Shown in pieces: positions 1 to 53,490 of a stretch of 53,490 nt of DNA. Under the pieces are notes generated by a model that was not told the origin of the DNA, did not search any database, and saw only the letters and a list, made by a program, of their open reading frames with translations. A program made the position numbers and the translations under genes. The number at the start of each line of letters is the position of its first letter. Position 1 is the stretch's first letter. The stretch is from contig JAGVQM010000026.1 in the NCBI GenBank assembly GCA_020051695.1, forward strand, positions 170,329 to 223,818, read 5' to 3'. The stretch is from Candidatus Zixiibacteriota bacterium (GTDB taxonomy: Bacteria > Zixibacteria > MSB-5A5 > WJJR01 > JAJRUJ01).

Positions 1-123
1 GGGCGGCAAATCGAGAATATGCCCCTTGGTCGCCGCAAGTTTGTAGTTCGTGCCGAGAAACTTGCTCAAGGTCTTGGTCTTGGTCGGTGACTCAACGATG
101 ACTAAGTTCTTTGCCACATCCAT
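1..123 (-). CDS. topA: DNA topoisomerase I, N-terminal fragment (runs off left edge)
   Basis: Only the first 41 codons lie in the window. The reverse strand reads [19 protein letters not shown] and later [10 protein letters not shown], the start of the TOPRIM domain of type IA topoisomerases, whose first acidic residue is the Glu of VESPTK. Type IA enzymes relax negative supercoils through a transient phosphotyrosine strand break. An ATG at 123 sits directly against GGGAG, so a GTG at 117 with six bases of spacing is an equally good or better start. The gene follows rpoZ across a 120-base gap that holds an inverted repeat. The identity rests on a short but very characteristic stretch. Confidence 0.88.
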
Positions 124-185
124 CTCCCGGTTTCGCCCGCGTCGTCTCCCCGGTGTCCGTCGGTTGGAGAATATCTCCCGTTATG

Positions 186-228
186 CTCAACGACCGTCGG
201 GGGTAGTGACCGACGGTCGACAGTTGAG
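186..228. repeat. Inverted repeat between rpoZ and topA
   Basis: GACCGTCGG and CCGACGGTC form a perfect 9-bp stem around a short loop. Flanking CTCAAC and GTTGAG extend it past a small bulge. No T-tract follows on the minus strand, so it is not a standard intrinsic terminator. It may be an mRNA hairpin between rpoZ and topA or a protein-binding site. Confidence 0.5.
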
Positions 229-245
229 TTATCGGGGATTCGACG

Positions 246-467
246 CTAATCCTCCACCCGCTCAAAATCGATCTTGCCGTCCAGTAACTCGTTTAACGCA
301 TGTGAAGTAACCTTGATCTTTTTCAGCCGGGCGGCGTCCTCATCGCCACGCTCCTCGGCAGCGATTTTTTCGCTGTTAATCTGTCGGGCGCGTGCCGCGG
401 CAACCAATACCGCCTCATAACGAGTCCGGGTTCTGCCATCCAATGGTTCCAGTGAGCGCAATACCAT
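246..467 (-). CDS. rpoZ: RNA polymerase omega subunit
   Basis: A 73-residue protein matching the omega subunit, which helps assemble and stabilise the beta-prime subunit of RNA polymerase. The middle carries RYEAVLVAAARARQIN, the conserved helix of the family (usual form RfelvllaakRArql), followed by a charged helix and the KVTSHALNELLDGKI segment. A GGAGG lies eight bases before the ATG. The start is three bases from the gmk stop, so the two are translationally linked. The gmk-rpoZ pairing is common in bacteria and supports the call. The length is in the short end of the family range. Confidence 0.9.
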   Translation of the reverse strand: MVLRSLEPLDGRTRTRYEAVLVAAARARQINSEKIAAEERGDEDAARLKKIKVTSHALNELLDGKIDFERVED

Positions 468-470
468 ATA

Positions 471-1100
471 TCATTCCTCCAATTTTTCTATCGGCACCGG
501 GCGCGGTCCGCGAAAACGCGGCGCGCGTATCGAGCGGAGACGTTCAGCCCGGATAATCGCCAGACAATCAACCACACTGTCGGCCAGCCGGTCGTTGACC
601 ACAACATAATCGTACATCCGCCAGTACGGCAACTCGCGGCGGGCGCGGCTCAACCGCCTCTGGACCTGCGCCTCCGTTTCCGATTTTCGCCCCACCATCC
701 TGGCCCGCAACACTTCCCATGAAGGTGGGGTCAGGAATATAAGTACGGTCTCGGGATATTGCCGTTTGAGGGCCAGGCCGCCCACGACATCGAGATCGAA
801 CACAATGACTCGCTTGCACTTGAGGGCCTGCACGATGTTTTTCTTGGGTGTCCCGTACAATTCCCCGTGCACGGTGGCATATTCGGCCAAATGTTCCATG
901 TCAATGAGCCGCTGGAACTTGGCATGATTCACAAAGGTGTAATGGATGCCGTCTTTCTCGCCGTGACGGGGGGCGCGGGTCGTCACCGAAACCGAATACA
1001 GGAAATCAGGGTTTTTTTGCAACAATTTCCGGTAAATCGTCGTTTTTCCCCCGCCCGACGGGGAGGATAGCACGACAAGCAGGCCGGTTTTCTTGGCCAT
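471..1100 (-). CDS. gmk: Guanylate kinase
   Basis: Phosphorylates GMP to GDP with ATP in purine nucleotide supply. The P-loop is SSPSGGGKTTI, close to the N-terminus. It is followed by the GMP-binding stretch with VSVTTRAPRHGEKDGIHYTFV and by the VIVFDLDVVGG segment. I start at the ATG at 1100, giving 209 residues, the usual family size, with GGGAAAG upstream. The reading frame stays open to an ATG at 1157, but those 19 extra residues are not family-like and lack a good ribosome site. The gene lies in a yicC-gmk-rpoZ run, a widely conserved order. Confidence 0.95.
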   Translation of the reverse strand: MAKKTGLLVVLSSPSGGGKTTIYRKLLQKNPDFLYSVSVTTRAPRHGEKDGIHYTFVNHAKFQRLIDMEHLAEYATVHGELYGTPKKNIVQALKCKRVIVFDLDVVGGLALKRQYPETVLIFLTPPSWEVLRARMVGRKSETEAQVQRRLSRARRELPYWRMYDYVVVNDRLADSVVDCLAIIRAERLRSIRAPRFRGPRPVPIEKLEE

Positions 1101-1166
1101 ACTTTCCCGTAGTAAACGGGCGGATGGCTTAGTGTTATTCTTTAGGGAATCATTCATATATTTCTA

Positions 1167-2045
1167 TTATTCAATGTTTTGGACTTGTTCGCGAATTTTT
1201 TCCAACTCTTCCTTGATGGTGACGACCAGCGACGAAATATCCGCCGAGGCGGCTTTTGAGCCGATCGTGTTCGCCTCGCGGTTCATCTCCTGCATCAGAA
1301 AATTCAACCGCCGCCCCACTGCGCCCGAAACCGCGAGGGCTTCGGCAAAACTTTCGGTGTGGATTTTAAGCCGTACACACTCCTCAGTGATATCGGAACG
1401 TTCAGCCAGATAGGCCACTTCTTCTGCCAGACGCTGCTGGTCGTACCCGTTCTCCCCGAACAACTCCGCGATCCGGGCCTGAAGTTTCTTGCGGTAGATT
1501 TCGGCCTGGCCGCCGGCATTGGCCTCAATCCTGCCGACCGCCTCAGTGATAATGTTCAATCGGGCGCGCAGATCAAGCATCAATTTTTCGCCTTCGGCCT
1601 GGCGCATATCCTTCAGGGCTTCAATCGCCTGCCGCAAAGCCGCTTCGGCGATCTCACGCACCAGCTCAGCGTCCGGCTCGGCAGGTTCATAGATGATCAC
1701 TTCCGGCAAAGCCAGAAAATCACTGATTGTCACTTCACCGGGAAGATGGACATTCTTCTTAATTTGTTGGAATACTTCCTGGTATCGCACAACCATAGGT
1801 TCATTGAGCAGCACGCGCCCGACAGTCTCCGGTCCGGATTCCCAGCCCATCGTACAGGAAATCTTGCCCCGCGAGAATGACTCGGTGAGGATGCCCTTCA
1901 AATGTGATTCCAGGGCATTCAGTCCTCGTGGCAGGCGGATTTGCGATTCCAAGTACCGGCCGTTGACCGAGGTCAGCTCCACTGTGGCTTTGTTGCCGTT
2001 TCTTTCGGCCTCGCCCCGGCCGTACCCTGTCATGCTTAGAATCAT
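1167..2045 (-). CDS. yicC: YicC-family endoribonuclease
   Basis: A 292-residue YicC protein. The N-terminus MILSMTGYGRGEA is the family hallmark, and the C-terminal DUF1732 part contains DITEECVRLKIH and the RRLNFLMQEMNREANTIGSK motif. YicC proteins in E. coli and B. subtilis are endoribonucleases acting on small RNAs and mRNAs; that role is known for the family and inferred here. AAAGG stands seven bases before the ATG. The gene is the first of the yicC-gmk-rpoZ operon and has a clear promoter about 28 bases upstream. Confidence 0.93.
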   Translation of the reverse strand: MILSMTGYGRGEAERNGNKATVELTSVNGRYLESQIRLPRGLNALESHLKGILTESFSRGKISCTMGWESGPETVGRVLLNEPMVVRYQEVFQQIKKNVHLPGEVTISDFLALPEVIIYEPAEPDAELVREIAEAALRQAIEALKDMRQAEGEKLMLDLRARLNIITEAVGRIEANAGGQAEIYRKKLQARIAELFGENGYDQQRLAEEVAYLAERSDITEECVRLKIHTESFAEALAVSGAVGRRLNFLMQEMNREANTIGSKAASADISSLVVTIKEELEKIREQVQNIE

Positions 2046-2072
2046 ACCCGACCCTTTCTAATATAATCTTTC

Positions 2073-2101
2073 ATCATACAGGACTTCTTTGGTAAAGTCA
2101 A
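2073..2101 (-). promoter_or_regulatory. Sigma70-type promoter of yicC-gmk-rpoZ
   Basis: On the minus strand TTGACT (2101-2096) is followed after exactly 17 bases by TATGAT (2078-2073). Both hexamers are one base off consensus. The predicted start of transcription is about 20 bases before the yicC ATG. This is the clearest promoter in the window. Confidence 0.7.
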
Positions 2102-2303
2102 TTTTTATTCTCAGAGAATCAACCGGACCGTCGTACACCGGCCATGAACATGATATTCTCATGTCGTTCAGCATGATACGGCAAAAGTGCCACGCCCCCG
2201 CCATCCGGCCACCCACCCGTTTCTGCCAATTTTGTCCGGCGGCCCAATGATAAGGGACATCTTTGGCGACCCGGCTGTATATATTCTGAATTGAGGTTAA
2301 TTG

Positions 2304-4037
2304 ATGAAGCCAATGAAGATCGCCGGGTTGATATTATTGCGCTGGGTTGCTGAAGCCGGGGCTTCGCTGGTGGGGATCAAATGCCGCCGAATCCTGTTTT
2401 TCCCGGAAACGCCGGCGCTGGTATTGCATCTGGCAGGCCGCGATGATCGATTCCTGCTGTTGCCTAATGGCAGGCAGGTGCAGGCCCCGTGCATTTTTGA
2501 CACAAAAGCCCAATTGAGCATTTTCCCAGGTGAACCACAGCCGACTGAAAAATTCAACCTGTTGCGTTCCCGCCAATTAGTAGACATCAGCGGCAAAGCC
2601 GGAGATCGCCGTATCTGGCTGCATTTTGGTCCCCGGCCGGATAAACACGATGACTCCCCGATCACGCTGATCATGCATTTGATGGGAGCGCGGTCATTGT
2701 GCCTGTTGGCAGATGAAGCGGGAAAAATCCTCGCCACCGATCGCCCCTCTGTTAAATATCCGGCTGGACAGGAATACGTTCCCCCGCCGCCGCCGGAATT
2801 TCCTGAATTGACGGTGATGAGTTTCCCGGAATTTACCGCGCTCCTGCGCACATCTGAGGACTTATCGCTGCCGGAGATACTCGAGCGGAAAATATGGGGT
2901 ATCGACAAGGAACTCGCAGAATTGCTCACGTTTGAAATTGAAGCGGAAAAGGCCACTCCCGAGGTTGGAATTCGTGAGCAATGGCAGACATTTGCCGCAA
3001 TTAAAACTCGCCTGCGAAGTTTTTTGTCGTTGGAGACCTGTGTGGCCTTTGACCCGGTTTCCGAGACGATAACGGCAATTCTGCCGCGAAACAACCCGAC
3101 TCCCGGCCTTTCGATAAATACACTCTGGCAAATCCGACTGGCTCAGAATCTTCAAGCGCGTTCGGCCGATGATATCGAAGCCGTCTGGGAAAAATTCGCC
3201 GCCGAACAGTTGAAAAAAGTGCAGCGGGCCGAGACGGCCTTACAGGCGCGTCTGGCCGATGCCGCCAGGGCGGAACTCTACAAAAAATATGCCGAGACCC
3301 TCGGCATCCACCGCCACATGATGGCCAAAGGGGAACGACAGGTGGTGCTGCCTGATCCGTTCGGCGGCGACGAGAAACTGACCATTGCGCTGGATCCCGC
3401 GAGGGGGCTGCAGGGGAATATTGAGGAGTACTACAAAAAACATCGCCGCGCTCTGGCGGCGCGAGCCGCGCTGGCCGAGGAACACTCCCGGCTGGCGCAA
3501 ATCAGGCACGCCGCCGAGGAAATAATAACCGCAATCAGGAATGCTGCGGAGGGTGATGGCCCGCTCCCGGTCGAGCAATGGCGCAGTCGTTTCGAGCAAT
3601 TGGGGATCCGCCCCCCGGCAACAGCCGCAAAAACAGGAAAGCCGAAGCCCGCCCGGCGCCTGCCCTATTGGGAATTCACCCTTCCCGGTGGTGAGATAAT
3701 TCTGGTTGGGCGTTCGGCGCGGGACAATGACGAATTGACACTCAACCGCGCGGCAAAAACCGACTGGTTCCTGCACGCCCGTCAGAGTAAGGGCGCGCAT
3801 GTGATTTTGCGGCACCAACACGCTGAGACTCCCCCGGCTGTGGGAGCGATCCGACTCGCGGCGGCGGCAGCAGCATTTTTCTCGGAGGCCCGGCATTCGG
3901 CGGTCATCCCGGTGGCTTATACTCCGGTCAAATATGTCCGCAAACCACGCAAGGCGCCGCCCGGACTAGTCAGTCTGTTGCGGGAACAGACCATCCTTGT
4001 CGAACCACTTCCCCCGCCGGGATATCATGCGCAATGA
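2304..4037 (+). CDS. rqcH: NFACT / RqcH family ribosome quality-control protein
   Basis: A 577-residue NFACT family protein. RqcH binds stalled 50S subunits carrying peptidyl-tRNA and adds C-terminal alanine tails that mark nascent chains for decay. The N-terminal NFACT-N part (about 1-190) has the GDRRIWLHFG segment with the Asp-Arg pair linked to tailing activity. A helical, coiled-coil-rich middle runs from about 240 to 430. The C-terminal NFACT-R part contains GGEIILVGRSARDNDELTL and TDWFLHARQSKGAHVIL. GAGGT lies six bases before the ATG at 2304; a TTG one codon earlier is unlikely. The gene is divergent from yicC. Members without tailing activity cannot be excluded from sequence alone. 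Confidence 0.85.
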   Translation: MKPMKIAGLILLRWVAEAGASLVGIKCRRILFFPETPALVLHLAGRDDRFLLLPNGRQVQAPCIFDTKAQLSIFPGEPQPTEKFNLLRSRQLVDISGKAGDRRIWLHFGPRPDKHDDSPITLIMHLMGARSLCLLADEAGKILATDRPSVKYPAGQEYVPPPPPEFPELTVMSFPEFTALLRTSEDLSLPEILERKIWGIDKELAELLTFEIEAEKATPEVGIREQWQTFAAIKTRLRSFLSLETCVAFDPVSETITAILPRNNPTPGLSINTLWQIRLAQNLQARSADDIEAVWEKFAAEQLKKVQRAETALQARLADAARAELYKKYAETLGIHRHMMAKGERQVVLPDPFGGDEKLTIALDPARGLQGNIEEYYKKHRRALAARAALAEEHSRLAQIRHAAEEIITAIRNAAEGDGPLPVEQWRSRFEQLGIRPPATAAKTGKPKPARRLPYWEFTLPGGEIILVGRSARDNDELTLNRAAKTDWFLHARQSKGAHVILRHQHAETPPAVGAIRLAAAAAAFFSEARHSAVIPVAYTPVKYVRKPRKAPPGLVSLLREQTILVEPLPPPGYHAQ

Positions 4038-4100
4038 GATTCACCTTGAAAAAAGAAGACTAAACAAATATATTCACTTCATGAAACCGGGAACCCATCG

Positions 4101-4487
4101 ATGAAAACAAAATTGGCCATTATCATTGCGCTGGTGGCTGTCCTGGCGGCAGTCGTCTGGTATACCTATTCCGGGACCGGAACCGGGACCGGGGCCGGGA
4201 ACGTGACACCTTCGGCCACGCAACCGATGAGCAGCGATGAATTCGTGGCGCTGTATGTCGATCTGGAACTGATTGCGGAAAAAGCGGGTATCGGCACCCC
4301 GGTATACGAAACCGCCCGTGATTCAGTTTTGCGGGCGCATGGCAAAACCATCGATAATGTGACCTCGATGCTGGCTGTCGCCGACACCGAGCCGGAAAAA
4401 TGGGCCGAGATCTGGCAACAAATTCTAACGGAGCTCGAGGTCCGGAAAGCCGCCCTGGCTCTCCCCGATTCCGGCGCTATTGACTAG
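4101..4487 (+). CDS. Small membrane-anchored protein of unknown function
   Basis: I do not recognise the family with certainty. The 128-residue product starts with KTK and a single hydrophobic stretch of about 17 residues, followed by a Gly-Thr-rich linker (GTGTGTGAG), so it is probably anchored in the inner membrane with the rest in the periplasm. The remainder is helical, with the pattern EFVALYVDLELIAEKAG and DSVLRAHGKTIDN, which recalls the DUF4296 type of small periplasmic proteins. There is no lipobox cysteine. The stop codon overlaps the stop of yraN on the other strand within the sequence CTAG. Confidence 0.6.
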   Translation: MKTKLAIIIALVAVLAAVVWYTYSGTGTGTGAGNVTPSATQPMSSDEFVALYVDLELIAEKAGIGTPVYETARDSVLRAHGKTIDNVTSMLAVADTEPEKWAEIWQQILTELEVRKAALALPDSGAID

Positions 4488-4852
4488 TTTCCTACAGTAT
4501 ATGCGCCGGGGATGTGTTGTATTTGCGGTTGTCCTCCGGAGAGGGTAACTCCAATGACATCAAACCGGTAATCGTTCCCGGCGGCGGGATGCGAGGCAAG
4601 ATACGCCCTGGCCGCCCGGATAACCGCCTGTTGCTTGCGCGGCGTGACCCACAATTCGGGGGGGCCAAAACTGCCGGACGTATCGGTTTTCACTTCCACG
4701 AATACAATTGTCCGGCCAAGCCGGGCGATTAAATCAATTTCCTTGCGGGCGGCCCGATAGCGGCGGTGAAGGATTTCATACCCTTCGGCGATCAGATACT
4801 CCTCGGCGATATGCTCACCGGCCAGCCCCAATTTCACGCGGCGGTCACTCAT
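4484..4852 (-). CDS. yraN: UPF0102 (YraN) endonuclease-like protein
   Basis: A 122-residue YraN protein with the restriction-endonuclease-like fold typical of the family. The core has GLAGEHIAEEYLIAEGYEIL, then KEIDLIAR and FVEVKTD, giving the E, D and ExK acidic-lysine set of PD-(D/E)XK nucleases. The cellular role is not settled; family members associate with DNA processing. The ATG at 4852 is the start that fits the family. A longer frame to 4993 only covers the reverse reading of rnhB in another frame. The gene overlaps the end of rnhB by eight bases, the usual operon arrangement. Confidence 0.9.
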   Translation of the reverse strand: MSDRRVKLGLAGEHIAEEYLIAEGYEILHRRYRAARKEIDLIARLGRTIVFVEVKTDTSGSFGPPELWVTPRKQQAVIRAARAYLASHPAAGNDYRFDVIGVTLSGGQPQIQHIPGAYTVGN

Positions 4853-5510
4853 GCGCGGGAGTCCCGTACAGATCAAGTTCCTGCTGATTTTGTTCGCGGA
4901 CGATGCGAAAACTTTTGCGATGGATCGCCACCGGCCCCAACTTGTCCAGGGCCGCGAGGTGTTCGGGAGTGGCATATCCCTTATGCACGGCAAAACCGAA
5001 CCCGGGATACTGCTGATCGAAATCCTCCATCAGCCGGTCGCGCACTTCCTTGGCCAGGATCGAAGCGCAGGCCACGGAGATACTCTTGCGGTCGCCTTTA
5101 ATCACCGGCATCTGGGGCAGGGGCAAATCGGGGATCTTGTGGTTGCCGTCGATAATGACGGCATCGGCCGACAGCGGCAGTTCGCAAACCGCCCGATGCA
5201 TGGCCATCAGCGAGGCCTGCAGGATATTGACGCGATCGATGGTCTCGGCGTCAATACAGCCGATCCCCCAGGCCAGGCACTGGGCGGCGATACGGGGAAA
5301 GACCTCAAGACGGCGGGCTGAGGACAGCAGCTTGGAATCGTTGATTCCCTCGACCTGAAAATCCAGGGGCAGGATCACCGCACAGGCCACCACCGGCCCG
5401 GCCAGCGGGCCCCGGCCGACTTCGTCCACGCCGGCCACATTGACGTGGCCCCGTTGATGAAACTGATACTCGTACCGCCACCAATCGATGCCCTCTGCCG
5501 GCGCGGCCAT
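4845..5510 (-). CDS. rnhB: Ribonuclease HII
   Basis: A 221-residue RNase HII, which removes ribonucleotides and RNA from RNA-DNA hybrids. The first catalytic pair is in AGVDEVGRGPLAGPV, the third acidic residue is in IIDGN, and the fourth is the Asp of ASILAKEVRDRLM. Downstream, FAVHKGYATPEH is the conserved C-terminal motif (usual form hKGYgT.eH). The gene lies six bases after rplS and overlaps yraN. The order rplS-rnhB-yraN is widespread in bacteria. Confidence 0.97.
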   Translation of the reverse strand: MAAPAEGIDWWRYEYQFHQRGHVNVAGVDEVGRGPLAGPVVACAVILPLDFQVEGINDSKLLSSARRLEVFPRIAAQCLAWGIGCIDAETIDRVNILQASLMAMHRAVCELPLSADAVIIDGNHKIPDLPLPQMPVIKGDRKSISVACASILAKEVRDRLMEDFDQQYPGFGFAVHKGYATPEHLAALDKLGPVAIHRKSFRIVREQNQQELDLYGTPAHE

Positions 5511-5516
5511 GAGTGA

Positions 5517-5870
5517 CTAATTCCCTTCGTGTTCTTTGATGCGCGCCGACCTGCCGGTCAGGCCGCGCAGGTAAAACAACTTGGCGCGGCGCACTTTGCC
5601 CCGGCGGACAATGTCGATCTTCCCCACGTTTGGCGAATGCAGCGGGAAAATGCGCTCGACGCCGATGCCCGAAGTCACCCGGCGCACGGTGAACGTTTCG
5701 CCGATACCGCCGCCCCGGCGCTGAATCACCACACCCTGGAAGGCCTGGATGCGTTCTTTGTCGCCCTCTTTGATCTTTACATGCACACGGACGGTGTCGC
5801 CGGGAGCGAAATCGGACGTGCGTTCTTTCAGCGATTTTTTATCAATCGCTTTAATCAGTTCGTTACTCAT
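5517..5870 (-). CDS. rplS: 50S ribosomal protein L19
   Basis: A 117-residue L19. It contains [22 protein letters not shown], the typical KOW-like beta region, then [12 protein letters not shown] and [12 protein letters not shown]19 sits at the 30S-50S interface. The frame opens at 5882, but a GGAGG placed five bases before the ATG at 5870 marks the true start. The C-terminus is slightly longer than in E. coli (ARIKEHEGN). Confidence 0.97.
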
Positions 5871-5925
5871 TATGGCCTCCATACTCTATTTTTTATCGTA
5901 TACGGGAAAACCGCCGCCCTCCGGT

Positions 5926-6639
5926 TCATTCGGATTTTGCCGCAGCGGCATATAACTCCGGGCGGAATTTCCGGGTGGCTTCCCGGGCCTGCTCCCGCCG
6001 CCATTTATCCACGTGCGCATGATGCCCCGAAATCAATATCTTCGGGACGGACAAATCCCGAAAGACCGCCGGGCGGGTGTACACCGGCGGGCCGAGCAAC
6101 AGCTCCACCGATGATTCGTCACGCGGGGCGAACGAATCATCCGCCGCCGAATCGGCATTACCGATGAACCCGGGAATGCGCCGAACGATCGCGTCGATCA
6201 TCACCATGGCCGGCAGTTCACCCCCGGTTAACACATAATTCCCCAGGGAAAACCGCTGCGGACGCAAGACCTCGAAAACCCGCTCGTCGATGCCTTTGTA
6301 ATGGCCGCAGACAAAAATCAACCGCTCGTTTTCGGCCAGCCGGTCGGCTGCCTGCTGGTCGAATAGCGGCCCCCGCGCCGTGGGAATGATTACCGTCGCC
6401 AATGCCGACCCGTTGGCCAGCGCCTCCACCGCACTCACCACCGGCCCGGCCATCAACACCATTCCCCCACCACCGCCGAACGGAGCATCATCGACGACAT
6501 GATGCTTGTCGGTTGTCCACCCGCGGAGGTCGTGGGTCTGCGCTTGCACCATGCCGGCTTCTTTGGCCCGGCCCATCAGCGATTCGGACAAAAAGGCCGT
6601 GAACAGCTCCGGGAAAATGGTGATAATATCGATTCGCAT
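5926..6639 (-). CDS. trmD: tRNA (guanine-N1)-methyltransferase
   Basis: Methylates G37 of tRNAs reading CNN codons, using S-adenosylmethionine, and so prevents frameshifting. The 237-residue product starts MRIDIITIFPELF. It carries DDAPFGGGGGMVLM, the LSEN-like region, and the knot segment SLGNYVLTGGELPAMVMIDAIVR, which forms the SAM-binding trefoil knot. The C-terminal helical domain follows with DDSF. It lies between rimM and rplS as in most bacteria. Confidence 0.97.
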   Translation of the reverse strand: MRIDIITIFPELFTAFLSESLMGRAKEAGMVQAQTHDLRGWTTDKHHVVDDAPFGGGGGMVLMAGPVVSAVEALANGSALATVIIPTARGPLFDQQAADRLAENERLIFVCGHYKGIDERVFEVLRPQRFSLGNYVLTGGELPAMVMIDAIVRRIPGFIGNADSAADDSFAPRDESSVELLLGPPVYTRPAVFRDLSVPKILISGHHAHVDKWRREQAREATRKFRPELYAAAAKSE

Positions 6640-6676
6640 GACAACAGCACATCGGTTTGACTGGCTCGTTCCCGCA

Positions 6677-7207
6677 TCATTCGAACAATCCGAGCAGCGG
6701 GTAGATAATCATTTTGCGCGCTTTCACATCGATTTTTTTAATAACCGTTTCAACCGCCGGGACGAGCACCTCTGCACCGGCCGACGTCCGACAGATATAC
6801 ACATCGTTGGCCGGCATTTCCAACACACTCTCCAGCGTCGCCAGGTGTTTCCCGTCTTCGTCCTCAACATCCAAGCCGATCAAATCATCCTGGAAATACG
6901 TCCCCTTCGGCAATGTGATCCGATCGGCGGCATCGATTTCCAGATATCCGGTAGCCCAGTCGTGCGCATCTTCCGGCGCGTCAATGCCGCGCACTTTAAT
7001 CACCGGTTTGCCGGAGACGATACGAAACGACTCGACCTCCATCGCCATGCGCTGCTTGCGCCGCACAAGGTATACCCGCTTGAGCTGATAAAACCGCTCG
7101 ATGTCCTCCGCCAGCGGCCAGATATAAAACTCGCCACCGACCCCGCGCGGCTTACCGATTTGCGCCAGGGTAATAAATGCTCCATCGTCGGCGGCTGCGG
7201 CACTCAT
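6677..7207 (-). CDS. rimM: 16S rRNA processing protein RimM
   Basis: A 176-residue ribosome maturation factor that acts on the 30S head through S19. The N-terminal beta-barrel has LAQIGKPRGVGGEFYIWPL, and the C-terminal PRC-barrel has DLIGLDVEDEDGKHLATLESVLEMP followed by VLVPAVETVIKKIDVKARKMII. It lies between rpsP and trmD. The small KH-domain gene (khpA) often found between rpsP and rimM is absent; the gap is only 52 bases. Confidence 0.95.
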   Translation of the reverse strand: MSAAAADDGAFITLAQIGKPRGVGGEFYIWPLAEDIERFYQLKRVYLVRRKQRMAMEVESFRIVSGKPVIKVRGIDAPEDAHDWATGYLEIDAADRITLPKGTYFQDDLIGLDVEDEDGKHLATLESVLEMPANDVYICRTSAGAEVLVPAVETVIKKIDVKARKMIIYPLLGLFE

Positions 7208-7259
7208 CGGCTACCCCCGGGTCCGGCGACCTTCAGCCGGGGCTTCGTTGGATTCCGAG

Positions 7260-7682
7260 TTATTCCTCGGCGGGTTTCTCCGCGGCAGCCGGGGCCTCGG
7301 CCGGTTTGTCGGCTCCGGTCTTGGCGGCTTCCGCGCGCGCGACAGCTTTTTTGCCTTTGCGCCGTTTCGGACGCTCGGTGATCCGGTCGTTAATTTTCAA
7401 TGCCGCCGGATCCTGACCCTTCTGGATCATTTCCCATTTTTCCCACAGCCCGATCTGGCGGTACAGTGCCAGCACAGTGTCCGAGGGTTGCGCGCCGCGT
7501 TTCAGCCAGTCGTAGGTCCGGTTTTCATCGACCTGTAAGCGGGCCGGCTTGTCGATGGGATTGTACCAGCCCAGCATTTCGATAAAACGCCCGTCACGCG
7601 GGCTGCGCGAATCGGCGGCGACGAAACGATACGTCGGCTGTTTTTTCTTACCCATCCGTCTGAGTCTGATTCTAACCGACAA
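7260..7682 (-). CDS. rpsP: 30S ribosomal protein S16
   Basis: A 140-residue S16. The core (about 1-85) has VRIRLRRMGKKKQPTYRFV and DSRSPRDGRFIEMLGWYNP. A lysine-rich and alanine-rich tail of about 50 residues (KAEAPAAAEKPAEE-like) extends past the conserved domain, as seen in several phyla. The start is a TTG at 7682 with GGAGG six bases upstream, an unusual start codon for a ribosomal protein but the only one with a proper ribosome site. Confidence 0.95.
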   Translation of the reverse strand: MSVRIRLRRMGKKKQPTYRFVAADSRSPRDGRFIEMLGWYNPIDKPARLQVDENRTYDWLKRGAQPSDTVLALYRQIGLWEKWEMIQKGQDPAALKINDRITERPKRRKGKKAVARAEAAKTGADKPAEAPAAAEKPAEE

Positions 7683-7761
7683 CTAACTCCTCCTTATAGC
7701 AAATTACTATCCATTCATTTCGGTTATTCAATGGCCCTAATAATACGCGATGGGGCGCAAA

Positions 7762-9081
7762 TTAAAACGGGAATTTCATGCCGGAGAACGCTTTTGGCCC
7801 CATTTTGCCGAGTTTTTTGACCATCTTTTGCATTTCCCCGAACTGCTTGATCAGCTTATTGACATCCTGAATGGAATTACCCGAACCCAAGGCAATCCGT
7901 TTGCGCCGGGAACCGTTGATAATCGAGGGGTTGCGCCGTTCCTCCGGGGTCATCGACTGAATCATCGCCTCCACCCGGACCAGGGCGCGATCGTCGATGG
8001 GCAGCCCTTTGAGCGCCTTGCCCACCCCCGGGATCATCCCCAACAGCGATTCCAGCGAGCCCATATTTTTCACCTGCTGGAGCTGGTCGTAAAAATCCTC
8101 AAAAGTAAACTGGGCTTTGCGGAGTTTTTGCTCGAGCTCCTCGGCTTTTTTGGTATCGACTGCGGCCTGGGCCTTTTCGACCAGCGAGACCACATCGCCC
8201 ATGCCCAAAATACGCGAGGCCATGCGGCTGGGGTGGAAAACGTCCAGATCGGCGGATTTCTCTCCCGTCCCGACGAATTTGACCGGCCGCCCGGTGACTT
8301 CGAGGATCGACAGCGCGGCCCCGCCCCGGGCGTCGCCGTCGGTTTTGGTCAGCATGACCCCGTCGATCCCCAGCGCCTTGTTGAACTCGTCGGCCGATTT
8401 AACCGCGTCCTGCCCGGTCATGGCATCGGCGACAAACATGATCTCGGTGGGCTTGACCGCCTCACGCATGCGCTTGAGTTCGTCCATCAACACATCGTCG
8501 ATATGCAGCCGCCCAGCGGTGTCGAGGATCAGCAGATCGTAATCATTTTCTTTGGCGTGGGCCACGGCGGAAGTCGCGATTTTCACCGGGCCATCGTCGG
8601 TCGTGAATACGGGGATATCCAGCGCCTTGCCGAGGATTTTCAACTGGTCTTTGGCGGCGGGGCGGTAGATATCGGCGGCGACCAGCAGCGGCTTGCGGCC
8701 GGCGCGTTTGTGGCGCAGCGCCAGCTTGGCGCAGCCGGTGGTCTTGCCCGAGCCCTGCAACCCGACCATCATCCAGATCGTAATCCCGCGCGGGTTGAAC
8801 GCCATGTCGCGGCTTTGCCCGCCCAACAGCTGGACCAGCCGGTCATAGACGATCTTGATGACCATCTGGCCGGGGGTAACCGACGAGAGGACTTTCTCGC
8901 CGAGACTTTCCTCTTCCACCCCGGCAATGAAGTTTTTGGCGACCTTGTAGTTGACGTCCGCTTCCAGGAATGCGCGGCGGACTTCTTTGAGGGCGTCCTT
9001 GACGTTCCCCTCGGACAGTTTCCCCTGCCCGCGCAGGGTCTTGAAGATCCCGTCCAGCCGATCGCTTAAATCACCAAACAC
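7762..9081 (-). CDS. ffh: Signal recognition particle GTPase (Ffh)
   Basis: The 439-residue protein component of the signal recognition particle, which targets nascent membrane and exported proteins. The N domain holds the helical bundle with LKEVRRAFLEADVNYKVAKNF. The G domain has the P-loop GLQGSGKTT, DTAGR and TKTDGDARGG. The methionine-rich M domain at the C-terminus ends in GKMGPKAFSGMKF. I start at GTG 9081 (reading MFGDLSDRL) with GGGAG nine bases upstream. The frame stays open to 9228, but those codons overlap the predicted promoter. Confidence 0.96.
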   Translation of the reverse strand: MFGDLSDRLDGIFKTLRGQGKLSEGNVKDALKEVRRAFLEADVNYKVAKNFIAGVEEESLGEKVLSSVTPGQMVIKIVYDRLVQLLGGQSRDMAFNPRGITIWMMVGLQGSGKTTGCAKLALRHKRAGRKPLLVAADIYRPAAKDQLKILGKALDIPVFTTDDGPVKIATSAVAHAKENDYDLLILDTAGRLHIDDVLMDELKRMREAVKPTEIMFVADAMTGQDAVKSADEFNKALGIDGVMLTKTDGDARGGAALSILEVTGRPVKFVGTGEKSADLDVFHPSRMASRILGMGDVVSLVEKAQAAVDTKKAEELEQKLRKAQFTFEDFYDQLQQVKNMGSLESLLGMIPGVGKALKGLPIDDRALVRVEAMIQSMTPEERRNPSIINGSRRKRIALGSGNSIQDVNKLIKQFGEMQKMVKKLGKMGPKAFSGMKFPF

Positions 9082-9137
9082 GACATTTCTCTCCCTTCGG
9101 GCAGACAGCCACTCTCGGCTATCTACCCAAAACTTAT

Positions 9138-9165
9138 AATATAGTGAATTTTCTGCAAAACCCAA
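9138..9165 (-). promoter_or_regulatory. Likely promoter of ffh and the downstream operon
   Basis: On the minus strand TTGGGT (9165-9160) is spaced 16 bases from TATATT (9143-9138), with a second near-match TATAAG just downstream. The leader to the GTG start is about 50 bases and contains a small stem (AGATAGCC with GGCTGTCT). The hexamers are moderate, so this is a tentative call. Confidence 0.4.
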
Positions 9166-9228
9166 TTGGAAATTTCGCGGCAGCGTGTGGAGTTTGTTAA
9201 ACCGGGCAAGTCCCCGGAAAACCGTCAA

Positions 9229-9639
9229 CTTCTTGTGGGACCGTCGGGTGGCTGAGGCTTCAGCCCCGGAAACGGTGCTTCAGGCATAACACACTAGTAC
9301 CCCACCGAAGCGAAGCGCCCAGTGGGTTATAAAAATCGGCCCTGCGCGGTGGGTTTCGCACCGACGCCTGATTATGGATAATTTTCCGGATAATCCCTAG
9401 TTGCAGGTAATGAAAACAAAATCCACCGTTCCGGTGGGCTACGGAGTTGTCTTACAGGAAAACTCGCATGCCCCCCCGCCCGCCAACTAACCTACCTGAA
9501 TGCCATATGCCCCTCCCCAGGTGGAGATAAGACAACAGCACAACCTATCGTACTTCGCGGCTTTGCACTTAAATTCAATATAAAAAAAACACGGCTTTGG
9601 GCATTGTCAAACATTCTTCACAAGAATATGTTTTCTGGA
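9229..9639. other. Gene-free region upstream of ffh
   Basis: About 410 bases without a convincing reading frame. It contains short imperfect repeats (GCTGAGGCTTCAGC near 9250; CCCACCG and CGGTGGG pairs near 9300-9365) and a C-rich stretch near 9470. No tRNA, known riboswitch or terminator was seen. It separates ffh from the lipoprotein genes, which are transcribed towards it. Confidence 0.5.
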
Positions 9640-9675
9640 TAAAATTATAACGGCGGCCGGGTGACGGCCGCCGTT
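9640..9675 (-). terminator. Intrinsic terminator of the lipoprotein operon
   Basis: AACGGCGGCC (9649-9658) pairs with GGCCGCCGTT (9666-9675) in a perfect 10-bp stem. On the minus strand it is followed by the T-rich run ATAATTTTAT. It lies 24 bases after the stop of the minus-strand lipoprotein gene that ends at 9699. Confidence 0.75.
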
Positions 9676-9698
9676 GAATTGCACAGTCGATGACCAGC

Positions 9699-10550
9699 TT
9701 AATAGTAAATACAAATGTCGGCAGTGACCGTGAAGGTCAAACCGTCGATCGTGAATACCAGCGTGGCGGTTTCATCAGCATTGATCGTCGCAGTTACCGA
9801 CATCGTTCCCGAGCCGGAGACCGGTTCCCCGTCCTCATCATAACCCGAATACGTGCCGTCGAAAGCCAAACCAACTGTCCCGCCGGTGGGACAACCGTCG
9901 CCACCCTGGGCCGGATTGGCAATCGTGACCGCGATCACTGCTAGGTCATATGTTGCGTCGATATCGTAAGCATGACCGTCATAATCATGGCCGGCGCCGT
10001 CAATATCGAAACTGCCGCCGCCGCTGCAGCCGATAATCGCGGTCTGCAAACCGGTATACGTCAGATCAAGCAACAGGTGCTCCGTGCCGGTGAAATAATA
10101 CATTTGCGGGGCATAGGAAAAATCGGTAATCATCTGCAGGGTGGTCGTGTTCTGATCCGGGATGACCTGCGGTGTGCCGTCACCCTTGCGGAACTGGATG
10201 CGCAGCTCCATACTCGCATCCCCGGAATCGACGACCATCTCAAAGGTCAGGATGTACCACCCATTGGAGTAGGAATAATCAAAACTGATAATCGAATCGG
10301 CGGGATAGCCGGCCTGGGTAAACCATTCAGGCACGGATTTCGGCACGGGGACGCCGTCGATGTATTCCAGCCCCATATTCAGGAAATCAACAACATCCAC
10401 CGCCGTGGCCGTGGCCGACTCATCGAGCGTCTCGTACTTTTGTGCGGCGGTCGCCTGGGGGTTGATCCCTTTATCTTCATCGCCGCTGCAACCCGCCAAC
10501 ATCATGGCTGCGATAAGCACTACACTTGATAAAACCAGAAACCTGCGCAT
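9699..10550 (-). CDS. Lipoprotein of unknown function, paralogue A
   Basis: A 283-residue lipoprotein. Residues 1-21 form a signal peptide ending in the lipobox MLAGC (Cys21), so the mature protein is lipid-anchored in an envelope membrane. I do not recognise the family. The rest is predicted beta-rich and acidic, with SNGWYILTFEM, NPAQGGDGCPTGGTVGLAFDG and GYDEDGEPV. These elements recur in the same order in the next gene upstream (10598-11452), so the two are diverged duplicates. The gene is last in the xerC-hslVU-argF run and ends at a strong terminator. No catalytic motif is visible; a structural or binding role is possible. Confidence 0.8.
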   Translation of the reverse strand: MRRFLVLSSVVLIAAMMLAGCSGDEDKGINPQATAAQKYETLDESATATAVDVVDFLNMGLEYIDGVPVPKSVPEWFTQAGYPADSIISFDYSYSNGWYILTFEMVVDSGDASMELRIQFRKGDGTPQVIPDQNTTTLQMITDFSYAPQMYYFTGTEHLLLDLTYTGLQTAIIGCSGGGSFDIDGAGHDYDGHAYDIDATYDLAVIAVTIANPAQGGDGCPTGGTVGLAFDGTYSGYDEDGEPVSGSGTMSVTATINADETATLVFTIDGLTFTVTADICIYY

Positions 10551-10597
10551 CGGTGTTCCTCCCTCGGTCGGAAATATTGTTCAATTTCATTTTGGCT

Positions 10598-11452
10598 TTA
10601 ATTTGCCGGACAGCCGCTGATCGTCTCGGTAAACCGCTGCCCGTCGATATCGACGAAATAAACGCCGGCGCCGGTGGAGCTGAAAGTGACCGTGATCAGC
10701 GCCTCGACGGTCTCGTCGATATACACGCCAAACTCGTCATACCCTTTGATCGCACCGGTGAAATCGATGGTAAACGAGCCGCCGGTCGCACAGCCGCTGC
10801 CGCCCTGTCCGGGGTTGGACACCGTGATATTATCAAGCTCGACACCGTAGGTCATACTCACCGTTGAAGGGCCATAGTCGGTATCACCCGTGAAATCCAT
10901 GACGAAATCGGCAGCGCCGTCGGCAACCACCGTGGCCAATTGGAAACCCATAAAACTGAAATCACCGTCCACGGCAAAGCCCATACTCATACCATATTCC
11001 GCCATCAGCACGGTCACGTCGGCATGTTCTTTCAAGTACACGCCGTTCGTGTTCAAAGCGGTGGGATAACGCAGCGCCTGCCCCTGCGTATTGACGAACT
11101 TGATGCTGTCGGCGATGGAGATCGTTTCGGTTACCGACTCCTTGGTGGCCGTGATAACGTACCAGCCATTGACATACGCCGTATCCAATTCCAGCACAGT
11201 ATCGGCGCAGGCGGCGACTTTGCGCATCACCGGCGGCGGCACGGCTGCCGGGTCGAAATTTTCAAAATCGTCATACTCCTGCCCGACAAAATCGACGATG
11301 CTGGAAACAAACCCGGCGATGTCCTCTTCGAACTCGGCGTACTTTTCCTGGGCGTTGTCTTCGGGAGCGGTCGTTCCGCCGCCGCCGCTGCATCCGGCAA
11401 TAAAAACGGCGGCCGAAAGAAGCAGGGCCGCCGCGATGACCGACTTGCTCAT
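10598..11452 (-). CDS. Lipoprotein of unknown function, paralogue B
   Basis: A 284-residue lipoprotein. The signal peptide ends in FIAGC with Cys21, the same position as in the neighbouring paralogue. It shares QEKYAEFEE near the N-terminus, VNGWYVITATKE, NPGQGGSGCATGGSFTIDFTG and GYDEFGV with the gene at 9699-10550. The start at 11452 has GAGGAG seven bases upstream; the frame is open to 11467 but overlaps the argF stop. The gene follows argF closely and precedes its paralogue by 47 bases, so all three may share one transcript. Function unknown. Confidence 0.8.
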   Translation of the reverse strand: MSKSVIAAALLLSAAVFIAGCSGGGGTTAPEDNAQEKYAEFEEDIAGFVSSIVDFVGQEYDDFENFDPAAVPPPVMRKVAACADTVLELDTAYVNGWYVITATKESVTETISIADSIKFVNTQGQALRYPTALNTNGVYLKEHADVTVLMAEYGMSMGFAVDGDFSFMGFQLATVVADGAADFVMDFTGDTDYGPSTVSMTYGVELDNITVSNPGQGGSGCATGGSFTIDFTGAIKGYDEFGVYIDETVEALITVTFSSTGAGVYFVDIDGQRFTETISGCPAN

Positions 11453-11463
11453 AGGCAAACTCC

Positions 11464-12375
11464 TCACGATCGATGTTTCAACAGTTGCACCATGATCGCC
11501 TTCTGGCCGTGCAGGCGGTTTTCCGCCTCATCGAAGACTACCGATTGCAGGCTTTCCATCACCTCATCGGTGATTTCCCGCCCCCGCTCGGCCGGCAGGC
11601 AATGCATGACGATGGCCGATGGTTTGGCCCTGCTGACTAGATCGGAGTTTACCTGAAATTTGCTTAGAGCTTTTTGGCGCTGCCCGGCTAACTCTTTCTG
11701 GCCCATTGAGGCCCAGACATCGGTATAGATGACATCAGCGCCGGTCACCGCCTCGACCGGATCATGGGTGATCGTGATTTTCGATTTGCCGGTCGACCGG
11801 GCAAATTGGACGACTTCCGGGTCAGGCATGGTTTCCGGCGACGTGCCCAGCCGCAGGTCCATCGGGATGCGCGCGGCAAGGTTACACCAGGAGTGGAAGA
11901 CATTGTTGCCGTCCCCCATAAACGCGACGGCCAGATCATCGATCCGGCCCAGATGCTCCTGGGCGGTCATAATATCGGCGATGACCTGGCAGGGGTGGAA
12001 TTTATCGGTCAGGGCATTGATCACCGGCACGGAGGCGTATTTCGCCAGCTCGACGACATGATCGTGCGAGAAGGTGCGGATCGTGATCAATCCGACATAC
12101 CGCGACAACACACGCGCGACATCGGCGATCGATTCCCGTTCGCCGAGCTTGATTTCCGCGTCGGTAATGAACATGCCCTGGCCGCCCAGTTGGGCGATCC
12201 CGGTTTCAAACGAGATGCGTGTGCGCAACGACGGTTTATGAAAGATCATTGCGGCAGTCTTCCCCTCCAGCGGATGGGGAGCCAGTTTGCCGGATTTCAG
12301 TTGTGCCGCAAGTCCCAGGGTTTCGCGAATCTCCTGTTCGTTCCAGTCGGCTATGGTCAAAAAGTCTTTGGTCAT
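11464..12375 (-). CDS. argF: Ornithine carbamoyltransferase
   Basis: Makes citrulline from ornithine and carbamoyl phosphate in arginine synthesis. The 303-residue product has the carbamoyl-phosphate motif as KPSLRTRISFE (usually STRTR), then DKFHPCQVIADIMT, the DVWASMG segment and the ornithine-site HCLPAERG. The length matches catabolic and anabolic OTCases. The Ser-Leu variant is also used by N-acetylornithine and N-succinylornithine transcarbamylases, so substrate choice should be checked, but the overall pattern fits OTCase. GGAGT lies just before the ATG. It follows hslU after 22 bases. Confidence 0.9.
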   Translation of the reverse strand: MTKDFLTIADWNEQEIRETLGLAAQLKSGKLAPHPLEGKTAAMIFHKPSLRTRISFETGIAQLGGQGMFITDAEIKLGERESIADVARVLSRYVGLITIRTFSHDHVVELAKYASVPVINALTDKFHPCQVIADIMTAQEHLGRIDDLAVAFMGDGNNVFHSWCNLAARIPMDLRLGTSPETMPDPEVVQFARSTGKSKITITHDPVEAVTGADVIYTDVWASMGQKELAGQRQKALSKFQVNSDLVSRAKPSAIVMHCLPAERGREITDEVMESLQSVVFDEAENRLHGQKAIMVQLLKHRS

Positions 12376-12397
12376 TATTACTCCTTCAAATGTTTAA

Positions 12398-13747
12398 TCA
12401 CAAAATATACCGCGATAAGTCCTCGTCCTCGATGATCTCTTTCAGGTTTTTCTGGACCATGGCCCTGTTGAATTTTATCGTTTTTTTGGTCATGGTCGAG
12501 GCCGTGAACATAATATCTTCAAGCAGCGTGGTCATCACCGTGTGCAGCCGGCGCGCGCCGATATTCTCAGCGCGGTCGTTGACCATCGAGGCGGTCTCGG
12601 CAATTTCCTCAACTGCATCGTCGGTAAACGACAATTTGATCCCCTCCGCGCCCAGCAGCGCAACATATTGCTTGATCAGGGCATTTTTCGGTTCGGTGAG
12701 AATGCGCACAAAGTCGTTCTTGTTCAGACTATCAAGTTCCACGCGGATGGGGAACCGCCCCTGCAGTTCGGGGATTAAATCCGACGGCTTCGACGCATGA
12801 AAAGCCCCGGCGGCGATAAACAGGATATGGTCGGTCTTGACCATGCCGTACCGGGTCGACACATTGGTCCCCTCGACAATCGGCAGGATATCGCGCTGCA
12901 CACCCTCGCGGGAGACATCCGGCCCGGTCTTCGAGCGTTCGCCGGCGATCTTGTCGATTTCATCAACAAAAATAATCCCGGCTTCCTGCACCCGTTCCAG
13001 CGCCGAGGTAATCACCTCGTCCATGTCGACCAGCTTGCCGATTTCTTCGTTGACCAGAATCTTGCGCGCTTCGGCCACGGTCAGTTTGCGCTTTTTCGGC
13101 TTTTTGGGCATCATCTCAGAAAACATCTCCTGAAAATTGACGCCCAGTTCCTCCATGCCCATCGGGGAGAATACTTCGATAACCGGAAACCGGGATTCCT
13201 GGGTTTCGAACTCGATGGGTTTGGCATCCAGCACTCCCTCGGTCAGTTGCGCGCGCAGTTTTTCCCGCGTGCGTTCCCAGCGCGCGGCGGCCTCCGGGTC
13301 GGGCGGTTCGCCCTTGGCGGATTTGCCCCGGCGGGGCAGCAGGATATCCAGGAGTCGGTCTTCGGCCAGAGCAATGGCCCGCTCGGTCACACTTTCGGAT
13401 TTTTCTTTCTTGACCATATTGACCGCAAGGTCGGTCAGGTCGCGCACCATTGATTCGACATCCCGGCCGACATAGCCGACTTCGGTGAATTTCGAGGCCT
13501 CGACTTTCAGGAACGGGGCTTGCGCCAGCGCGGCCAGCCGGCGGGCGATTTCGGTTTTGCCGACCCCGGTCGGCCCGATCATGATGATATTATTGGGCAG
13601 GATTTCCGCGCGTAATTCCTCGTTGATCAACTGCCGCCGCCAGCGGTTGCGCAAGGCGATGGCTACCGATTTTTTGGCATGGTCCTGGCCGATGATGTAG
13701 CGGTCCAGTTCGGCGACGATTTCCTGCGGTGTGTATTCCTTGATCAC
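12398..13747 (-). CDS. hslU: ATP-dependent protease ATPase subunit HslU
   Basis: The 449-residue AAA+ unfoldase of the HslUV (ClpYQ) protease. Walker A is [15 protein letters not shown] near residue 55, and Walker B is [11 protein letters not shown]. The I domain spans roughly residues 110-240. The C-terminus ends in [10 protein letters not shown], the tail that inserts into HslV and activates it. The ATGA overlap with hslV at 13744-13747 shows translational coupling, as expected for subunits of one complex. Confidence 0.97.
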
Positions 13748-14277
13748 TTCAGCACCTCAATATTGATTTGCCGGTTGGTATATACGCAGATATCGGCGGC
13801 AATCTCCAGCGCGGTCTTGACAATTTTGGGGGCGTCCATCTTGGTATGCGCCAAAAGCGCTCGTGCGGCAGCCAGCGCGTAGGGAGCGCCGGAGCCGATG
13901 GCCAGGACATTGTCGTCCGGCTCAATCACATCCCCGTTGCCGGAAATCATGAATACATGGTCGCGGTCCATAACGATCAACAGGGCTTCCAGACGCCGCA
14001 GGTACTTGTCCATCCGCCAGTCTTTGGCCAGTTCGACCGCGGCGCGCTGGAGGTTGCCGGAAAATTCCTCAATTTTCTGTTCGAAACGTTCGAACAGAGT
14101 GACTGCGTCGCCGGCCGACCCGGCAAATCCGGCCAGGATCCGGTCGTCGTACAACCGGCGCAGTTTTTTGGCCGTTTGCTTCATCACCGTATCATCAAAA
14201 GTTACCTGACCATCGCCGCCCATTGCGACAACACCCTTATGGCGCACACCGAGTATTGTTGTGGCCCGGACTATCAT
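13744..14277 (-). CDS. hslV: ATP-dependent protease peptidase subunit HslV
   Basis: A 177-residue threonine peptidase related to proteasome beta subunits. The N-terminus reads [15 protein letters not shown]; removal of MIVRA would expose the catalytic Thr, a five-residue leader as in several Gram-positive and other bacteria rather than the single Met of E. coli. [25 protein letters not shown] and [16 protein letters not shown] are family signatures. The gene overlaps xerC upstream and hslU downstream by four bases each. The xerC-hslV-hslU order is common. Confidence 0.96.
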
Positions 14278-15197
14278 GTGTTTTCCCCTTCCGCCCGTGG
14301 AAATGCGCGGTTATAGGTTTTTTTCAGATATTCACCGGAGACATGCGTGTAAATCTGCGTGGTCCCCACCGCAACGTGACCGAGGAATTCTTTGACCGCC
14401 ATTACATCGGCCCCGTTGTCGATCATATGCGTGGCAAAGGTATGCCGCAACAGGTGCGGGTGCAAGCGCGCTCCGCCGGAAATCGGCATAAAACATTTGT
14501 TCAGAATCCGTGAAATCGAACGCGAATGAAGCGGGTGACCCCGCCGGTTAAGGAAAACCGGCTGACCGGGATCTGTTCGTTCCGCGCCATACATGCCCAT
14601 AACGAGCTTTTTATATTCGGCAAATCCCTCTGCCGCGGTGTCGCCGACAGGAATAACCCGCTGTTTATTCCGTTTGCCCAGGACCGTAATTTGCCGACGG
14701 TCCAGATCGATATCGTCCCACTTCAGACCGCTAATTTCCGCCAGCCGGGCGCCCGAGGCATAAAACACCAGCGCCAACGCCCGGTCACGCGTTTCCCAGA
14801 CTGTTCCCCGGGGCAGGGAATCAAACCACTTGCGCATGATTTCGCCGGTCAGGTATTGTGGGACCGGGCGCGGCAATTTGATGGAGGGGAAAATATCGGA
14901 AATGTCTCCCGCCAGCAGGCCCTTACGCGCCAGGAACTTGAAAAACGAGCGCAGCGCAGAAGCGCGGCGGGCCACGGTGCGCGCCGCATCCCCGCCCCGC
15001 CGGCTCTCGGTCAGGAATCGTCCCACAATTTCGGGGCAGGCGATATTTTTGATATGCCCGGCGAACTGAACGCCGCAAAACTCGCGAAATCGTCGCAGAT
15101 CAATACGATAGGCACGCACTGTTTGCTCTGAATACCGCCGCATTTCGGCGATTTCCGTTAGAAAAACCGGCAGGTATTTTTCGGCACTGTGTTCCAT
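14274..15197 (-). CDS. xerC: Tyrosine recombinase XerC/XerD type
   Basis: A 307-residue site-specific recombinase of the Xer kind, which resolves chromosome dimers at dif sites. The N-terminal SAM-like core-binding domain has [16 protein letters not shown]. The catalytic set is Arg in [13 protein letters not shown], Lys in GKRNKQR, His-x-x-Arg in [10 protein letters not shown], His in EFLGHVAV and Tyr in TQIYTHV. All are present, so the enzyme should be active. The four-base overlap with hslV places it first in the xerC-hslV-hslU-argF operon, the usual context for the housekeeping Xer gene rather than a phage integrase. Confidence 0.93.
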
Positions 15198-15338
15198 ATA
15201 TCCACTTCACCTGGAAATCCTAAAAAATAATCTCCCCCTGCGGTCACGATATACGCCGCCCGGAGCCGTGTAAAGCCCTTTTTAGCCGTCATCAGGACGT
15301 GGCTTGTGTTGCCACACTCCTTTCCAGAAAGCAAATTC

Positions 15339-15367
15339 TGGACAACCTTTCCCTGCGATTTTATATT
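15339..15367 (+). promoter_or_regulatory. Likely promoter of the YCII-like lipoprotein gene
   Basis: TGGACA (15339-15344) is followed after exactly 17 bases by TATATT (15362-15367), both one to two bases from consensus. The predicted transcript would start about 45 bases before the lipoprotein ATG. It lies in the 220-base divergent gap between xerC and this gene. Confidence 0.5.
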
Positions 15368-15417
15368 GTCCTCGGCAAAATGGGCAAATTCTCGATGGAC
15401 AAAAATGGAGAATGTCA

Positions 15418-16194
15418 ATGAGCGCACATCACCGGTTCATCTTGTGCATAGTGCTGGCCACGCTGTTTTTCGGCTGTGGCGACGGCAAAAAGGATTCCGG
15501 GCAACAAACAGAACAGCAACAAGCCCCTCCGGAAAAACAAGTAGTCCAGCCCCCGGTTGAGCTGACAGACTACTATTTCGGCATTATCCGCAAAGGCGCG
15601 GCCTGGACCGCGGAGGAAACTGAAGCGGTCGCCGAATTGCAGCGGCAGCATCTGGAGCGGATTGGCCGGCTTGCCGATTCCGGGGTCCTGGTACTGGCCG
15701 GGCCGATCGAGGCCACGACCGGCGCTGAAGACTTGCGGGGGTTATTTGTCTATCGGGTTTCCTCCATGGCAGAGGCGCGCGCGCTGGCCGACAGTGATCC
15801 GTCGGTGCGGGCCGGACGCCTGCTGGTCGACATTTTCCATTGGCGCGGCCCGGCGCGGATGATCTATGACGAAAAATATACGATGGTCGATTACCATCTG
15901 GCTTTTTATTTTCAAGGCCCCTTCTACTATGCTGAGGAAACGCCCTCGTTTTGGGAAATGGTCCAAACCCAGACCGAGCGACAGCCCGGGATTTGCGATT
16001 CCTGCCGGATCGTGCTGGCCGGTGAATTCCCCGATGAGAAAAACAGCTATAAACTGGCCGGGCTGATAATCTATGAGGCGCCCCGCGCCGATGTGCTCAA
16101 CGGGATCATGACCACCTCGGCGGCCGTGCGCAGCAGCGTGTATAGCGTCCGACTGATGAAGTGGTACGGACCATCGGGTCTCCATGCCGAGTAG
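15418..16194 (+). CDS. Lipoprotein with two YCII-like domains
   Basis: A 258-residue lipoprotein. The signal peptide ends in TLFFGC (Cys20), followed by a Gln/Pro-rich linker. The domain from about 45 to 145 looks like YCII (ferredoxin-like fold): ELQRQHLERIGRLADSGVLVLAGPIEATTG, then GLFVYRVSSMAEARALADSDPSVRAGRLLVDIFHW, split here into its usual halves. The part from about 150 to 250 repeats the plan (VLAGEF, LAGLIIYEAP, VRSSVYSVRLMKWYGP) in degenerate form. YCII proteins are small and mostly of unknown function. The ATG at 15418 with GGAG seven bases upstream is preferred over an ATG two codons earlier. Confidence 0.75.
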   Translation: MSAHHRFILCIVLATLFFGCGDGKKDSGQQTEQQQAPPEKQVVQPPVELTDYYFGIIRKGAAWTAEETEAVAELQRQHLERIGRLADSGVLVLAGPIEATTGAEDLRGLFVYRVSSMAEARALADSDPSVRAGRLLVDIFHWRGPARMIYDEKYTMVDYHLAFYFQGPFYYAEETPSFWEMVQTQTERQPGICDSCRIVLAGEFPDEKNSYKLAGLIIYEAPRADVLNGIMTTSAAVRSSVYSVRLMKWYGPSGLHAE

Positions 16195-16674
16195 ATTTCG
16201 ATTCTGAATTCGCGCGCGCGGACTTCCACGATGCTTTGCGGGAATACCGCCGGTTTGTGGCATGCTACAGGATGATTACGGCTGGTTACCCACCGCAGGT
16301 ATCTTGACTTCCGGCAAAAACTGCAAAAATCTCAAACTACAATAGTACAACACGTTACAGGTCCGCCCAGGCGGATTTGTCCGACTTCCCGACGAATCCG
16401 AGCACTTGATTTTTCGATTCAGGTAAATCGATGCGGTAAAACGTTCGAAAATTATAAAAACAGGGCGCGTTCCGCCTTCCACAGTTTTGGAGCTTTGGGG
16501 CCGGATGAATAATAGTCGTTTGATCGAAGCCGATGAACAACCGGAAAACGACAGAGTATCCCCGTTTTGCGTGCCGACCGGATCATTCACTGACCGGTGC
16601 GGGAGGCCGAATGCTCTGCTGAGGTTGAGCATCGGGGAATCGACGCAGACACCAGACCAGAGGTCGGATATCTG
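16195..16674. other. Gene-free region before the TPR lipoprotein
   Basis: About 480 bases with no convincing gene on either strand. A minus-strand frame at 16276-16632 has no family features or ribosome site. A perfect hairpin TCCGCC-CA-GGCGGA lies at 16362-16375 followed by TTTGT, a weak terminator candidate 170 bases after the previous stop. No promoter stood out. Confidence 0.45.
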
Positions 16675-18174
16675 ATGAAAAATTCATATTCGCCGTCACT
16701 GAAGGCGGCATGGCGTTTGGCGCTTATTGCGCTGGCGGCGGTTTCGGTACCGGTATTTATCGGGGGATGTACAACCTCATCCCGAGACACGGTTCCAATC
16801 ACCAGTACCTCGGCACGGGCGGTCGAATATTTCACGATCGCGCGCGACCTGGCCGAGAAACTGCGTGACCTTGAAGCACGGCATTATTACCGGGAAGCGG
16901 TTGCGCTGGATGAAACATTTGCTCTGGCATACCTGTACATGGCCGACACCGAGCCGTTGGAGCAGGACCGGTTGCACCATATCGATATGGCCGTATCGTT
17001 GATCGGCAATGTCACCGAAGGCGAGAAATTGCTCATCCTGGCCGGTATGGGCAGACATACCGGCTCTCATCAGAAGCTGGGCAATTACCTGCATCAACTT
17101 GTGACATTGTATCCGCAGGATGCCCGCGTCCATAACGACTTGGGGAATTATCACTTCCATGACAGGGAATTCGGCGAAGCGGTTGCCGAATATATCAAGG
17201 CCGCCAAACTAGATTTGCAATTTGCGCCGACGTACAACGGACTGGGTTATGCGTACAGTTACCTCGGAGAAATCGAAGACGCCGAAAAGGCCTTCTTGAA
17301 ATATATCGCGCTGATCCCCAATGACCCGAATCCCTACGACTCATATGCGGAGTTGATGCTGCGTACCGGCCGTTTCGCTGAGTCTCTAGAATACTATCAG
17401 AAAGCACTGAAAAAAAACCCCTATTTTTTTAATGCCTACGAGAGCATGGCTTCGGCCTACAATTATCTGGGGCAACATGGCGAGGCGCGGACGCAACTGG
17501 CCACGATGTTGGAGCGGGCGCGGGATTTTGACCAGTATCAACGGGCCTATTATGCCCTGGCGGTCTCGTTTGCCGATGAGGGTCTGGTCGATTCCACCCT
17601 GGCGATGCTGCGGACATCACAGCAGTTGGCCGGAGAGGCGCGCGATATCATGAGTATGGCCGAGGCCGCCGTGGCGCTCGGCGACGCATATCGTGAGTAC
17701 GGGCAATACGATCAGGCCCTGGCAGAATATGCCTCGGCGACGCGTTTTGTTGAGCATTCGACTTTGGATGAATCGCTCAAGGAAATGGCGCGACATTCAT
17801 ATCTCTACAATGCCGCCAAAGTCGAAACCCAGCGCGGCAACCTCGCGACGGCCCGGACATACGCCGCCGAATTCCAGACTCATGTGAGTGATGAAGGTGC
17901 ACCCCTGCAGCTCAAGCAGGTCCATGAACTTGCCGGGCTGATTGCCCTGGCCGAATATGATTACCCAGCCGCGATCGACCACCTGCAGCAGGCCGATCCC
18001 CGGGACCCGTGTATCCTGCGCCATATCGCCTCCGCCTACCGGAAACTGAACAACCCCGAAATGGCTGCGGTCCTGGATGACCGTTTCGCAAAATTCTATG
18101 CCGATAATAATCTGAGTTATTCTCTCGTCCGCGGCCGAGAAACAACAGGATTCGCTGCACACACAGCCGATTAA
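16675..18174 (+). CDS. TPR-repeat lipoprotein
   Basis: A 499-residue lipoprotein with lipobox FIGGC (Cys32) after a hydrophobic signal. At least six tetratricopeptide-like repeats follow, for example PTYNGLGYAYSYLGEIEDAEKAF, NPYDSYAELMLRTGRFAESLEYY and FFNAYESMASAYNYLGQHGEA, each shortened here to its recognisable core. TPR arrays mediate protein-protein contacts, so it is likely an envelope scaffold or assembly factor; the partner is unknown. The ATG at 16675 starts a signal peptide cleanly, while the longer frame from 16597 adds 26 residues with no purpose. No operon partner is obvious. Confidence 0.85.
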   Translation: MKNSYSPSLKAAWRLALIALAAVSVPVFIGGCTTSSRDTVPITSTSARAVEYFTIARDLAEKLRDLEARHYYREAVALDETFALAYLYMADTEPLEQDRLHHIDMAVSLIGNVTEGEKLLILAGMGRHTGSHQKLGNYLHQLVTLYPQDARVHNDLGNYHFHDREFGEAVAEYIKAAKLDLQFAPTYNGLGYAYSYLGEIEDAEKAFLKYIALIPNDPNPYDSYAELMLRTGRFAESLEYYQKALKKNPYFFNAYESMASAYNYLGQHGEARTQLATMLERARDFDQYQRAYYALAVSFADEGLVDSTLAMLRTSQQLAGEARDIMSMAEAAVALGDAYREYGQYDQALAEYASATRFVEHSTLDESLKEMARHSYLYNAAKVETQRGNLATARTYAAEFQTHVSDEGAPLQLKQVHELAGLIALAEYDYPAAIDHLQQADPRDPCILRHIASAYRKLNNPEMAAVLDDRFAKFYADNNLSYSLVRGRETTGFAAHTAD

Positions 18175-18682
18175 ACAACCGCCGAAACCGGCGAACATCC
18201 CCCCCGCACCTCCCCAAATGGCAGACTGTTGGCAAGCAGGGTTTCGGCGCACCGCCAGAGACTCTATTATTAATTGTCTGCTGGAAAGGAAAGCTTAAGA
18301 CGCGACCTTAACCTATTGGTTATGAAGAAATTACACATTTTTCCTGATTGCCGTTCTTTATTCCCCAGATACTGCGCCAAAATTCCGCCCAAAATGCTCT
18401 CCTGCACCAATGCCAACAAGGGATGTATTCTATGAAGTTATCCGCCACGGCGCAAATAATCAAAAACGAAATCGTGGTAAATTCGTCTGGAATAAAAAGG
18501 GAAAGGGTCATGGACCGGAGAGTGCAAAAATTTTCATAACACCGGAATTTGCGCAACTCATTGATAAACAAGACATAAGATGGTTTGATTTAAAGCAACC
18601 CGTTGAAAACCGGAGGTTTTCGGCAAAAAAAAGTTGGAACACGCCGTAATAGTTGGGGTAATAAACTGCTGGGGAGGCAGAT
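18175..18682. other. AT-richer gene-poor region with one doubtful small frame
   Basis: About 508 bases with lower GC than neighbours. One plus-strand frame at 18410-18649 could encode 79 residues starting MPTRDVFYEVIRHG and containing IFITPEFAQLIDKQDIRWFDL, which reads like protein, but it has no ribosome site and I do not recognise it. No RNA gene or terminator was seen. It may be a decayed gene. Confidence 0.4.
18410..18649 (+). CDS. Doubtful small protein
   Basis: A 79-residue frame beginning with an ATG at 18410 and ending at TAA 18647-18649. The C-terminal half has an amphipathic pattern (ITPEFAQLID, IRWFDLKQPV) and the sequence is basic. There is no Shine-Dalgarno sequence and no recognised family. 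It could be a remnant of a transferred gene or chance. Listed only so the region is not taken as empty. Confidence 0.2.
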   Translation: MPTRDVFYEVIRHGANNQKRNRGKFVWNKKGKGHGPESAKIFITPEFAQLIDKQDIRWFDLKQPVENRRFSAKKSWNTP

Positions 18683-18985
18683 GTGGAGAAGGAACTCATT
18701 ATCAATAAACTTCGCGAGTGCTACGATCCTGAAATCCCTCACGTCAGCATCGTTGACCTCGGCTTGATTTATGATGTCCGGATCACGGGCCGGAAAGTCG
18801 AGATCGACATGACCCTCACAGCCCCGGGATGCCCCATGTCGCAGCCGATGGCACTGGACGCCAAGGCCAAAATCGAAGAATTGGATGACGTTGATGAGGC
18901 GGTGGTGAATATTGTCTGGGAACCACAATGGTCGCCGAACCGCATTACTGAAAACGGAAAAAAAACGCTGGGGTGGACGTCGTGA
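18683..18985 (+). CDS. SufT / MIP18 family iron-sulfur assembly protein
   Basis: A 100-residue DUF59 protein. It reads INKLRECYDPEIPHVSIVDLGLIYDV, then MTLTAPGCPMSQPMA with the conserved Cys, and VVNIVWEPQWSPNRIT, all typical of the MIP18/SufT/PaaD family (usual forms DPEi..NivdLGLvy, T.p.Cp). SufT helps mature iron-sulfur proteins; PaaD belongs to a different operon, and no suf or paa genes are nearby, so the exact role is open. The start is GTG at 18683 with GGGGAGG five bases upstream. An ATG two bases before is out of frame. Confidence 0.9.
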   Translation: MEKELIINKLRECYDPEIPHVSIVDLGLIYDVRITGRKVEIDMTLTAPGCPMSQPMALDAKAKIEELDDVDEAVVNIVWEPQWSPNRITENGKKTLGWTS

Positions 18986-19054
18986 AAACACATCCGCTGT
19001 ACGGCAAAGGACTGCCGGAACCAGTATACACAGGAGGTGCGTATCGAGGGGTTG

Positions 19055-19074
19055 CGTTAGCTTTAACGTTTTTT
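19055..19074 (+). terminator. Weak intrinsic terminator candidate
   Basis: CGTTA and TAACG form a five-bp stem (19055-19068) followed by six T residues. It sits 70 bases after the SufT-like gene. The stem is short, so efficiency is doubtful. Confidence 0.3.
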
Positions 19075-19076
19075 AT

Positions 19077-19092
19077 GTTGACAAAAGTCAAC
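19077..19092. repeat. Palindrome GTTGAC-AAAA-GTCAAC upstream of the sorting-domain protein
   Basis: A perfect 6-bp inverted repeat with a four-base spacer, 158 bases before the start at 19250. The left arm contains TTGACA, a consensus -35 hexamer, but no good -10 follows at 16-18 bases. It could be an operator. A related TTGAC...GTCAA repeat lies at 20176-20195. Confidence 0.4.
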
Positions 19093-19249
19093 AAGTATGC
19101 TTCCTTAAGTGGGAACAGGTATGTGACTTATGGAAGCCTGCTTTTCACCCGCCCGCCGGTACCCCGCCGCAACGGAAACCCGGGGGCGCGAAAAGCACAG
19201 GAACCCGGAAAATGGTTTTAAAACCTAATTTACCAACGGGGGTGGATGG

Positions 19250-20074
19250 ATGATGCGTTGGGGAAAATGCTTCACACTGGCTCTGGTTCTGGTCCTGGCG
19301 ATCGGAATCCAGGCGAACGCCAAGGATGCGATCACGTTCGGTGAAATCTCGACCGCGAAGATCAGTCCGAACACAACGACGATTGATGTGCCGCTGTTTG
19401 TCAGCAACAGCGACAATCTGGCAGCGATTGACGTCCCGCTGAAGTGGAACGGGGACGGAGTCAATCTGGTTAACGTGGATATGGAAAACGGGCGTGCCCA
19501 TTATTTTGACGTGAAAATCGCCAACATCGACAACGACAACAAGACGGTGGCCATCGGGCTGTTGTATATGGCTTACAATGGCGATCAGGTGGAACTCAGC
19601 GCCGGTGACGGCCGTCTGGCGACGTTGACATTTGAGGTCACCGACCCGACCCTGGAAGAATTCACGATTGAGGCCACGACGTTCCAGAATCCCGGCCGCG
19701 AACTGGGGTTCATCTACTGCGATGAAACCAACGGCAATTTGAACATCTATCAACTGACACCGGAATTCGCGCCGATCACCGTGCCGGTTGCCGCCCGCAC
19801 GCCGGTCATCCCGGAAGTGTGGTCACTCAGCCAGAACTACCCGAACCCTTTTAACGCTTCGACGCTGATTTCGTTCGGGTTGCCGGTTGATGCACAAGTC
19901 CGGCTGGAGGTGTACAACATTCTCGGCCAACGAGTTACTACCCTGCGGGATGAGTTTATGCCTGCTGGGACCCACTCGGTGACGTGGAATGCCGATGTCG
20001 CCTCGGGCGTGTATTTCTATCGCCTGCAGACAGATGAATTCACCGAAACCCGCAAGATGACGCTGATGAAGTAA
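19250..20074 (+). CDS. Secreted cohesin-like protein with C-terminal sorting domain
   Basis: A 274-residue exported protein. Signal peptide 1-24 ends AIGIQANA. Residues about 28-165 form a beta-rich domain with the rhythm of cohesin-like folds: TTIDVPLFVSNSDNLAAIDVPLKWNGDGV, VAIGLLYMA and GRLATLTFEVTD, each given only as its core. Residues about 190-274 form a sorting domain: LSQNYPNPFNASTLISFGLP, VRLEVYNILGQRV, GVYFYRLQ and RKMTLMK. This domain type routes cargo through the type IX system in FCB bacteria. The cohesin resemblance is an inference from pattern and needs a profile search. A strong terminator follows. Confidence 0.8.
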   Translation: MMRWGKCFTLALVLVLAIGIQANAKDAITFGEISTAKISPNTTTIDVPLFVSNSDNLAAIDVPLKWNGDGVNLVNVDMENGRAHYFDVKIANIDNDNKTVAIGLLYMAYNGDQVELSAGDGRLATLTFEVTDPTLEEFTIEATTFQNPGRELGFIYCDETNGNLNIYQLTPEFAPITVPVAARTPVIPEVWSLSQNYPNPFNASTLISFGLPVDAQVRLEVYNILGQRVTTLRDEFMPAGTHSVTWNADVASGVYFYRLQTDEFTETRKMTLMK

Positions 20075-20097
20075 GCGGCAGTGCAAGCTGTGAATCG

Positions 20098-20133
20098 AAA
20101 CGCCCCGGTTTCTCACACCGGGGCGTTTTTTTT
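20098..20133 (+). terminator. Strong intrinsic terminator
   Basis: ACGCCCCGGT pairs with ACCGGGGCGT around a seven-base loop and is followed by eight T residues. It lies 24 bases after the stop of the sorting-domain protein gene. One of the best terminators in the window. Confidence 0.92.
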
Positions 20134-20175
20134 GGGGTTGCGTGCCGGATTATTCGATTGCCCGGCCGTTGCGAA

Positions 20176-20195
20176 TTGACTATCTTTATAGTCAA
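20176..20195. repeat. Palindrome TTGACTAT-CTTT-ATAGTCAA
   Basis: A perfect 8-bp inverted repeat with a four-base loop, 131 bases before the start at 20327. It contains TTGACT, a -35-like hexamer, but no fitting -10. The outer TTGAC and GTCAA match those of the repeat at 19077-19092, so both could bind the same regulator. Confidence 0.4.
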
Positions 20196-20326
20196 GATCG
20201 TAGAAGTACTGCATTTCGGCCCCAAATGCCTTGGGCAGGGGTGTTTTCTCGCCGGGGGGCAAAGTGGGTTCAAACCGAATGATGCAGCAGTATTCCAAAT
20301 CACTTATCACTCCGGGGAGGTGCGCC

Positions 20327-22243
20327 ATGTCTTTGCGTCATGTGTTCTGTTTGTTCCTGGCAGCCGTTATGCCGGTCATGGGTTTGACTGCATCGGCGGA
20401 AGTTCCGGATTCTATTAATTACCAGGGCATCCTGCTGGATTCCGGAGGCGAGCCGGTGACCACGCCGACGACAGCCACTTTCACGATCTATGACGCCGCA
20501 TCGGACGGGGCGGTTTTATGGGATGAAACCAAATCACTCACCCCCGATGATCAGGGCCGTTTTCAAACCTATCTGGGTTCGCTGGACCCGTTGAACGAGG
20601 CGGTTTTTTCAGTTCCCCACACCTTTCTGGAAGTGACCGTTTCGGGCGATACACCAATGTCGCGGGTACCCTTTGTTACCGTGGCCTACGCGTACCGGGC
20701 GGCGGTCGTTGACGGTGGGTCGTCCCACTGGCAAGACGTTGATTCGATTCTGTACACCAATGAGTTTTGGGGTATTGCGCGGGGCGGGGCGGACAATGCG
20801 CTATATGGCGACCAGCACCACACGATGATCAACCTCGGGATTGCCTGCACGACCGGGACAGACGGACAGAATTTCACCAACGCCACGATCAGCGGCGGGT
20901 ATGGCAATAAGGCAAGCAATTTCGCCTCGACGGTGAGCGGTGGCGATTACAACACCGCCGGCAACAATTGGGCGACGGTTGGCGGCGGGACACACAATAA
21001 AAGCAGGGCCGAATATGCCACAGTCAGCGGCGGCGTGCATAACCTGGCGAGCGGATATGTCTCGACTGTTGGCGGGGGAACCAATGATACGGCCAGCGGC
21101 GATTACAGTGTGGTGGCTGGCGGAAAACAAAACGTGGCCGGTGGCCAGGATGCGGCGGTAGGTGGCGGAAACCACAATATTGCTTCCGGCCCGCAAAGTG
21201 CTGTCGCGGGCGGCAAAGAGAACACGGCCAGCGGCAGTCAATCGACCATCGGCGGCGGGATTGCCAATACCGCCGACAATTATTACGCCACCGTCGCAGG
21301 TGGGTGGAGTAATACAGCCCAGGGCAATGGCTCCACGATAGGCGGCGGCATTGCCAATACTGCTGACGGTTATTATGCCACCGCCGCCGGTGGGTGGAGC
21401 AATACGGTTCAAGGCAATGGTTCCACAATAGGAGGCGGCACGAAAAATTCGACGAGTTACACCGCCACGACTATTGGCGGCGGGTCGGACAATGCATGTG
21501 GGGGTTCCCATAGCACCATCTGCGGCGGATTGGGAAATTACACTCAGGGAGTACTTTCCACCATTGCGGGTGGTGATTCAAACCTCGTGGGAATTTACTC
21601 CCGCTCCACGATCGGGGGGGGACACCGCAACCATGCCGGCGGTTACTGCACGACTATCCCCGGTGGATATGGTGATACGACGACGGCAGATTTCAGCCTC
21701 GCCGCGGGGTATCGTGCGCGGATCAGCACACCGCATCACGGAACATTCTTATTTGCCGACTCGAGCGACTTTTCTTTTGCCTCGACTACGGCCAACGAAT
21801 TTGCCGCGCGTTGCACCGGCGGGGCACGGTTTGTGACGGGTATTGACGGTTCGGGGAATCCGACTGCCGGGGTACAAATGGCCGCGGGCGGCGGATCATG
21901 GTCGTCGATCAGCGATCGTAATTTGAAAGAGAACTTCTCCCCTGTTGATGCCGAGGAAGTGCTCGAAAAAGTCGCGGCGTTACCCGTGAGCACCTGGAAT
22001 TATAAGGCACAGGATGAAGCGATCCGGCATATCGGCCCCATGGCGCAGGACCTATATGCGTCCTTTGGTGTCGGCGAGGATGAAAAACGAATTGCGACCG
22101 TCGACGCCGATGGCATCGCGCTGGCCGCAATCCAGGGATTATACCAGCGACATTTGGAACAACGACAGGAGAACGCCGATTTGAAAAAGCGTATCGCTGA
22201 ACTGGAAACTCTGGTGCAAAGATTGATCAAGAGCAATCAATAA
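20327..22243 (+). CDS. Surface beta-roll protein with S74 intramolecular chaperone domain
   Basis: A 638-residue exported protein. Signal peptide 1-22 (ends LTASA). A beta domain of about 100 residues begins INYQGILLDSGGEP. Residues about 186-455 hold some 17 repeats of 15-16 residues, with the core S-T-I-G-G-G-x-x-N-x-A, like the YadA head beta-roll. The C-terminal S74 domain starts at SDRNLKENFSPVD (Ser529-Asp530). In this family the protein cuts itself just before the Ser once the trimer has folded, releasing the chaperone. GPMAQDLYASFGVGEDE and a final coiled coil complete the domain. GGGGAGG precedes the ATG at 20327. Such chaperones were first described in phage tailspikes. Confidence 0.88.
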   Translation: MSLRHVFCLFLAAVMPVMGLTASAEVPDSINYQGILLDSGGEPVTTPTTATFTIYDAASDGAVLWDETKSLTPDDQGRFQTYLGSLDPLNEAVFSVPHTFLEVTVSGDTPMSRVPFVTVAYAYRAAVVDGGSSHWQDVDSILYTNEFWGIARGGADNALYGDQHHTMINLGIACTTGTDGQNFTNATISGGYGNKASNFASTVSGGDYNTAGNNWATVGGGTHNKSRAEYATVSGGVHNLASGYVSTVGGGTNDTASGDYSVVAGGKQNVAGGQDAAVGGGNHNIASGPQSAVAGGKENTASGSQSTIGGGIANTADNYYATVAGGWSNTAQGNGSTIGGGIANTADGYYATAAGGWSNTVQGNGSTIGGGTKNSTSYTATTIGGGSDNACGGSHSTICGGLGNYTQGVLSTIAGGDSNLVGIYSRSTIGGGHRNHAGGYCTTIPGGYGDTTTADFSLAAGYRARISTPHHGTFLFADSSDFSFASTTANEFAARCTGGARFVTGIDGSGNPTAGVQMAAGGGSWSSISDRNLKENFSPVDAEEVLEKVAALPVSTWNYKAQDEAIRHIGPMAQDLYASFGVGEDEKRIATVDADGIALAAIQGLYQRHLEQRQENADLKKRIAELETLVQRLIKSNQ

Positions 22244-22265
22244 AATCAAGCGCTGGAAAACAAAC

Positions 22266-22327
22266 GGGCCGGGAAACATTGCATATCCCGGCCCATTCTT
22301 TTCCCGGCCGTCAGGAAAGATTCCTGA
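22266..22327. terminator. Bidirectional terminator between convergent genes
   Basis: GGGCCGGGA (22266-22274) and TCCCGGCCC (22286-22294) form a 9-bp stem followed by TTCTTTT on the plus strand and by a GTTTGTTTT run on the minus strand. A second palindrome TCAGGAA-AGA-TTCCTGA lies at 22311-22327. Together they can end transcription from both sides. Confidence 0.8.
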
Positions 22328-22358
22328 CGGCACGGCGACCGACTTCAAATGTACCGCA

Positions 22359-23585
22359 TCACGCATACATCAATTTCAAATCCTCGATTTTTGCCCGGAC
22401 GTTGACGCGATTGGCGCAGTTGACCACGCACGAAGAACATGAGCTGCAGTTTTTCAAGCCCTTCCCCTGCGGGATGCCGTCCAGCGTAGTTCGCGCCAGA
22501 TAAAAATCGCTGTACTGCGCGGCATACATGTGCGTGCGCATCAAAGTCGGCACGTCCGTATTATGCGGGCAGGAAGCCAGGCACTGCCTGCACTGGCGGC
22601 AAAAGTTCAATCCGAGTTTGAGGTTATTGTCGGCAAGGAACTTCTGCTCCTCGGCGGTCAAAGTCAAATCAGCGGCGACCGGAAAGTCCTCGTGCAAATG
22701 CTCCAGACTGGTGAAGCCGGGAATTGATGTCGTGAAATGCTTGTTGCTCATCGCCCATTTCAATGAGGCGGTATTGATTACCGAACTGCTGTATTGTCCC
22801 AGCGCGGCGCGGTTGGGCAACTGCGCCCCCCCGGCCTGGGTCTTCATGGCAATCAAACCAATGCCTTTGGCGGCGGCGTTTTTGACCGCCTCGGCCAGCG
22901 CGTTATCATCGGCCATCGACACATTCCAGGAGGTCAGCACAACATCATAAAAACCGTCGCGGGCGGCTTCATTGATCACCTCGGTCATCCCAGCATGTGT
23001 CGTGACACCTGCCGCGCGCACCTTGCCGTCTTTTTTCAACTGCGTGAAGGCCTCTTTGGCGGCGTCATCCTGAAGGTCGGCGGCCGACGAGGTGCTGTGG
23101 ATATAGACAATATCAATATAAGCGGTCTTCAACCGCCGGAGACTGCCCTCGGTCAGTTTGATGAACTTGTCCCGGGCCTGCTGCGCGGTCAGCCCCGCCC
23201 GTTGCCCCGGCGTCCACTCCTTGGTACCGATGTTGACCTTGTCCCGGACGTTCAGACGGCTGAACACCTGCCCGACCAACTGCTCATTGCGGCCGAACTG
23301 GTAATTGGCGGCCGTGTCGTAATGCCGCACGCCGGCCTCATAAGCCGCGGCGATCACCGACGGGTCATTGCATGCGCCCACGCCCATGCTGACGATCGGC
23401 AGTTCCATACCGGTACGGCCCAGGGTACGGGTGATGAGTTTTTTTCCGGGGGCGGCAGTTTCTTTTTTGCCCTCCTGCGCCAGCGCAATGCGCGGTGCGG
23501 CCCCGGCCAGCCCCACAGCCGCCAACCCGCTCAGCGACGCAGACAAAAACCCCCGCCGTGAAAATTGCATATGGTGCTTTCCCAT
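22359..23585 (-). CDS. Exported aldo/keto reductase with two 4Fe-4S clusters
   Basis: A 408-residue protein. The N-terminus holds a twin-arginine signal (FSRRGFLSASLSG). The central aldo/keto reductase barrel shows the catalytic tetrad: Asp and Tyr in HYDTAANY, Lys in IGTKEW and His in VYIHST. The C-terminal 80 residues carry two cysteine sets, CRQCRQCLASCP and CSSCSSCVVNC, fit for two iron-sulfur clusters. Export in folded form by Tat fits a cofactor-bearing enzyme. Substrate unknown. GGAGG five bases before the ATG at 23585 sets the start. It is the last gene of the exported-protein run. Confidence 0.88.
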   Translation of the reverse strand: MGKHHMQFSRRGFLSASLSGLAAVGLAGAAPRIALAQEGKKETAAPGKKLITRTLGRTGMELPIVSMGVGACNDPSVIAAAYEAGVRHYDTAANYQFGRNEQLVGQVFSRLNVRDKVNIGTKEWTPGQRAGLTAQQARDKFIKLTEGSLRRLKTAYIDIVYIHSTSSAADLQDDAAKEAFTQLKKDGKVRAAGVTTHAGMTEVINEAARDGFYDVVLTSWNVSMADDNALAEAVKNAAAKGIGLIAMKTQAGGAQLPNRAALGQYSSSVINTASLKWAMSNKHFTTSIPGFTSLEHLHEDFPVAADLTLTAEEQKFLADNNLKLGLNFCRQCRQCLASCPHNTDVPTLMRTHMYAAQYSDFYLARTTLDGIPQGKGLKNCSSCSSCVVNCANRVNVRAKIEDLKLMYA

Positions 23586-23631
23586 TCCGTCCTCCATATT
23601 CGCACAGATGCTCGTCATCCCCGATCATCAG

Positions 23632-25209
23632 TTATTGTCCCAGACGTTGAATGCCCTGCTCGGCGTTATTGCGCAGCGTCGTTTTCAAGTCTTCGCCGAT
23701 GTTGGTATCGCCGGGCAGGACTTCCAGCACCCGGCGGTAACATTCCAGCGCATGTTGGTTGTCGCCCTGCCCGAGATAACCATCGGCCAGACTATCCCAG
23801 ACATTTGCCGAACGAGGATAACACTCGGCATTCAGCTTGAACAACGCCACCGCATCGTCCGCGCTTCCCCGCTGTAAAAACCTGTAGCCCAGCACGTTCA
23901 TCGCCGCCTCGGGAAATAATATCAGGTCCGGGTCCTGCTTACGGAATTTTTCATATAGCTCGATTGCGACACCGACCTGGTTATTGGAGATAATGTCCAC
24001 GAACTGCTGCTGGGTCGGCGGCACATCCTGCCCGGGCAGGAATTGGTGCGCGAGGAACTCGGGACCGCCCAGGTCGGCGGGGGGGCTGTTCAGGAAGGCC
24101 TGCGCCTGTTGGTCACCTTTTAATTCGGCGTCAAAAAAGGCCCGGACCATGCGGCAGATCGCCCGATACGCGCGGACTTGCACCTCAGTCGGCGTAACCG
24201 AGGAATCGGACGGCGAAAGGATTTCGTAATTGGAAAAATCCTGCGGCTGCACCCCTTTGATTTCGGTCGAATAGCGAGGTGTATATTTCAACGAAGTGAA
24301 TAAACTCAGATCGGTCGCGCCTTCCACGGGGCAATACAGATGCAGCAGCGGGACCAAAGCGCCGGCGCTGTCGTAATATGGGTTATGCCGGACCTGCTCG
24401 AGCTGCGCGTGGTCGGCAAACGTGCCGACCAGCGCGGCCACCGCCTCGACGTCCGAATTGCGCATCTGCAGCAATAGGGCAGTCGTTCCGCCCGAGCCGG
24501 TACCCAGGACACCCAGTTTGTCGTGATCGATTAAAGTGTCTCCACGCAACTCCGACAAAATGAATTCCTTGTCGCGGACCATTGATTCGAGGTCACTGGC
24601 GCTGCCGGTGGTCGCCAGCGAATGCGTGCTTAACGGGTGGGTGGTCGCCACGACATACCCGCAGCCAGCCAGGTATTCGCACAGGATAATATTTTCCGTG
24701 ATCCCGGTTTGCCAGTGTGGGTGATAGATGATCAGGGGGAACGGCCCGGACGCCGGTGGCGCGTTGCGTACCGCCTGCAACGGCACACTCATCAATTCCA
24801 GCACCCGTCCGCCGTCATTATTGAACAGCCGGAGCAACAGGCCGTTTTCGCGATTTTGGATGTTGGAAAGAAAATCGATAAACCTCTCGTCCTCCGGATA
24901 GGGAAACGCGTACTCGCTGTAAGTCATCGTGTACTGGTCCGCAGCGGGTTGGGCGGGATACCAGACACAAATCTGCATCGGCCGCGCGCGTTCGCCGGGC
25001 AGCAATTCGCCGAAATAATTCTTCTTAGGCCGGAAGGCCCGCGAGTAATCATAACTCTCCTGTGTCCGGAAGCCGACGCCGTACGGTCCCGGCGCCAGGC
25101 CCGCCAACGGTTGCTGCGACCGGGCGGCATCGGCGGCGACGATCAGCACGACGGCAGCAACAACCGCAATCCGTAAATGTCGGCAACATTTCGTCAACGA
25201 TGTGGTCAT
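23632..25209 (-). CDS. Exported alpha/beta hydrolase with C-terminal TPR
   Basis: A 525-residue protein. Signal peptide 1-31 (ends ADAARSQ). The hydrolase domain (about 45-400) resembles secreted dienelactone or PAF-acetylhydrolase-like enzymes: PYGVGFRTQ, FPLIIYHPHWQ and a nucleophile elbow LGVLGTGSGGTTAL, where Thr replaces the first Gly of GxSxG. A TPR region follows at about 430-520 (LYEKF..., ANVWDSLADGYLGQGDNQHALECYRR core). Activity is likely but the substrate cannot be told. GGGAGGGGG precedes the ATG. A 10-bp inverted repeat (25243-25275) lies in its upstream region. Confidence 0.8.
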   Translation of the reverse strand: MTTSLTKCCRHLRIAVVAAVVLIVAADAARSQQPLAGLAPGPYGVGFRTQESYDYSRAFRPKKNYFGELLPGERARPMQICVWYPAQPAADQYTMTYSEYAFPYPEDERFIDFLSNIQNRENGLLLRLFNNDGGRVLELMSVPLQAVRNAPPASGPFPLIIYHPHWQTGITENIILCEYLAGCGYVVATTHPLSTHSLATTGSASDLESMVRDKEFILSELRGDTLIDHDKLGVLGTGSGGTTALLLQMRNSDVEAVAALVGTFADHAQLEQVRHNPYYDSAGALVPLLHLYCPVEGATDLSLFTSLKYTPRYSTEIKGVQPQDFSNYEILSPSDSSVTPTEVQVRAYRAICRMVRAFFDAELKGDQQAQAFLNSPPADLGGPEFLAHQFLPGQDVPPTQQQFVDIISNNQVGVAIELYEKFRKQDPDLILFPEAAMNVLGYRFLQRGSADDAVALFKLNAECYPRSANVWDSLADGYLGQGDNQHALECYRRVLEVLPGDTNIGEDLKTTLRNNAEQGIQRLGQ

Positions 25210-25242
25210 CTTCCCCCTCCCACTTATATTTAATCTACTACC

Positions 25243-25275
25243 ATCTTCCGGCGCAAAAATTCCATGCCAGAAGAT
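25243..25275. repeat. Imperfect inverted repeat upstream of the hydrolase gene
   Basis: ATCTTCCGGC (25243-25252) and GCCAGAAGAT (25266-25275) form a 10-bp stem with one mismatch around 13 bases. It lies 34 to 66 bases upstream of the ATG at 25209 and overlaps a weak -35/-10 pair (TTGCGC, 17 bases, TTAAAT on the minus strand). It may be an operator. No T-tract follows, so a terminator is unlikely. Confidence 0.4.
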
Positions 25276-25431
25276 TAAATCTGCCTCTCGTCAGGAAAAA
25301 CATGACGCCGGGGAAAAAGAGCAAGGATTATTATTGCCGCCAACAGCAGCTGCCCGTCACCTGTGGACCGTTTCCGCCATACCGGACTTGAGAGAGAGCA
25401 GGTCCCGGTGCGCTACGTGGAGCGGAACACC

Positions 25432-28400
25432 CTAAAACGTACAGCCGTCGCACAGATCATTGCGGCTGCGATATATATAATTAATCAGCAGGACCGCATC
25501 CAGCGGGGAATACGCGCCATCACAATTGAGGTCCCCCGTGTCGAACGGACACCGAGGCCGGCTGCACAGATCGTAACGGCCGCGGAAAATCCAGTTAATC
25601 AAATACACGACATCGATCGGCTGGACGTAACTGTCGCAGTTCATATCACCGGGGACGCCGCACTCACAGACCGTGAGCGTCATGTCCCCGGCGTTCTGCG
25701 GCTCGGCGCCGGAAAGGAAAACCGTTTTATCGGCCGTGCCCCGGCTTCCCCCCTGCGCGTGAAGCACCAGCGAATCTCCAGCGCTGTAAGGCAGCGCCGC
25801 ACCCGTGGACGGATGTTTGAGGTTTCCCAAATTGATCACCCAGCGGCCATTACCGTCGGTTAGCACGATCAGCGGTGACGACTTGGCCAGGCCAATCGTG
25901 GCGGCAACCTGGATATCGCCTGCCGGAGCGGCGCCCTCATCCAGCACCCGGCCATGCACCACGCGGGGCACGCCAGCCCCGATCGGCGTAGTGGTAAAGG
26001 TATAATACGCCCCGCCGTTGTTGTCGACCGTTCCCCCGGACAATACTTCATAGATGTAAGTCGTGGACGGTTGCAGGCCGGTCAGTTCGACATAATGCAA
26101 ATCGTCGTAGGTGCCGGTTTCGGCCTGGGATTTTTCGAGGACCGAGGAAATCCCATAGTGCACGTCACCACCGATCACAATATCGGTGACCCAGGAAATG
26201 ACGGCGGATGTACTGGTCAGATTTCCGGCATTGATATCGAAGATCTCGGCGGATGATGATGCCGCCAGCATTTTCGGCAGTGTTGCCGGGATGGATTCAT
26301 CGACGACTTCGGTTTTCACAGGATCGTACACTGGGGGTGCGGGAATCAATTCGGGATTAATCGTCGCATAACCCGAATTGCCGTCTGCCGCAACGATTCC
26401 CGTCGGTTTGGTGATCGTGATCATCCCCTCGGCGGATACCGACAATGTGGTGATTGTGAGGGTTTTGTACGCCTGATTGTTGTCTTCGTTCATCTCTTCG
26501 ATCTCATTGAATCTGTCGGCGACGATATAAATATCAAAAATTCCCGGTGTGTCGAAGGTGAGATTGGCGCCAAACCAGCCGCTGGAATCCCCGGGAGCTA
26601 TCGTCGGCCAACCAAAGTCGCCTAACCACTCCCCTCCGGAGGAGGGATCGCCGTTGTAGTAAGAAACCCGCGGAGTTGGGGCAATTGCCGGGCCGGCGTT
26701 GTAGAGATTAACACCGACCCAGAGTTCTCCGGGAGGGGCCGGATTGGTAAAGAACCAGATATTGGTTGGTGTAAGAAGCAAATCGGGTAAAATCGGCGGC
26801 GGCAGGGTATCACAGGTACTGGTAAACCAGTCGGTATGCTCATCGACTTTCACCAGATATCCGGCGCCCGAGACCACCGGAAAATCGGTGCCCGACGGCC
26901 CGCTTTGGGCGATCTGCCAGGTCTGTGAGGCCGCGTTCAATGCCTGCGCTTCGGTGCAGCCGGGAATATCATCCAGTAGTTCAAAGCCCGTATAACAAGT
27001 ATTGGTATTAGGCACGCCGATAAGATTGATCCCCGCTTTAAGGAACTGCCCGCCGTGTTCGGTTACCGCGCGGCCGCGGAAACTGGCCAGCCCGGCCCCG
27101 GTCGCGCGCGCCAGGAAACCGTTGCGCAGGGGAATTGAAAAATCGTCACCGATGATCGTGCTGCCGATATCGACGGCACTCAGCCACGATTGGCGGTCGG
27201 GGTCCCAGCCGATGACTTCCGTGCAATTGTCGATTAGAGGGATCGTCTCGAACGCGGTGGGGATTTCCGGCGGGGCCAGCGGCCAGTTCAAAAATGTCCA
27301 GCCGGAAACCACGGCCTTGGCGCTGGTCGCCAGACCGACGGGGACGACTTTCAACCGACGGTTATTCGACTCATCAGGTTCGTAAATCACGTCGCCGACA
27401 TCGGCCCAGGCATGAATTTCATAATCCCTGGCCATCGAAAAATAGGTGCCCATGTTCAAGTTCAATTGGAATGTCCCGCCCGGAGCCAGGCTGGCAATAA
27501 TCCATGGCGACATCAATAATGGCCACCCTCCGACATCCGGATCACCGTCATACACCTGCAAGGGAATGCCGTTGGCCGTCACTTCACCGTTGTTGGTGAC
27601 GATGATGCTGAGTACGGCGCTTTGCCCTACTTCCGGTTCGGCTGGGGTCGTATATAAATCACCCGGCTCGATCACCAGATCCGGCGGCATGTAGACATGC
27701 AGATCGATGACACCCTGATTATTGATTTCTTCGGATTCAGCAATCACATCTGTTGGATCGGCAATGACATATATTTCATGGTCTCCGGTCAACTCGAGCG
27801 TATTCCAGGTAACCTGTGCCGTGACGAATGCGCCCTTCGCAATTGAGGCAATAAGCTGATCGGCCCCGATTTGGCTTCCGCCCAGTTCCGGGTCTCCATC
27901 ATAGAATCGCACGACGACACTCGTCGCGGTGGTCAAACCAAGGTTCCTGATTTTGGCGGTGATATTAATCACATCAGATTCGACCGGTGTCGGATCGGAG
28001 GGCACGATTTCCGTGCCATAGACCGACAGATCAGCGGCGAGATAACTCAGCCCGAGCACCGCCATCGCCGTATGGTATGGATCATCACCCCAACTGCCGT
28101 TGACCGCCTGCGTGGATTCCAGGTAGTTGATGGCATCGATCAGGATGGGAGTGGTTTGATCGGCTTTAAGAATGGCCGTAATCGCCAGCGCGGTTTCATA
28201 GGGATTGCTCGCCCCGCTGCCGAAGCCGTCGTCGACGTGTTGCTGAGTCTTCAGCCAGGTCACTCCGGCTTGAATCTGGGTGGCGACATTGAATTCTCCA
28301 GCCCACGAGGCAAGGGCGAGGACCGCCTCGGCGGTGAAGTACACCAGCCCATCATCCCCGTCCACAAACCCCCAACTGCCGTTGGCGTTTTGCGTTGCCG

Positions 28401-28881
28401 CAAGAAAATTCAATCCGGCCAGTACGGCGTCCTGGTCTTCATACCCTGCGGCCGCCAGGGCCTGCAGAGCCAATGCCGTCTCCAACGTGTTGCTGCCATA
28501 GCCATAGCGATAGCCCCAGCCGCCGTCGAAATTCTGCATCCCGGCCAGGGAATCAACCAGCACGGAGTTGGCCTCGCCACAGCGGGCGGCCGTAAATATC
28601 TTGCGCGCCAGGTCGTCAGTGCAGCCGACCGGCGAAGCGGTTACCGCCAATAAACCGTCGCCGACGATATCCGGATCGGCAGCCAGTCGGTGGAGAACAT
28701 CGACAATCACGGCGGCATCACGGAACTCGGTGCCGCTGTCACCCCAGTATCCCGTGGACAGCTGATTGGCCTCCAGCCAGGCCACGCCCTCGGAAATCGG
28801 TGTTGCTGCCGCTGCTCCGGCGAAGAGCATAAAAAGCATAACCGTTGTTGTTATCCTGCGCCATCGTCTCCCGGCTATCAT
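25432..28881 (-). CDS. Secreted dockerin protein with prenyltransferase-like toroid and CARDB domains
   Basis: An 1149-residue exported protein. Signal peptide 1-22. Residues about 25-285 hold five prenyltransferase/squalene-cyclase-like repeats with QxxxGxWG cores (ANQLSTGYWGD, MQNFDGGWG, TQNANGSWG, TQAVNGSWG). CARDB-like domains follow near 300-410, 420-520 and 720-830. A fibronectin III domain lies near 895-975 (SAVISWVTD, STTYIYEV). A carboxypeptidase-regulatory-like domain precedes the C-terminal dockerin (about 1070-1149) with two Ca-binding loops, GDMNCDSYVQPIDVVYLIN and GDLNCDGAYSPLDAVLLIN. The ATG at 28881 with GGGAG nine bases upstream starts the signal; an ATG at 28908 has no ribosome site. 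Confidence 0.85.
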   Translation of the reverse strand: MIAGRRWRRITTTVMLFMLFAGAAAATPISEGVAWLEANQLSTGYWGDSGTEFRDAAVIVDVLHRLAADPDIVGDGLLAVTASPVGCTDDLARKIFTAARCGEANSVLVDSLAGMQNFDGGWGYRYGYGSNTLETALALQALAAAGYEDQDAVLAGLNFLAATQNANGSWGFVDGDDGLVYFTAEAVLALASWAGEFNVATQIQAGVTWLKTQQHVDDGFGSGASNPYETALAITAILKADQTTPILIDAINYLESTQAVNGSWGDDPYHTAMAVLGLSYLAADLSVYGTEIVPSDPTPVESDVINITAKIRNLGLTTATSVVVRFYDGDPELGGSQIGADQLIASIAKGAFVTAQVTWNTLELTGDHEIYVIADPTDVIAESEEINNQGVIDLHVYMPPDLVIEPGDLYTTPAEPEVGQSAVLSIIVTNNGEVTANGIPLQVYDGDPDVGGWPLLMSPWIIASLAPGGTFQLNLNMGTYFSMARDYEIHAWADVGDVIYEPDESNNRRLKVVPVGLATSAKAVVSGWTFLNWPLAPPEIPTAFETIPLIDNCTEVIGWDPDRQSWLSAVDIGSTIIGDDFSIPLRNGFLARATGAGLASFRGRAVTEHGGQFLKAGINLIGVPNTNTCYTGFELLDDIPGCTEAQALNAASQTWQIAQSGPSGTDFPVVSGAGYLVKVDEHTDWFTSTCDTLPPPILPDLLLTPTNIWFFTNPAPPGELWVGVNLYNAGPAIAPTPRVSYYNGDPSSGGEWLGDFGWPTIAPGDSSGWFGANLTFDTPGIFDIYIVADRFNEIEEMNEDNNQAYKTLTITTLSVSAEGMITITKPTGIVAADGNSGYATINPELIPAPPVYDPVKTEVVDESIPATLPKMLAASSSAEIFDINAGNLTSTSAVISWVTDIVIGGDVHYGISSVLEKSQAETGTYDDLHYVELTGLQPSTTYIYEVLSGGTVDNNGGAYYTFTTTPIGAGVPRVVHGRVLDEGAAPAGDIQVAATIGLAKSSPLIVLTDGNGRWVINLGNLKHPSTGAALPYSAGDSLVLHAQGGSRGTADKTVFLSGAEPQNAGDMTLTVCECGVPGDMNCDSYVQPIDVVYLINWIFRGRYDLCSRPRCPFDTGDLNCDGAYSPLDAVLLINYIYRSRNDLCDGCTF

Positions 28882-28957
28882 GACTATGTTCTCCCGTATG
28901 TTCCGCATTCGCGGTTAACACCCCACCGAAATGGCGGAGTCAAACGTGTCGATTTGT

Positions 28958-30061
28958 TCACGGCTCCTGGCGTTGCCAACTTTTGATCACCCAGCGTTCA
29001 TTTTCGAGAGTAAATATCATCGCGACGCGCTGCGTCCCGGTTTCCTCCGCCCCCTGGCGGCCCAGGCGCAGTGTGAATTCGGCGGCAACGTCGCCGCCTT
29101 GCGGAGTCATCTCCATCAAATCACAGGTGATGGCGGGCACTCCTGCCGCCGCCAAATCCGCATATCCTTCATTCAGCAATTCGCCGAAGGCCTCACGGTC
29201 CAGCGTCCCATTGCACAAGAAATTTTCAGATAGCAGGGTTTTGGCCCGCGCGATATCTCCGGCGTTCCAGGCCGTGGTGAAGTCCGCAACGATTGCCAAC
29301 ATTTCCTCTTGAGATGCCGGCAGGGCAGCCACGACCTTCTCCGATCCGGCGGCGGGACGATCTAAAAACCACGGTGCATACGGGCTGCCGGCCGCGGGGC
29401 CGATGATCTCGTTCAACATTTGTGTCTGTTGAATTTCGAAGGCCGGCGGCAGGCGGCGCCCTTCCAGCCGGTTGACAATCCCCGCTTCCTGCAATTTGTC
29501 CCATTGGGCAACCGGCGGCCCGACAACGACCGTGACGCGGTTGGAAACCACTTCCACCGGCGGATTGGGGCAGGCATATTGCGCGTAGAGCTGATATGTT
29601 CCCGCTCCGGGGAAAATATACTCCAGAGCAGCGGTATTCGACAGCGACGGAAACTTGCCGAACAGGAATGTTTCATGGACCAGCCGTTCTCCCGGCGCCA
29701 ATTCTCGAGGACGGAGATACGAATCCCGTGTTTCCCAGCGCAGCGTCGTGAAATTGCCATCCAGCGTATCGCCGCTAACCAGGAAAAACCGCACGAACCC
29801 GTCCGCCGGATCGACCGACGGTAACAACTCGATTCCCTGTGCGGCGTTATTCGCCAGCTCCAGCCGCACATACACCGGCTCACCCAGCGCGATAGACTTG
29901 GTGAACGAACTGCTGTCCGCCGACGGCGCCGCGCGGTATCCGGCCACCGGAGTATTAATCAACGATAACTTCAACTCCAGCGCCTGTCCCCCCGATGGGG
30001 AAAACATGAAGACCGCCATCATGGCGGCACATACCCATATCCACCGATTATATCTGGTCAT
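28958..30061 (-). CDS. Exported protein with C-terminal NTF2-like domain
   Basis: A 367-residue exported protein I do not recognise as a whole. Signal peptide 1-28 (ends GGQALE). The first part is beta-rich (LGEPVYVRLELANNAAQGIEL core; ALEYIFPGAGTYQLYAQY), like an immunoglobulin-like or intrinsic inhibitor domain. The last 120 residues resemble an NTF2/SnoaL-like domain: MLAIVADFTTAWNAGDIARAK, then RVAMIFTLENERWVIKSWQR at the end. GGAGAGGGGC stands directly before the ATG at 30061. It lies 53 bases after the metzincin gene and 76 bases before the dockerin gene, in an operon-like run. Confidence 0.75.
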   Translation of the reverse strand: MTRYNRWIWVCAAMMAVFMFSPSGGQALELKLSLINTPVAGYRAAPSADSSSFTKSIALGEPVYVRLELANNAAQGIELLPSVDPADGFVRFFLVSGDTLDGNFTTLRWETRDSYLRPRELAPGERLVHETFLFGKFPSLSNTAALEYIFPGAGTYQLYAQYACPNPPVEVVSNRVTVVVGPPVAQWDKLQEAGIVNRLEGRRLPPAFEIQQTQMLNEIIGPAAGSPYAPWFLDRPAAGSEKVVAALPASQEEMLAIVADFTTAWNAGDIARAKTLLSENFLCNGTLDREAFGELLNEGYADLAAAGVPAITCDLMEMTPQGGDVAAEFTLRLGRQGAEETGTQRVAMIFTLENERWVIKSWQRQEP

Positions 30062-30114
30062 GCCCCTCTCCAATTTTCAAGCCACAAACTCATTCTGACA
30101 TATACCTCCACATA

Positions 30115-33100
30115 TTACGGATGCGGGATTCTGCGGATTTTATCCAATGTAATCTCGTTGAAATCCGGACTGTTTCGTACCGACGATTGCGCCATCAATC
30201 CCGCGCTGGCGCAGGGCGCAACGCCGACAGTGCAATCACTGTGTAATCCGCCAAACAAATGGCCGATTTCATGGGCCACGGTATGACCCTCGCTTAATCC
30301 GCTGGCCGGCACCGGAACCATGGCGTCTCCGCCGCGGAATATTTCGAGATAGATATTGGCACCGATGCCATTCGGCCCGATGTCAGTGACAATCCCCAGG
30401 ACGCCTCCCTCCCCATCAGCGTCGTCATCAACGTCGGTCGAATGCTGGAGTGAACCGCGAAGATACACGAGCCAGAAATCGTTGTTGGCTTCGTGCGCCG
30501 ACAAATCGAATTGCCACCCCAACATTACCGAATCGGCATCGTCGGCCGGGATATTGGCGATGAACGTCAGGTTCCCCTGATGATTGCCGACATCCTGTAC
30601 GGGTAGCGCATATGCCGGGGCAAACGCGGTCGGCGCCACCGTCAAATCCGGATCAGCGACGTCATTACCGTTGGCCAGATCATCATCAGTGATCCGATAA
30701 GGGATGCGCAACTCGGCAACGGTCACGGTGCTGCCGGCGGGATTAACCGCAGTAATAGGCATAGCCGGTCCCGTCCCGATCTTCACGGTTCCACCGAGGA
30801 AATCATTCCAGTCGATCGGCGTTTCACTATGCGCGGTGATATTCAACGTCAGCACAGTGCTGCTGTTGGTGATCTGGGTCACCATGCCCGACATCGTGCT
30901 GTTATTCCACCAGTCGTTGTCTTTGGCCGAGAACGGCAGCGGAGTAGCACACACATTGATCCCCGCGGCGCGGACCAGCCGCAACTTCCCGTTCCCGTCA
31001 ATGGGGGCAATATCGTGTGTACCGGCAACACTTAAAGTCCCATCCTCAAAGCGGCCATTCCGGGACGGTGCGCTGTCTAAATCTTTGGATCCGTCGCGCA
31101 GGTCGTTGCTGACCACAACTTGCGTGGCAGTGGCGCTGTTGCCGGTGTTGAAACTGGTAATGAAGCCCTCGGCGTAATTATTCACGACGTCGCCCATGGA
31201 ATCGAACTCGACATGCAGTTTGCGCCAGACCGTCAGCACCTTTGAGGCATAATCATCCGCTTCACGGATCTCTTTCTGCGCCGGTGTCCCGGCGATCAAC
31301 GGATTGATGATGCGTTGTTTATCGGCGTTGACTGCGCCCAACGCAGACTCATCGTTTTCCAGATCATCGAGGAAATCCTGGTCGCCGTTACCCACGATGC
31401 GGAAATTATCCCCCGGTTGGCCGGTCACCTGAAACTCAACAGTTCCCGCTTGACTGTTGAACGCGTGCGTCGCTTTGTTGTCGCTGGAAGTCACAAACTC
31501 GCCGTCATAACTTGGAAAGGTCCCGCGATTATCGAAAAACAGCGTTTCGTCGTCGAGAGGATCTGCATCCGCCGTCGGATCATCAACGTCGAACGACATG
31601 AAACTGATGTTCAGCGGTTCGACGGGAGCGACGGTCAGCGTCACCTCGACATTGACGCGGTTGCGCGGTTCCGTCTCCACGGCCGACCCGACCAACCGCG
31701 CGCCGGGGAACACCCGGTCGGAGCCGGGATCTAATCCGGCCGGCCAGTTGGGATCGGCATCGAGGACATTGTCGTCATTGACACTATTGTTGATCCCGGT
31801 CCAGACGATTTGATCGATCCCAATCACAGTGATTGCGACCCAATCGCCGCAATCAGACAGATTGCTCAGCGACGATTTCAATTTTACGCCGGGATGGGCG
31901 GTATGCGGCGCGATACCCTCCACCCAGAAATCTTTGACCAGCTGATCGCCTTCCACCCGGAAATCGCCCGGCAGCGGCATGTCCGTCCCTGGTATATATT
32001 GCGTGCCTTTGGTGGCCGATTTCCAGATTTTAATGGCGGCCGTACCGCCGAAAGCTTCGATCTTTGCTGTGCCGCCGATATCTTTAGGTTCAATCCGCAG
32101 CGTTATTTTGCACATTTCATCTTCACCGGCGACAGCCACGTCGGTGGTTCCGAGATCAAATTTGTCATCCTGGTCATCGTTATCAAGATTGACAAAAGTC
32201 TGGGCGCCCTGCGATAATTCGACAGCCTCGCCTATTTCCGTTTCCGCCGGGTCGAGAACCGGCGGCCGGCAGACCGCCAGATCCGCCTTGCCGATAATGA
32301 CTTCCTTCTCCAGCTCGGTGCAACCGCAGTCAATGGCCGGACCACCGCACCTGAACGTGAACGTGCCGGTGCCAAAAGCCTCGGCAATCTGTTTGATGGT
32401 CAAATCAACCGGGAATTCCTTCCGCTCACTGTGCAACATGTCGCACTCGCCGTCGTCGTCATACCCCCAATACTGCAGCTCGGGTACGATGAATGTCCAC
32501 TTGTCTTCACTTAACCAGCAATAGATATCATTGACGGCAGCGGGTTCGACCTCGATCGGCCCAATGGGCAGCGTGCACAGCATGTCCGGGTATGAGATGA
32601 CCCAAATTTGAACCGTAGCCCCGCCGGAATGCCCGCCGGAAATCAAATACCCGGCGGCGCCGGTGGACGGTTCCATGTCGATCCAGCCGGTGCCCGTCCA
32701 TTCATAATAGATGAGCGGATCGCGCGGAATGAGTACGTCGTGGCCCTGGTTAAGGGCGTTAATGACCGCATTGATGACGCTTGGCGGATGAGTCAGCGTC
32801 CCGATGTTGCCGGGAGTGACATCGACCACTGGTATCCCCTGTTCACCGGCCAGTTGCAGGATCTTGATCGTGGAGACTGCTTCTTCGCCGAACTCGGTTT
32901 CGAAGACGCGATTTTCCTGATAGGAGCCGTCGGCGCCGCCCAGCCGCATATAATCTCCCGGATCACCAGTCCCGTAATATGAGTACGGCCCCAGTATCTT
33001 GCGGTCCGCATCGACGACCATACCCGTCCACTCGAAGGTGATAGGTGTCATCCCCATGAACAGCACGCGGACGGTATTTTCCACGATGGCCTCGGAGACA

Positions 33101-35208
33101 TCGTTGAGTATCATCATATGCATCAATTCGGCGGCGTCATCTCCGGCCATGTCGACATTATTAAGGTAGGTCAGCGCGGTCTGGTGCAAGACCTGGCCCA
33201 AATAGTCCTCCGCGCAACCGGCCGTCGGCGGTTCGAATTCCGCCGGGATGGCGTCCTCGGTATCGATGCCGATCCCCTGATAATTGCCGGCAATGATGAC
33301 ATTGGAAATACTGGGGACCTGGCTGCCGGCGCCGGTGGGCGGATAAAAATGCATATCCGATGTATGGGTAACGCCCATCATCACATACCCGCCGCCGGTG
33401 GCCACGACACAGCCGTCGATTTTCAAAACCGGCTTGAGATCCACGGTCCACGGGTCGGTGACATTAAAAATGCCTCCCGCATCGTCAATGATCTGCTGGT
33501 CGGCAGGGGTCGCGCCGATGTAGGAAATGGTCACCTGTTTTTGCACAATTTCGGGCAAACTTGTCGTATAGTCGAGGTCCATCCCCATGCCGCCGTACAA
33601 ATGAAAGCGGATTCGATATCTCAGTGCGGCGGGAATTTCCGAATACGAGGCATCCCGCGTCAACTGCATGTAGGGCAATGTGCCCGGTAAATAGCCGAAT
33701 TGCTCCGCGCGGATTGCCCGCTTGCGGACGATATCGGCGACGGTCGCGCCGGGATGGTCCAGCGCCAGCGAATCGGCCAGTAACGACCGAAAATATCCCA
33801 CGGGCGTGCTGTCTTGCAGTCCGGCGATATAATTGTCGAGGAGTGTCTGGACATCGAAGGCCATCTCATCCACGAGATCGATGCCGCCTTCATGCGTGTA
33901 CTGCTTGAACGCCGGGTCCAGCGGAACCCACATAAACCCCGCGCTGTCTGAAATCGTGCCGCGATAATTGGCATAGGGGAGCCAGGCCTCGACCCATACC
34001 CGCTCACACTGGATGGCCTCCAGCGGAGTGCCGATCCCCGTCACCTGGAACCCGGCAGTATGCAGCAGGTTCGCGGCGGTGTTCGCGTCATCGATCCCGG
34101 TCCAGTTGGTCACCTGGTCGATCGGCAGTTCCACATAACCCTGCACGTAACGCGCCGGGATGCCGGACACCCGCAACAGGGCAAGCAGCAGCGAGGCCTG
34201 GTCGTAGTCGTTCCCCCGCCGGTGGTCAAGTGTCTGTTGTGCGCCTTTGCGTGACCCACGGTAGGGTTCCCAGGCGATGGTGTTGCGCACATATTCAAAG
34301 ATGGCAATCGGCGAATGGTCCAATTCCGCGGCCAGCGCGGTAATTTCGTCGGTGAACCGTACATCGATGTTTTCCGTCAGGTCGGCCGGATCGTAGCCCG
34401 CGGCTTCTTCCACACCCAGGGCCAAATCGGCGGCTTCGATCGCGGGAAGCTGGTCGCGGCCGACCACGCGGGGGGTGCGGGTTTCCATAATTGTGGCTGC
34501 CGGTTGCGCTCCCAAATGCGGCGGCTCGGGTTGGTAAAAATTGTCGCCAAAGAACGCCTTTAACCGGGCAAGTACCTCGGCAAACCGTTGTTGGTCACCC
34601 GCGGCCCCGGCGGCATTCAGATCATCAAGCAAGGTGAGGAGTTGTTCCCCGGCAGCCCGGAATTGCCGTGTTATCTCGGTGGCGCGAGTTGCCTTACCTT
34701 CAGGATAGGACCGCAACGCAAAATCACCGGCAAGCCCCTCGAAATCCGCCAGCAGCGCGGATTGCGCGCGCGCCAATTTCGCCCGAATCTCGGCAAGCCG
34801 ATTAAGCAGTTCCGCCGCAGGAAGATGGGCCGCATCGAGATCATCAAATACCACTTGGCGACAGGCCACAATACTATGTAAAAACGCCAGCCGGCTTCGG
34901 CTGGTCTGCGCCCCAGCTTCACCAAGAACCCGGCGGCGAATTTCCAGAATTTGTTCACCGGGGGAGCCAATCTTCGGGGCCGTACCACTCCGCTGTAAAC
35001 CAACCAAATCCTTGAAATCAACGACCTGACGGTCGCCCATATATAACCCGGGGTTTTCCGCCAGCACATTACCGGTCATAACCAGTACGCCAAGGATTGT
35101 CCAGACCACTGCCATCCGCAGGCAAACCCGGTGACTTGTGGGTATATCCCGCTGTCTATCAAGGTGATAATTCTGGCTCATAGACGTATTCCCGCTAAAA
35201 GAACTCAT
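30115..35208 (-). CDS. Giant secreted protein: degenerate transglutaminase-like domain plus C-terminal metzincin
   Basis: A 1697-residue exported protein. The signal anchor near residues 32-52 has MAVVWTILGVLVMTGNVLA. Residues about 290-440 match the transglutaminase-like fold (EYVRNTIAWEP, LLALLRVSGIPARYVQGYVE, VWVEAW, WVPLDP). The catalytic Cys is replaced by Asp334 and the His by Arg403, so it is probably not a transglutaminase. The C-terminus has HEIGHLFGGLH (His1646), a metzincin zinc motif, with a Met-turn candidate GLMAQ about 14 residues later. The middle is beta-rich and acidic. GAGGGA six bases before the ATG at 35208 sets the start. A likely promoter lies about 105 bases upstream. 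Confidence 0.82.
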   Translation of the reverse strand: MSSFSGNTSMSQNYHLDRQRDIPTSHRVCLRMAVVWTILGVLVMTGNVLAENPGLYMGDRQVVDFKDLVGLQRSGTAPKIGSPGEQILEIRRRVLGEAGAQTSRSRLAFLHSIVACRQVVFDDLDAAHLPAAELLNRLAEIRAKLARAQSALLADFEGLAGDFALRSYPEGKATRATEITRQFRAAGEQLLTLLDDLNAAGAAGDQQRFAEVLARLKAFFGDNFYQPEPPHLGAQPAATIMETRTPRVVGRDQLPAIEAADLALGVEEAAGYDPADLTENIDVRFTDEITALAAELDHSPIAIFEYVRNTIAWEPYRGSRKGAQQTLDHRRGNDYDQASLLLALLRVSGIPARYVQGYVELPIDQVTNWTGIDDANTAANLLHTAGFQVTGIGTPLEAIQCERVWVEAWLPYANYRGTISDSAGFMWVPLDPAFKQYTHEGGIDLVDEMAFDVQTLLDNYIAGLQDSTPVGYFRSLLADSLALDHPGATVADIVRKRAIRAEQFGYLPGTLPYMQLTRDASYSEIPAALRYRIRFHLYGGMGMDLDYTTSLPEIVQKQVTISYIGATPADQQIIDDAGGIFNVTDPWTVDLKPVLKIDGCVVATGGGYVMMGVTHTSDMHFYPPTGAGSQVPSISNVIIAGNYQGIGIDTEDAIPAEFEPPTAGCAEDYLGQVLHQTALTYLNNVDMAGDDAAELMHMMILNDVSEAIVENTVRVLFMGMTPITFEWTGMVVDADRKILGPYSYYGTGDPGDYMRLGGADGSYQENRVFETEFGEEAVSTIKILQLAGEQGIPVVDVTPGNIGTLTHPPSVINAVINALNQGHDVLIPRDPLIYYEWTGTGWIDMEPSTGAAGYLISGGHSGGATVQIWVISYPDMLCTLPIGPIEVEPAAVNDIYCWLSEDKWTFIVPELQYWGYDDDGECDMLHSERKEFPVDLTIKQIAEAFGTGTFTFRCGGPAIDCGCTELEKEVIIGKADLAVCRPPVLDPAETEIGEAVELSQGAQTFVNLDNDDQDDKFDLGTTDVAVAGEDEMCKITLRIEPKDIGGTAKIEAFGGTAAIKIWKSATKGTQYIPGTDMPLPGDFRVEGDQLVKDFWVEGIAPHTAHPGVKLKSSLSNLSDCGDWVAITVIGIDQIVWTGINNSVNDDNVLDADPNWPAGLDPGSDRVFPGARLVGSAVETEPRNRVNVEVTLTVAPVEPLNISFMSFDVDDPTADADPLDDETLFFDNRGTFPSYDGEFVTSSDNKATHAFNSQAGTVEFQVTGQPGDNFRIVGNGDQDFLDDLENDESALGAVNADKQRIINPLIAGTPAQKEIREADDYASKVLTVWRKLHVEFDSMGDVVNNYAEGFITSFNTGNSATATQVVVSNDLRDGSKDLDSAPSRNGRFEDGTLSVAGTHDIAPIDGNGKLRLVRAAGINVCATPLPFSAKDNDWWNNSTMSGMVTQITNSSTVLTLNITAHSETPIDWNDFLGGTVKIGTGPAMPITAVNPAGSTVTVAELRIPYRITDDDLANGNDVADPDLTVAPTAFAPAYALPVQDVGNHQGNLTFIANIPADDADSVMLGWQFDLSAHEANNDFWLVYLRGSLQHSTDVDDDADGEGGVLGIVTDIGPNGIGANIYLEIFRGGDAMVPVPASGLSEGHTVAHEIGHLFGGLHSDCTVGVAPCASAGLMAQSSVRNSPDFNEITLDKIRRIPHP

Positions 35209-35313
35209 GGATATTCCCTCTGTCGGTTGTTCTGGTAGCACCTGTTCATCTATTTCGTTCGGCTGGTATGTTCGAATGGCTTTCCACCCAATTCAAACCT
35301 CTCATCATATCTT

Positions 35314-35341
35314 AAATTAATCAAAATTCTATTATTGTCAA
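35314..35341 (-). promoter_or_regulatory. Likely promoter of the exported-protein run
   Basis: On the minus strand a consensus TTGACA (35341-35336) is followed after 16 bases by TAATTT (35319-35314), a weak -10. The region is strongly AT-rich. A TATGAT lies further downstream but at the wrong distance. The leader to the ATG would be about 100 bases. Confidence 0.4.
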
Positions 35342-35822
35342 TTGAATCTGCGATGTCCTGCGCTCCTTTTATCTTGATTTGTAGGCCTGGTTTCTTGTGC
35401 GCTATCAGACGCGGATCCTTGACCATACATTACTGTTGGCCGACTCCGAGATGACAGGTACGTCAGCTCCCTGCCGAGTGTGGTAAACATCCCATAGAGT
35501 AACACCCCAGAAATCAGCATAACCCATTGAATAATTATGATTTACCTGAACCGCAGACAGGGACTCCAGTTCTCCTGCGACCGGTCGATACAAACCAGTG
35601 GACGGAAAACCGGCCTTAAGCCGGAGGCTCATCGGATAAGAGCATGGCATATAGAGATTATCGGACCGCCGAAAGAAGGCCCTTTGCCCGACCGTGGGCG
35701 TCTCCCGTTTCGCCGTGTGCCAAACGTAATCTCAACCAATCCCGGATCCGCCGGTCTTGTCTTCCGGAATATTTGTGAAGTCCGCAGGAGAAATTGATGC
35801 TGGTCGGAATTGGAATACAGCA
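35342..35822. other. Divergent intergenic region before the histidine kinase
   Basis: About 480 bases between the exported-protein run and the histidine kinase gene. Reading frames on both strands are short and lack ribosome sites and family features. No clear promoter for the kinase was seen, and no terminator or RNA gene. If the response regulator controls the neighbouring run, its operator may lie here or just before the TTGACA at 35336-35341. Confidence 0.4.
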
Positions 35823-38800
35823 ATGAGCAAAAGCACACCAAGACAAATACCGGGATCGAAAGTGCCGGAAAAGGAGATAGAGGAAACCTCGCTCACAGTA
35901 CCCCAGGTGTTCTATGTACTGCTGGGCATCATTGTGCTGTCAATCGGAGGTATGATTGCCTTCAATTACGATACGCTGTTGCAGCTGAGCGCACAGTATA
36001 CTCAATTGCTTGACGCCTCGCAGGGTATCAAACATGAGACCATTGAAAGTCACCTCCTGCTGGATCAGGCCGCTGACAGTCCGTTTACTGCAAACATCCC
36101 GGCGGTGTGGGAGCACCTCGCCCGGGCCGACCGGCACTCCTCAACGCTGGCGGAAGTACTTTCATCGAAGGGAAGCGTGCTCCGCACCGACGATCTGGAA
36201 ATCCACGAAACTTTCCGGAAACTGCGTGGGGAACTGGCGCTGTATGAACAATTCAGCCGCGAATTATTGAATGAGGCCGTTGCTCCGTCCGGCAATCCTG
36301 ATTCCGCCCGGGTGTACCAGTCGGCCCTGGAAAGTGTGATTAACTCCTCCGATAAACTGGAAGCGGCGGTCAATCGTTCCATTACCGATGACCTGCGCCG
36401 GTCGCAGATCAATCAAATTTTCCTGGCGTCGGTTTGCGTGGCGCTTTCTCTATCCATTGTGGTTGTTTTTTTCCGACTGGAACGCCGACGCAAGGAGATC
36501 ATAAAACAAATCCAGAATGCCAATCTGGCGCTCCGGGAGGAAATCGATGCTCGATGCCACACCGAAATGGCGTTGCGGGACCGCGAATGCAGTCTGCGGC
36601 AGACGCAGAAGATGGCGCATGTGGGCAGTTGGGAACTGGATACGGCTTCAGGATTGATCCGCCTTTCCGGTGAAATCTGCCGGATTTATGGTATCCCGGA
36701 AGGCAGTCAATTTGAAAGTCTGGAGAAGTCATTTGAAATCATACATCCCGACGACAGAGACAAAGTCGCTGCGACCGCCCATGGATACATCGATACCGGC
36801 GCGCTGCCGCATGCGGTGACATTCCGCATTGTCCGGCCCGACGGCGATGTGCGGTGGATTATAGCTACACAACCCGAAGCCCGGCGGTCGGGAGCGGACG
36901 ATGACGCGAAAATTATGATCGGCACCGTCCAGGACATCACCGAAATCAAACTGGCCGAACAGGAGCTGCGCGCCAGTGAAAAACGGTACCGGACACTGGT
37001 CGAAACCATGAGTGAAGGGTTGGCGGTGACCGACGAGAATGACCGCCTGACGTTCGTCAATCAGGCCTTATGCAGAATGTATGAGACTTCAACCGATACA
37101 TTTGTCGGTTTTCCGGTGACCGATTTCCTGGATGAAATGAATCAGGGAATATACCTGCAGCGTCTGCAATCAGCACGGGAAGGCCTGGTAAACCCCTATG
37201 AACTGACTGCCGTGGCGAATGGACGTGAAAAACCGCTGATGATCTCCCCGACGGCCTTCTTTGACACGGAGGGTAAATTCAAAGGCGGCATGGCCGTGGT
37301 CACCGATCTGGCCGACCGCAAACGGATTGAAAACAGACTGCGGGAAACATCAAGTATCATCAACCGCAGCCCGGCGGTGGCGTTTCTGTGGAAAAATCAG
37401 AACGGCCGGCCGGTCGAATTCGTAACGGAGAACGTGAGGCAGCTGACCGGGTATGCGGCAGATGATTTCCTGTCCGGCAAGCTGTTGTACACGGAGATTA
37501 TCCATCCCGAAGACCGGGACCGTGTCGACCGGGAAATCGCCGGCTATGCCGACGGCCCGACGAACACGGGGTTTGTGCTTCATCCCCATCGCATCGTCAC
37601 CGGCACGGACGACATTAAATGGCTGGAGACGGTCACCGAAATCAGACGGGATGATCAGGGCGTAATCACCCATTTTCAGGGTCTTGTCATCGATGTAACC
37701 GAACGGAAACTGGCGGAGGATCAACTGCAGCAACGGACACAGGAACTTGATGCCCGCATCAGGGAATTACGCTGCCTGTACGGCGCGACGCAGTTGATGG
37801 ACTCGCCGGAGCGCAGTCCGCAAGAGGTTTTCTGCGCCCTGGTCGAATTGATCCCCCCGGCAATGCAGGCGCCTTCACAAACATGCGCCCTTATTGCGGT
37901 CGAGGGGCGCAAATATGCCGGACCCACTTTTGTCCAAACCGCATGGCGCGAACAAGCCGAGATCTCTGTCGAAGGCGCAACAGCAGGGCACATAGAGGTC
38001 TGCCTTCTCGAAAATCCGCCAAACAACGGCAGGGCGGCTTTTCTGCCGGAAGAACTCAAGCTGCTCCACGCTCTGGCCGGACTGATTGGCCGCTATATCG
38101 AACGGCAGCGGACGGAAAAAAGGTTGGAGCGTATTCGGGAAGAATATGCCGCTGTCGCCAACATGACCAGCGATATTATTGTGAAATTCGACGCGGAATA
38201 TGACTGGACGTTTGTTAATGATGGCGCATGCGCATTTTGGGGCAAGCCGCGAGAGCAATTGCTCCAGCAAAACTTTTTGCAATACATGCACCCGGACGAT
38301 ATCCGCGAAACCACAGCGACGATTCTGGAAATAATTGCCGGCAAAAAGAGCATTCACCGCACTGTCAATCGCCAGAAAACTCCTCAGGGCTGGCGGGAAA
38401 TCGAATGGAGCGGCGTGCCCCTGTACGACCTTCACGGCAGATACATCGGCATGCAGGCGACCGGGCGCGACGTCACCGAGCAGCGGCAGGCCGAACGGAC
38501 CCTGTTCGAATACCAACAACAATTGCGACGGCTGGCCGCGGAGCTGTCGGCCACCGAGGAACAGGAACGCCGGCAGTTGGCCACCAAATTGCATGACGGC
38601 ACCGCACAATTGCTGGCGTTTTCCCGCATGCGCCTGATCACCCTGCTGCGCCAAGGCCAACTGGCGCCGGAGACGGCGCAAACGCTGACCACCGTCAAAC
38701 AACAAATTGAAACCGCCCTCGAACAGACAAAATCCCTGACTCTCGAATTGAGTCCGCCGGTGTTGTACGAATTGGAATTCAATGACGCCATCGAGTGGCT

Positions 38801-39227
38801 GGCGGAGTGGGCGCAATCGGAGCACGGCATCAGCACCGAATTTGCCTATGACGGCCCGCCGGTGGCGCCGGCCGGTGATATCCGCGCCGTCCTGTTTCAG
38901 GCAACCCGGGAACTGTTGATTAATATCGTCAAGCACGCCGAGGCCACCTGGGCCAGGATTACTCTCCGCCGCAACAACAACATGGTCGAAATCGAAGTGG
39001 CCGACAACGGCAAGGGGTTCAACCCTGCCACGGTGGGTATCCGGCGCGACGGCGGCGGGTTTGGACTGTTCAATATCCGCGAACGGTTGAACCTGTGCGG
39101 CGGCTGTCTGCGCATTGACTCCGGACCGGGACGGGCCAGCCGCGTGACGGTCGTCGCCCCCATCGACAAAGACAAACGAACTGAAAGAGAGGTCCACCAT
39201 GAGTATCAAAATAGTACTGGCGGATGA
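35823..39227 (+). CDS. Membrane histidine kinase with several PAS domains (NarL-type)
   Basis: A 1134-residue sensor kinase. Transmembrane helices near 26-47 and 197-218 enclose a helical periplasmic sensor of about 150 residues. Four PAS domains lie at about 260-375, 386-503, 505-626 and 770-890 (tell-tale FEIIHPDDRDKV, IIHPEDRDRVD, YMHPDDIRE), with a GAF-like domain near 640-760. The HisKA_3 domain has the phospho-acceptor in LATKLHDGTAQLL (His924). The ATPase domain has the N box ELLINIVKHAEA, DNGKGF and GGGFGLFNIRER. All catalytic features are present. It overlaps the response regulator by 29 bases. The ATG at 35823 starts at the natural N-terminus. Confidence 0.93.
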   Translation: MSKSTPRQIPGSKVPEKEIEETSLTVPQVFYVLLGIIVLSIGGMIAFNYDTLLQLSAQYTQLLDASQGIKHETIESHLLLDQAADSPFTANIPAVWEHLARADRHSSTLAEVLSSKGSVLRTDDLEIHETFRKLRGELALYEQFSRELLNEAVAPSGNPDSARVYQSALESVINSSDKLEAAVNRSITDDLRRSQINQIFLASVCVALSLSIVVVFFRLERRRKEIIKQIQNANLALREEIDARCHTEMALRDRECSLRQTQKMAHVGSWELDTASGLIRLSGEICRIYGIPEGSQFESLEKSFEIIHPDDRDKVAATAHGYIDTGALPHAVTFRIVRPDGDVRWIIATQPEARRSGADDDAKIMIGTVQDITEIKLAEQELRASEKRYRTLVETMSEGLAVTDENDRLTFVNQALCRMYETSTDTFVGFPVTDFLDEMNQGIYLQRLQSAREGLVNPYELTAVANGREKPLMISPTAFFDTEGKFKGGMAVVTDLADRKRIENRLRETSSIINRSPAVAFLWKNQNGRPVEFVTENVRQLTGYAADDFLSGKLLYTEIIHPEDRDRVDREIAGYADGPTNTGFVLHPHRIVTGTDDIKWLETVTEIRRDDQGVITHFQGLVIDVTERKLAEDQLQQRTQELDARIRELRCLYGATQLMDSPERSPQEVFCALVELIPPAMQAPSQTCALIAVEGRKYAGPTFVQTAWREQAEISVEGATAGHIEVCLLENPPNNGRAAFLPEELKLLHALAGLIGRYIERQRTEKRLERIREEYAAVANMTSDIIVKFDAEYDWTFVNDGACAFWGKPREQLLQQNFLQYMHPDDIRETTATILEIIAGKKSIHRTVNRQKTPQGWREIEWSGVPLYDLHGRYIGMQATGRDVTEQRQAERTLFEYQQQLRRLAAELSATEEQERRQLATKLHDGTAQLLAFSRMRLITLLRQGQLAPETAQTLTTVKQQIETALEQTKSLTLELSPPVLYELEFNDAIEWLAEWAQSEHGISTEFAYDGPPVAPAGDIRAVLFQATRELLINIVKHAEATWARITLRRNNNMVEIEVADNGKGFNPATVGIRRDGGGFGLFNIRERLNLCGGCLRIDSGPGRASRVTVVAPIDKDKRTEREVHHEYQNSTGG

Positions 39228-39852
39228 CCATAAACTGATCCGCGACGGGCTGCGACATTTTTTGGAAAGCGAACAGCAGATGGAAGTCCTGGCCGAGACG
39301 GACAACGGTCGGGATGCCGTGCGCCTGGCCGCCGAACTGGAACCCGACGTGGTCATCCTTGATGTTTCCATGCCCGATATGAACGGCATTGAAGCCGCGC
39401 GGCAGATCAACAGCGGCAGATCCCGGACCAAAGTCATGGCGCTTTCCATGCACTCGGACCGCCGCTTTGTCGCCCGGATGTTCCAGGCCGGCGCCGCCGC
39501 CTATCTGGTCAAAGATACGGCGATCGAGGAAGTCGCCGATGCTATCCGGACGGTCATCGACGGGAAAATGTACCTGTCTCCGCAGATCACCGGCACAGTC
39601 ATTGATGATTATGTCCAACACATGACCGGCGGCACGTCCTCTTCGCCGCTGCCGCTGACCTCCCGCGAACAGGAGGTCCTGCAATTGATCGCCGAGGGCA
39701 ACAGCACGCGGGAGATCGCCGCCATCCTGTGCCTCAGCGGCAAAACCGTGGACACCCACCGGCGGCAGATCATGGACAAACTGGATATCCACAGCATCGC
39801 CGAACTGACGAAATACGCCGTGCGTGAGGGGCTGACCACGATTGACGCGTGA
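39199..39852 (+). CDS. LuxR/NarL-type response regulator
   Basis: A 217-residue regulator. The receiver domain has the acidic pocket LADDH (Asp9, Asp10), phospho-acceptor Asp55 in VVILDVSMPDMNG, Ser/Thr and the Lys of YLVKD. The C-terminal LuxR-type helix-turn-helix reads LTSREQEVLQLIAEGNSTREIAAILCLSGKTVDTH in its core segments. GAGAGGT stands six bases before the ATG. The 29-base overlap with the kinase gene makes a cognate pair almost certain. The target genes are unknown; the divergent exported-protein run is the nearest candidate. Confidence 0.95.
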   Translation: MSIKIVLADDHKLIRDGLRHFLESEQQMEVLAETDNGRDAVRLAAELEPDVVILDVSMPDMNGIEAARQINSGRSRTKVMALSMHSDRRFVARMFQAGAAAYLVKDTAIEEVADAIRTVIDGKMYLSPQITGTVIDDYVQHMTGGTSSSPLPLTSREQEVLQLIAEGNSTREIAAILCLSGKTVDTHRRQIMDKLDIHSIAELTKYAVREGLTTIDA

Positions 39853-39871
39853 GAGCGTTGAAAGCATGATG

Positions 39872-39955
39872 CGGAGGGCGAGGGATTCGAACCCCCATGG
39901 GATTGCTCCCGGCGGTTTTCAAGACCGCTGCCTTACCAGTTAGGACTAGCCCTCC
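39872..39955 (-). tRNA. tRNA-Ser (UGA anticodon)
   Basis: On the minus strand the acceptor stem GGAGGGC pairs with GCCCTCC. The anticodon stem-loop is GCGGT-CTTGAAA-ACCGC, giving anticodon TGA, which reads UCA codons for serine. The long variable arm (GGGA and TCCC around GCAA) marks a class II tRNA, and the T loop reads TTCGAAT. The discriminator base is G, as for serine tRNAs. The 3' CCA is not encoded. It lies 93 bases downstream of glmS, on the same strand. Confidence 0.95.
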
Positions 39956-40048
39956 GGCTGGTGCAGTATACTTATTTCAACGTGCCGTCGTCAAATTGTA
40001 TTACGCCCCGGCGTTTTCGGCCTCGCGCAGCAGGCGATGCCGCCAGTC

Positions 40049-41875
40049 CTATTCCACCGTCACGCTTTTAGCCAGGTTGCGCGGCTGATCGACATCACAC
40101 CCCCGCAGCACGGCCATATGGTAGGCCAAAAGCTGCAACGGGATAATCGACAACAGCGGGGTCAGCGGCTCCATGGTTTCGGGCACCGTAATGACGTGGT
40201 CGACATAATCGTAAATTTTCGTGTCGCCCTCGGTGGCCACGGCGATGACCGGCCCCTTGCGCGCCTTGATCTCCTGGATATTCGACAACACCTTGCCGTA
40301 CACCGAATCCTGCAGCGCAATGACGACCGTGGGCACGGTCTCGTCAATTAACGCAATCGGGCCGTGTTTCATCTCGGCCGCGGGATATCCCTCGGCATGG
40401 ATATAGGAGATTTCCTTGAGTTTCAGGGCACCTTCCAGCGCCACCGGGAAATTGTACCCCCGGCCGAGGTACAGGAAATTGTTCCGCTGGTGGAAACGAT
40501 TGGCGATGGCCTTAATCTCCTCGTTTTTGTCAAGGATGCGCTGCACTTTTTGCGGGATACGGATGATCTCGTTGATCATCTCCGTCCCCCGCTCGAACGA
40601 CATGTCGCGCATCCGACCCAACATCAGCGAAATAAGCGACAAGACCGTAATCTGCGAGGTAAACGCCTTGGTCGAGGCGACGCCGATCTCCGGCCCGGCG
40701 TGAATATACACGCCGCCGTCGGATTCACGGGCAATGGTCGAGCCGACGACATTGCAAATCCCCAGCACCGTGGCGCCCTTGCGCTGGGCTTCACGCATCG
40801 CCGCCTGCGTGTCGGTGGTCTCGCCCGACTGGCTAATGACAAAGACCAGGGTGCCCGGTTCGATAATCGGCGCGCGGTAGCGGAACTCGGAGGCATATTC
40901 CACTTCCACCGGGATCCGCGCCTGGGCCTCGATCATATACTCGCCAATCATCGCCGCATGCCATGACGTTCCGCAGGCGGTGATAATTATTCTTTTCAGC
41001 GCGCCGAGTTCATCAAGGTGCGGTTTGATACCGTTAAGCCGCGCGGTGGCGCCCTTGACGTCCAGCCGCCCGCGCGTGGCGTTTTTTATGGTGGTGGGCT
41101 GCTCGAAAATCTCCTTGAGCATGAAATGCGCAAAACCGCCCTTTTCGATTTGTTCGAGCGTCCATTCCACTTCTTTAATCTGCGGCGTGACTTTCACGTT
41201 CTCGATGGTGGTCACCTCGAAGCCATCCTGCCGGATGACCGCCATTTCGCCGTCCTCAAGATACACGACCTGGTTGGTATGCTGCAGGATCGCGGAAACA
41301 TCGGAGGCAACAAAATTCTCCTTATTCCCCCGGCCCACGACCAGCGGGCTGCCCAGCCGCGCCGCCACAATCTCGCCGGGGCTGTCCTTGGACATGACCG
41401 CGATACCGTAGGTGCCGTCCACCTGCCGCAGGGCCAGTTGTACCGCTTTGACCAGATCGCCGTCATAGTATTCCTCCACCAGATGGCAGAGAATTTCGGT
41501 ATCGGTGTCGGTGCGGAACATGTGCCCCCGGCTTTTCAACAGCTCGCGGAGCGAGGCATAGTTTTCGATGATGCCGTTGTGCACCAGCGCGATTTTCCCC
41601 TTGCAGTCCAAGTGCGGGTGGGCGTTAAGGTCTGTCGGTTCGCCATGTGTGGCCCAGCGGGTATGGGCGATGCCGATTTTGGAAACAAACTCGCGGTCGG
41701 CCAGGACATTCTCCAGCCGGCTGATCTTGCCGGCCGATTTTTCAAACAACAACCCCGCCGGTTCCATCAACGCCATACCGGAGGAATCGTATCCGCGATA
41801 CTCCATCCGCTTCAACCCGGCCAGCAGAATCGGCGCGGCCAGCCGCTCACCGACATATCCAATTATCCCACACAT
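40049..41875 (-). CDS. glmS: Glucosamine-6-phosphate synthase (glutamine-hydrolysing)
   Basis: Makes glucosamine-6-phosphate from fructose-6-phosphate and glutamine, the first committed step to UDP-GlcNAc for the cell wall. The 608-residue product begins MCGIIGYVG; Cys2 becomes the N-terminal nucleophile after Met removal, so the ATG at 41875 must be the start. It shows HTRWATHGEP and HNGIIENY in the glutaminase part, then two SIS domains (CGTSWHAAM, ISQSGETTDT) and the end DQPRNLAKSVTVE. AAGGA precedes the start. The gene follows glmM, and no glmS ribozyme is expected or seen between them. Confidence 0.97.
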   Translation of the reverse strand: MCGIIGYVGERLAAPILLAGLKRMEYRGYDSSGMALMEPAGLLFEKSAGKISRLENVLADREFVSKIGIAHTRWATHGEPTDLNAHPHLDCKGKIALVHNGIIENYASLRELLKSRGHMFRTDTDTEILCHLVEEYYDGDLVKAVQLALRQVDGTYGIAVMSKDSPGEIVAARLGSPLVVGRGNKENFVASDVSAILQHTNQVVYLEDGEMAVIRQDGFEVTTIENVKVTPQIKEVEWTLEQIEKGGFAHFMLKEIFEQPTTIKNATRGRLDVKGATARLNGIKPHLDELGALKRIIITACGTSWHAAMIGEYMIEAQARIPVEVEYASEFRYRAPIIEPGTLVFVISQSGETTDTQAAMREAQRKGATVLGICNVVGSTIARESDGGVYIHAGPEIGVASTKAFTSQITVLSLISLMLGRMRDMSFERGTEMINEIIRIPQKVQRILDKNEEIKAIANRFHQRNNFLYLGRGYNFPVALEGALKLKEISYIHAEGYPAAEMKHGPIALIDETVPTVVIALQDSVYGKVLSNIQEIKARKGPVIAVATEGDTKIYDYVDHVITVPETMEPLTPLLSIIPLQLLAYHMAVLRGCDVDQPRNLAKSVTVE

Positions 41876-41891
41876 GGACTCATCCTTTCGA

Positions 41892-43241
41892 TCACTGTTC
41901 AATCGCCGCCAACGCTTCGGCCAACAGGGTGCGGGCGCGCCGCGCGGTCCGCGCTTCGGCCATCACCCGGTATATCGGCTCGGTATTCGAAGTGCGCACA
42001 TGCACCGATCCGTCAGGCAGGAACACCTTAACGCCGTCCAGCCGGCTGACCTTACCTTGTAAAAACTTTTTCTCGAGATGTTTCAAACGCCCGGCAAAAT
42101 TTCTCGGCACTGGCCGCGTCGTTCTAGCCGGATAATAGCGGGGCAATGCGGCAGCGACCGCGGAAAGCGGCTGTTTTTCGACCGCCAAAAGCGACAGCAC
42201 CAGAGCCATCCCCACTGCGGCATCGCGGCCATACGATAACGCCGGCAGGATCACCCCACCGTTGCCCTCGCCCCCGATCACCGCCCCGCGCCTTATCATC
42301 TCAGCGGCAACGTTCAACTCACCGACCTTTGACCGATAACAGCGGCACCCGAACCCGGCGGCGAGATCATCGATCACTTTCGAAGTCGACATATTAATCG
42401 CCACCGGGCCGCTCTTTTGCTGCAGGACACGCCGCACAGCCAACGCCAGCGTATATTCCTCGCCCAGCGGTCTGCCCCGCTCATCGACAATCGCCAGCCG
42501 GTCGGCGTCGGGATCCAGCGCAAAACCGAGATCGGCCTTGGTGTGCCGCACCGTCTGCCCCAGCTTGCGCAGGGCTGCAGGCACCGGCTCGGGACGCCGG
42601 GGGAAGCGGCCATCAGGCGTGCAATGAATCTTGGTGACCGTACAGCCGAGACGGCGCAGCAACTCCGGCCCGAACATACTCCCGGCCCCGTTGACCGCAT
42701 CGATAACAACATTGAACGAGCGTCGCTTGATTTTTCGGCGATCGACCACGTTCAACGCCAATACCCGTTCGAGATGATACTCCCACAAATGGTGATCAAA
42801 ATCGAATGCGCCGATTCTCCGCCATCCGACATATTTCATCCGGCCTGCGTCGGCAATTTTGAATATTTTGCCGACATCAACGGTCGGGAACGGCTTTTTC
42901 GCCCCGCCCAGGATTTTCAACGCGTTCCACTCGATGGGATTATGGCTGGCGGTAATAGCGCATCCCGCCCGCGCTTTCACATAATCGACGATAATCGGAA
43001 TAGTCGGGGTCGGGCACAACCCGATATCAAGGACATCGCAGCCGACCGACCGAAACCCCGCAATTGCGGCGGCTTTGATAATCGGCCCGGTCGGGCGGGC
43101 ATCGCCGCCGATGACGACCCGGCCGCCCTTTATAAATGTCCCAAACGCCGCGGCATAGCGCGCGGCCACCTCGGGCGTCAGGGTTTCCCCGACGATCCCC
43201 CGAATCCCGGAGACACTGCGCATTAGTTGTGTTCTACTCAT
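41892..43241 (-). CDS. glmM: Phosphoglucosamine mutase
   Basis: Converts glucosamine-6-phosphate to glucosamine-1-phosphate. The 449-residue alpha-D-phosphohexomutase has the N-terminal SVSGIRGIVG, the catalytic serine in AITASHNPIEWNALK, the metal loop DPDADRLAIVD, the sugar-binding GGEGNGGVI and the phosphate-binding RTSNTEPIYRVM. Together with the adjacent glmS it supplies the UDP-GlcNAc pathway. The distinction from phosphomannomutase rests on the glmS neighbour. The ATG at 43241 is preferred; the frame opens at 43268. Confidence 0.88.
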   Translation of the reverse strand: MSRTQLMRSVSGIRGIVGETLTPEVAARYAAAFGTFIKGGRVVIGGDARPTGPIIKAAAIAGFRSVGCDVLDIGLCPTPTIPIIVDYVKARAGCAITASHNPIEWNALKILGGAKKPFPTVDVGKIFKIADAGRMKYVGWRRIGAFDFDHHLWEYHLERVLALNVVDRRKIKRRSFNVVIDAVNGAGSMFGPELLRRLGCTVTKIHCTPDGRFPRRPEPVPAALRKLGQTVRHTKADLGFALDPDADRLAIVDERGRPLGEEYTLALAVRRVLQQKSGPVAINMSTSKVIDDLAAGFGCRCYRSKVGELNVAAEMIRRGAVIGGEGNGGVILPALSYGRDAAVGMALVLSLLAVEKQPLSAVAAALPRYYPARTTRPVPRNFAGRLKHLEKKFLQGKVSRLDGVKVFLPDGSVHVRTSNTEPIYRVMAEARTARRARTLLAEALAAIEQ

Positions 43242-43440
43242 CGGTCTTCTACCCTCAGGGCAAATCAAGTCCCTCCATATACATTCGGCACAACGGCCCG
43301 CGGCCTAATCTGATTGTCCCCGCCGCCGGTGTCAATGGACAATACGGCCTGACGGCGCATTTGGATGGCGGGCGGCAGCTTCATCCTTGACCGCCGAACC
43401 CCATGCCGCATATTGCCCTACAAATCAGCGAGGCGGCTTG

Positions 43441-43904
43441 ATGAACCGTTTAATCGAAATTTTGGGCACTTTGGACGGCTACGCCTGGGGGCCGGTAACG
43501 ATAATTCTCTTGTTGGGGACCGGAATTTTCCTGGCCTTTCGCATGGGGTTTCCCCAGATCAGGCATTTTTTTCACGCCATCGGCTTGATTTCCGGGCGGT
43601 ACGATAATCCCGAAGATGAGGGCGCCCTGACCCATTTTCAGGCGCCGGCAGCCGCACTTTCGGCCACAATTATCGCCGGATGTATGTGCTGGTGATTCCG
43701 CTTGGCGCGTATTCCAAAGTCGACCTGGTCTGGCTGTTATCCAATATTTTTAATGCCTGCATGGCGTTTCCCAACCTGGTCGGGATTTTATTACTCTCGC
43801 CGGTGGTGTATCGACTCGCAAAAGATTATTTCTCCCGCGAGCACAAACCGGTGCAGAAAAAAGCCCCGATTTCCCGGCGGTTTTGGAAGATGACGGCGGA
43901 GTAA
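43441..43904 (+). pseudogene. Remnant of an alanine/glycine:cation symporter (AGCS) with a large internal deletion
   Basis: The first 80 codons (43441-43695) read as the AGCS N-terminus: WGPVTIILLLGTGIFLAFRMGFPQ, then FFHAIGLISGRYDNPEDEGALTHFQA and ALSATI, given in pieces. It then hits a stop at 43693-43695. In a second frame (43680-43904) the C-terminal end of the same family continues: VDLVWLLSNIFNACMAFPNLVGILLL and a basic tail. About 300 residues of transmembrane core are missing between the two. GAGG seven bases before the ATG shows the original start is intact. The product cannot work as a transporter. Confidence 0.8.
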
Positions 43905-43947
43905 GGGGACGGAGTGACAACGGCAAAACATCAAGCTCGTCTGTTGA

Positions 43948-45216
43948 TTATTTCAACGTGTCCCAATCCAATTTGGCCAGCGCCTTTTCACCGCCGGGGC
44001 CGATGATGGAGATGGCGACGCTGCCGGGACGAAACAATTCGTTGGCAAAATCACGGACGTCCTGAGCGGTCACCGCATCGATCTCTTTCATGGTCTGGCG
44101 GGCGGTCTGATATTTGCCGGTGAACATTTCATGGCGCGCCAAGCGATGCATGCGGTTGGATGACGATTCCAAGCCGATGATCAAATTGCCCCTGATCTGA
44201 TTTTTAATATCGTGGAGCAGGTGGGCCGGCACCAACCGCCGCTTGGTGTTCCTGAATTCCCGCAAAACCAGTTCGGTCGCTTTCAGGGCCTGTCGCGGCG
44301 TCGTGCCGAAATACGCGCCGAACAAACCGGTGTCGACAAAGAAATCATGGAAGGAGTAGACGTTGTACACCAGCCCGTGTCTCTCCCGCAGGGATTGGAA
44401 CAGCCGCGAACTCATGCCGCCGCCGAGCAGGTTATGCAGGATTAATAGCGGATACCGGCGGCGGTCGACAAACGGTGTTGCGCGCACGCCGACGCAGACA
44501 TGGGATTGGTTGAGCTTGCGATCGCAGCCCACGTTCTGCAACGGGACCGCAGCCGGCGGCTTCTGCGGTTGTTCGGGTGCAGTCGTGCCGGTGAAGCGGC
44601 AATGACGGCGGGCCAGCCGGACCAGGTGCTCATGGTCGACGCGGCCGGAAGCCACCACCAGCGTTTTCTCCGGCACATAATGCGCACGCAAATAATCAGT
44701 GAGGTCCCGGCGGGTGATTTTCGAGACACTGCGGATAGAACCCATGATGGGCCGGCCAACCGGGTGGCCGACCCACAGGTTTTCACAAAACAAATCGTGG
44801 ACTAAATCCGACGGGGCGTCCTCGACATCGCGGATTTCCTCACAGATAACTTTCCGCTCCTTGAGGACATCGTGGCTCGATAAGCGCGGATTTATCAGCA
44901 TGTCGGCCAGGACATCCATCGCCCGGGGAAGATGTTCATCGAGTACGCGCGCATAATAGCAGGTCTGTTCGCGCGCGGTAAAAGCGTTCATACTACCGCC
45001 CAGGGATTCCAGCGCCAGGGCGATATCCCGCGCCGAGCGCCGCCTGGTCCCCTTGAACACCATGTGCTCCAGGAAATGCGAGATCCCGGCCAGCGGCCGC
45101 GGTTCATGCCGCGAACCGACCTCGACCCAGATACCGAGTGAGACCGACCGAAAACCCGGCACGTTCTCCGAGATAATCCGCAGCCCGTTGTTTAAAACCG
45201 TCTTTCTATATGGCAC
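43948..45216 (-). CDS. M16 family zinc peptidase
   Basis: A 422-residue M16 peptidase of the mitochondrial processing peptidase kind. The inverted zinc motif HFLEH (His47-His51) and the downstream Glu of ICEEIRD are present in the N-terminal half, so it should be active. The C-terminal half has LLGGGMSSRLFQSLRERHGLVYNVYS, the usual R-Y-like substrate region. The role in bacteria is not settled. It follows pnp, a common neighbour. A GTG at 45216 has GAGGT close upstream and gives the family-like start MPYRKTVLNNGL; a GTG at 45237 is the alternative. Confidence 0.92.
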   Translation of the reverse strand: MPYRKTVLNNGLRIISENVPGFRSVSLGIWVEVGSRHEPRPLAGISHFLEHMVFKGTRRRSARDIALALESLGGSMNAFTAREQTCYYARVLDEHLPRAMDVLADMLINPRLSSHDVLKERKVICEEIRDVEDAPSDLVHDLFCENLWVGHPVGRPIMGSIRSVSKITRRDLTDYLRAHYVPEKTLVVASGRVDHEHLVRLARRHCRFTGTTAPEQPQKPPAAVPLQNVGCDRKLNQSHVCVGVRATPFVDRRRYPLLILHNLLGGGMSSRLFQSLRERHGLVYNVYSFHDFFVDTGLFGAYFGTTPRQALKATELVLREFRNTKRRLVPAHLLHDIKNQIRGNLIIGLESSSNRMHRLARHEMFTGKYQTARQTMKEIDAVTAQDVRDFANELFRPGSVAISIIGPGGEKALAKLDWDTLK

Positions 45217-45278
45217 TCGTACCTCTGGCGTTTTCACGCCCCGATATCTTCAAATAAAAATCACACGCAGCCGACTTG

Positions 45279-47513
45279 TTATCGCGGGGTCGAATGCCGC
45301 CGGTGGTCACCACCGGACGAACGATCATCACCCCGTGAATTTCCCGAGTGCCGCGAATCCCGGCGGGGGCCATCCCGACGGGGACCGTCATGACGCGGCC
45401 CATCCGCGCGCGGCGGACGTTCGGTATAGCCCTCCGGTTTCGGCAGCAGCGCCTTGCGCGACAGGCGAATTTTGCCTTCGGGGTCGATCTCGACGACCTT
45501 GACCCGAATCACATCCCCGACTTGGCAGAAATCCTCGACGCGCTCGGTGCGGGCATAATCGATCTCGGAGATATGCAACAGCCCGTCGGTACCCGGAATG
45601 ATCTCCAGGAAAGCGCCGAAATTGGTGATGCGGCGCACGCGACCGTCGTATTCCTTGCCGATCTCCGGTTCTTCGGTCATCTCGATAATGATGTCGCGGG
45701 CCATTTCACCGGCGGCCTGGTCGACCGAGGCAATAATGACGGTACCGTCGTCCTCGATATCGATCTTGGCGCCGGTTTTTTCCACGATGGCGCGAATATT
45801 CTTGCCGCCCGGGCCGATCACATCGCCGATTTTATCCACTTTGATCTGCAGCGAGATAATCCGTGGGGCGTACGGCGACAACTCCGCGCGCGGTTTGGCG
45901 ATGGTTGCTTCCATCGAATCGAGAATGTGGCAGCGGGCGACTTTGGCCTGCTGCAACGCCTGATGCATCAGATCCATCGTCAGGCCGCGGATCTTGATGT
46001 CCATCTGGAAAGCGGTAATGCCCTCGCGCGTGCCGGTGACTTTAAAATCCATGTCGCCAAGGTGGTCTTCCACGCCCAGAATGTCGGAGAGGATGGCGTA
46101 TTTTTCGCCTTCCTTGATCAAACCCATCGCCACGCCGGCCACCGGGGCTTTGATCGGCACACCGGCATCCATCATCGCCAGCGTCCCGCCGCAGACAGTG
46201 GCCATCGAGGAGGAACCGTTGGATTCGAGGATGTCGGAAACGACCCGCAACGTGTACGGGAAAATTGTTTCATTCGGGATAATCGGCTGCAAGGCCCGCT
46301 CGGCCAGCGCCCCGTGGCCGATTTCGCGGCGGCCCGGCCCGGTGATCCGGCGGATTTCCCCGACCGAATACGCGGGGAAATTATAATGCAGCATATAAGT
46401 TTTGGTCGAATCGCCCATTAAGTCATCAATCCGCTGTTCGTCCATCTTGGTGCCCAGCGTGACAACCGCCAGCGCCTGGGTCTGGCCACGGGTGAAGATC
46501 GCCGAACCATGAGTGCGCGGCAGCACGTGCACCTCGCTGGACAACGGGCGGATATCGGCATAACCACGGCCGTCGGCGCGGACTTTTTCCTCAAGCACAC
46601 GGCGACGCATGTCCTCCCGCTCGATGTCGTGCAGCACCATGCGGAATTCGTTTTCCATCTCCGGGAACTGCTCGCTGAGGGTCTCGATGGTCTCATTGGC
46701 GACGCGGTCAAGCTCAACCTGGCGTTCCTGTTTTTCGGTCGTGGTATTCGCCTGGCGGATCTTGTCATAGGCCAAATCGGTCGCGGCCTTGACGAGGGTC
46801 TCATCAACCATTTGCGACTGGAAAGCGAATTTCGGTTTGCCGACCCGCTCTTTCAACTGGTCGATCATGGTCGTAATGGTTTTGATCTGGCCCATGCCGA
46901 ATTCCAGTGCGGCCAGCAGATCGTTTTCAGAGATCTCATTGCAGCCGCCCTCGACCATCACCACATCCGTATCCGTCCCAGCCAGGATCAGATTGAGGTC
47001 CGATTCCTCCAGTTGGGCAATGGTGGGGTTGACGACGAATTGTCCGCCGATGCGACCGACCCGCACGCCCGCAAGCGTGAATTCGTAGGGTATATCGGAG
47101 ATGGCCATGGCCGCTGAAGCGCCGATGATGCCCAAAACATCCGCGTCATTCTCCTGATCCGAGGAGAGTACCACAACATACACCTGGGTCTCGTTGCGAA
47201 AACCTTCCGGAAACAACGGGCGCAACGGCCGGTCGATCATGCGCGCCGAAAGAATTTCCTTTTCCGACGGCCGTCCCTCGCGTTTGAAGAACCCACCGGG
47301 GATCTTGCCGGCAGCATAGGCCTTCTCACGGTAGTCCACTTGCAGAGGGAAAAAATCTTTGGTGGTCTCCGGGTCTTTTGCGGCAACAATGGCGACCTGG
47401 ACCACGGTATCGCCGTACTGGACCCACACTGCGCCGTTGGCCTGCCGCGCGACGTGTCCGGTGGTGATGGAAAGTGTTCGGTTGCCAATTTCTACTTCTA
47501 CTCTCTCGGTCAT
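45279..47513 (-). CDS. pnp: Polyribonucleotide nucleotidyltransferase (PNPase)
   Basis: A 744-residue 3'-5' phosphorolytic exoribonuclease for RNA decay. Two RNase PH-like cores lie at about 1-215 and 310-540, with FFPLQVDYREKAYA and the second-core SDILGVEDHLGDMDFK. A KH domain (IGPGGKNIRAIVEKTGAKI) and an S1 domain (GKEYDGRVRRITNFGAFLEI core) follow. The last 40 residues form an arginine-, glycine- and aspartate-rich tail with DGPRRDGPRRD repeats, longer and more basic than in E. coli. GGAG precedes the ATG. The rpsO-pnp order is widespread. Confidence 0.97.
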   Translation of the reverse strand: MTERVEVEIGNRTLSITTGHVARQANGAVWVQYGDTVVQVAIVAAKDPETTKDFFPLQVDYREKAYAAGKIPGGFFKREGRPSEKEILSARMIDRPLRPLFPEGFRNETQVYVVVLSSDQENDADVLGIIGASAAMAISDIPYEFTLAGVRVGRIGGQFVVNPTIAQLEESDLNLILAGTDTDVVMVEGGCNEISENDLLAALEFGMGQIKTITTMIDQLKERVGKPKFAFQSQMVDETLVKAATDLAYDKIRQANTTTEKQERQVELDRVANETIETLSEQFPEMENEFRMVLHDIEREDMRRRVLEEKVRADGRGYADIRPLSSEVHVLPRTHGSAIFTRGQTQALAVVTLGTKMDEQRIDDLMGDSTKTYMLHYNFPAYSVGEIRRITGPGRREIGHGALAERALQPIIPNETIFPYTLRVVSDILESNGSSSMATVCGGTLAMMDAGVPIKAPVAGVAMGLIKEGEKYAILSDILGVEDHLGDMDFKVTGTREGITAFQMDIKIRGLTMDLMHQALQQAKVARCHILDSMEATIAKPRAELSPYAPRIISLQIKVDKIGDVIGPGGKNIRAIVEKTGAKIDIEDDGTVIIASVDQAAGEMARDIIIEMTEEPEIGKEYDGRVRRITNFGAFLEIIPGTDGLLHISEIDYARTERVEDFCQVGDVIRVKVVEIDPEGKIRLSRKALLPKPEGYTERPPRADGPRHDGPRRDGPRRDSRHSGNSRGDDRSSGGDHRRHSTPR

Positions 47514-47565
47514 CTTTTCTCCTGTTTTCCGCTGCTCGACGCGAATGCGTTCGGCACTTGCCGCC

Positions 47566-47603
47566 GGTCACCTGACCGCGGCCCGGCCGGACACCTGCCG
47601 GCC
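47566..47603. repeat. Hairpins between rpsO and pnp
   Basis: A perfect palindrome GGTCACCTGACC (47566-47577) and a stem GGCCGG/CCGGCC around seven bases (47585-47603) lie in the 141-base gap between rpsO and pnp. In E. coli this gap holds an RNase III processing site that controls pnp. The structures here could serve the same purpose, but that is inference. Confidence 0.4.
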
Positions 47604-47654
47604 TGTACTTCGTTCATCGGCTGTCCCCGACAACACGAGGTCGTCGGACGGGCA

Positions 47655-47924
47655 CTACCGGCGCAGATTCAAATTGTCGATCAACTGCCGATAGGCATCG
47701 ACGTCTTTCCTGCGCAGGTAGTCCAGCAGCCGTTTGCGCTGCCCGACCATCTTCATCAGCCCGTGCCGGGAATGAAAGTCTTTTTTGTGGCGTGCCAGAT
47801 GTTCGGTCATGTAGGCAATCCGCGCCGACAACAACGCCACTTGCACTTCCGGAGACCCCGAGTCTTTTTCGTGCAACTGATAGGCCTCGCGGATTTCCTT
47901 TTTCTTTTCGGTGGTAATGGTCAC
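47655..47924 (-). CDS. rpsO: 30S ribosomal protein S15
   Basis: An 89-residue S15, the full family length. It contains [15 protein letters not shown] in the form [23 protein letters not shown], then [25 protein letters not shown], given as cores, and ends with [10 protein letters not shown]15 binds 16S rRNA early in 30S assembly. GGAGT lies just before the ATG. It lies between ribF and pnp, the usual order. Confidence 0.98.
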
Positions 47925-47937
47925 GATACTCCACTCC

Positions 47938-48855
47938 TTATACCATATGCTGTAATAGCCCTCGGACGTATGTTTCGTCCCGGGCCAGTTGTTGTTTCAA
48001 CTGTGTCGGCGAATCGAATTTCTGATCGGGCCGCACCCAGTGCGTAAACCAGCAGCGGAGCGGGCCTGCGGGTTTGCCGCCGGGATAATCGAACACGTTG
48101 ACCTCCACGCCCAGCGGATATTGGCCGAAAGTCGGCTTAGTGCCGATATAGGCCATCGCCCCGTAACGCTGTCCGGCGATCTCGATCCGCGCGGCATAAA
48201 CCCCGATCGGCGGCAGCAGCTTATCCTCCGAAGTTGCCACGTTCATGGTCGGATACCCCAGGCCGCGCCCACGGCCCTCCCCCGCAGCAACTTTACCGAA
48301 AACCGGATAATGATGCCCCAGCAGGGCCAGCGCCTCAGGCAATCGGCCCCCGTTGACCAGCCGGCGAATCCGTGTTGATGATACGGGTTTACCGTCGATT
48401 TTAATGGCATTGACGACAGTGACCGTAATTCCCCGGGCTTTGCCCCATTCAGTCAGAAACTTCCCATTACCCCGCCGGCCCTTGCCGAAGCCGAAATCGT
48501 AGCCGATCACCAAATGCCGGGCGTCCAGTTTATCGGCCAGGATTTGCTCGGAGAATTCCTCGGCGGACATCTCGGCCAACTCCCGGGTGAATTCCAGGGT
48601 CACGACCTCATCAACTCCGCGCGCCCGGGCCAGACACTCCTTCTCCTCGGGCATAGTCAACAACCGGGGCGCCGTATCGGGATCGACGATACGCTTGGGG
48701 TGCGGGTGGAACGTCAGGCAGATACATTCGCGGCTGGTGGCGTCAGCGGCCGACCGCGCGGCCTGGAAAATGGCATGATGCCCCCGATGCACGCCGTCAA
48801 ACGAGCCGATAACAACGACCGTGTCTTTGTCCCGTTTTTTCAGGTCTACTGCCAT
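47938..48855 (-). CDS. ribF: Bifunctional riboflavin kinase / FAD synthetase
   Basis: Makes FMN and then FAD from riboflavin. The 305-residue product has the nucleotidyltransferase domain with [24 protein letters not shown] and [13 protein letters not shown], and [12 protein letters not shown] at its end. The C-terminal kinase domain has [11 protein letters not shown] and [14 protein letters not shown]. Both activities should be present. It lies between truB and rpsO with gaps of 10 and 13 bases. Confidence 0.95.
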
Positions 48856-48865
48856 GTGCGTACCA

Positions 48866-49795
48866 TCAGGTCAACACCCGCTCATAACGAAACCAGTCGG
48901 TGCCGGCAAAATCAGCCAGACTGCTCGATTCGCACTGCGCGGTGATTATCGCCAGTCCCTGCCGTTGTTCATCGCATAATAACAAGGTGGCGCCGCGCGC
49001 GAAACTGCCGGTGACTTCGATAACGGTCTGCGGCGCCAGCGGGCTGCCGTTGTAGACGGCGCCGCGTTTGTCGTTACCCACGATCACCCGGGGAAACGGC
49101 AGATAGTCTTCAAACGGCCGCAACCGGCCAAGATATTCTTCGGCGGATGGCAACTTCTCCAGTTCACTCAATTGTTCGACCCCCGCGCAATCATACTCGC
49201 CGATTTTGGTCCGTGTCAACGAGGCCAGATACCCGCCACAGCCGAGGTCCTCGCCGATATCCCGGGCCAGGGCGCGAATGTATGTCCCGCCCGAGCTACG
49301 CACGGTGACGGTCAGATCCGGATTGGCAAACGAATCGAGCGTCAATTCCTGAATCTCAACTTCGCGGACAACCTCCGGCACGTCGCCGCCCTTGCGCGCA
49401 TACGCGTACAACCGCCGCCCCCTGACTTTTACCGCCGAATGCGCGGGGACGCGCTGTTGGATGGTGCCCCGGTATCGCGTGAGCACTTCCTCAACTTGCT
49501 CCCGCGTGACGCCCTGAGGATCACCGGTTTCGAGCATTTCACCGGCGGCATCACCGGTCGTGGTCCGTCCGCCGAGACGAATCCCCGCCAGATAGGTTTT
49601 GTCCATACCGATCAGGAAACGCACGATTTTAGTGGCCCGTCCCAGACACAACAGCAGCAATCCCTCGGCCATCGGGTCGAGCGTCCCCGTGTGGCCGATG
49701 CGGTGCGTGCCGAACAGCCGGCGGGCGCGCGCGACGATGTCGTGTGAGGTCGGACCCTGGGGTTTATACACGGGGAGAATTCCACAACTTTCCAT
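48866..49795 (-). CDS. truB: tRNA pseudouridine-55 synthase
   Basis: Makes pseudouridine 55 in the T loop of tRNAs. The 309-residue product starts MESCGILPVYKPQGPTSHD and has the catalytic Asp40 in GHTGTLDPMAEGLL. It also has RYRGTIQQRVPAHSAVKVRGRRLY in its core segments and the C-terminal PUA-like part. The ATG at 49795 is the family start; the frame is open to 49963 only because nrnA lies there in another frame. It overlaps the nrnA end by 32 bases. Confidence 0.95.
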   Translation of the reverse strand: MESCGILPVYKPQGPTSHDIVARARRLFGTHRIGHTGTLDPMAEGLLLLCLGRATKIVRFLIGMDKTYLAGIRLGGRTTTGDAAGEMLETGDPQGVTREQVEEVLTRYRGTIQQRVPAHSAVKVRGRRLYAYARKGGDVPEVVREVEIQELTLDSFANPDLTVTVRSSGGTYIRALARDIGEDLGCGGYLASLTRTKIGEYDCAGVEQLSELEKLPSAEEYLGRLRPFEDYLPFPRVIVGNDKRGAVYNGSPLAPQTVIEVTGSFARGATLLLCDEQRQGLAIITAQCESSSLADFAGTDWFRYERVLT

Positions 49796-50765
49796 TTTGC
49801 AGGTACCTGACTGCGGCGTGGGCCAGCTCCTCGACGGCCTGGTCGAACGGCTTGTCGATCTGACAGCCGGCCGCGTTGGGATGGCCACCGCCGGCGAAAT
49901 GCCGGGCCAGCGGAACGATCGATAAGCGGCCGGTTGACCGGAGCGAAATTTTGGTCCACCCATTTTTCATTTCCTTGAGCAGCGCCCCGATCTTCACTCC
50001 GGCAAGAGTCAGCGTGCAATCGGCCAGACCTTCGAGGTCGCGGTAGAGCACACCGTATTTCAACGCGTCACGGCGGCGGACTTTCAACAAACAAATCCGG
50101 CCGTCATCCAGGATATCGGCGCGGTCTAGTACGCGATTGACAAACCGGAACTGCGGTTCGGGAAAAGAGAAAAATAACCGGTCGGTCAGTTTTTTCAGGT
50201 CAACCCCGGCTTCCATCAACTCGGCAACGATCCGCATGGTCGCGGGACTCGTGCTTTGATAGTGAAACCGTCCGGTATCGGTGATAATCGAAGTCAGCAG
50301 TGATTCGGCGGGCTGCCGGGTAATTCGCCCACCCATGGCGCGCACCAGCCGGTAGACCATCTCGCCGCATGCGGAGGCGGCGGGATCAACCCAATTGACC
50401 GTGCCGAACCGGGTATTGCCCAGGTGATGGTCAACATTGATCAACGGCGTTTCCGGGGCCAGCAGCCGCTGGACATCCCCGACCCGATCGAGATTTGAAC
50501 ATTCAAAAATGACCACCGCCGACCAAGGGCGGGGTTTGACTGCTTCCGGCTGCTTAACGATGCCCCGGGGGTCCAAAAAGCGATATTTCAACGGCAGTTC
50601 GCCGTGGTTACACACGACGATACCTTTGCGCCGCTGCCGTAAAAAATCATAAAACGCCAGCTGGCAGCCGATCGAGTCGCCGTCCGGATCTCGATGCGAA
50701 CAGACCAGGACCGGCTCGGGCCGGGAGAGATAATCTTCAATCCGTTTGAGTATCCGTTTGTCCAT
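49764..50765 (-). CDS. nrnA: DHH-family oligoribonuclease / pAp phosphatase (NrnA-like)
   Basis: A 333-residue DHH/DHHA1 protein. It degrades short RNA oligonucleotides and, in many bacteria, 3'-phosphoadenosine-5'-phosphate. Motifs: SHRDPDGDSIG, ECSN in place of the usual D-x-S after the second strand, and the DHH motif in INVDHHLGN. The DHHA1 part ends with ARHFAGGGHPNAAG. The Glu-Cys-Ser variant in the second motif (usual form vDcs) is a possible change in a metal ligand. The gene overlaps rbfA by 29 bases and truB by 32. Confidence 0.9.
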   Translation of the reverse strand: MDKRILKRIEDYLSRPEPVLVCSHRDPDGDSIGCQLAFYDFLRQRRKGIVVCNHGELPLKYRFLDPRGIVKQPEAVKPRPWSAVVIFECSNLDRVGDVQRLLAPETPLINVDHHLGNTRFGTVNWVDPAASACGEMVYRLVRAMGGRITRQPAESLLTSIITDTGRFHYQSTSPATMRIVAELMEAGVDLKKLTDRLFFSFPEPQFRFVNRVLDRADILDDGRICLLKVRRRDALKYGVLYRDLEGLADCTLTLAGVKIGALLKEMKNGWTKISLRSTGRLSIVPLARHFAGGGHPNAAGCQIDKPFDQAVEELAHAAVRYLQNGKLWNSPRV

Positions 50766-51120
50766 TTTCCCGCTCGGCTTCAATTTTTGAGAACAGTTCA
50801 CCCAGCCGCATGCCGCGTTCCATTGAGTTATCAAATTCGAATTGCAATTGGGGAATTACCCGGATACCCAGCCGCCGGCCGGCCTCGGCCTGCACGATGG
50901 GCCGGACATGGTCGAGAATTTCCGCCGAGCGCTGCCGCTGCTCGTCATCACCCAGGACCGTGTAATACGCCGTCCCATACTTGCAGTCCCGGCTGATCTG
51001 GACGTCGGTAATGGTGACCGCCGACAGGTCATAGCCCTTGATCGAATGCCGCAGGACCTCGGCAATATACCGCAGGAGCTGCTGACGGATACGATCGGTG
51101 CGAGCAAATGATTTTGCCAT
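50737..51120 (-). CDS. rbfA: Ribosome-binding factor A
   Basis: A 127-residue RbfA that binds immature 30S subunits and helps 16S rRNA 5'-end processing. It has RIRQQLLRYIAEVLR, VTITDVQISRDCKYGTAYYTV and the KH-fold end RRLGIRVIPQLQFEFDNSMERGMRL in core segments. AAAGG lies six bases before the ATG at 51120; the longer frame to 51177 overlaps the DUF503 gene. A common neighbour of infB and truB. Confidence 0.95.
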   Translation of the reverse strand: MAKSFARTDRIRQQLLRYIAEVLRHSIKGYDLSAVTITDVQISRDCKYGTAYYTVLGDDEQRQRSAEILDHVRPIVQAEAGRRLGIRVIPQLQFEFDNSMERGMRLGELFSKIEAERENGQTDTQTD

Positions 51121-51154
51121 AGACGGCCTTTGGCCACCGGTGGTTGATTCCCGT

Positions 51155-51430
51155 TCAGATGTCCATATCCAGGTCAATAATCTCGATATCCGGCCGGCCT
51201 TCGTACATCCGCAAAACAGCAGTCAGGACCTTGTGTATCTGGGCGCGCTGGTTGGCCACACCGGCGATTTCGATTTCACAAAACGCCGGCCGGTCCTGTT
51301 CGCCGACTTCGGCCACCGCCACCTGAAATTTCTGCTGCACCTGCCGGTTAATACTCTTGATGATTCGCCGTTTGTCTTTAAGTGTTCCGCAACCGCGAAG
51401 GAACAAACGGAGCCGGAGCGCGCCGATCAT
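51155..51430 (-). CDS. DUF503 (YlxP-like) small protein
   Basis: A 91-residue DUF503 protein, known as YlxP in B. subtilis. It contains LRGCGTLKDKRRIIKSINRQVQQKF and ends with EIIDLDMDI, both typical of the family. It lies between infB and rbfA, its usual place, and probably has a role in ribosome assembly or RNA binding, but no function is established. The ATG at 51430 is chosen because GGTGGAAACC precedes it and the family begins there. Confidence 0.88.
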   Translation of the reverse strand: MIGALRLRLFLRGCGTLKDKRRIIKSINRQVQQKFQVAVAEVGEQDRPAFCEIEIAGVANQRAQIHKVLTAVLRMYEGRPDIEIIDLDMDI

Positions 51431-51471
51431 GGTTTCCACCGTTTTCCGGGCAAGGTCCGGCAACTCCGACC

Positions 51472-53490
51472 TTACTCCAGTTTCCGCTCCAGTTCTTTGA
51501 TGCGGTACGCCTCAAACACATCACCGACTTTTATATCGTTGAAGTTCTCCAGCCGAATACCACACTCGTATCCGGAGGTCACTTCCCGCACATCGTCCTT
51601 AAACCGCCGCAGATTGGCGATGGGGCCGTTGAATACTTCCACACCGTCACGTACCAAATGCACCCGGTTATCACGCTGGATGCTGCCGCTGGTGACGAAA
51701 CAACCGGCGATCATCCCCAAACGGGTAATGCGGAAAGTGTTGCGCACCTCGGCCCGGCCGGTTGGTTCCTCGGTTGTTTCCGGCGCGAGCATACCCTCCA
51801 GCGCGGCCTTGATCGCCGCTTCCGCCTCATAAATGACATTGTACAGGCGGATATCAACGCTTTCCCTGGCGGCGATTTCCCGCGCGCGGGCATCGGGCCG
51901 AATGTGGAAACCGATGACCACGGCATTGGACACTGCGGCCAGCAGCACATCCGATTCGGAAATGGAACCCACGCCGCGGTGGATGATATTGACCGCGACT
52001 TCATCGGATTTAATTTTTTCCAGCGTATCGGCCAGTACTTCCACCGAGCCGTCGACATCACCCTTGATCACCAGCCGCAGTTCCTTGATCTGGCCTTCGC
52101 GGATCCGTTCGTGCAAATCGGTAAGATGCACCTTGCGCAACCCGCGATAGAGATGTTCACGGCGGACCCGCTCGCGCTTGCGCGCGATCTCGCGGGCGAT
52201 CTGTTCGCTGTGCGTGGCGACAAACGAATCACCGGCCTGAGGAACTTGCGAAAACCCGGTCACCACCACGGGCACCGACGGCCCGGCTTCTTTGACCACC
52301 CGCCCGCGTACATCAAGCATCAGCCGGACGCGGCCATGCGCCTCACCGGCGACAAAATAATGGCCGGCGGTCAACATCCCTTCCCGGACCAGGATCGTGG
52401 CAATCGGTCCGCGCCCCCGGTCGAGACGGGCATCGACAATAACCCCTTTGGCCGGACGATCGACCGCGGCGGTCAATTCCAGCATCTCGGCAGACAGGAC
52501 GATCCCTTCCAGAAGCTTATCGACTCCCTCGCCGGTTTTTGCCGAAACTGGAAACATTATGACATTGCCGCCCCATTCCTCGGCCAGCAATCCGCGCTTG
52601 GCAAGCTGATCCATCACCGGTTTGGCGTCGGCGTCGGGCAAATCCATTTTGTTGATTGCCACGACAATAGGGACATTTGCGGCTTTGGCATGGTCGATGG
52701 CCTCAATCGTCTGCGGCATCACGCGGTCATCCTGCGCAACGACGAGGACGACCAGGTCGGTGATATGCGCGCCGCGGGCACGCATGGCGGTAAACGCCTC
52801 ATGCCCCGGAGTATCCAGAAAACAAATCCGGCCTTTGGGCAGGCCCACCATATATGCCCCGATATGCTGGGTAATCCCACCCGATTCACCGGCGATGATA
52901 TTGGAGTGACGAATATAATCGAGCAGCGAAGTTTTGCCGTGATCGACATGGCCCATAATCGTTACAACCGGCGGGCGCGGGACCTGTTCGTATTCGGCCT
53001 CTTCCTGCTCCTCGATGAGGTCGGCGCCGATCTCGGCAACTTCCTTAACCTCAAAATCGAATTCCAGCGCCACAGTCGCGATGGTGTCCATATCCAGCCG
53101 CTGGTTGATCGTCGCCAGCATCCCCAGTTCGAGGCACTTGGCCACGACTTCCGAAGGACTGACATCCATTTCACCGGCGAGTTCCGCCACGGACATGAAT
53201 TCAGTCACCTCGATCACATTGGCAGCTTCGGCGGTATCTTCCGCTCCGGGCTGGCGTGTTTTGCGATAGCGTTTGGTTTTTGCGCGCGCCCCGATGTTGG
53301 CAATTGTGCGTTTGAACGAAGCCGCGACTTCCCGTTTATCGATCACTCGTTTCTTCCGTTCTCGCCGTTTTCTTTTTTTCCGCTGATCGCCGCGCTGCGA
53401 GGCCTCGTCGTGCGAACCGGGCCGCCTCCCGGACTCCGGAGGATGCCCGCCCGGCGCCGGATAACGAAGCGACGGGCCGTCGGCTCTCCC
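51472..53490 (-). CDS. infB: Translation initiation factor IF-2 (5' end beyond right edge)
   Basis: GTPase that places initiator tRNA on the 30S subunit. The window holds 672 codons with no start: the frame is open to the last base and reads through a basic, linker-like stretch ([11 protein letters not shown] near 53350-53390). The IF2_N domain follows ([19 protein letters not shown]). The G domain has [20 protein letters not shown] and NKMDLP. Domains II-IV extend to the C-terminus ([20 protein letters not shown]). A GTG at 53346 is only an internal codon. The order infB-DUF503-rbfA is standard; nusA is expected just outside the window. Confidence 0.97.

What the first reader, a model, noticed from the sequence alone, without database searches (positions are those of the whole stretch)
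22359..39852. Two-component system divergent from a five-gene exported-protein run
A multi-PAS histidine kinase and LuxR-type regulator face a closely spaced minus-strand run (metzincin, NTF2-like, dockerin, hydrolase, iron-sulfur reductase) with mostly short gaps of 46 to 76 bases. The run may be one regulon producing an extracellular module with proteolytic, hydrolytic and redox functions. I know of no described system with this gene set.
Basis: inference. Interest (0 to 1): 0.55.

Follow-up and report, generated by a model that had tools for sequence, protein, structure and literature searches.

The report
Variable-tip exotoxin locus with toroid partner
The gene run most likely encodes a secreted weapon with a swappable tip, a neighbouring gene that may protect the producer, and a ring-shaped partner protein that accompanies this weapon family in unrelated bacteria, while the neighbouring sensor pair and two enzyme genes appear to be separate.

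Summary
The genes are present as described. Their reading as one five-gene extracellular regulon is mostly not supported. P0005 lacks RHS repeats and ends in a metzincin-motif tip. Across Zixibacteria, Nitrospirota and plasmids the module carries different tips (NlpC/P60, M15, PLA2, HNH, ART). A small gene follows directly in 45 of 52 intact copies; where two such genes are alike, the tips are alike (8 of 8 pairs; 0 of 20,000 shuffles). A toroid gene often follows. The window gives P0005 (effector), P0004 (NTF2-like, immunity position only), P0003 (toroid-CARDB-dockerin). The toroid occurs in 4 of 6 TG-positive and 0 of 126 TG-negative Zixibacteria, and 31 of 40 versus 1 of 40 Nitrospirota. 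The hydrolase-reductase pair is a separate conserved unit; the kinase pair is not a conserved partner. The papers searched do not describe the toroid partner. New variant of a known kind.

The parts
30115..35208 (-). P0005: exported effector; inactive TG module, Ig-like region, C-terminal metzincin-motif tip
   Evidence: Transglut_core 1.2e-14; 47% over 972 aligned positions with G123 and 33% with G057, with homology ending at residues ~870-990
32602..34392 (-). TG module shared with TG-RHS and RHS-less relatives (about residues 284-880)
   Evidence: alignment A4; Cys position is D in the window, His position R, Asp retained
30235..30273 (-). HEIGHLFGGLHSD zinc motif of the tip; Met-turn-like AGLMAQ at about 30193
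   Evidence: by eye in the translation; reprolysin models E 0.0019-0.02, below cut-off; PDB metalloprotease matches only E 0.12 or worse
28958..30061 (-). P0004: exported beta-rich plus NTF2/SnoaL protein in the immunity-gene position
   Evidence: SnoaL_2 4.2e-7; 53 bp after P0005; homologues without TG in G005 and G007
25432..28908 (-). P0003: toroid partner; toroid + 3 CARDB + Pur_ac_phosph_N + dockerin-like tail
   Evidence: 41% over nearly its whole length with the G123 partner
28039..28797 (-). alpha/alpha toroid region of P0003 (about residues 38-290)
   Evidence: alignments A2 and A7
25474..25653 (-). dockerin-like tail of P0003
   Evidence: Dockerin_1 E 4e-4, 21.0 bits vs cut-off 22.9; many similar tails in the same genome
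23632..25209 (-). P0002: exported hydrolase-like + TPR protein, probably a separate unit
   Evidence: 222-bp gap; conserved pair with P0001 in G057
22359..23585 (-). P0001: Tat-leader aldo/keto reductase with 4Fe-4S region (start 23585 or 23570 likely)
35823..39227 (+). P0006: membrane multi-PAS HisKA_3 kinase (alternative TTG start 35757)
39199..39852 (+). P0007: NarL/LuxR-type response regulator
19250..20074 (+). cohesin + Por-type sorting-tail protein, a possible surface receptor for dockerin tails
   Evidence: Cohesin 2.5e-6, Por_Secre_tail 1.5e-7, both over cut-off

Best explanation
P0005-P0004-P0003 is one locus of a polymorphic-toxin family built on an inactive TG module. P0005 is exported; its conserved N-terminal ~1000 residues are the carrier and its C-terminal metzincin-motif region is this copy's effector. 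P0004, next in line, is the candidate protector. P0003 is the dedicated toroid partner, held at the surface by its dockerin-like tail, which presents or anchors the effector by binding the dead TG module. Shown here: homology, module boundaries, tip exchange, tip/next-gene co-segregation in relatives, toroid co-occurrence and linkage. Inferred: toxicity, protease activity, TG-toroid binding, surface docking, and immunity by P0004. P0002-P0001 and the kinase pair are neighbours, not parts.
For: Module homology to plasmid proteins, mostly TG-RHS (17 plasmids) and to 52 of 395 Nitrospirota genomes. Cys position 0 of 61 Cys, as in Zhang 2012 (PMC3482391, section 19, read). C-terms of 52 intact copies: NlpC/P60 5, M15 2, PLA2 2, HINT 1, HNH 1, ART 1, TGL 1. 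Copies 55-65% identical whose alignment stops at the module end; 66 pairs over 50% identical with unrelated tips against 17 with related tips. Adjacent same-strand gene in 45 of 52, 41 of those 45 with gap -75 to +40 bp; tip/next-gene co-segregation 8 of 8 vs 0 of 20,000 shuffles. Toroid downstream within 4 kb in 21 of 37 copies vs upstream in 6 of 33, none on the opposite strand. Toroid in 4 of 6 TG+ vs 0 of 126 TG- Zixibacteria and 31 of 40 TG+ vs 1 of 40 TG- Nitrospirota; leaving out the genomes that supplied the profile, 17 of 26 vs 1 of 40, p 2e-8. Order TG, small gene or genes, toroid in the window and in Zixibacteria G057 and G123.
Against: P0005 has no RHS repeats, which the 2012 paper says always follow the dead TG. 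P0004 homologues in G005 and G007 sit beside an HDOD-like protein and a long repeat-rich protein (named by eye), with no HE..H metalloprotease beside them. The metzincin assignment is motif-level; the AlphaFold model is unusable (pLDDT 33). No other metzincin tip was found by Pfam among the 52. 16 of 37 copies have no toroid within 4 kb downstream. In G024 the module and its tail lie far apart, each ending at an N run. Nothing tests TG-toroid binding.
Confidence: 0.62

Rival explanations
1. The run is a surface degradative module: a secreted protease/hydrolase/reductase set, scaffolded by dockerin-cohesin and induced by the kinase pair.
For: All five proteins look exported; dockerin-like tail and a nearby cohesin gene; divergent kinase pair; short gaps.
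Against: P0002-P0001 travel apart from TG-toroid in G057; no full-length kinase relative in 10 genomes; dockerin-like tails occur on dozens of proteins of this genome, so the tail is not specific; the TG family's tips are toxin-like and exchangeable.
Confidence: 0.15
2. P0005 is a domesticated extracellular metalloprotease that took over a TG-toxin carrier, P0004 is an inhibitor or chaperone for it, and no intercellular killing is involved.
For: Metzincin tips were not seen by Pfam in the other 52 copies; the P0004 family also lives outside TG loci; single TG copy in the genome.
Against: Same gene order and partner as the toxin-like relatives; G123, the closest relative, has a different tip (TGL).
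Confidence: 0.2
3. The toroid follows TG genes only because both belong to one mobile cassette that moves as a block, without working together.
For: Patchy distribution (6 of 132 Zixibacteria); plasmid copies, eight of the nine fetched without a toroid detected in the stretch.
Against: Same order over deep divergence in two phyla and, reversed, directly upstream in Spartinivicinus; toroid kept while tips and next genes change.
Confidence: 0.12

Closest known systems
TG-RHS polymorphic toxins (inactive transglutaminase class of Zhang et al. 2012, PMC3482391)
   Same: Export signal, dead TG module, exchangeable C-terminal tip, adjacent variable small gene
   Different: P0005 has no RHS repeats; a toroid-CARDB-dockerin partner gene is added. 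The words toroid, CARDB, dockerin and prenyltransferase do not occur in the held text of that paper
RHS-less TG toxins of Nitrospirota found here (for example G175 C12, L123)
   Same: TG module, short tip, small gene, toroid gene, same strand
   Different: Tips are mostly up to 270 residues (32 of 40); the window's tip is ~700 residues with a metzincin motif; toroid tails differ (CARDB, F5/8, FG-GAP instead of dockerin)
Squalene-hopene cyclase / complement TED toroids
   Same: alpha/alpha toroid by profile
   Different: No DXDD/DCTAE cyclase motif and no CGEQ thioester motif in 23 of 23 partner toroids (pattern test; motifs recalled)
Cellulosome dockerin-cohesin pairs
   Same: Dockerin-like tail on P0003, cohesin gene in the window
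   Different: The tail is below the Pfam cut-off and shared by many proteins of the genome

Membership tests
Polymorphic toxin system | Conserved carrier with exchangeable C-terminal tip | tested here: met
Polymorphic toxin system | Immunity gene directly downstream, matched to the tip | tested here: inconclusive
   Met for the family (8 of 8 similar pairs); for P0004 only position, and its homologues occur without TG
Polymorphic toxin system | Export signal | tested here: met
   Hydrophobic leader by eye in P0005; signal-like stretch in 38 of 46 next-gene products by a rough heuristic
Polymorphic toxin system | Toxicity of the tip | not testable with these tools
   needs expression
Inactive-TG class (Zhang 2012) | TG domain with lost triad residues | tested here: met
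   Cys position 0 of 61 Cys; window D, R, D
Inactive-TG class (Zhang 2012) | TG followed by RHS repeats | tested here: not met
   No RHS model hits P0005; RHS_repeat in 7 of 52 relatives' C-terminal parts of at most 450 residues, so RHS is not general for the module
Metzincin proteases | HExxHxxGxxH/D plus Met-turn | tested here: met
   by eye; motif definition recalled
Metzincin proteases | Metzincin fold | tested here: inconclusive
   Pfam below cut-off; model pLDDT 33
Type I dockerin | Score over curated cut-off | tested here: not met
   21.0 vs 22.9 bits; the whole-genome scan listed 25 dockerins at E 1e-3, none of them this one
NarL-type two-component system | HisKA_3 kinase + receiver-LuxR regulator | tested here: met

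The most novel reading that the evidence does not exclude
The dead TG module and the toroid protein form a binding pair that is the core of a so far undescribed toxin-presentation machine in Zixibacteria, Nitrospirota and some Gammaproteobacteria: the toroid is a surface platform (via dockerin, CARDB, F5/8 or TSP3 tails) onto which TG-carried effectors of many kinds are loaded, replacing or supplementing the RHS shell.
Probability: 0.35. Interest if true: 0.75.

Novelty: new variant of a known kind. Interest (0 to 1): 0.55.

Why it matters
[quoted passage not shown] A conserved toroid partner gives a concrete binding candidate and makes the question testable. It also suggests that RHS repeats are not essential to this toxin class, and brings Zixibacteria and many Nitrospirota into it.

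Tried and rejected
Genomic-island idea: no clear composition shift and no repeat of the tRNA end in 18000-42000, despite a tRNA-Ser at 39871-39955. Promoter and terminator scans: near chance. Structure prediction of the tip and of P0004: pLDDT 33 and 39, so no fold search was made. PHROGs: no hits for P0003-P0005; PADLOC: only the P0007 DNA-binding region to CARF models. Tip versus plasmids and window toroid versus plasmids: no match. Toroid as a cyclase or thioester protein: motifs absent. Papers: the searches gave no description of a toroid partner. Of PMC3482391 I read section 19 and search passages; of PMC10318531 only passages; other papers only as search listings. The library lacks most subscription papers.

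Limits of the counts: the 40 Nitrospirota neighbourhoods are from the stronger hits, not all hits. The 40 TG-positive genomes are 40 of 52 (weak or partial ones and G521 dropped), and the 40 TG-negative ones were picked by list order and spaced numbers from 343. The toroid profile was built from TG neighbours, hence the re-count without them. Genes were called by a simple longest-ORF script. The toroid-versus-TG comparison does not correct for relatedness of the genomes.

Full report
WHAT IS THERE. All seven ORFs named in the finding are present, and the domain calls are broadly right. Gaps in the run are 53, 49 or 76, 222, and 13 to 61 bp by plausible starts, so the run is interrupted before P0002. 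The kinase and regulator genes overlap by 29 bp and are an ordinary NarL-type pair. The genome is a Candidatus Zixiibacteriota relative: its relatives G057 and G024 match named Zixiibacteriota MAG records.

CONSERVATION. In a search of 58 genomes that included the window's own, P0005 has strong matches elsewhere only in G057, G024 and G003. In G057 the TG gene and a toroid gene are 2.4 kb apart, while the P0002-P0001 pair is on another contig. In G024 the toroid lies about 4 kb from a piece carrying the later part of the TG protein. Phylum-wide, the TG profile hits 6 of 132 genomes and the toroid profile 4 of 132, all four within the six (Fisher 1.2e-6). The fourth, G123, has a 1418-residue TG protein (47% identity over 972 aligned positions), two small ORFs, and a 1131-residue toroid-CARDB-dockerin protein, 41% identical to P0003 over nearly its whole length. 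P0004 has homologues only in G005 and G007 among 10 other genomes, outside any TG locus. The kinase has no full-length relative among 10 other genomes, and a similar kinase-regulator pair occurs in only 2 of 56 TG neighbourhoods.

WHICH FAMILY. tblastn of the TG part finds 17 plasmids, mostly annotated as RHS proteins. Zhang et al. 2012 describe dead TG domains after the signal peptide in RHS polymorphic toxins (section 19). On 61 aligned modules the catalytic Cys position is never Cys, His is kept in 53 and Asp in 60; the window has D, R and D. A profile search finds the module in 52 of 395 Nitrospirota genomes, often as compact ~1000-residue ORFs and in tandem copies.

POLYMORPHIC BEHAVIOUR. 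From 56 neighbourhoods, 60 module-ends were found, of which 52 genes are not cut (40 Nitrospirota, 3 Zixibacteria, 9 plasmid). Their C-terminal parts match NlpC/P60 (5), peptidase M15 (2), phospholipase A2 (2), HINT, HNH, an ART and TGL (1 each), among others; many match nothing. Proteins up to 65% identical over ~690 residues stop aligning at the module end. Short ORFs holding only the module end plus a tip lie beside full genes (L130, L127, L121), like the exchange cassettes of polymorphic toxins (recalled comparison). A same-strand gene follows directly in 45 of 52, at -75 to +40 bp in 41 of those 45. The eight pairs of similar next genes all have similar tips (0 of 20,000 shuffles). 38 of 46 next-gene products, P0004 included, have a signal- or membrane-like stretch by a rough heuristic, which would fit protection in the envelope.

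THE TOROID. It lies downstream on the same strand within 4 kb in 21 of 37 copies with that much DNA held, against 6 of 33 upstream, and never on the opposite strand in these loci. In Spartinivicinus ruber it is directly upstream of a TG-RHS gene; in the other eight plasmid loci none was detected in the stretch fetched. In Nitrospirota it occurs in 31 of 40 TG-positive and 1 of 40 TG-negative genomes (17 of 26 versus 1 of 40 when genomes that supplied the profile are left out). Cyclase and thioester motifs are absent in 23 of 23. Tails vary by lineage: dockerin-like in the window and G123, CARDB/F5-8/FG-GAP in Nitrospirota, TSP3-like in Spartinivicinus (by eye). This pattern, constant toroid with varied tips and tails, is what one expects of a carrier partner; that it binds the TG module is inference.

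READING OF THE WINDOW. P0005 is the effector with a metzincin-motif tip, P0004 the candidate protector by position, and P0003 the partner. A cohesin gene with a sorting tail 5 kb away (19250-20074) could hold P0003 at the surface, but similar dockerin tails are common in this genome. P0002-P0001 is a separate conserved pair, and the kinase pair may or may not regulate any of it.

NOVELTY. The toxin class is known. The RHS-less form with a linked toroid partner was not found in the papers searched (calls listed under tried and rejected), so I rate it a new variant of a known kind, interest 0.55. The weakest links are the motif-level protease call, P0004 as protector, and the untested TG-toroid contact.

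Noticed in passing
window 23632-25209(-) and 22359-23618(-): Hydrolase-TPR plus Tat aldo/keto reductase with 4Fe-4S recurs as an adjacent pair in G057 C273 (44 and 54% identity); an unassigned exported hydrolase-redox pair.
   Followed up: partly
window 20231-22243(+): Protein with a Peptidase_S74 (endosialidase chaperone) domain next to the run; homologues lie a few kb from the truncated TG gene in G003 (L048).
   Followed up: no
L048 9266-10477(-): G003 keeps only the first ~340 residues of the TG protein in a 403-residue ORF; it looks like a decayed copy.
   Followed up: no
L070 6900-11156(-): The tip of the G123 TG protein matches TGL, a protein-glutamine gamma-glutamyltransferase (1.1e-33): a cross-linking-enzyme domain on a dead transglutaminase carrier.
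   Followed up: no
Nitrospirota, for example G361 C52 and G264 C1: Some toroids sit inside open frames of about 5,400-6,400 residues, in these two genomes near TG genes.
   Followed up: no
G000 whole genome: 25 type I dockerins by Pfam at E 1e-3 and 66 matches to P0003, mostly its tail, in one genome: a very large dockerin-tagged surface proteome.
   Followed up: partly
L046 6649-6748 and 12746-12845: 100-base N runs in the G024 assembly fall inside the toroid and TG genes, whose other TG part ends in an N run 0.6 Mb away: likely mis-scaffolding.
   Followed up: no
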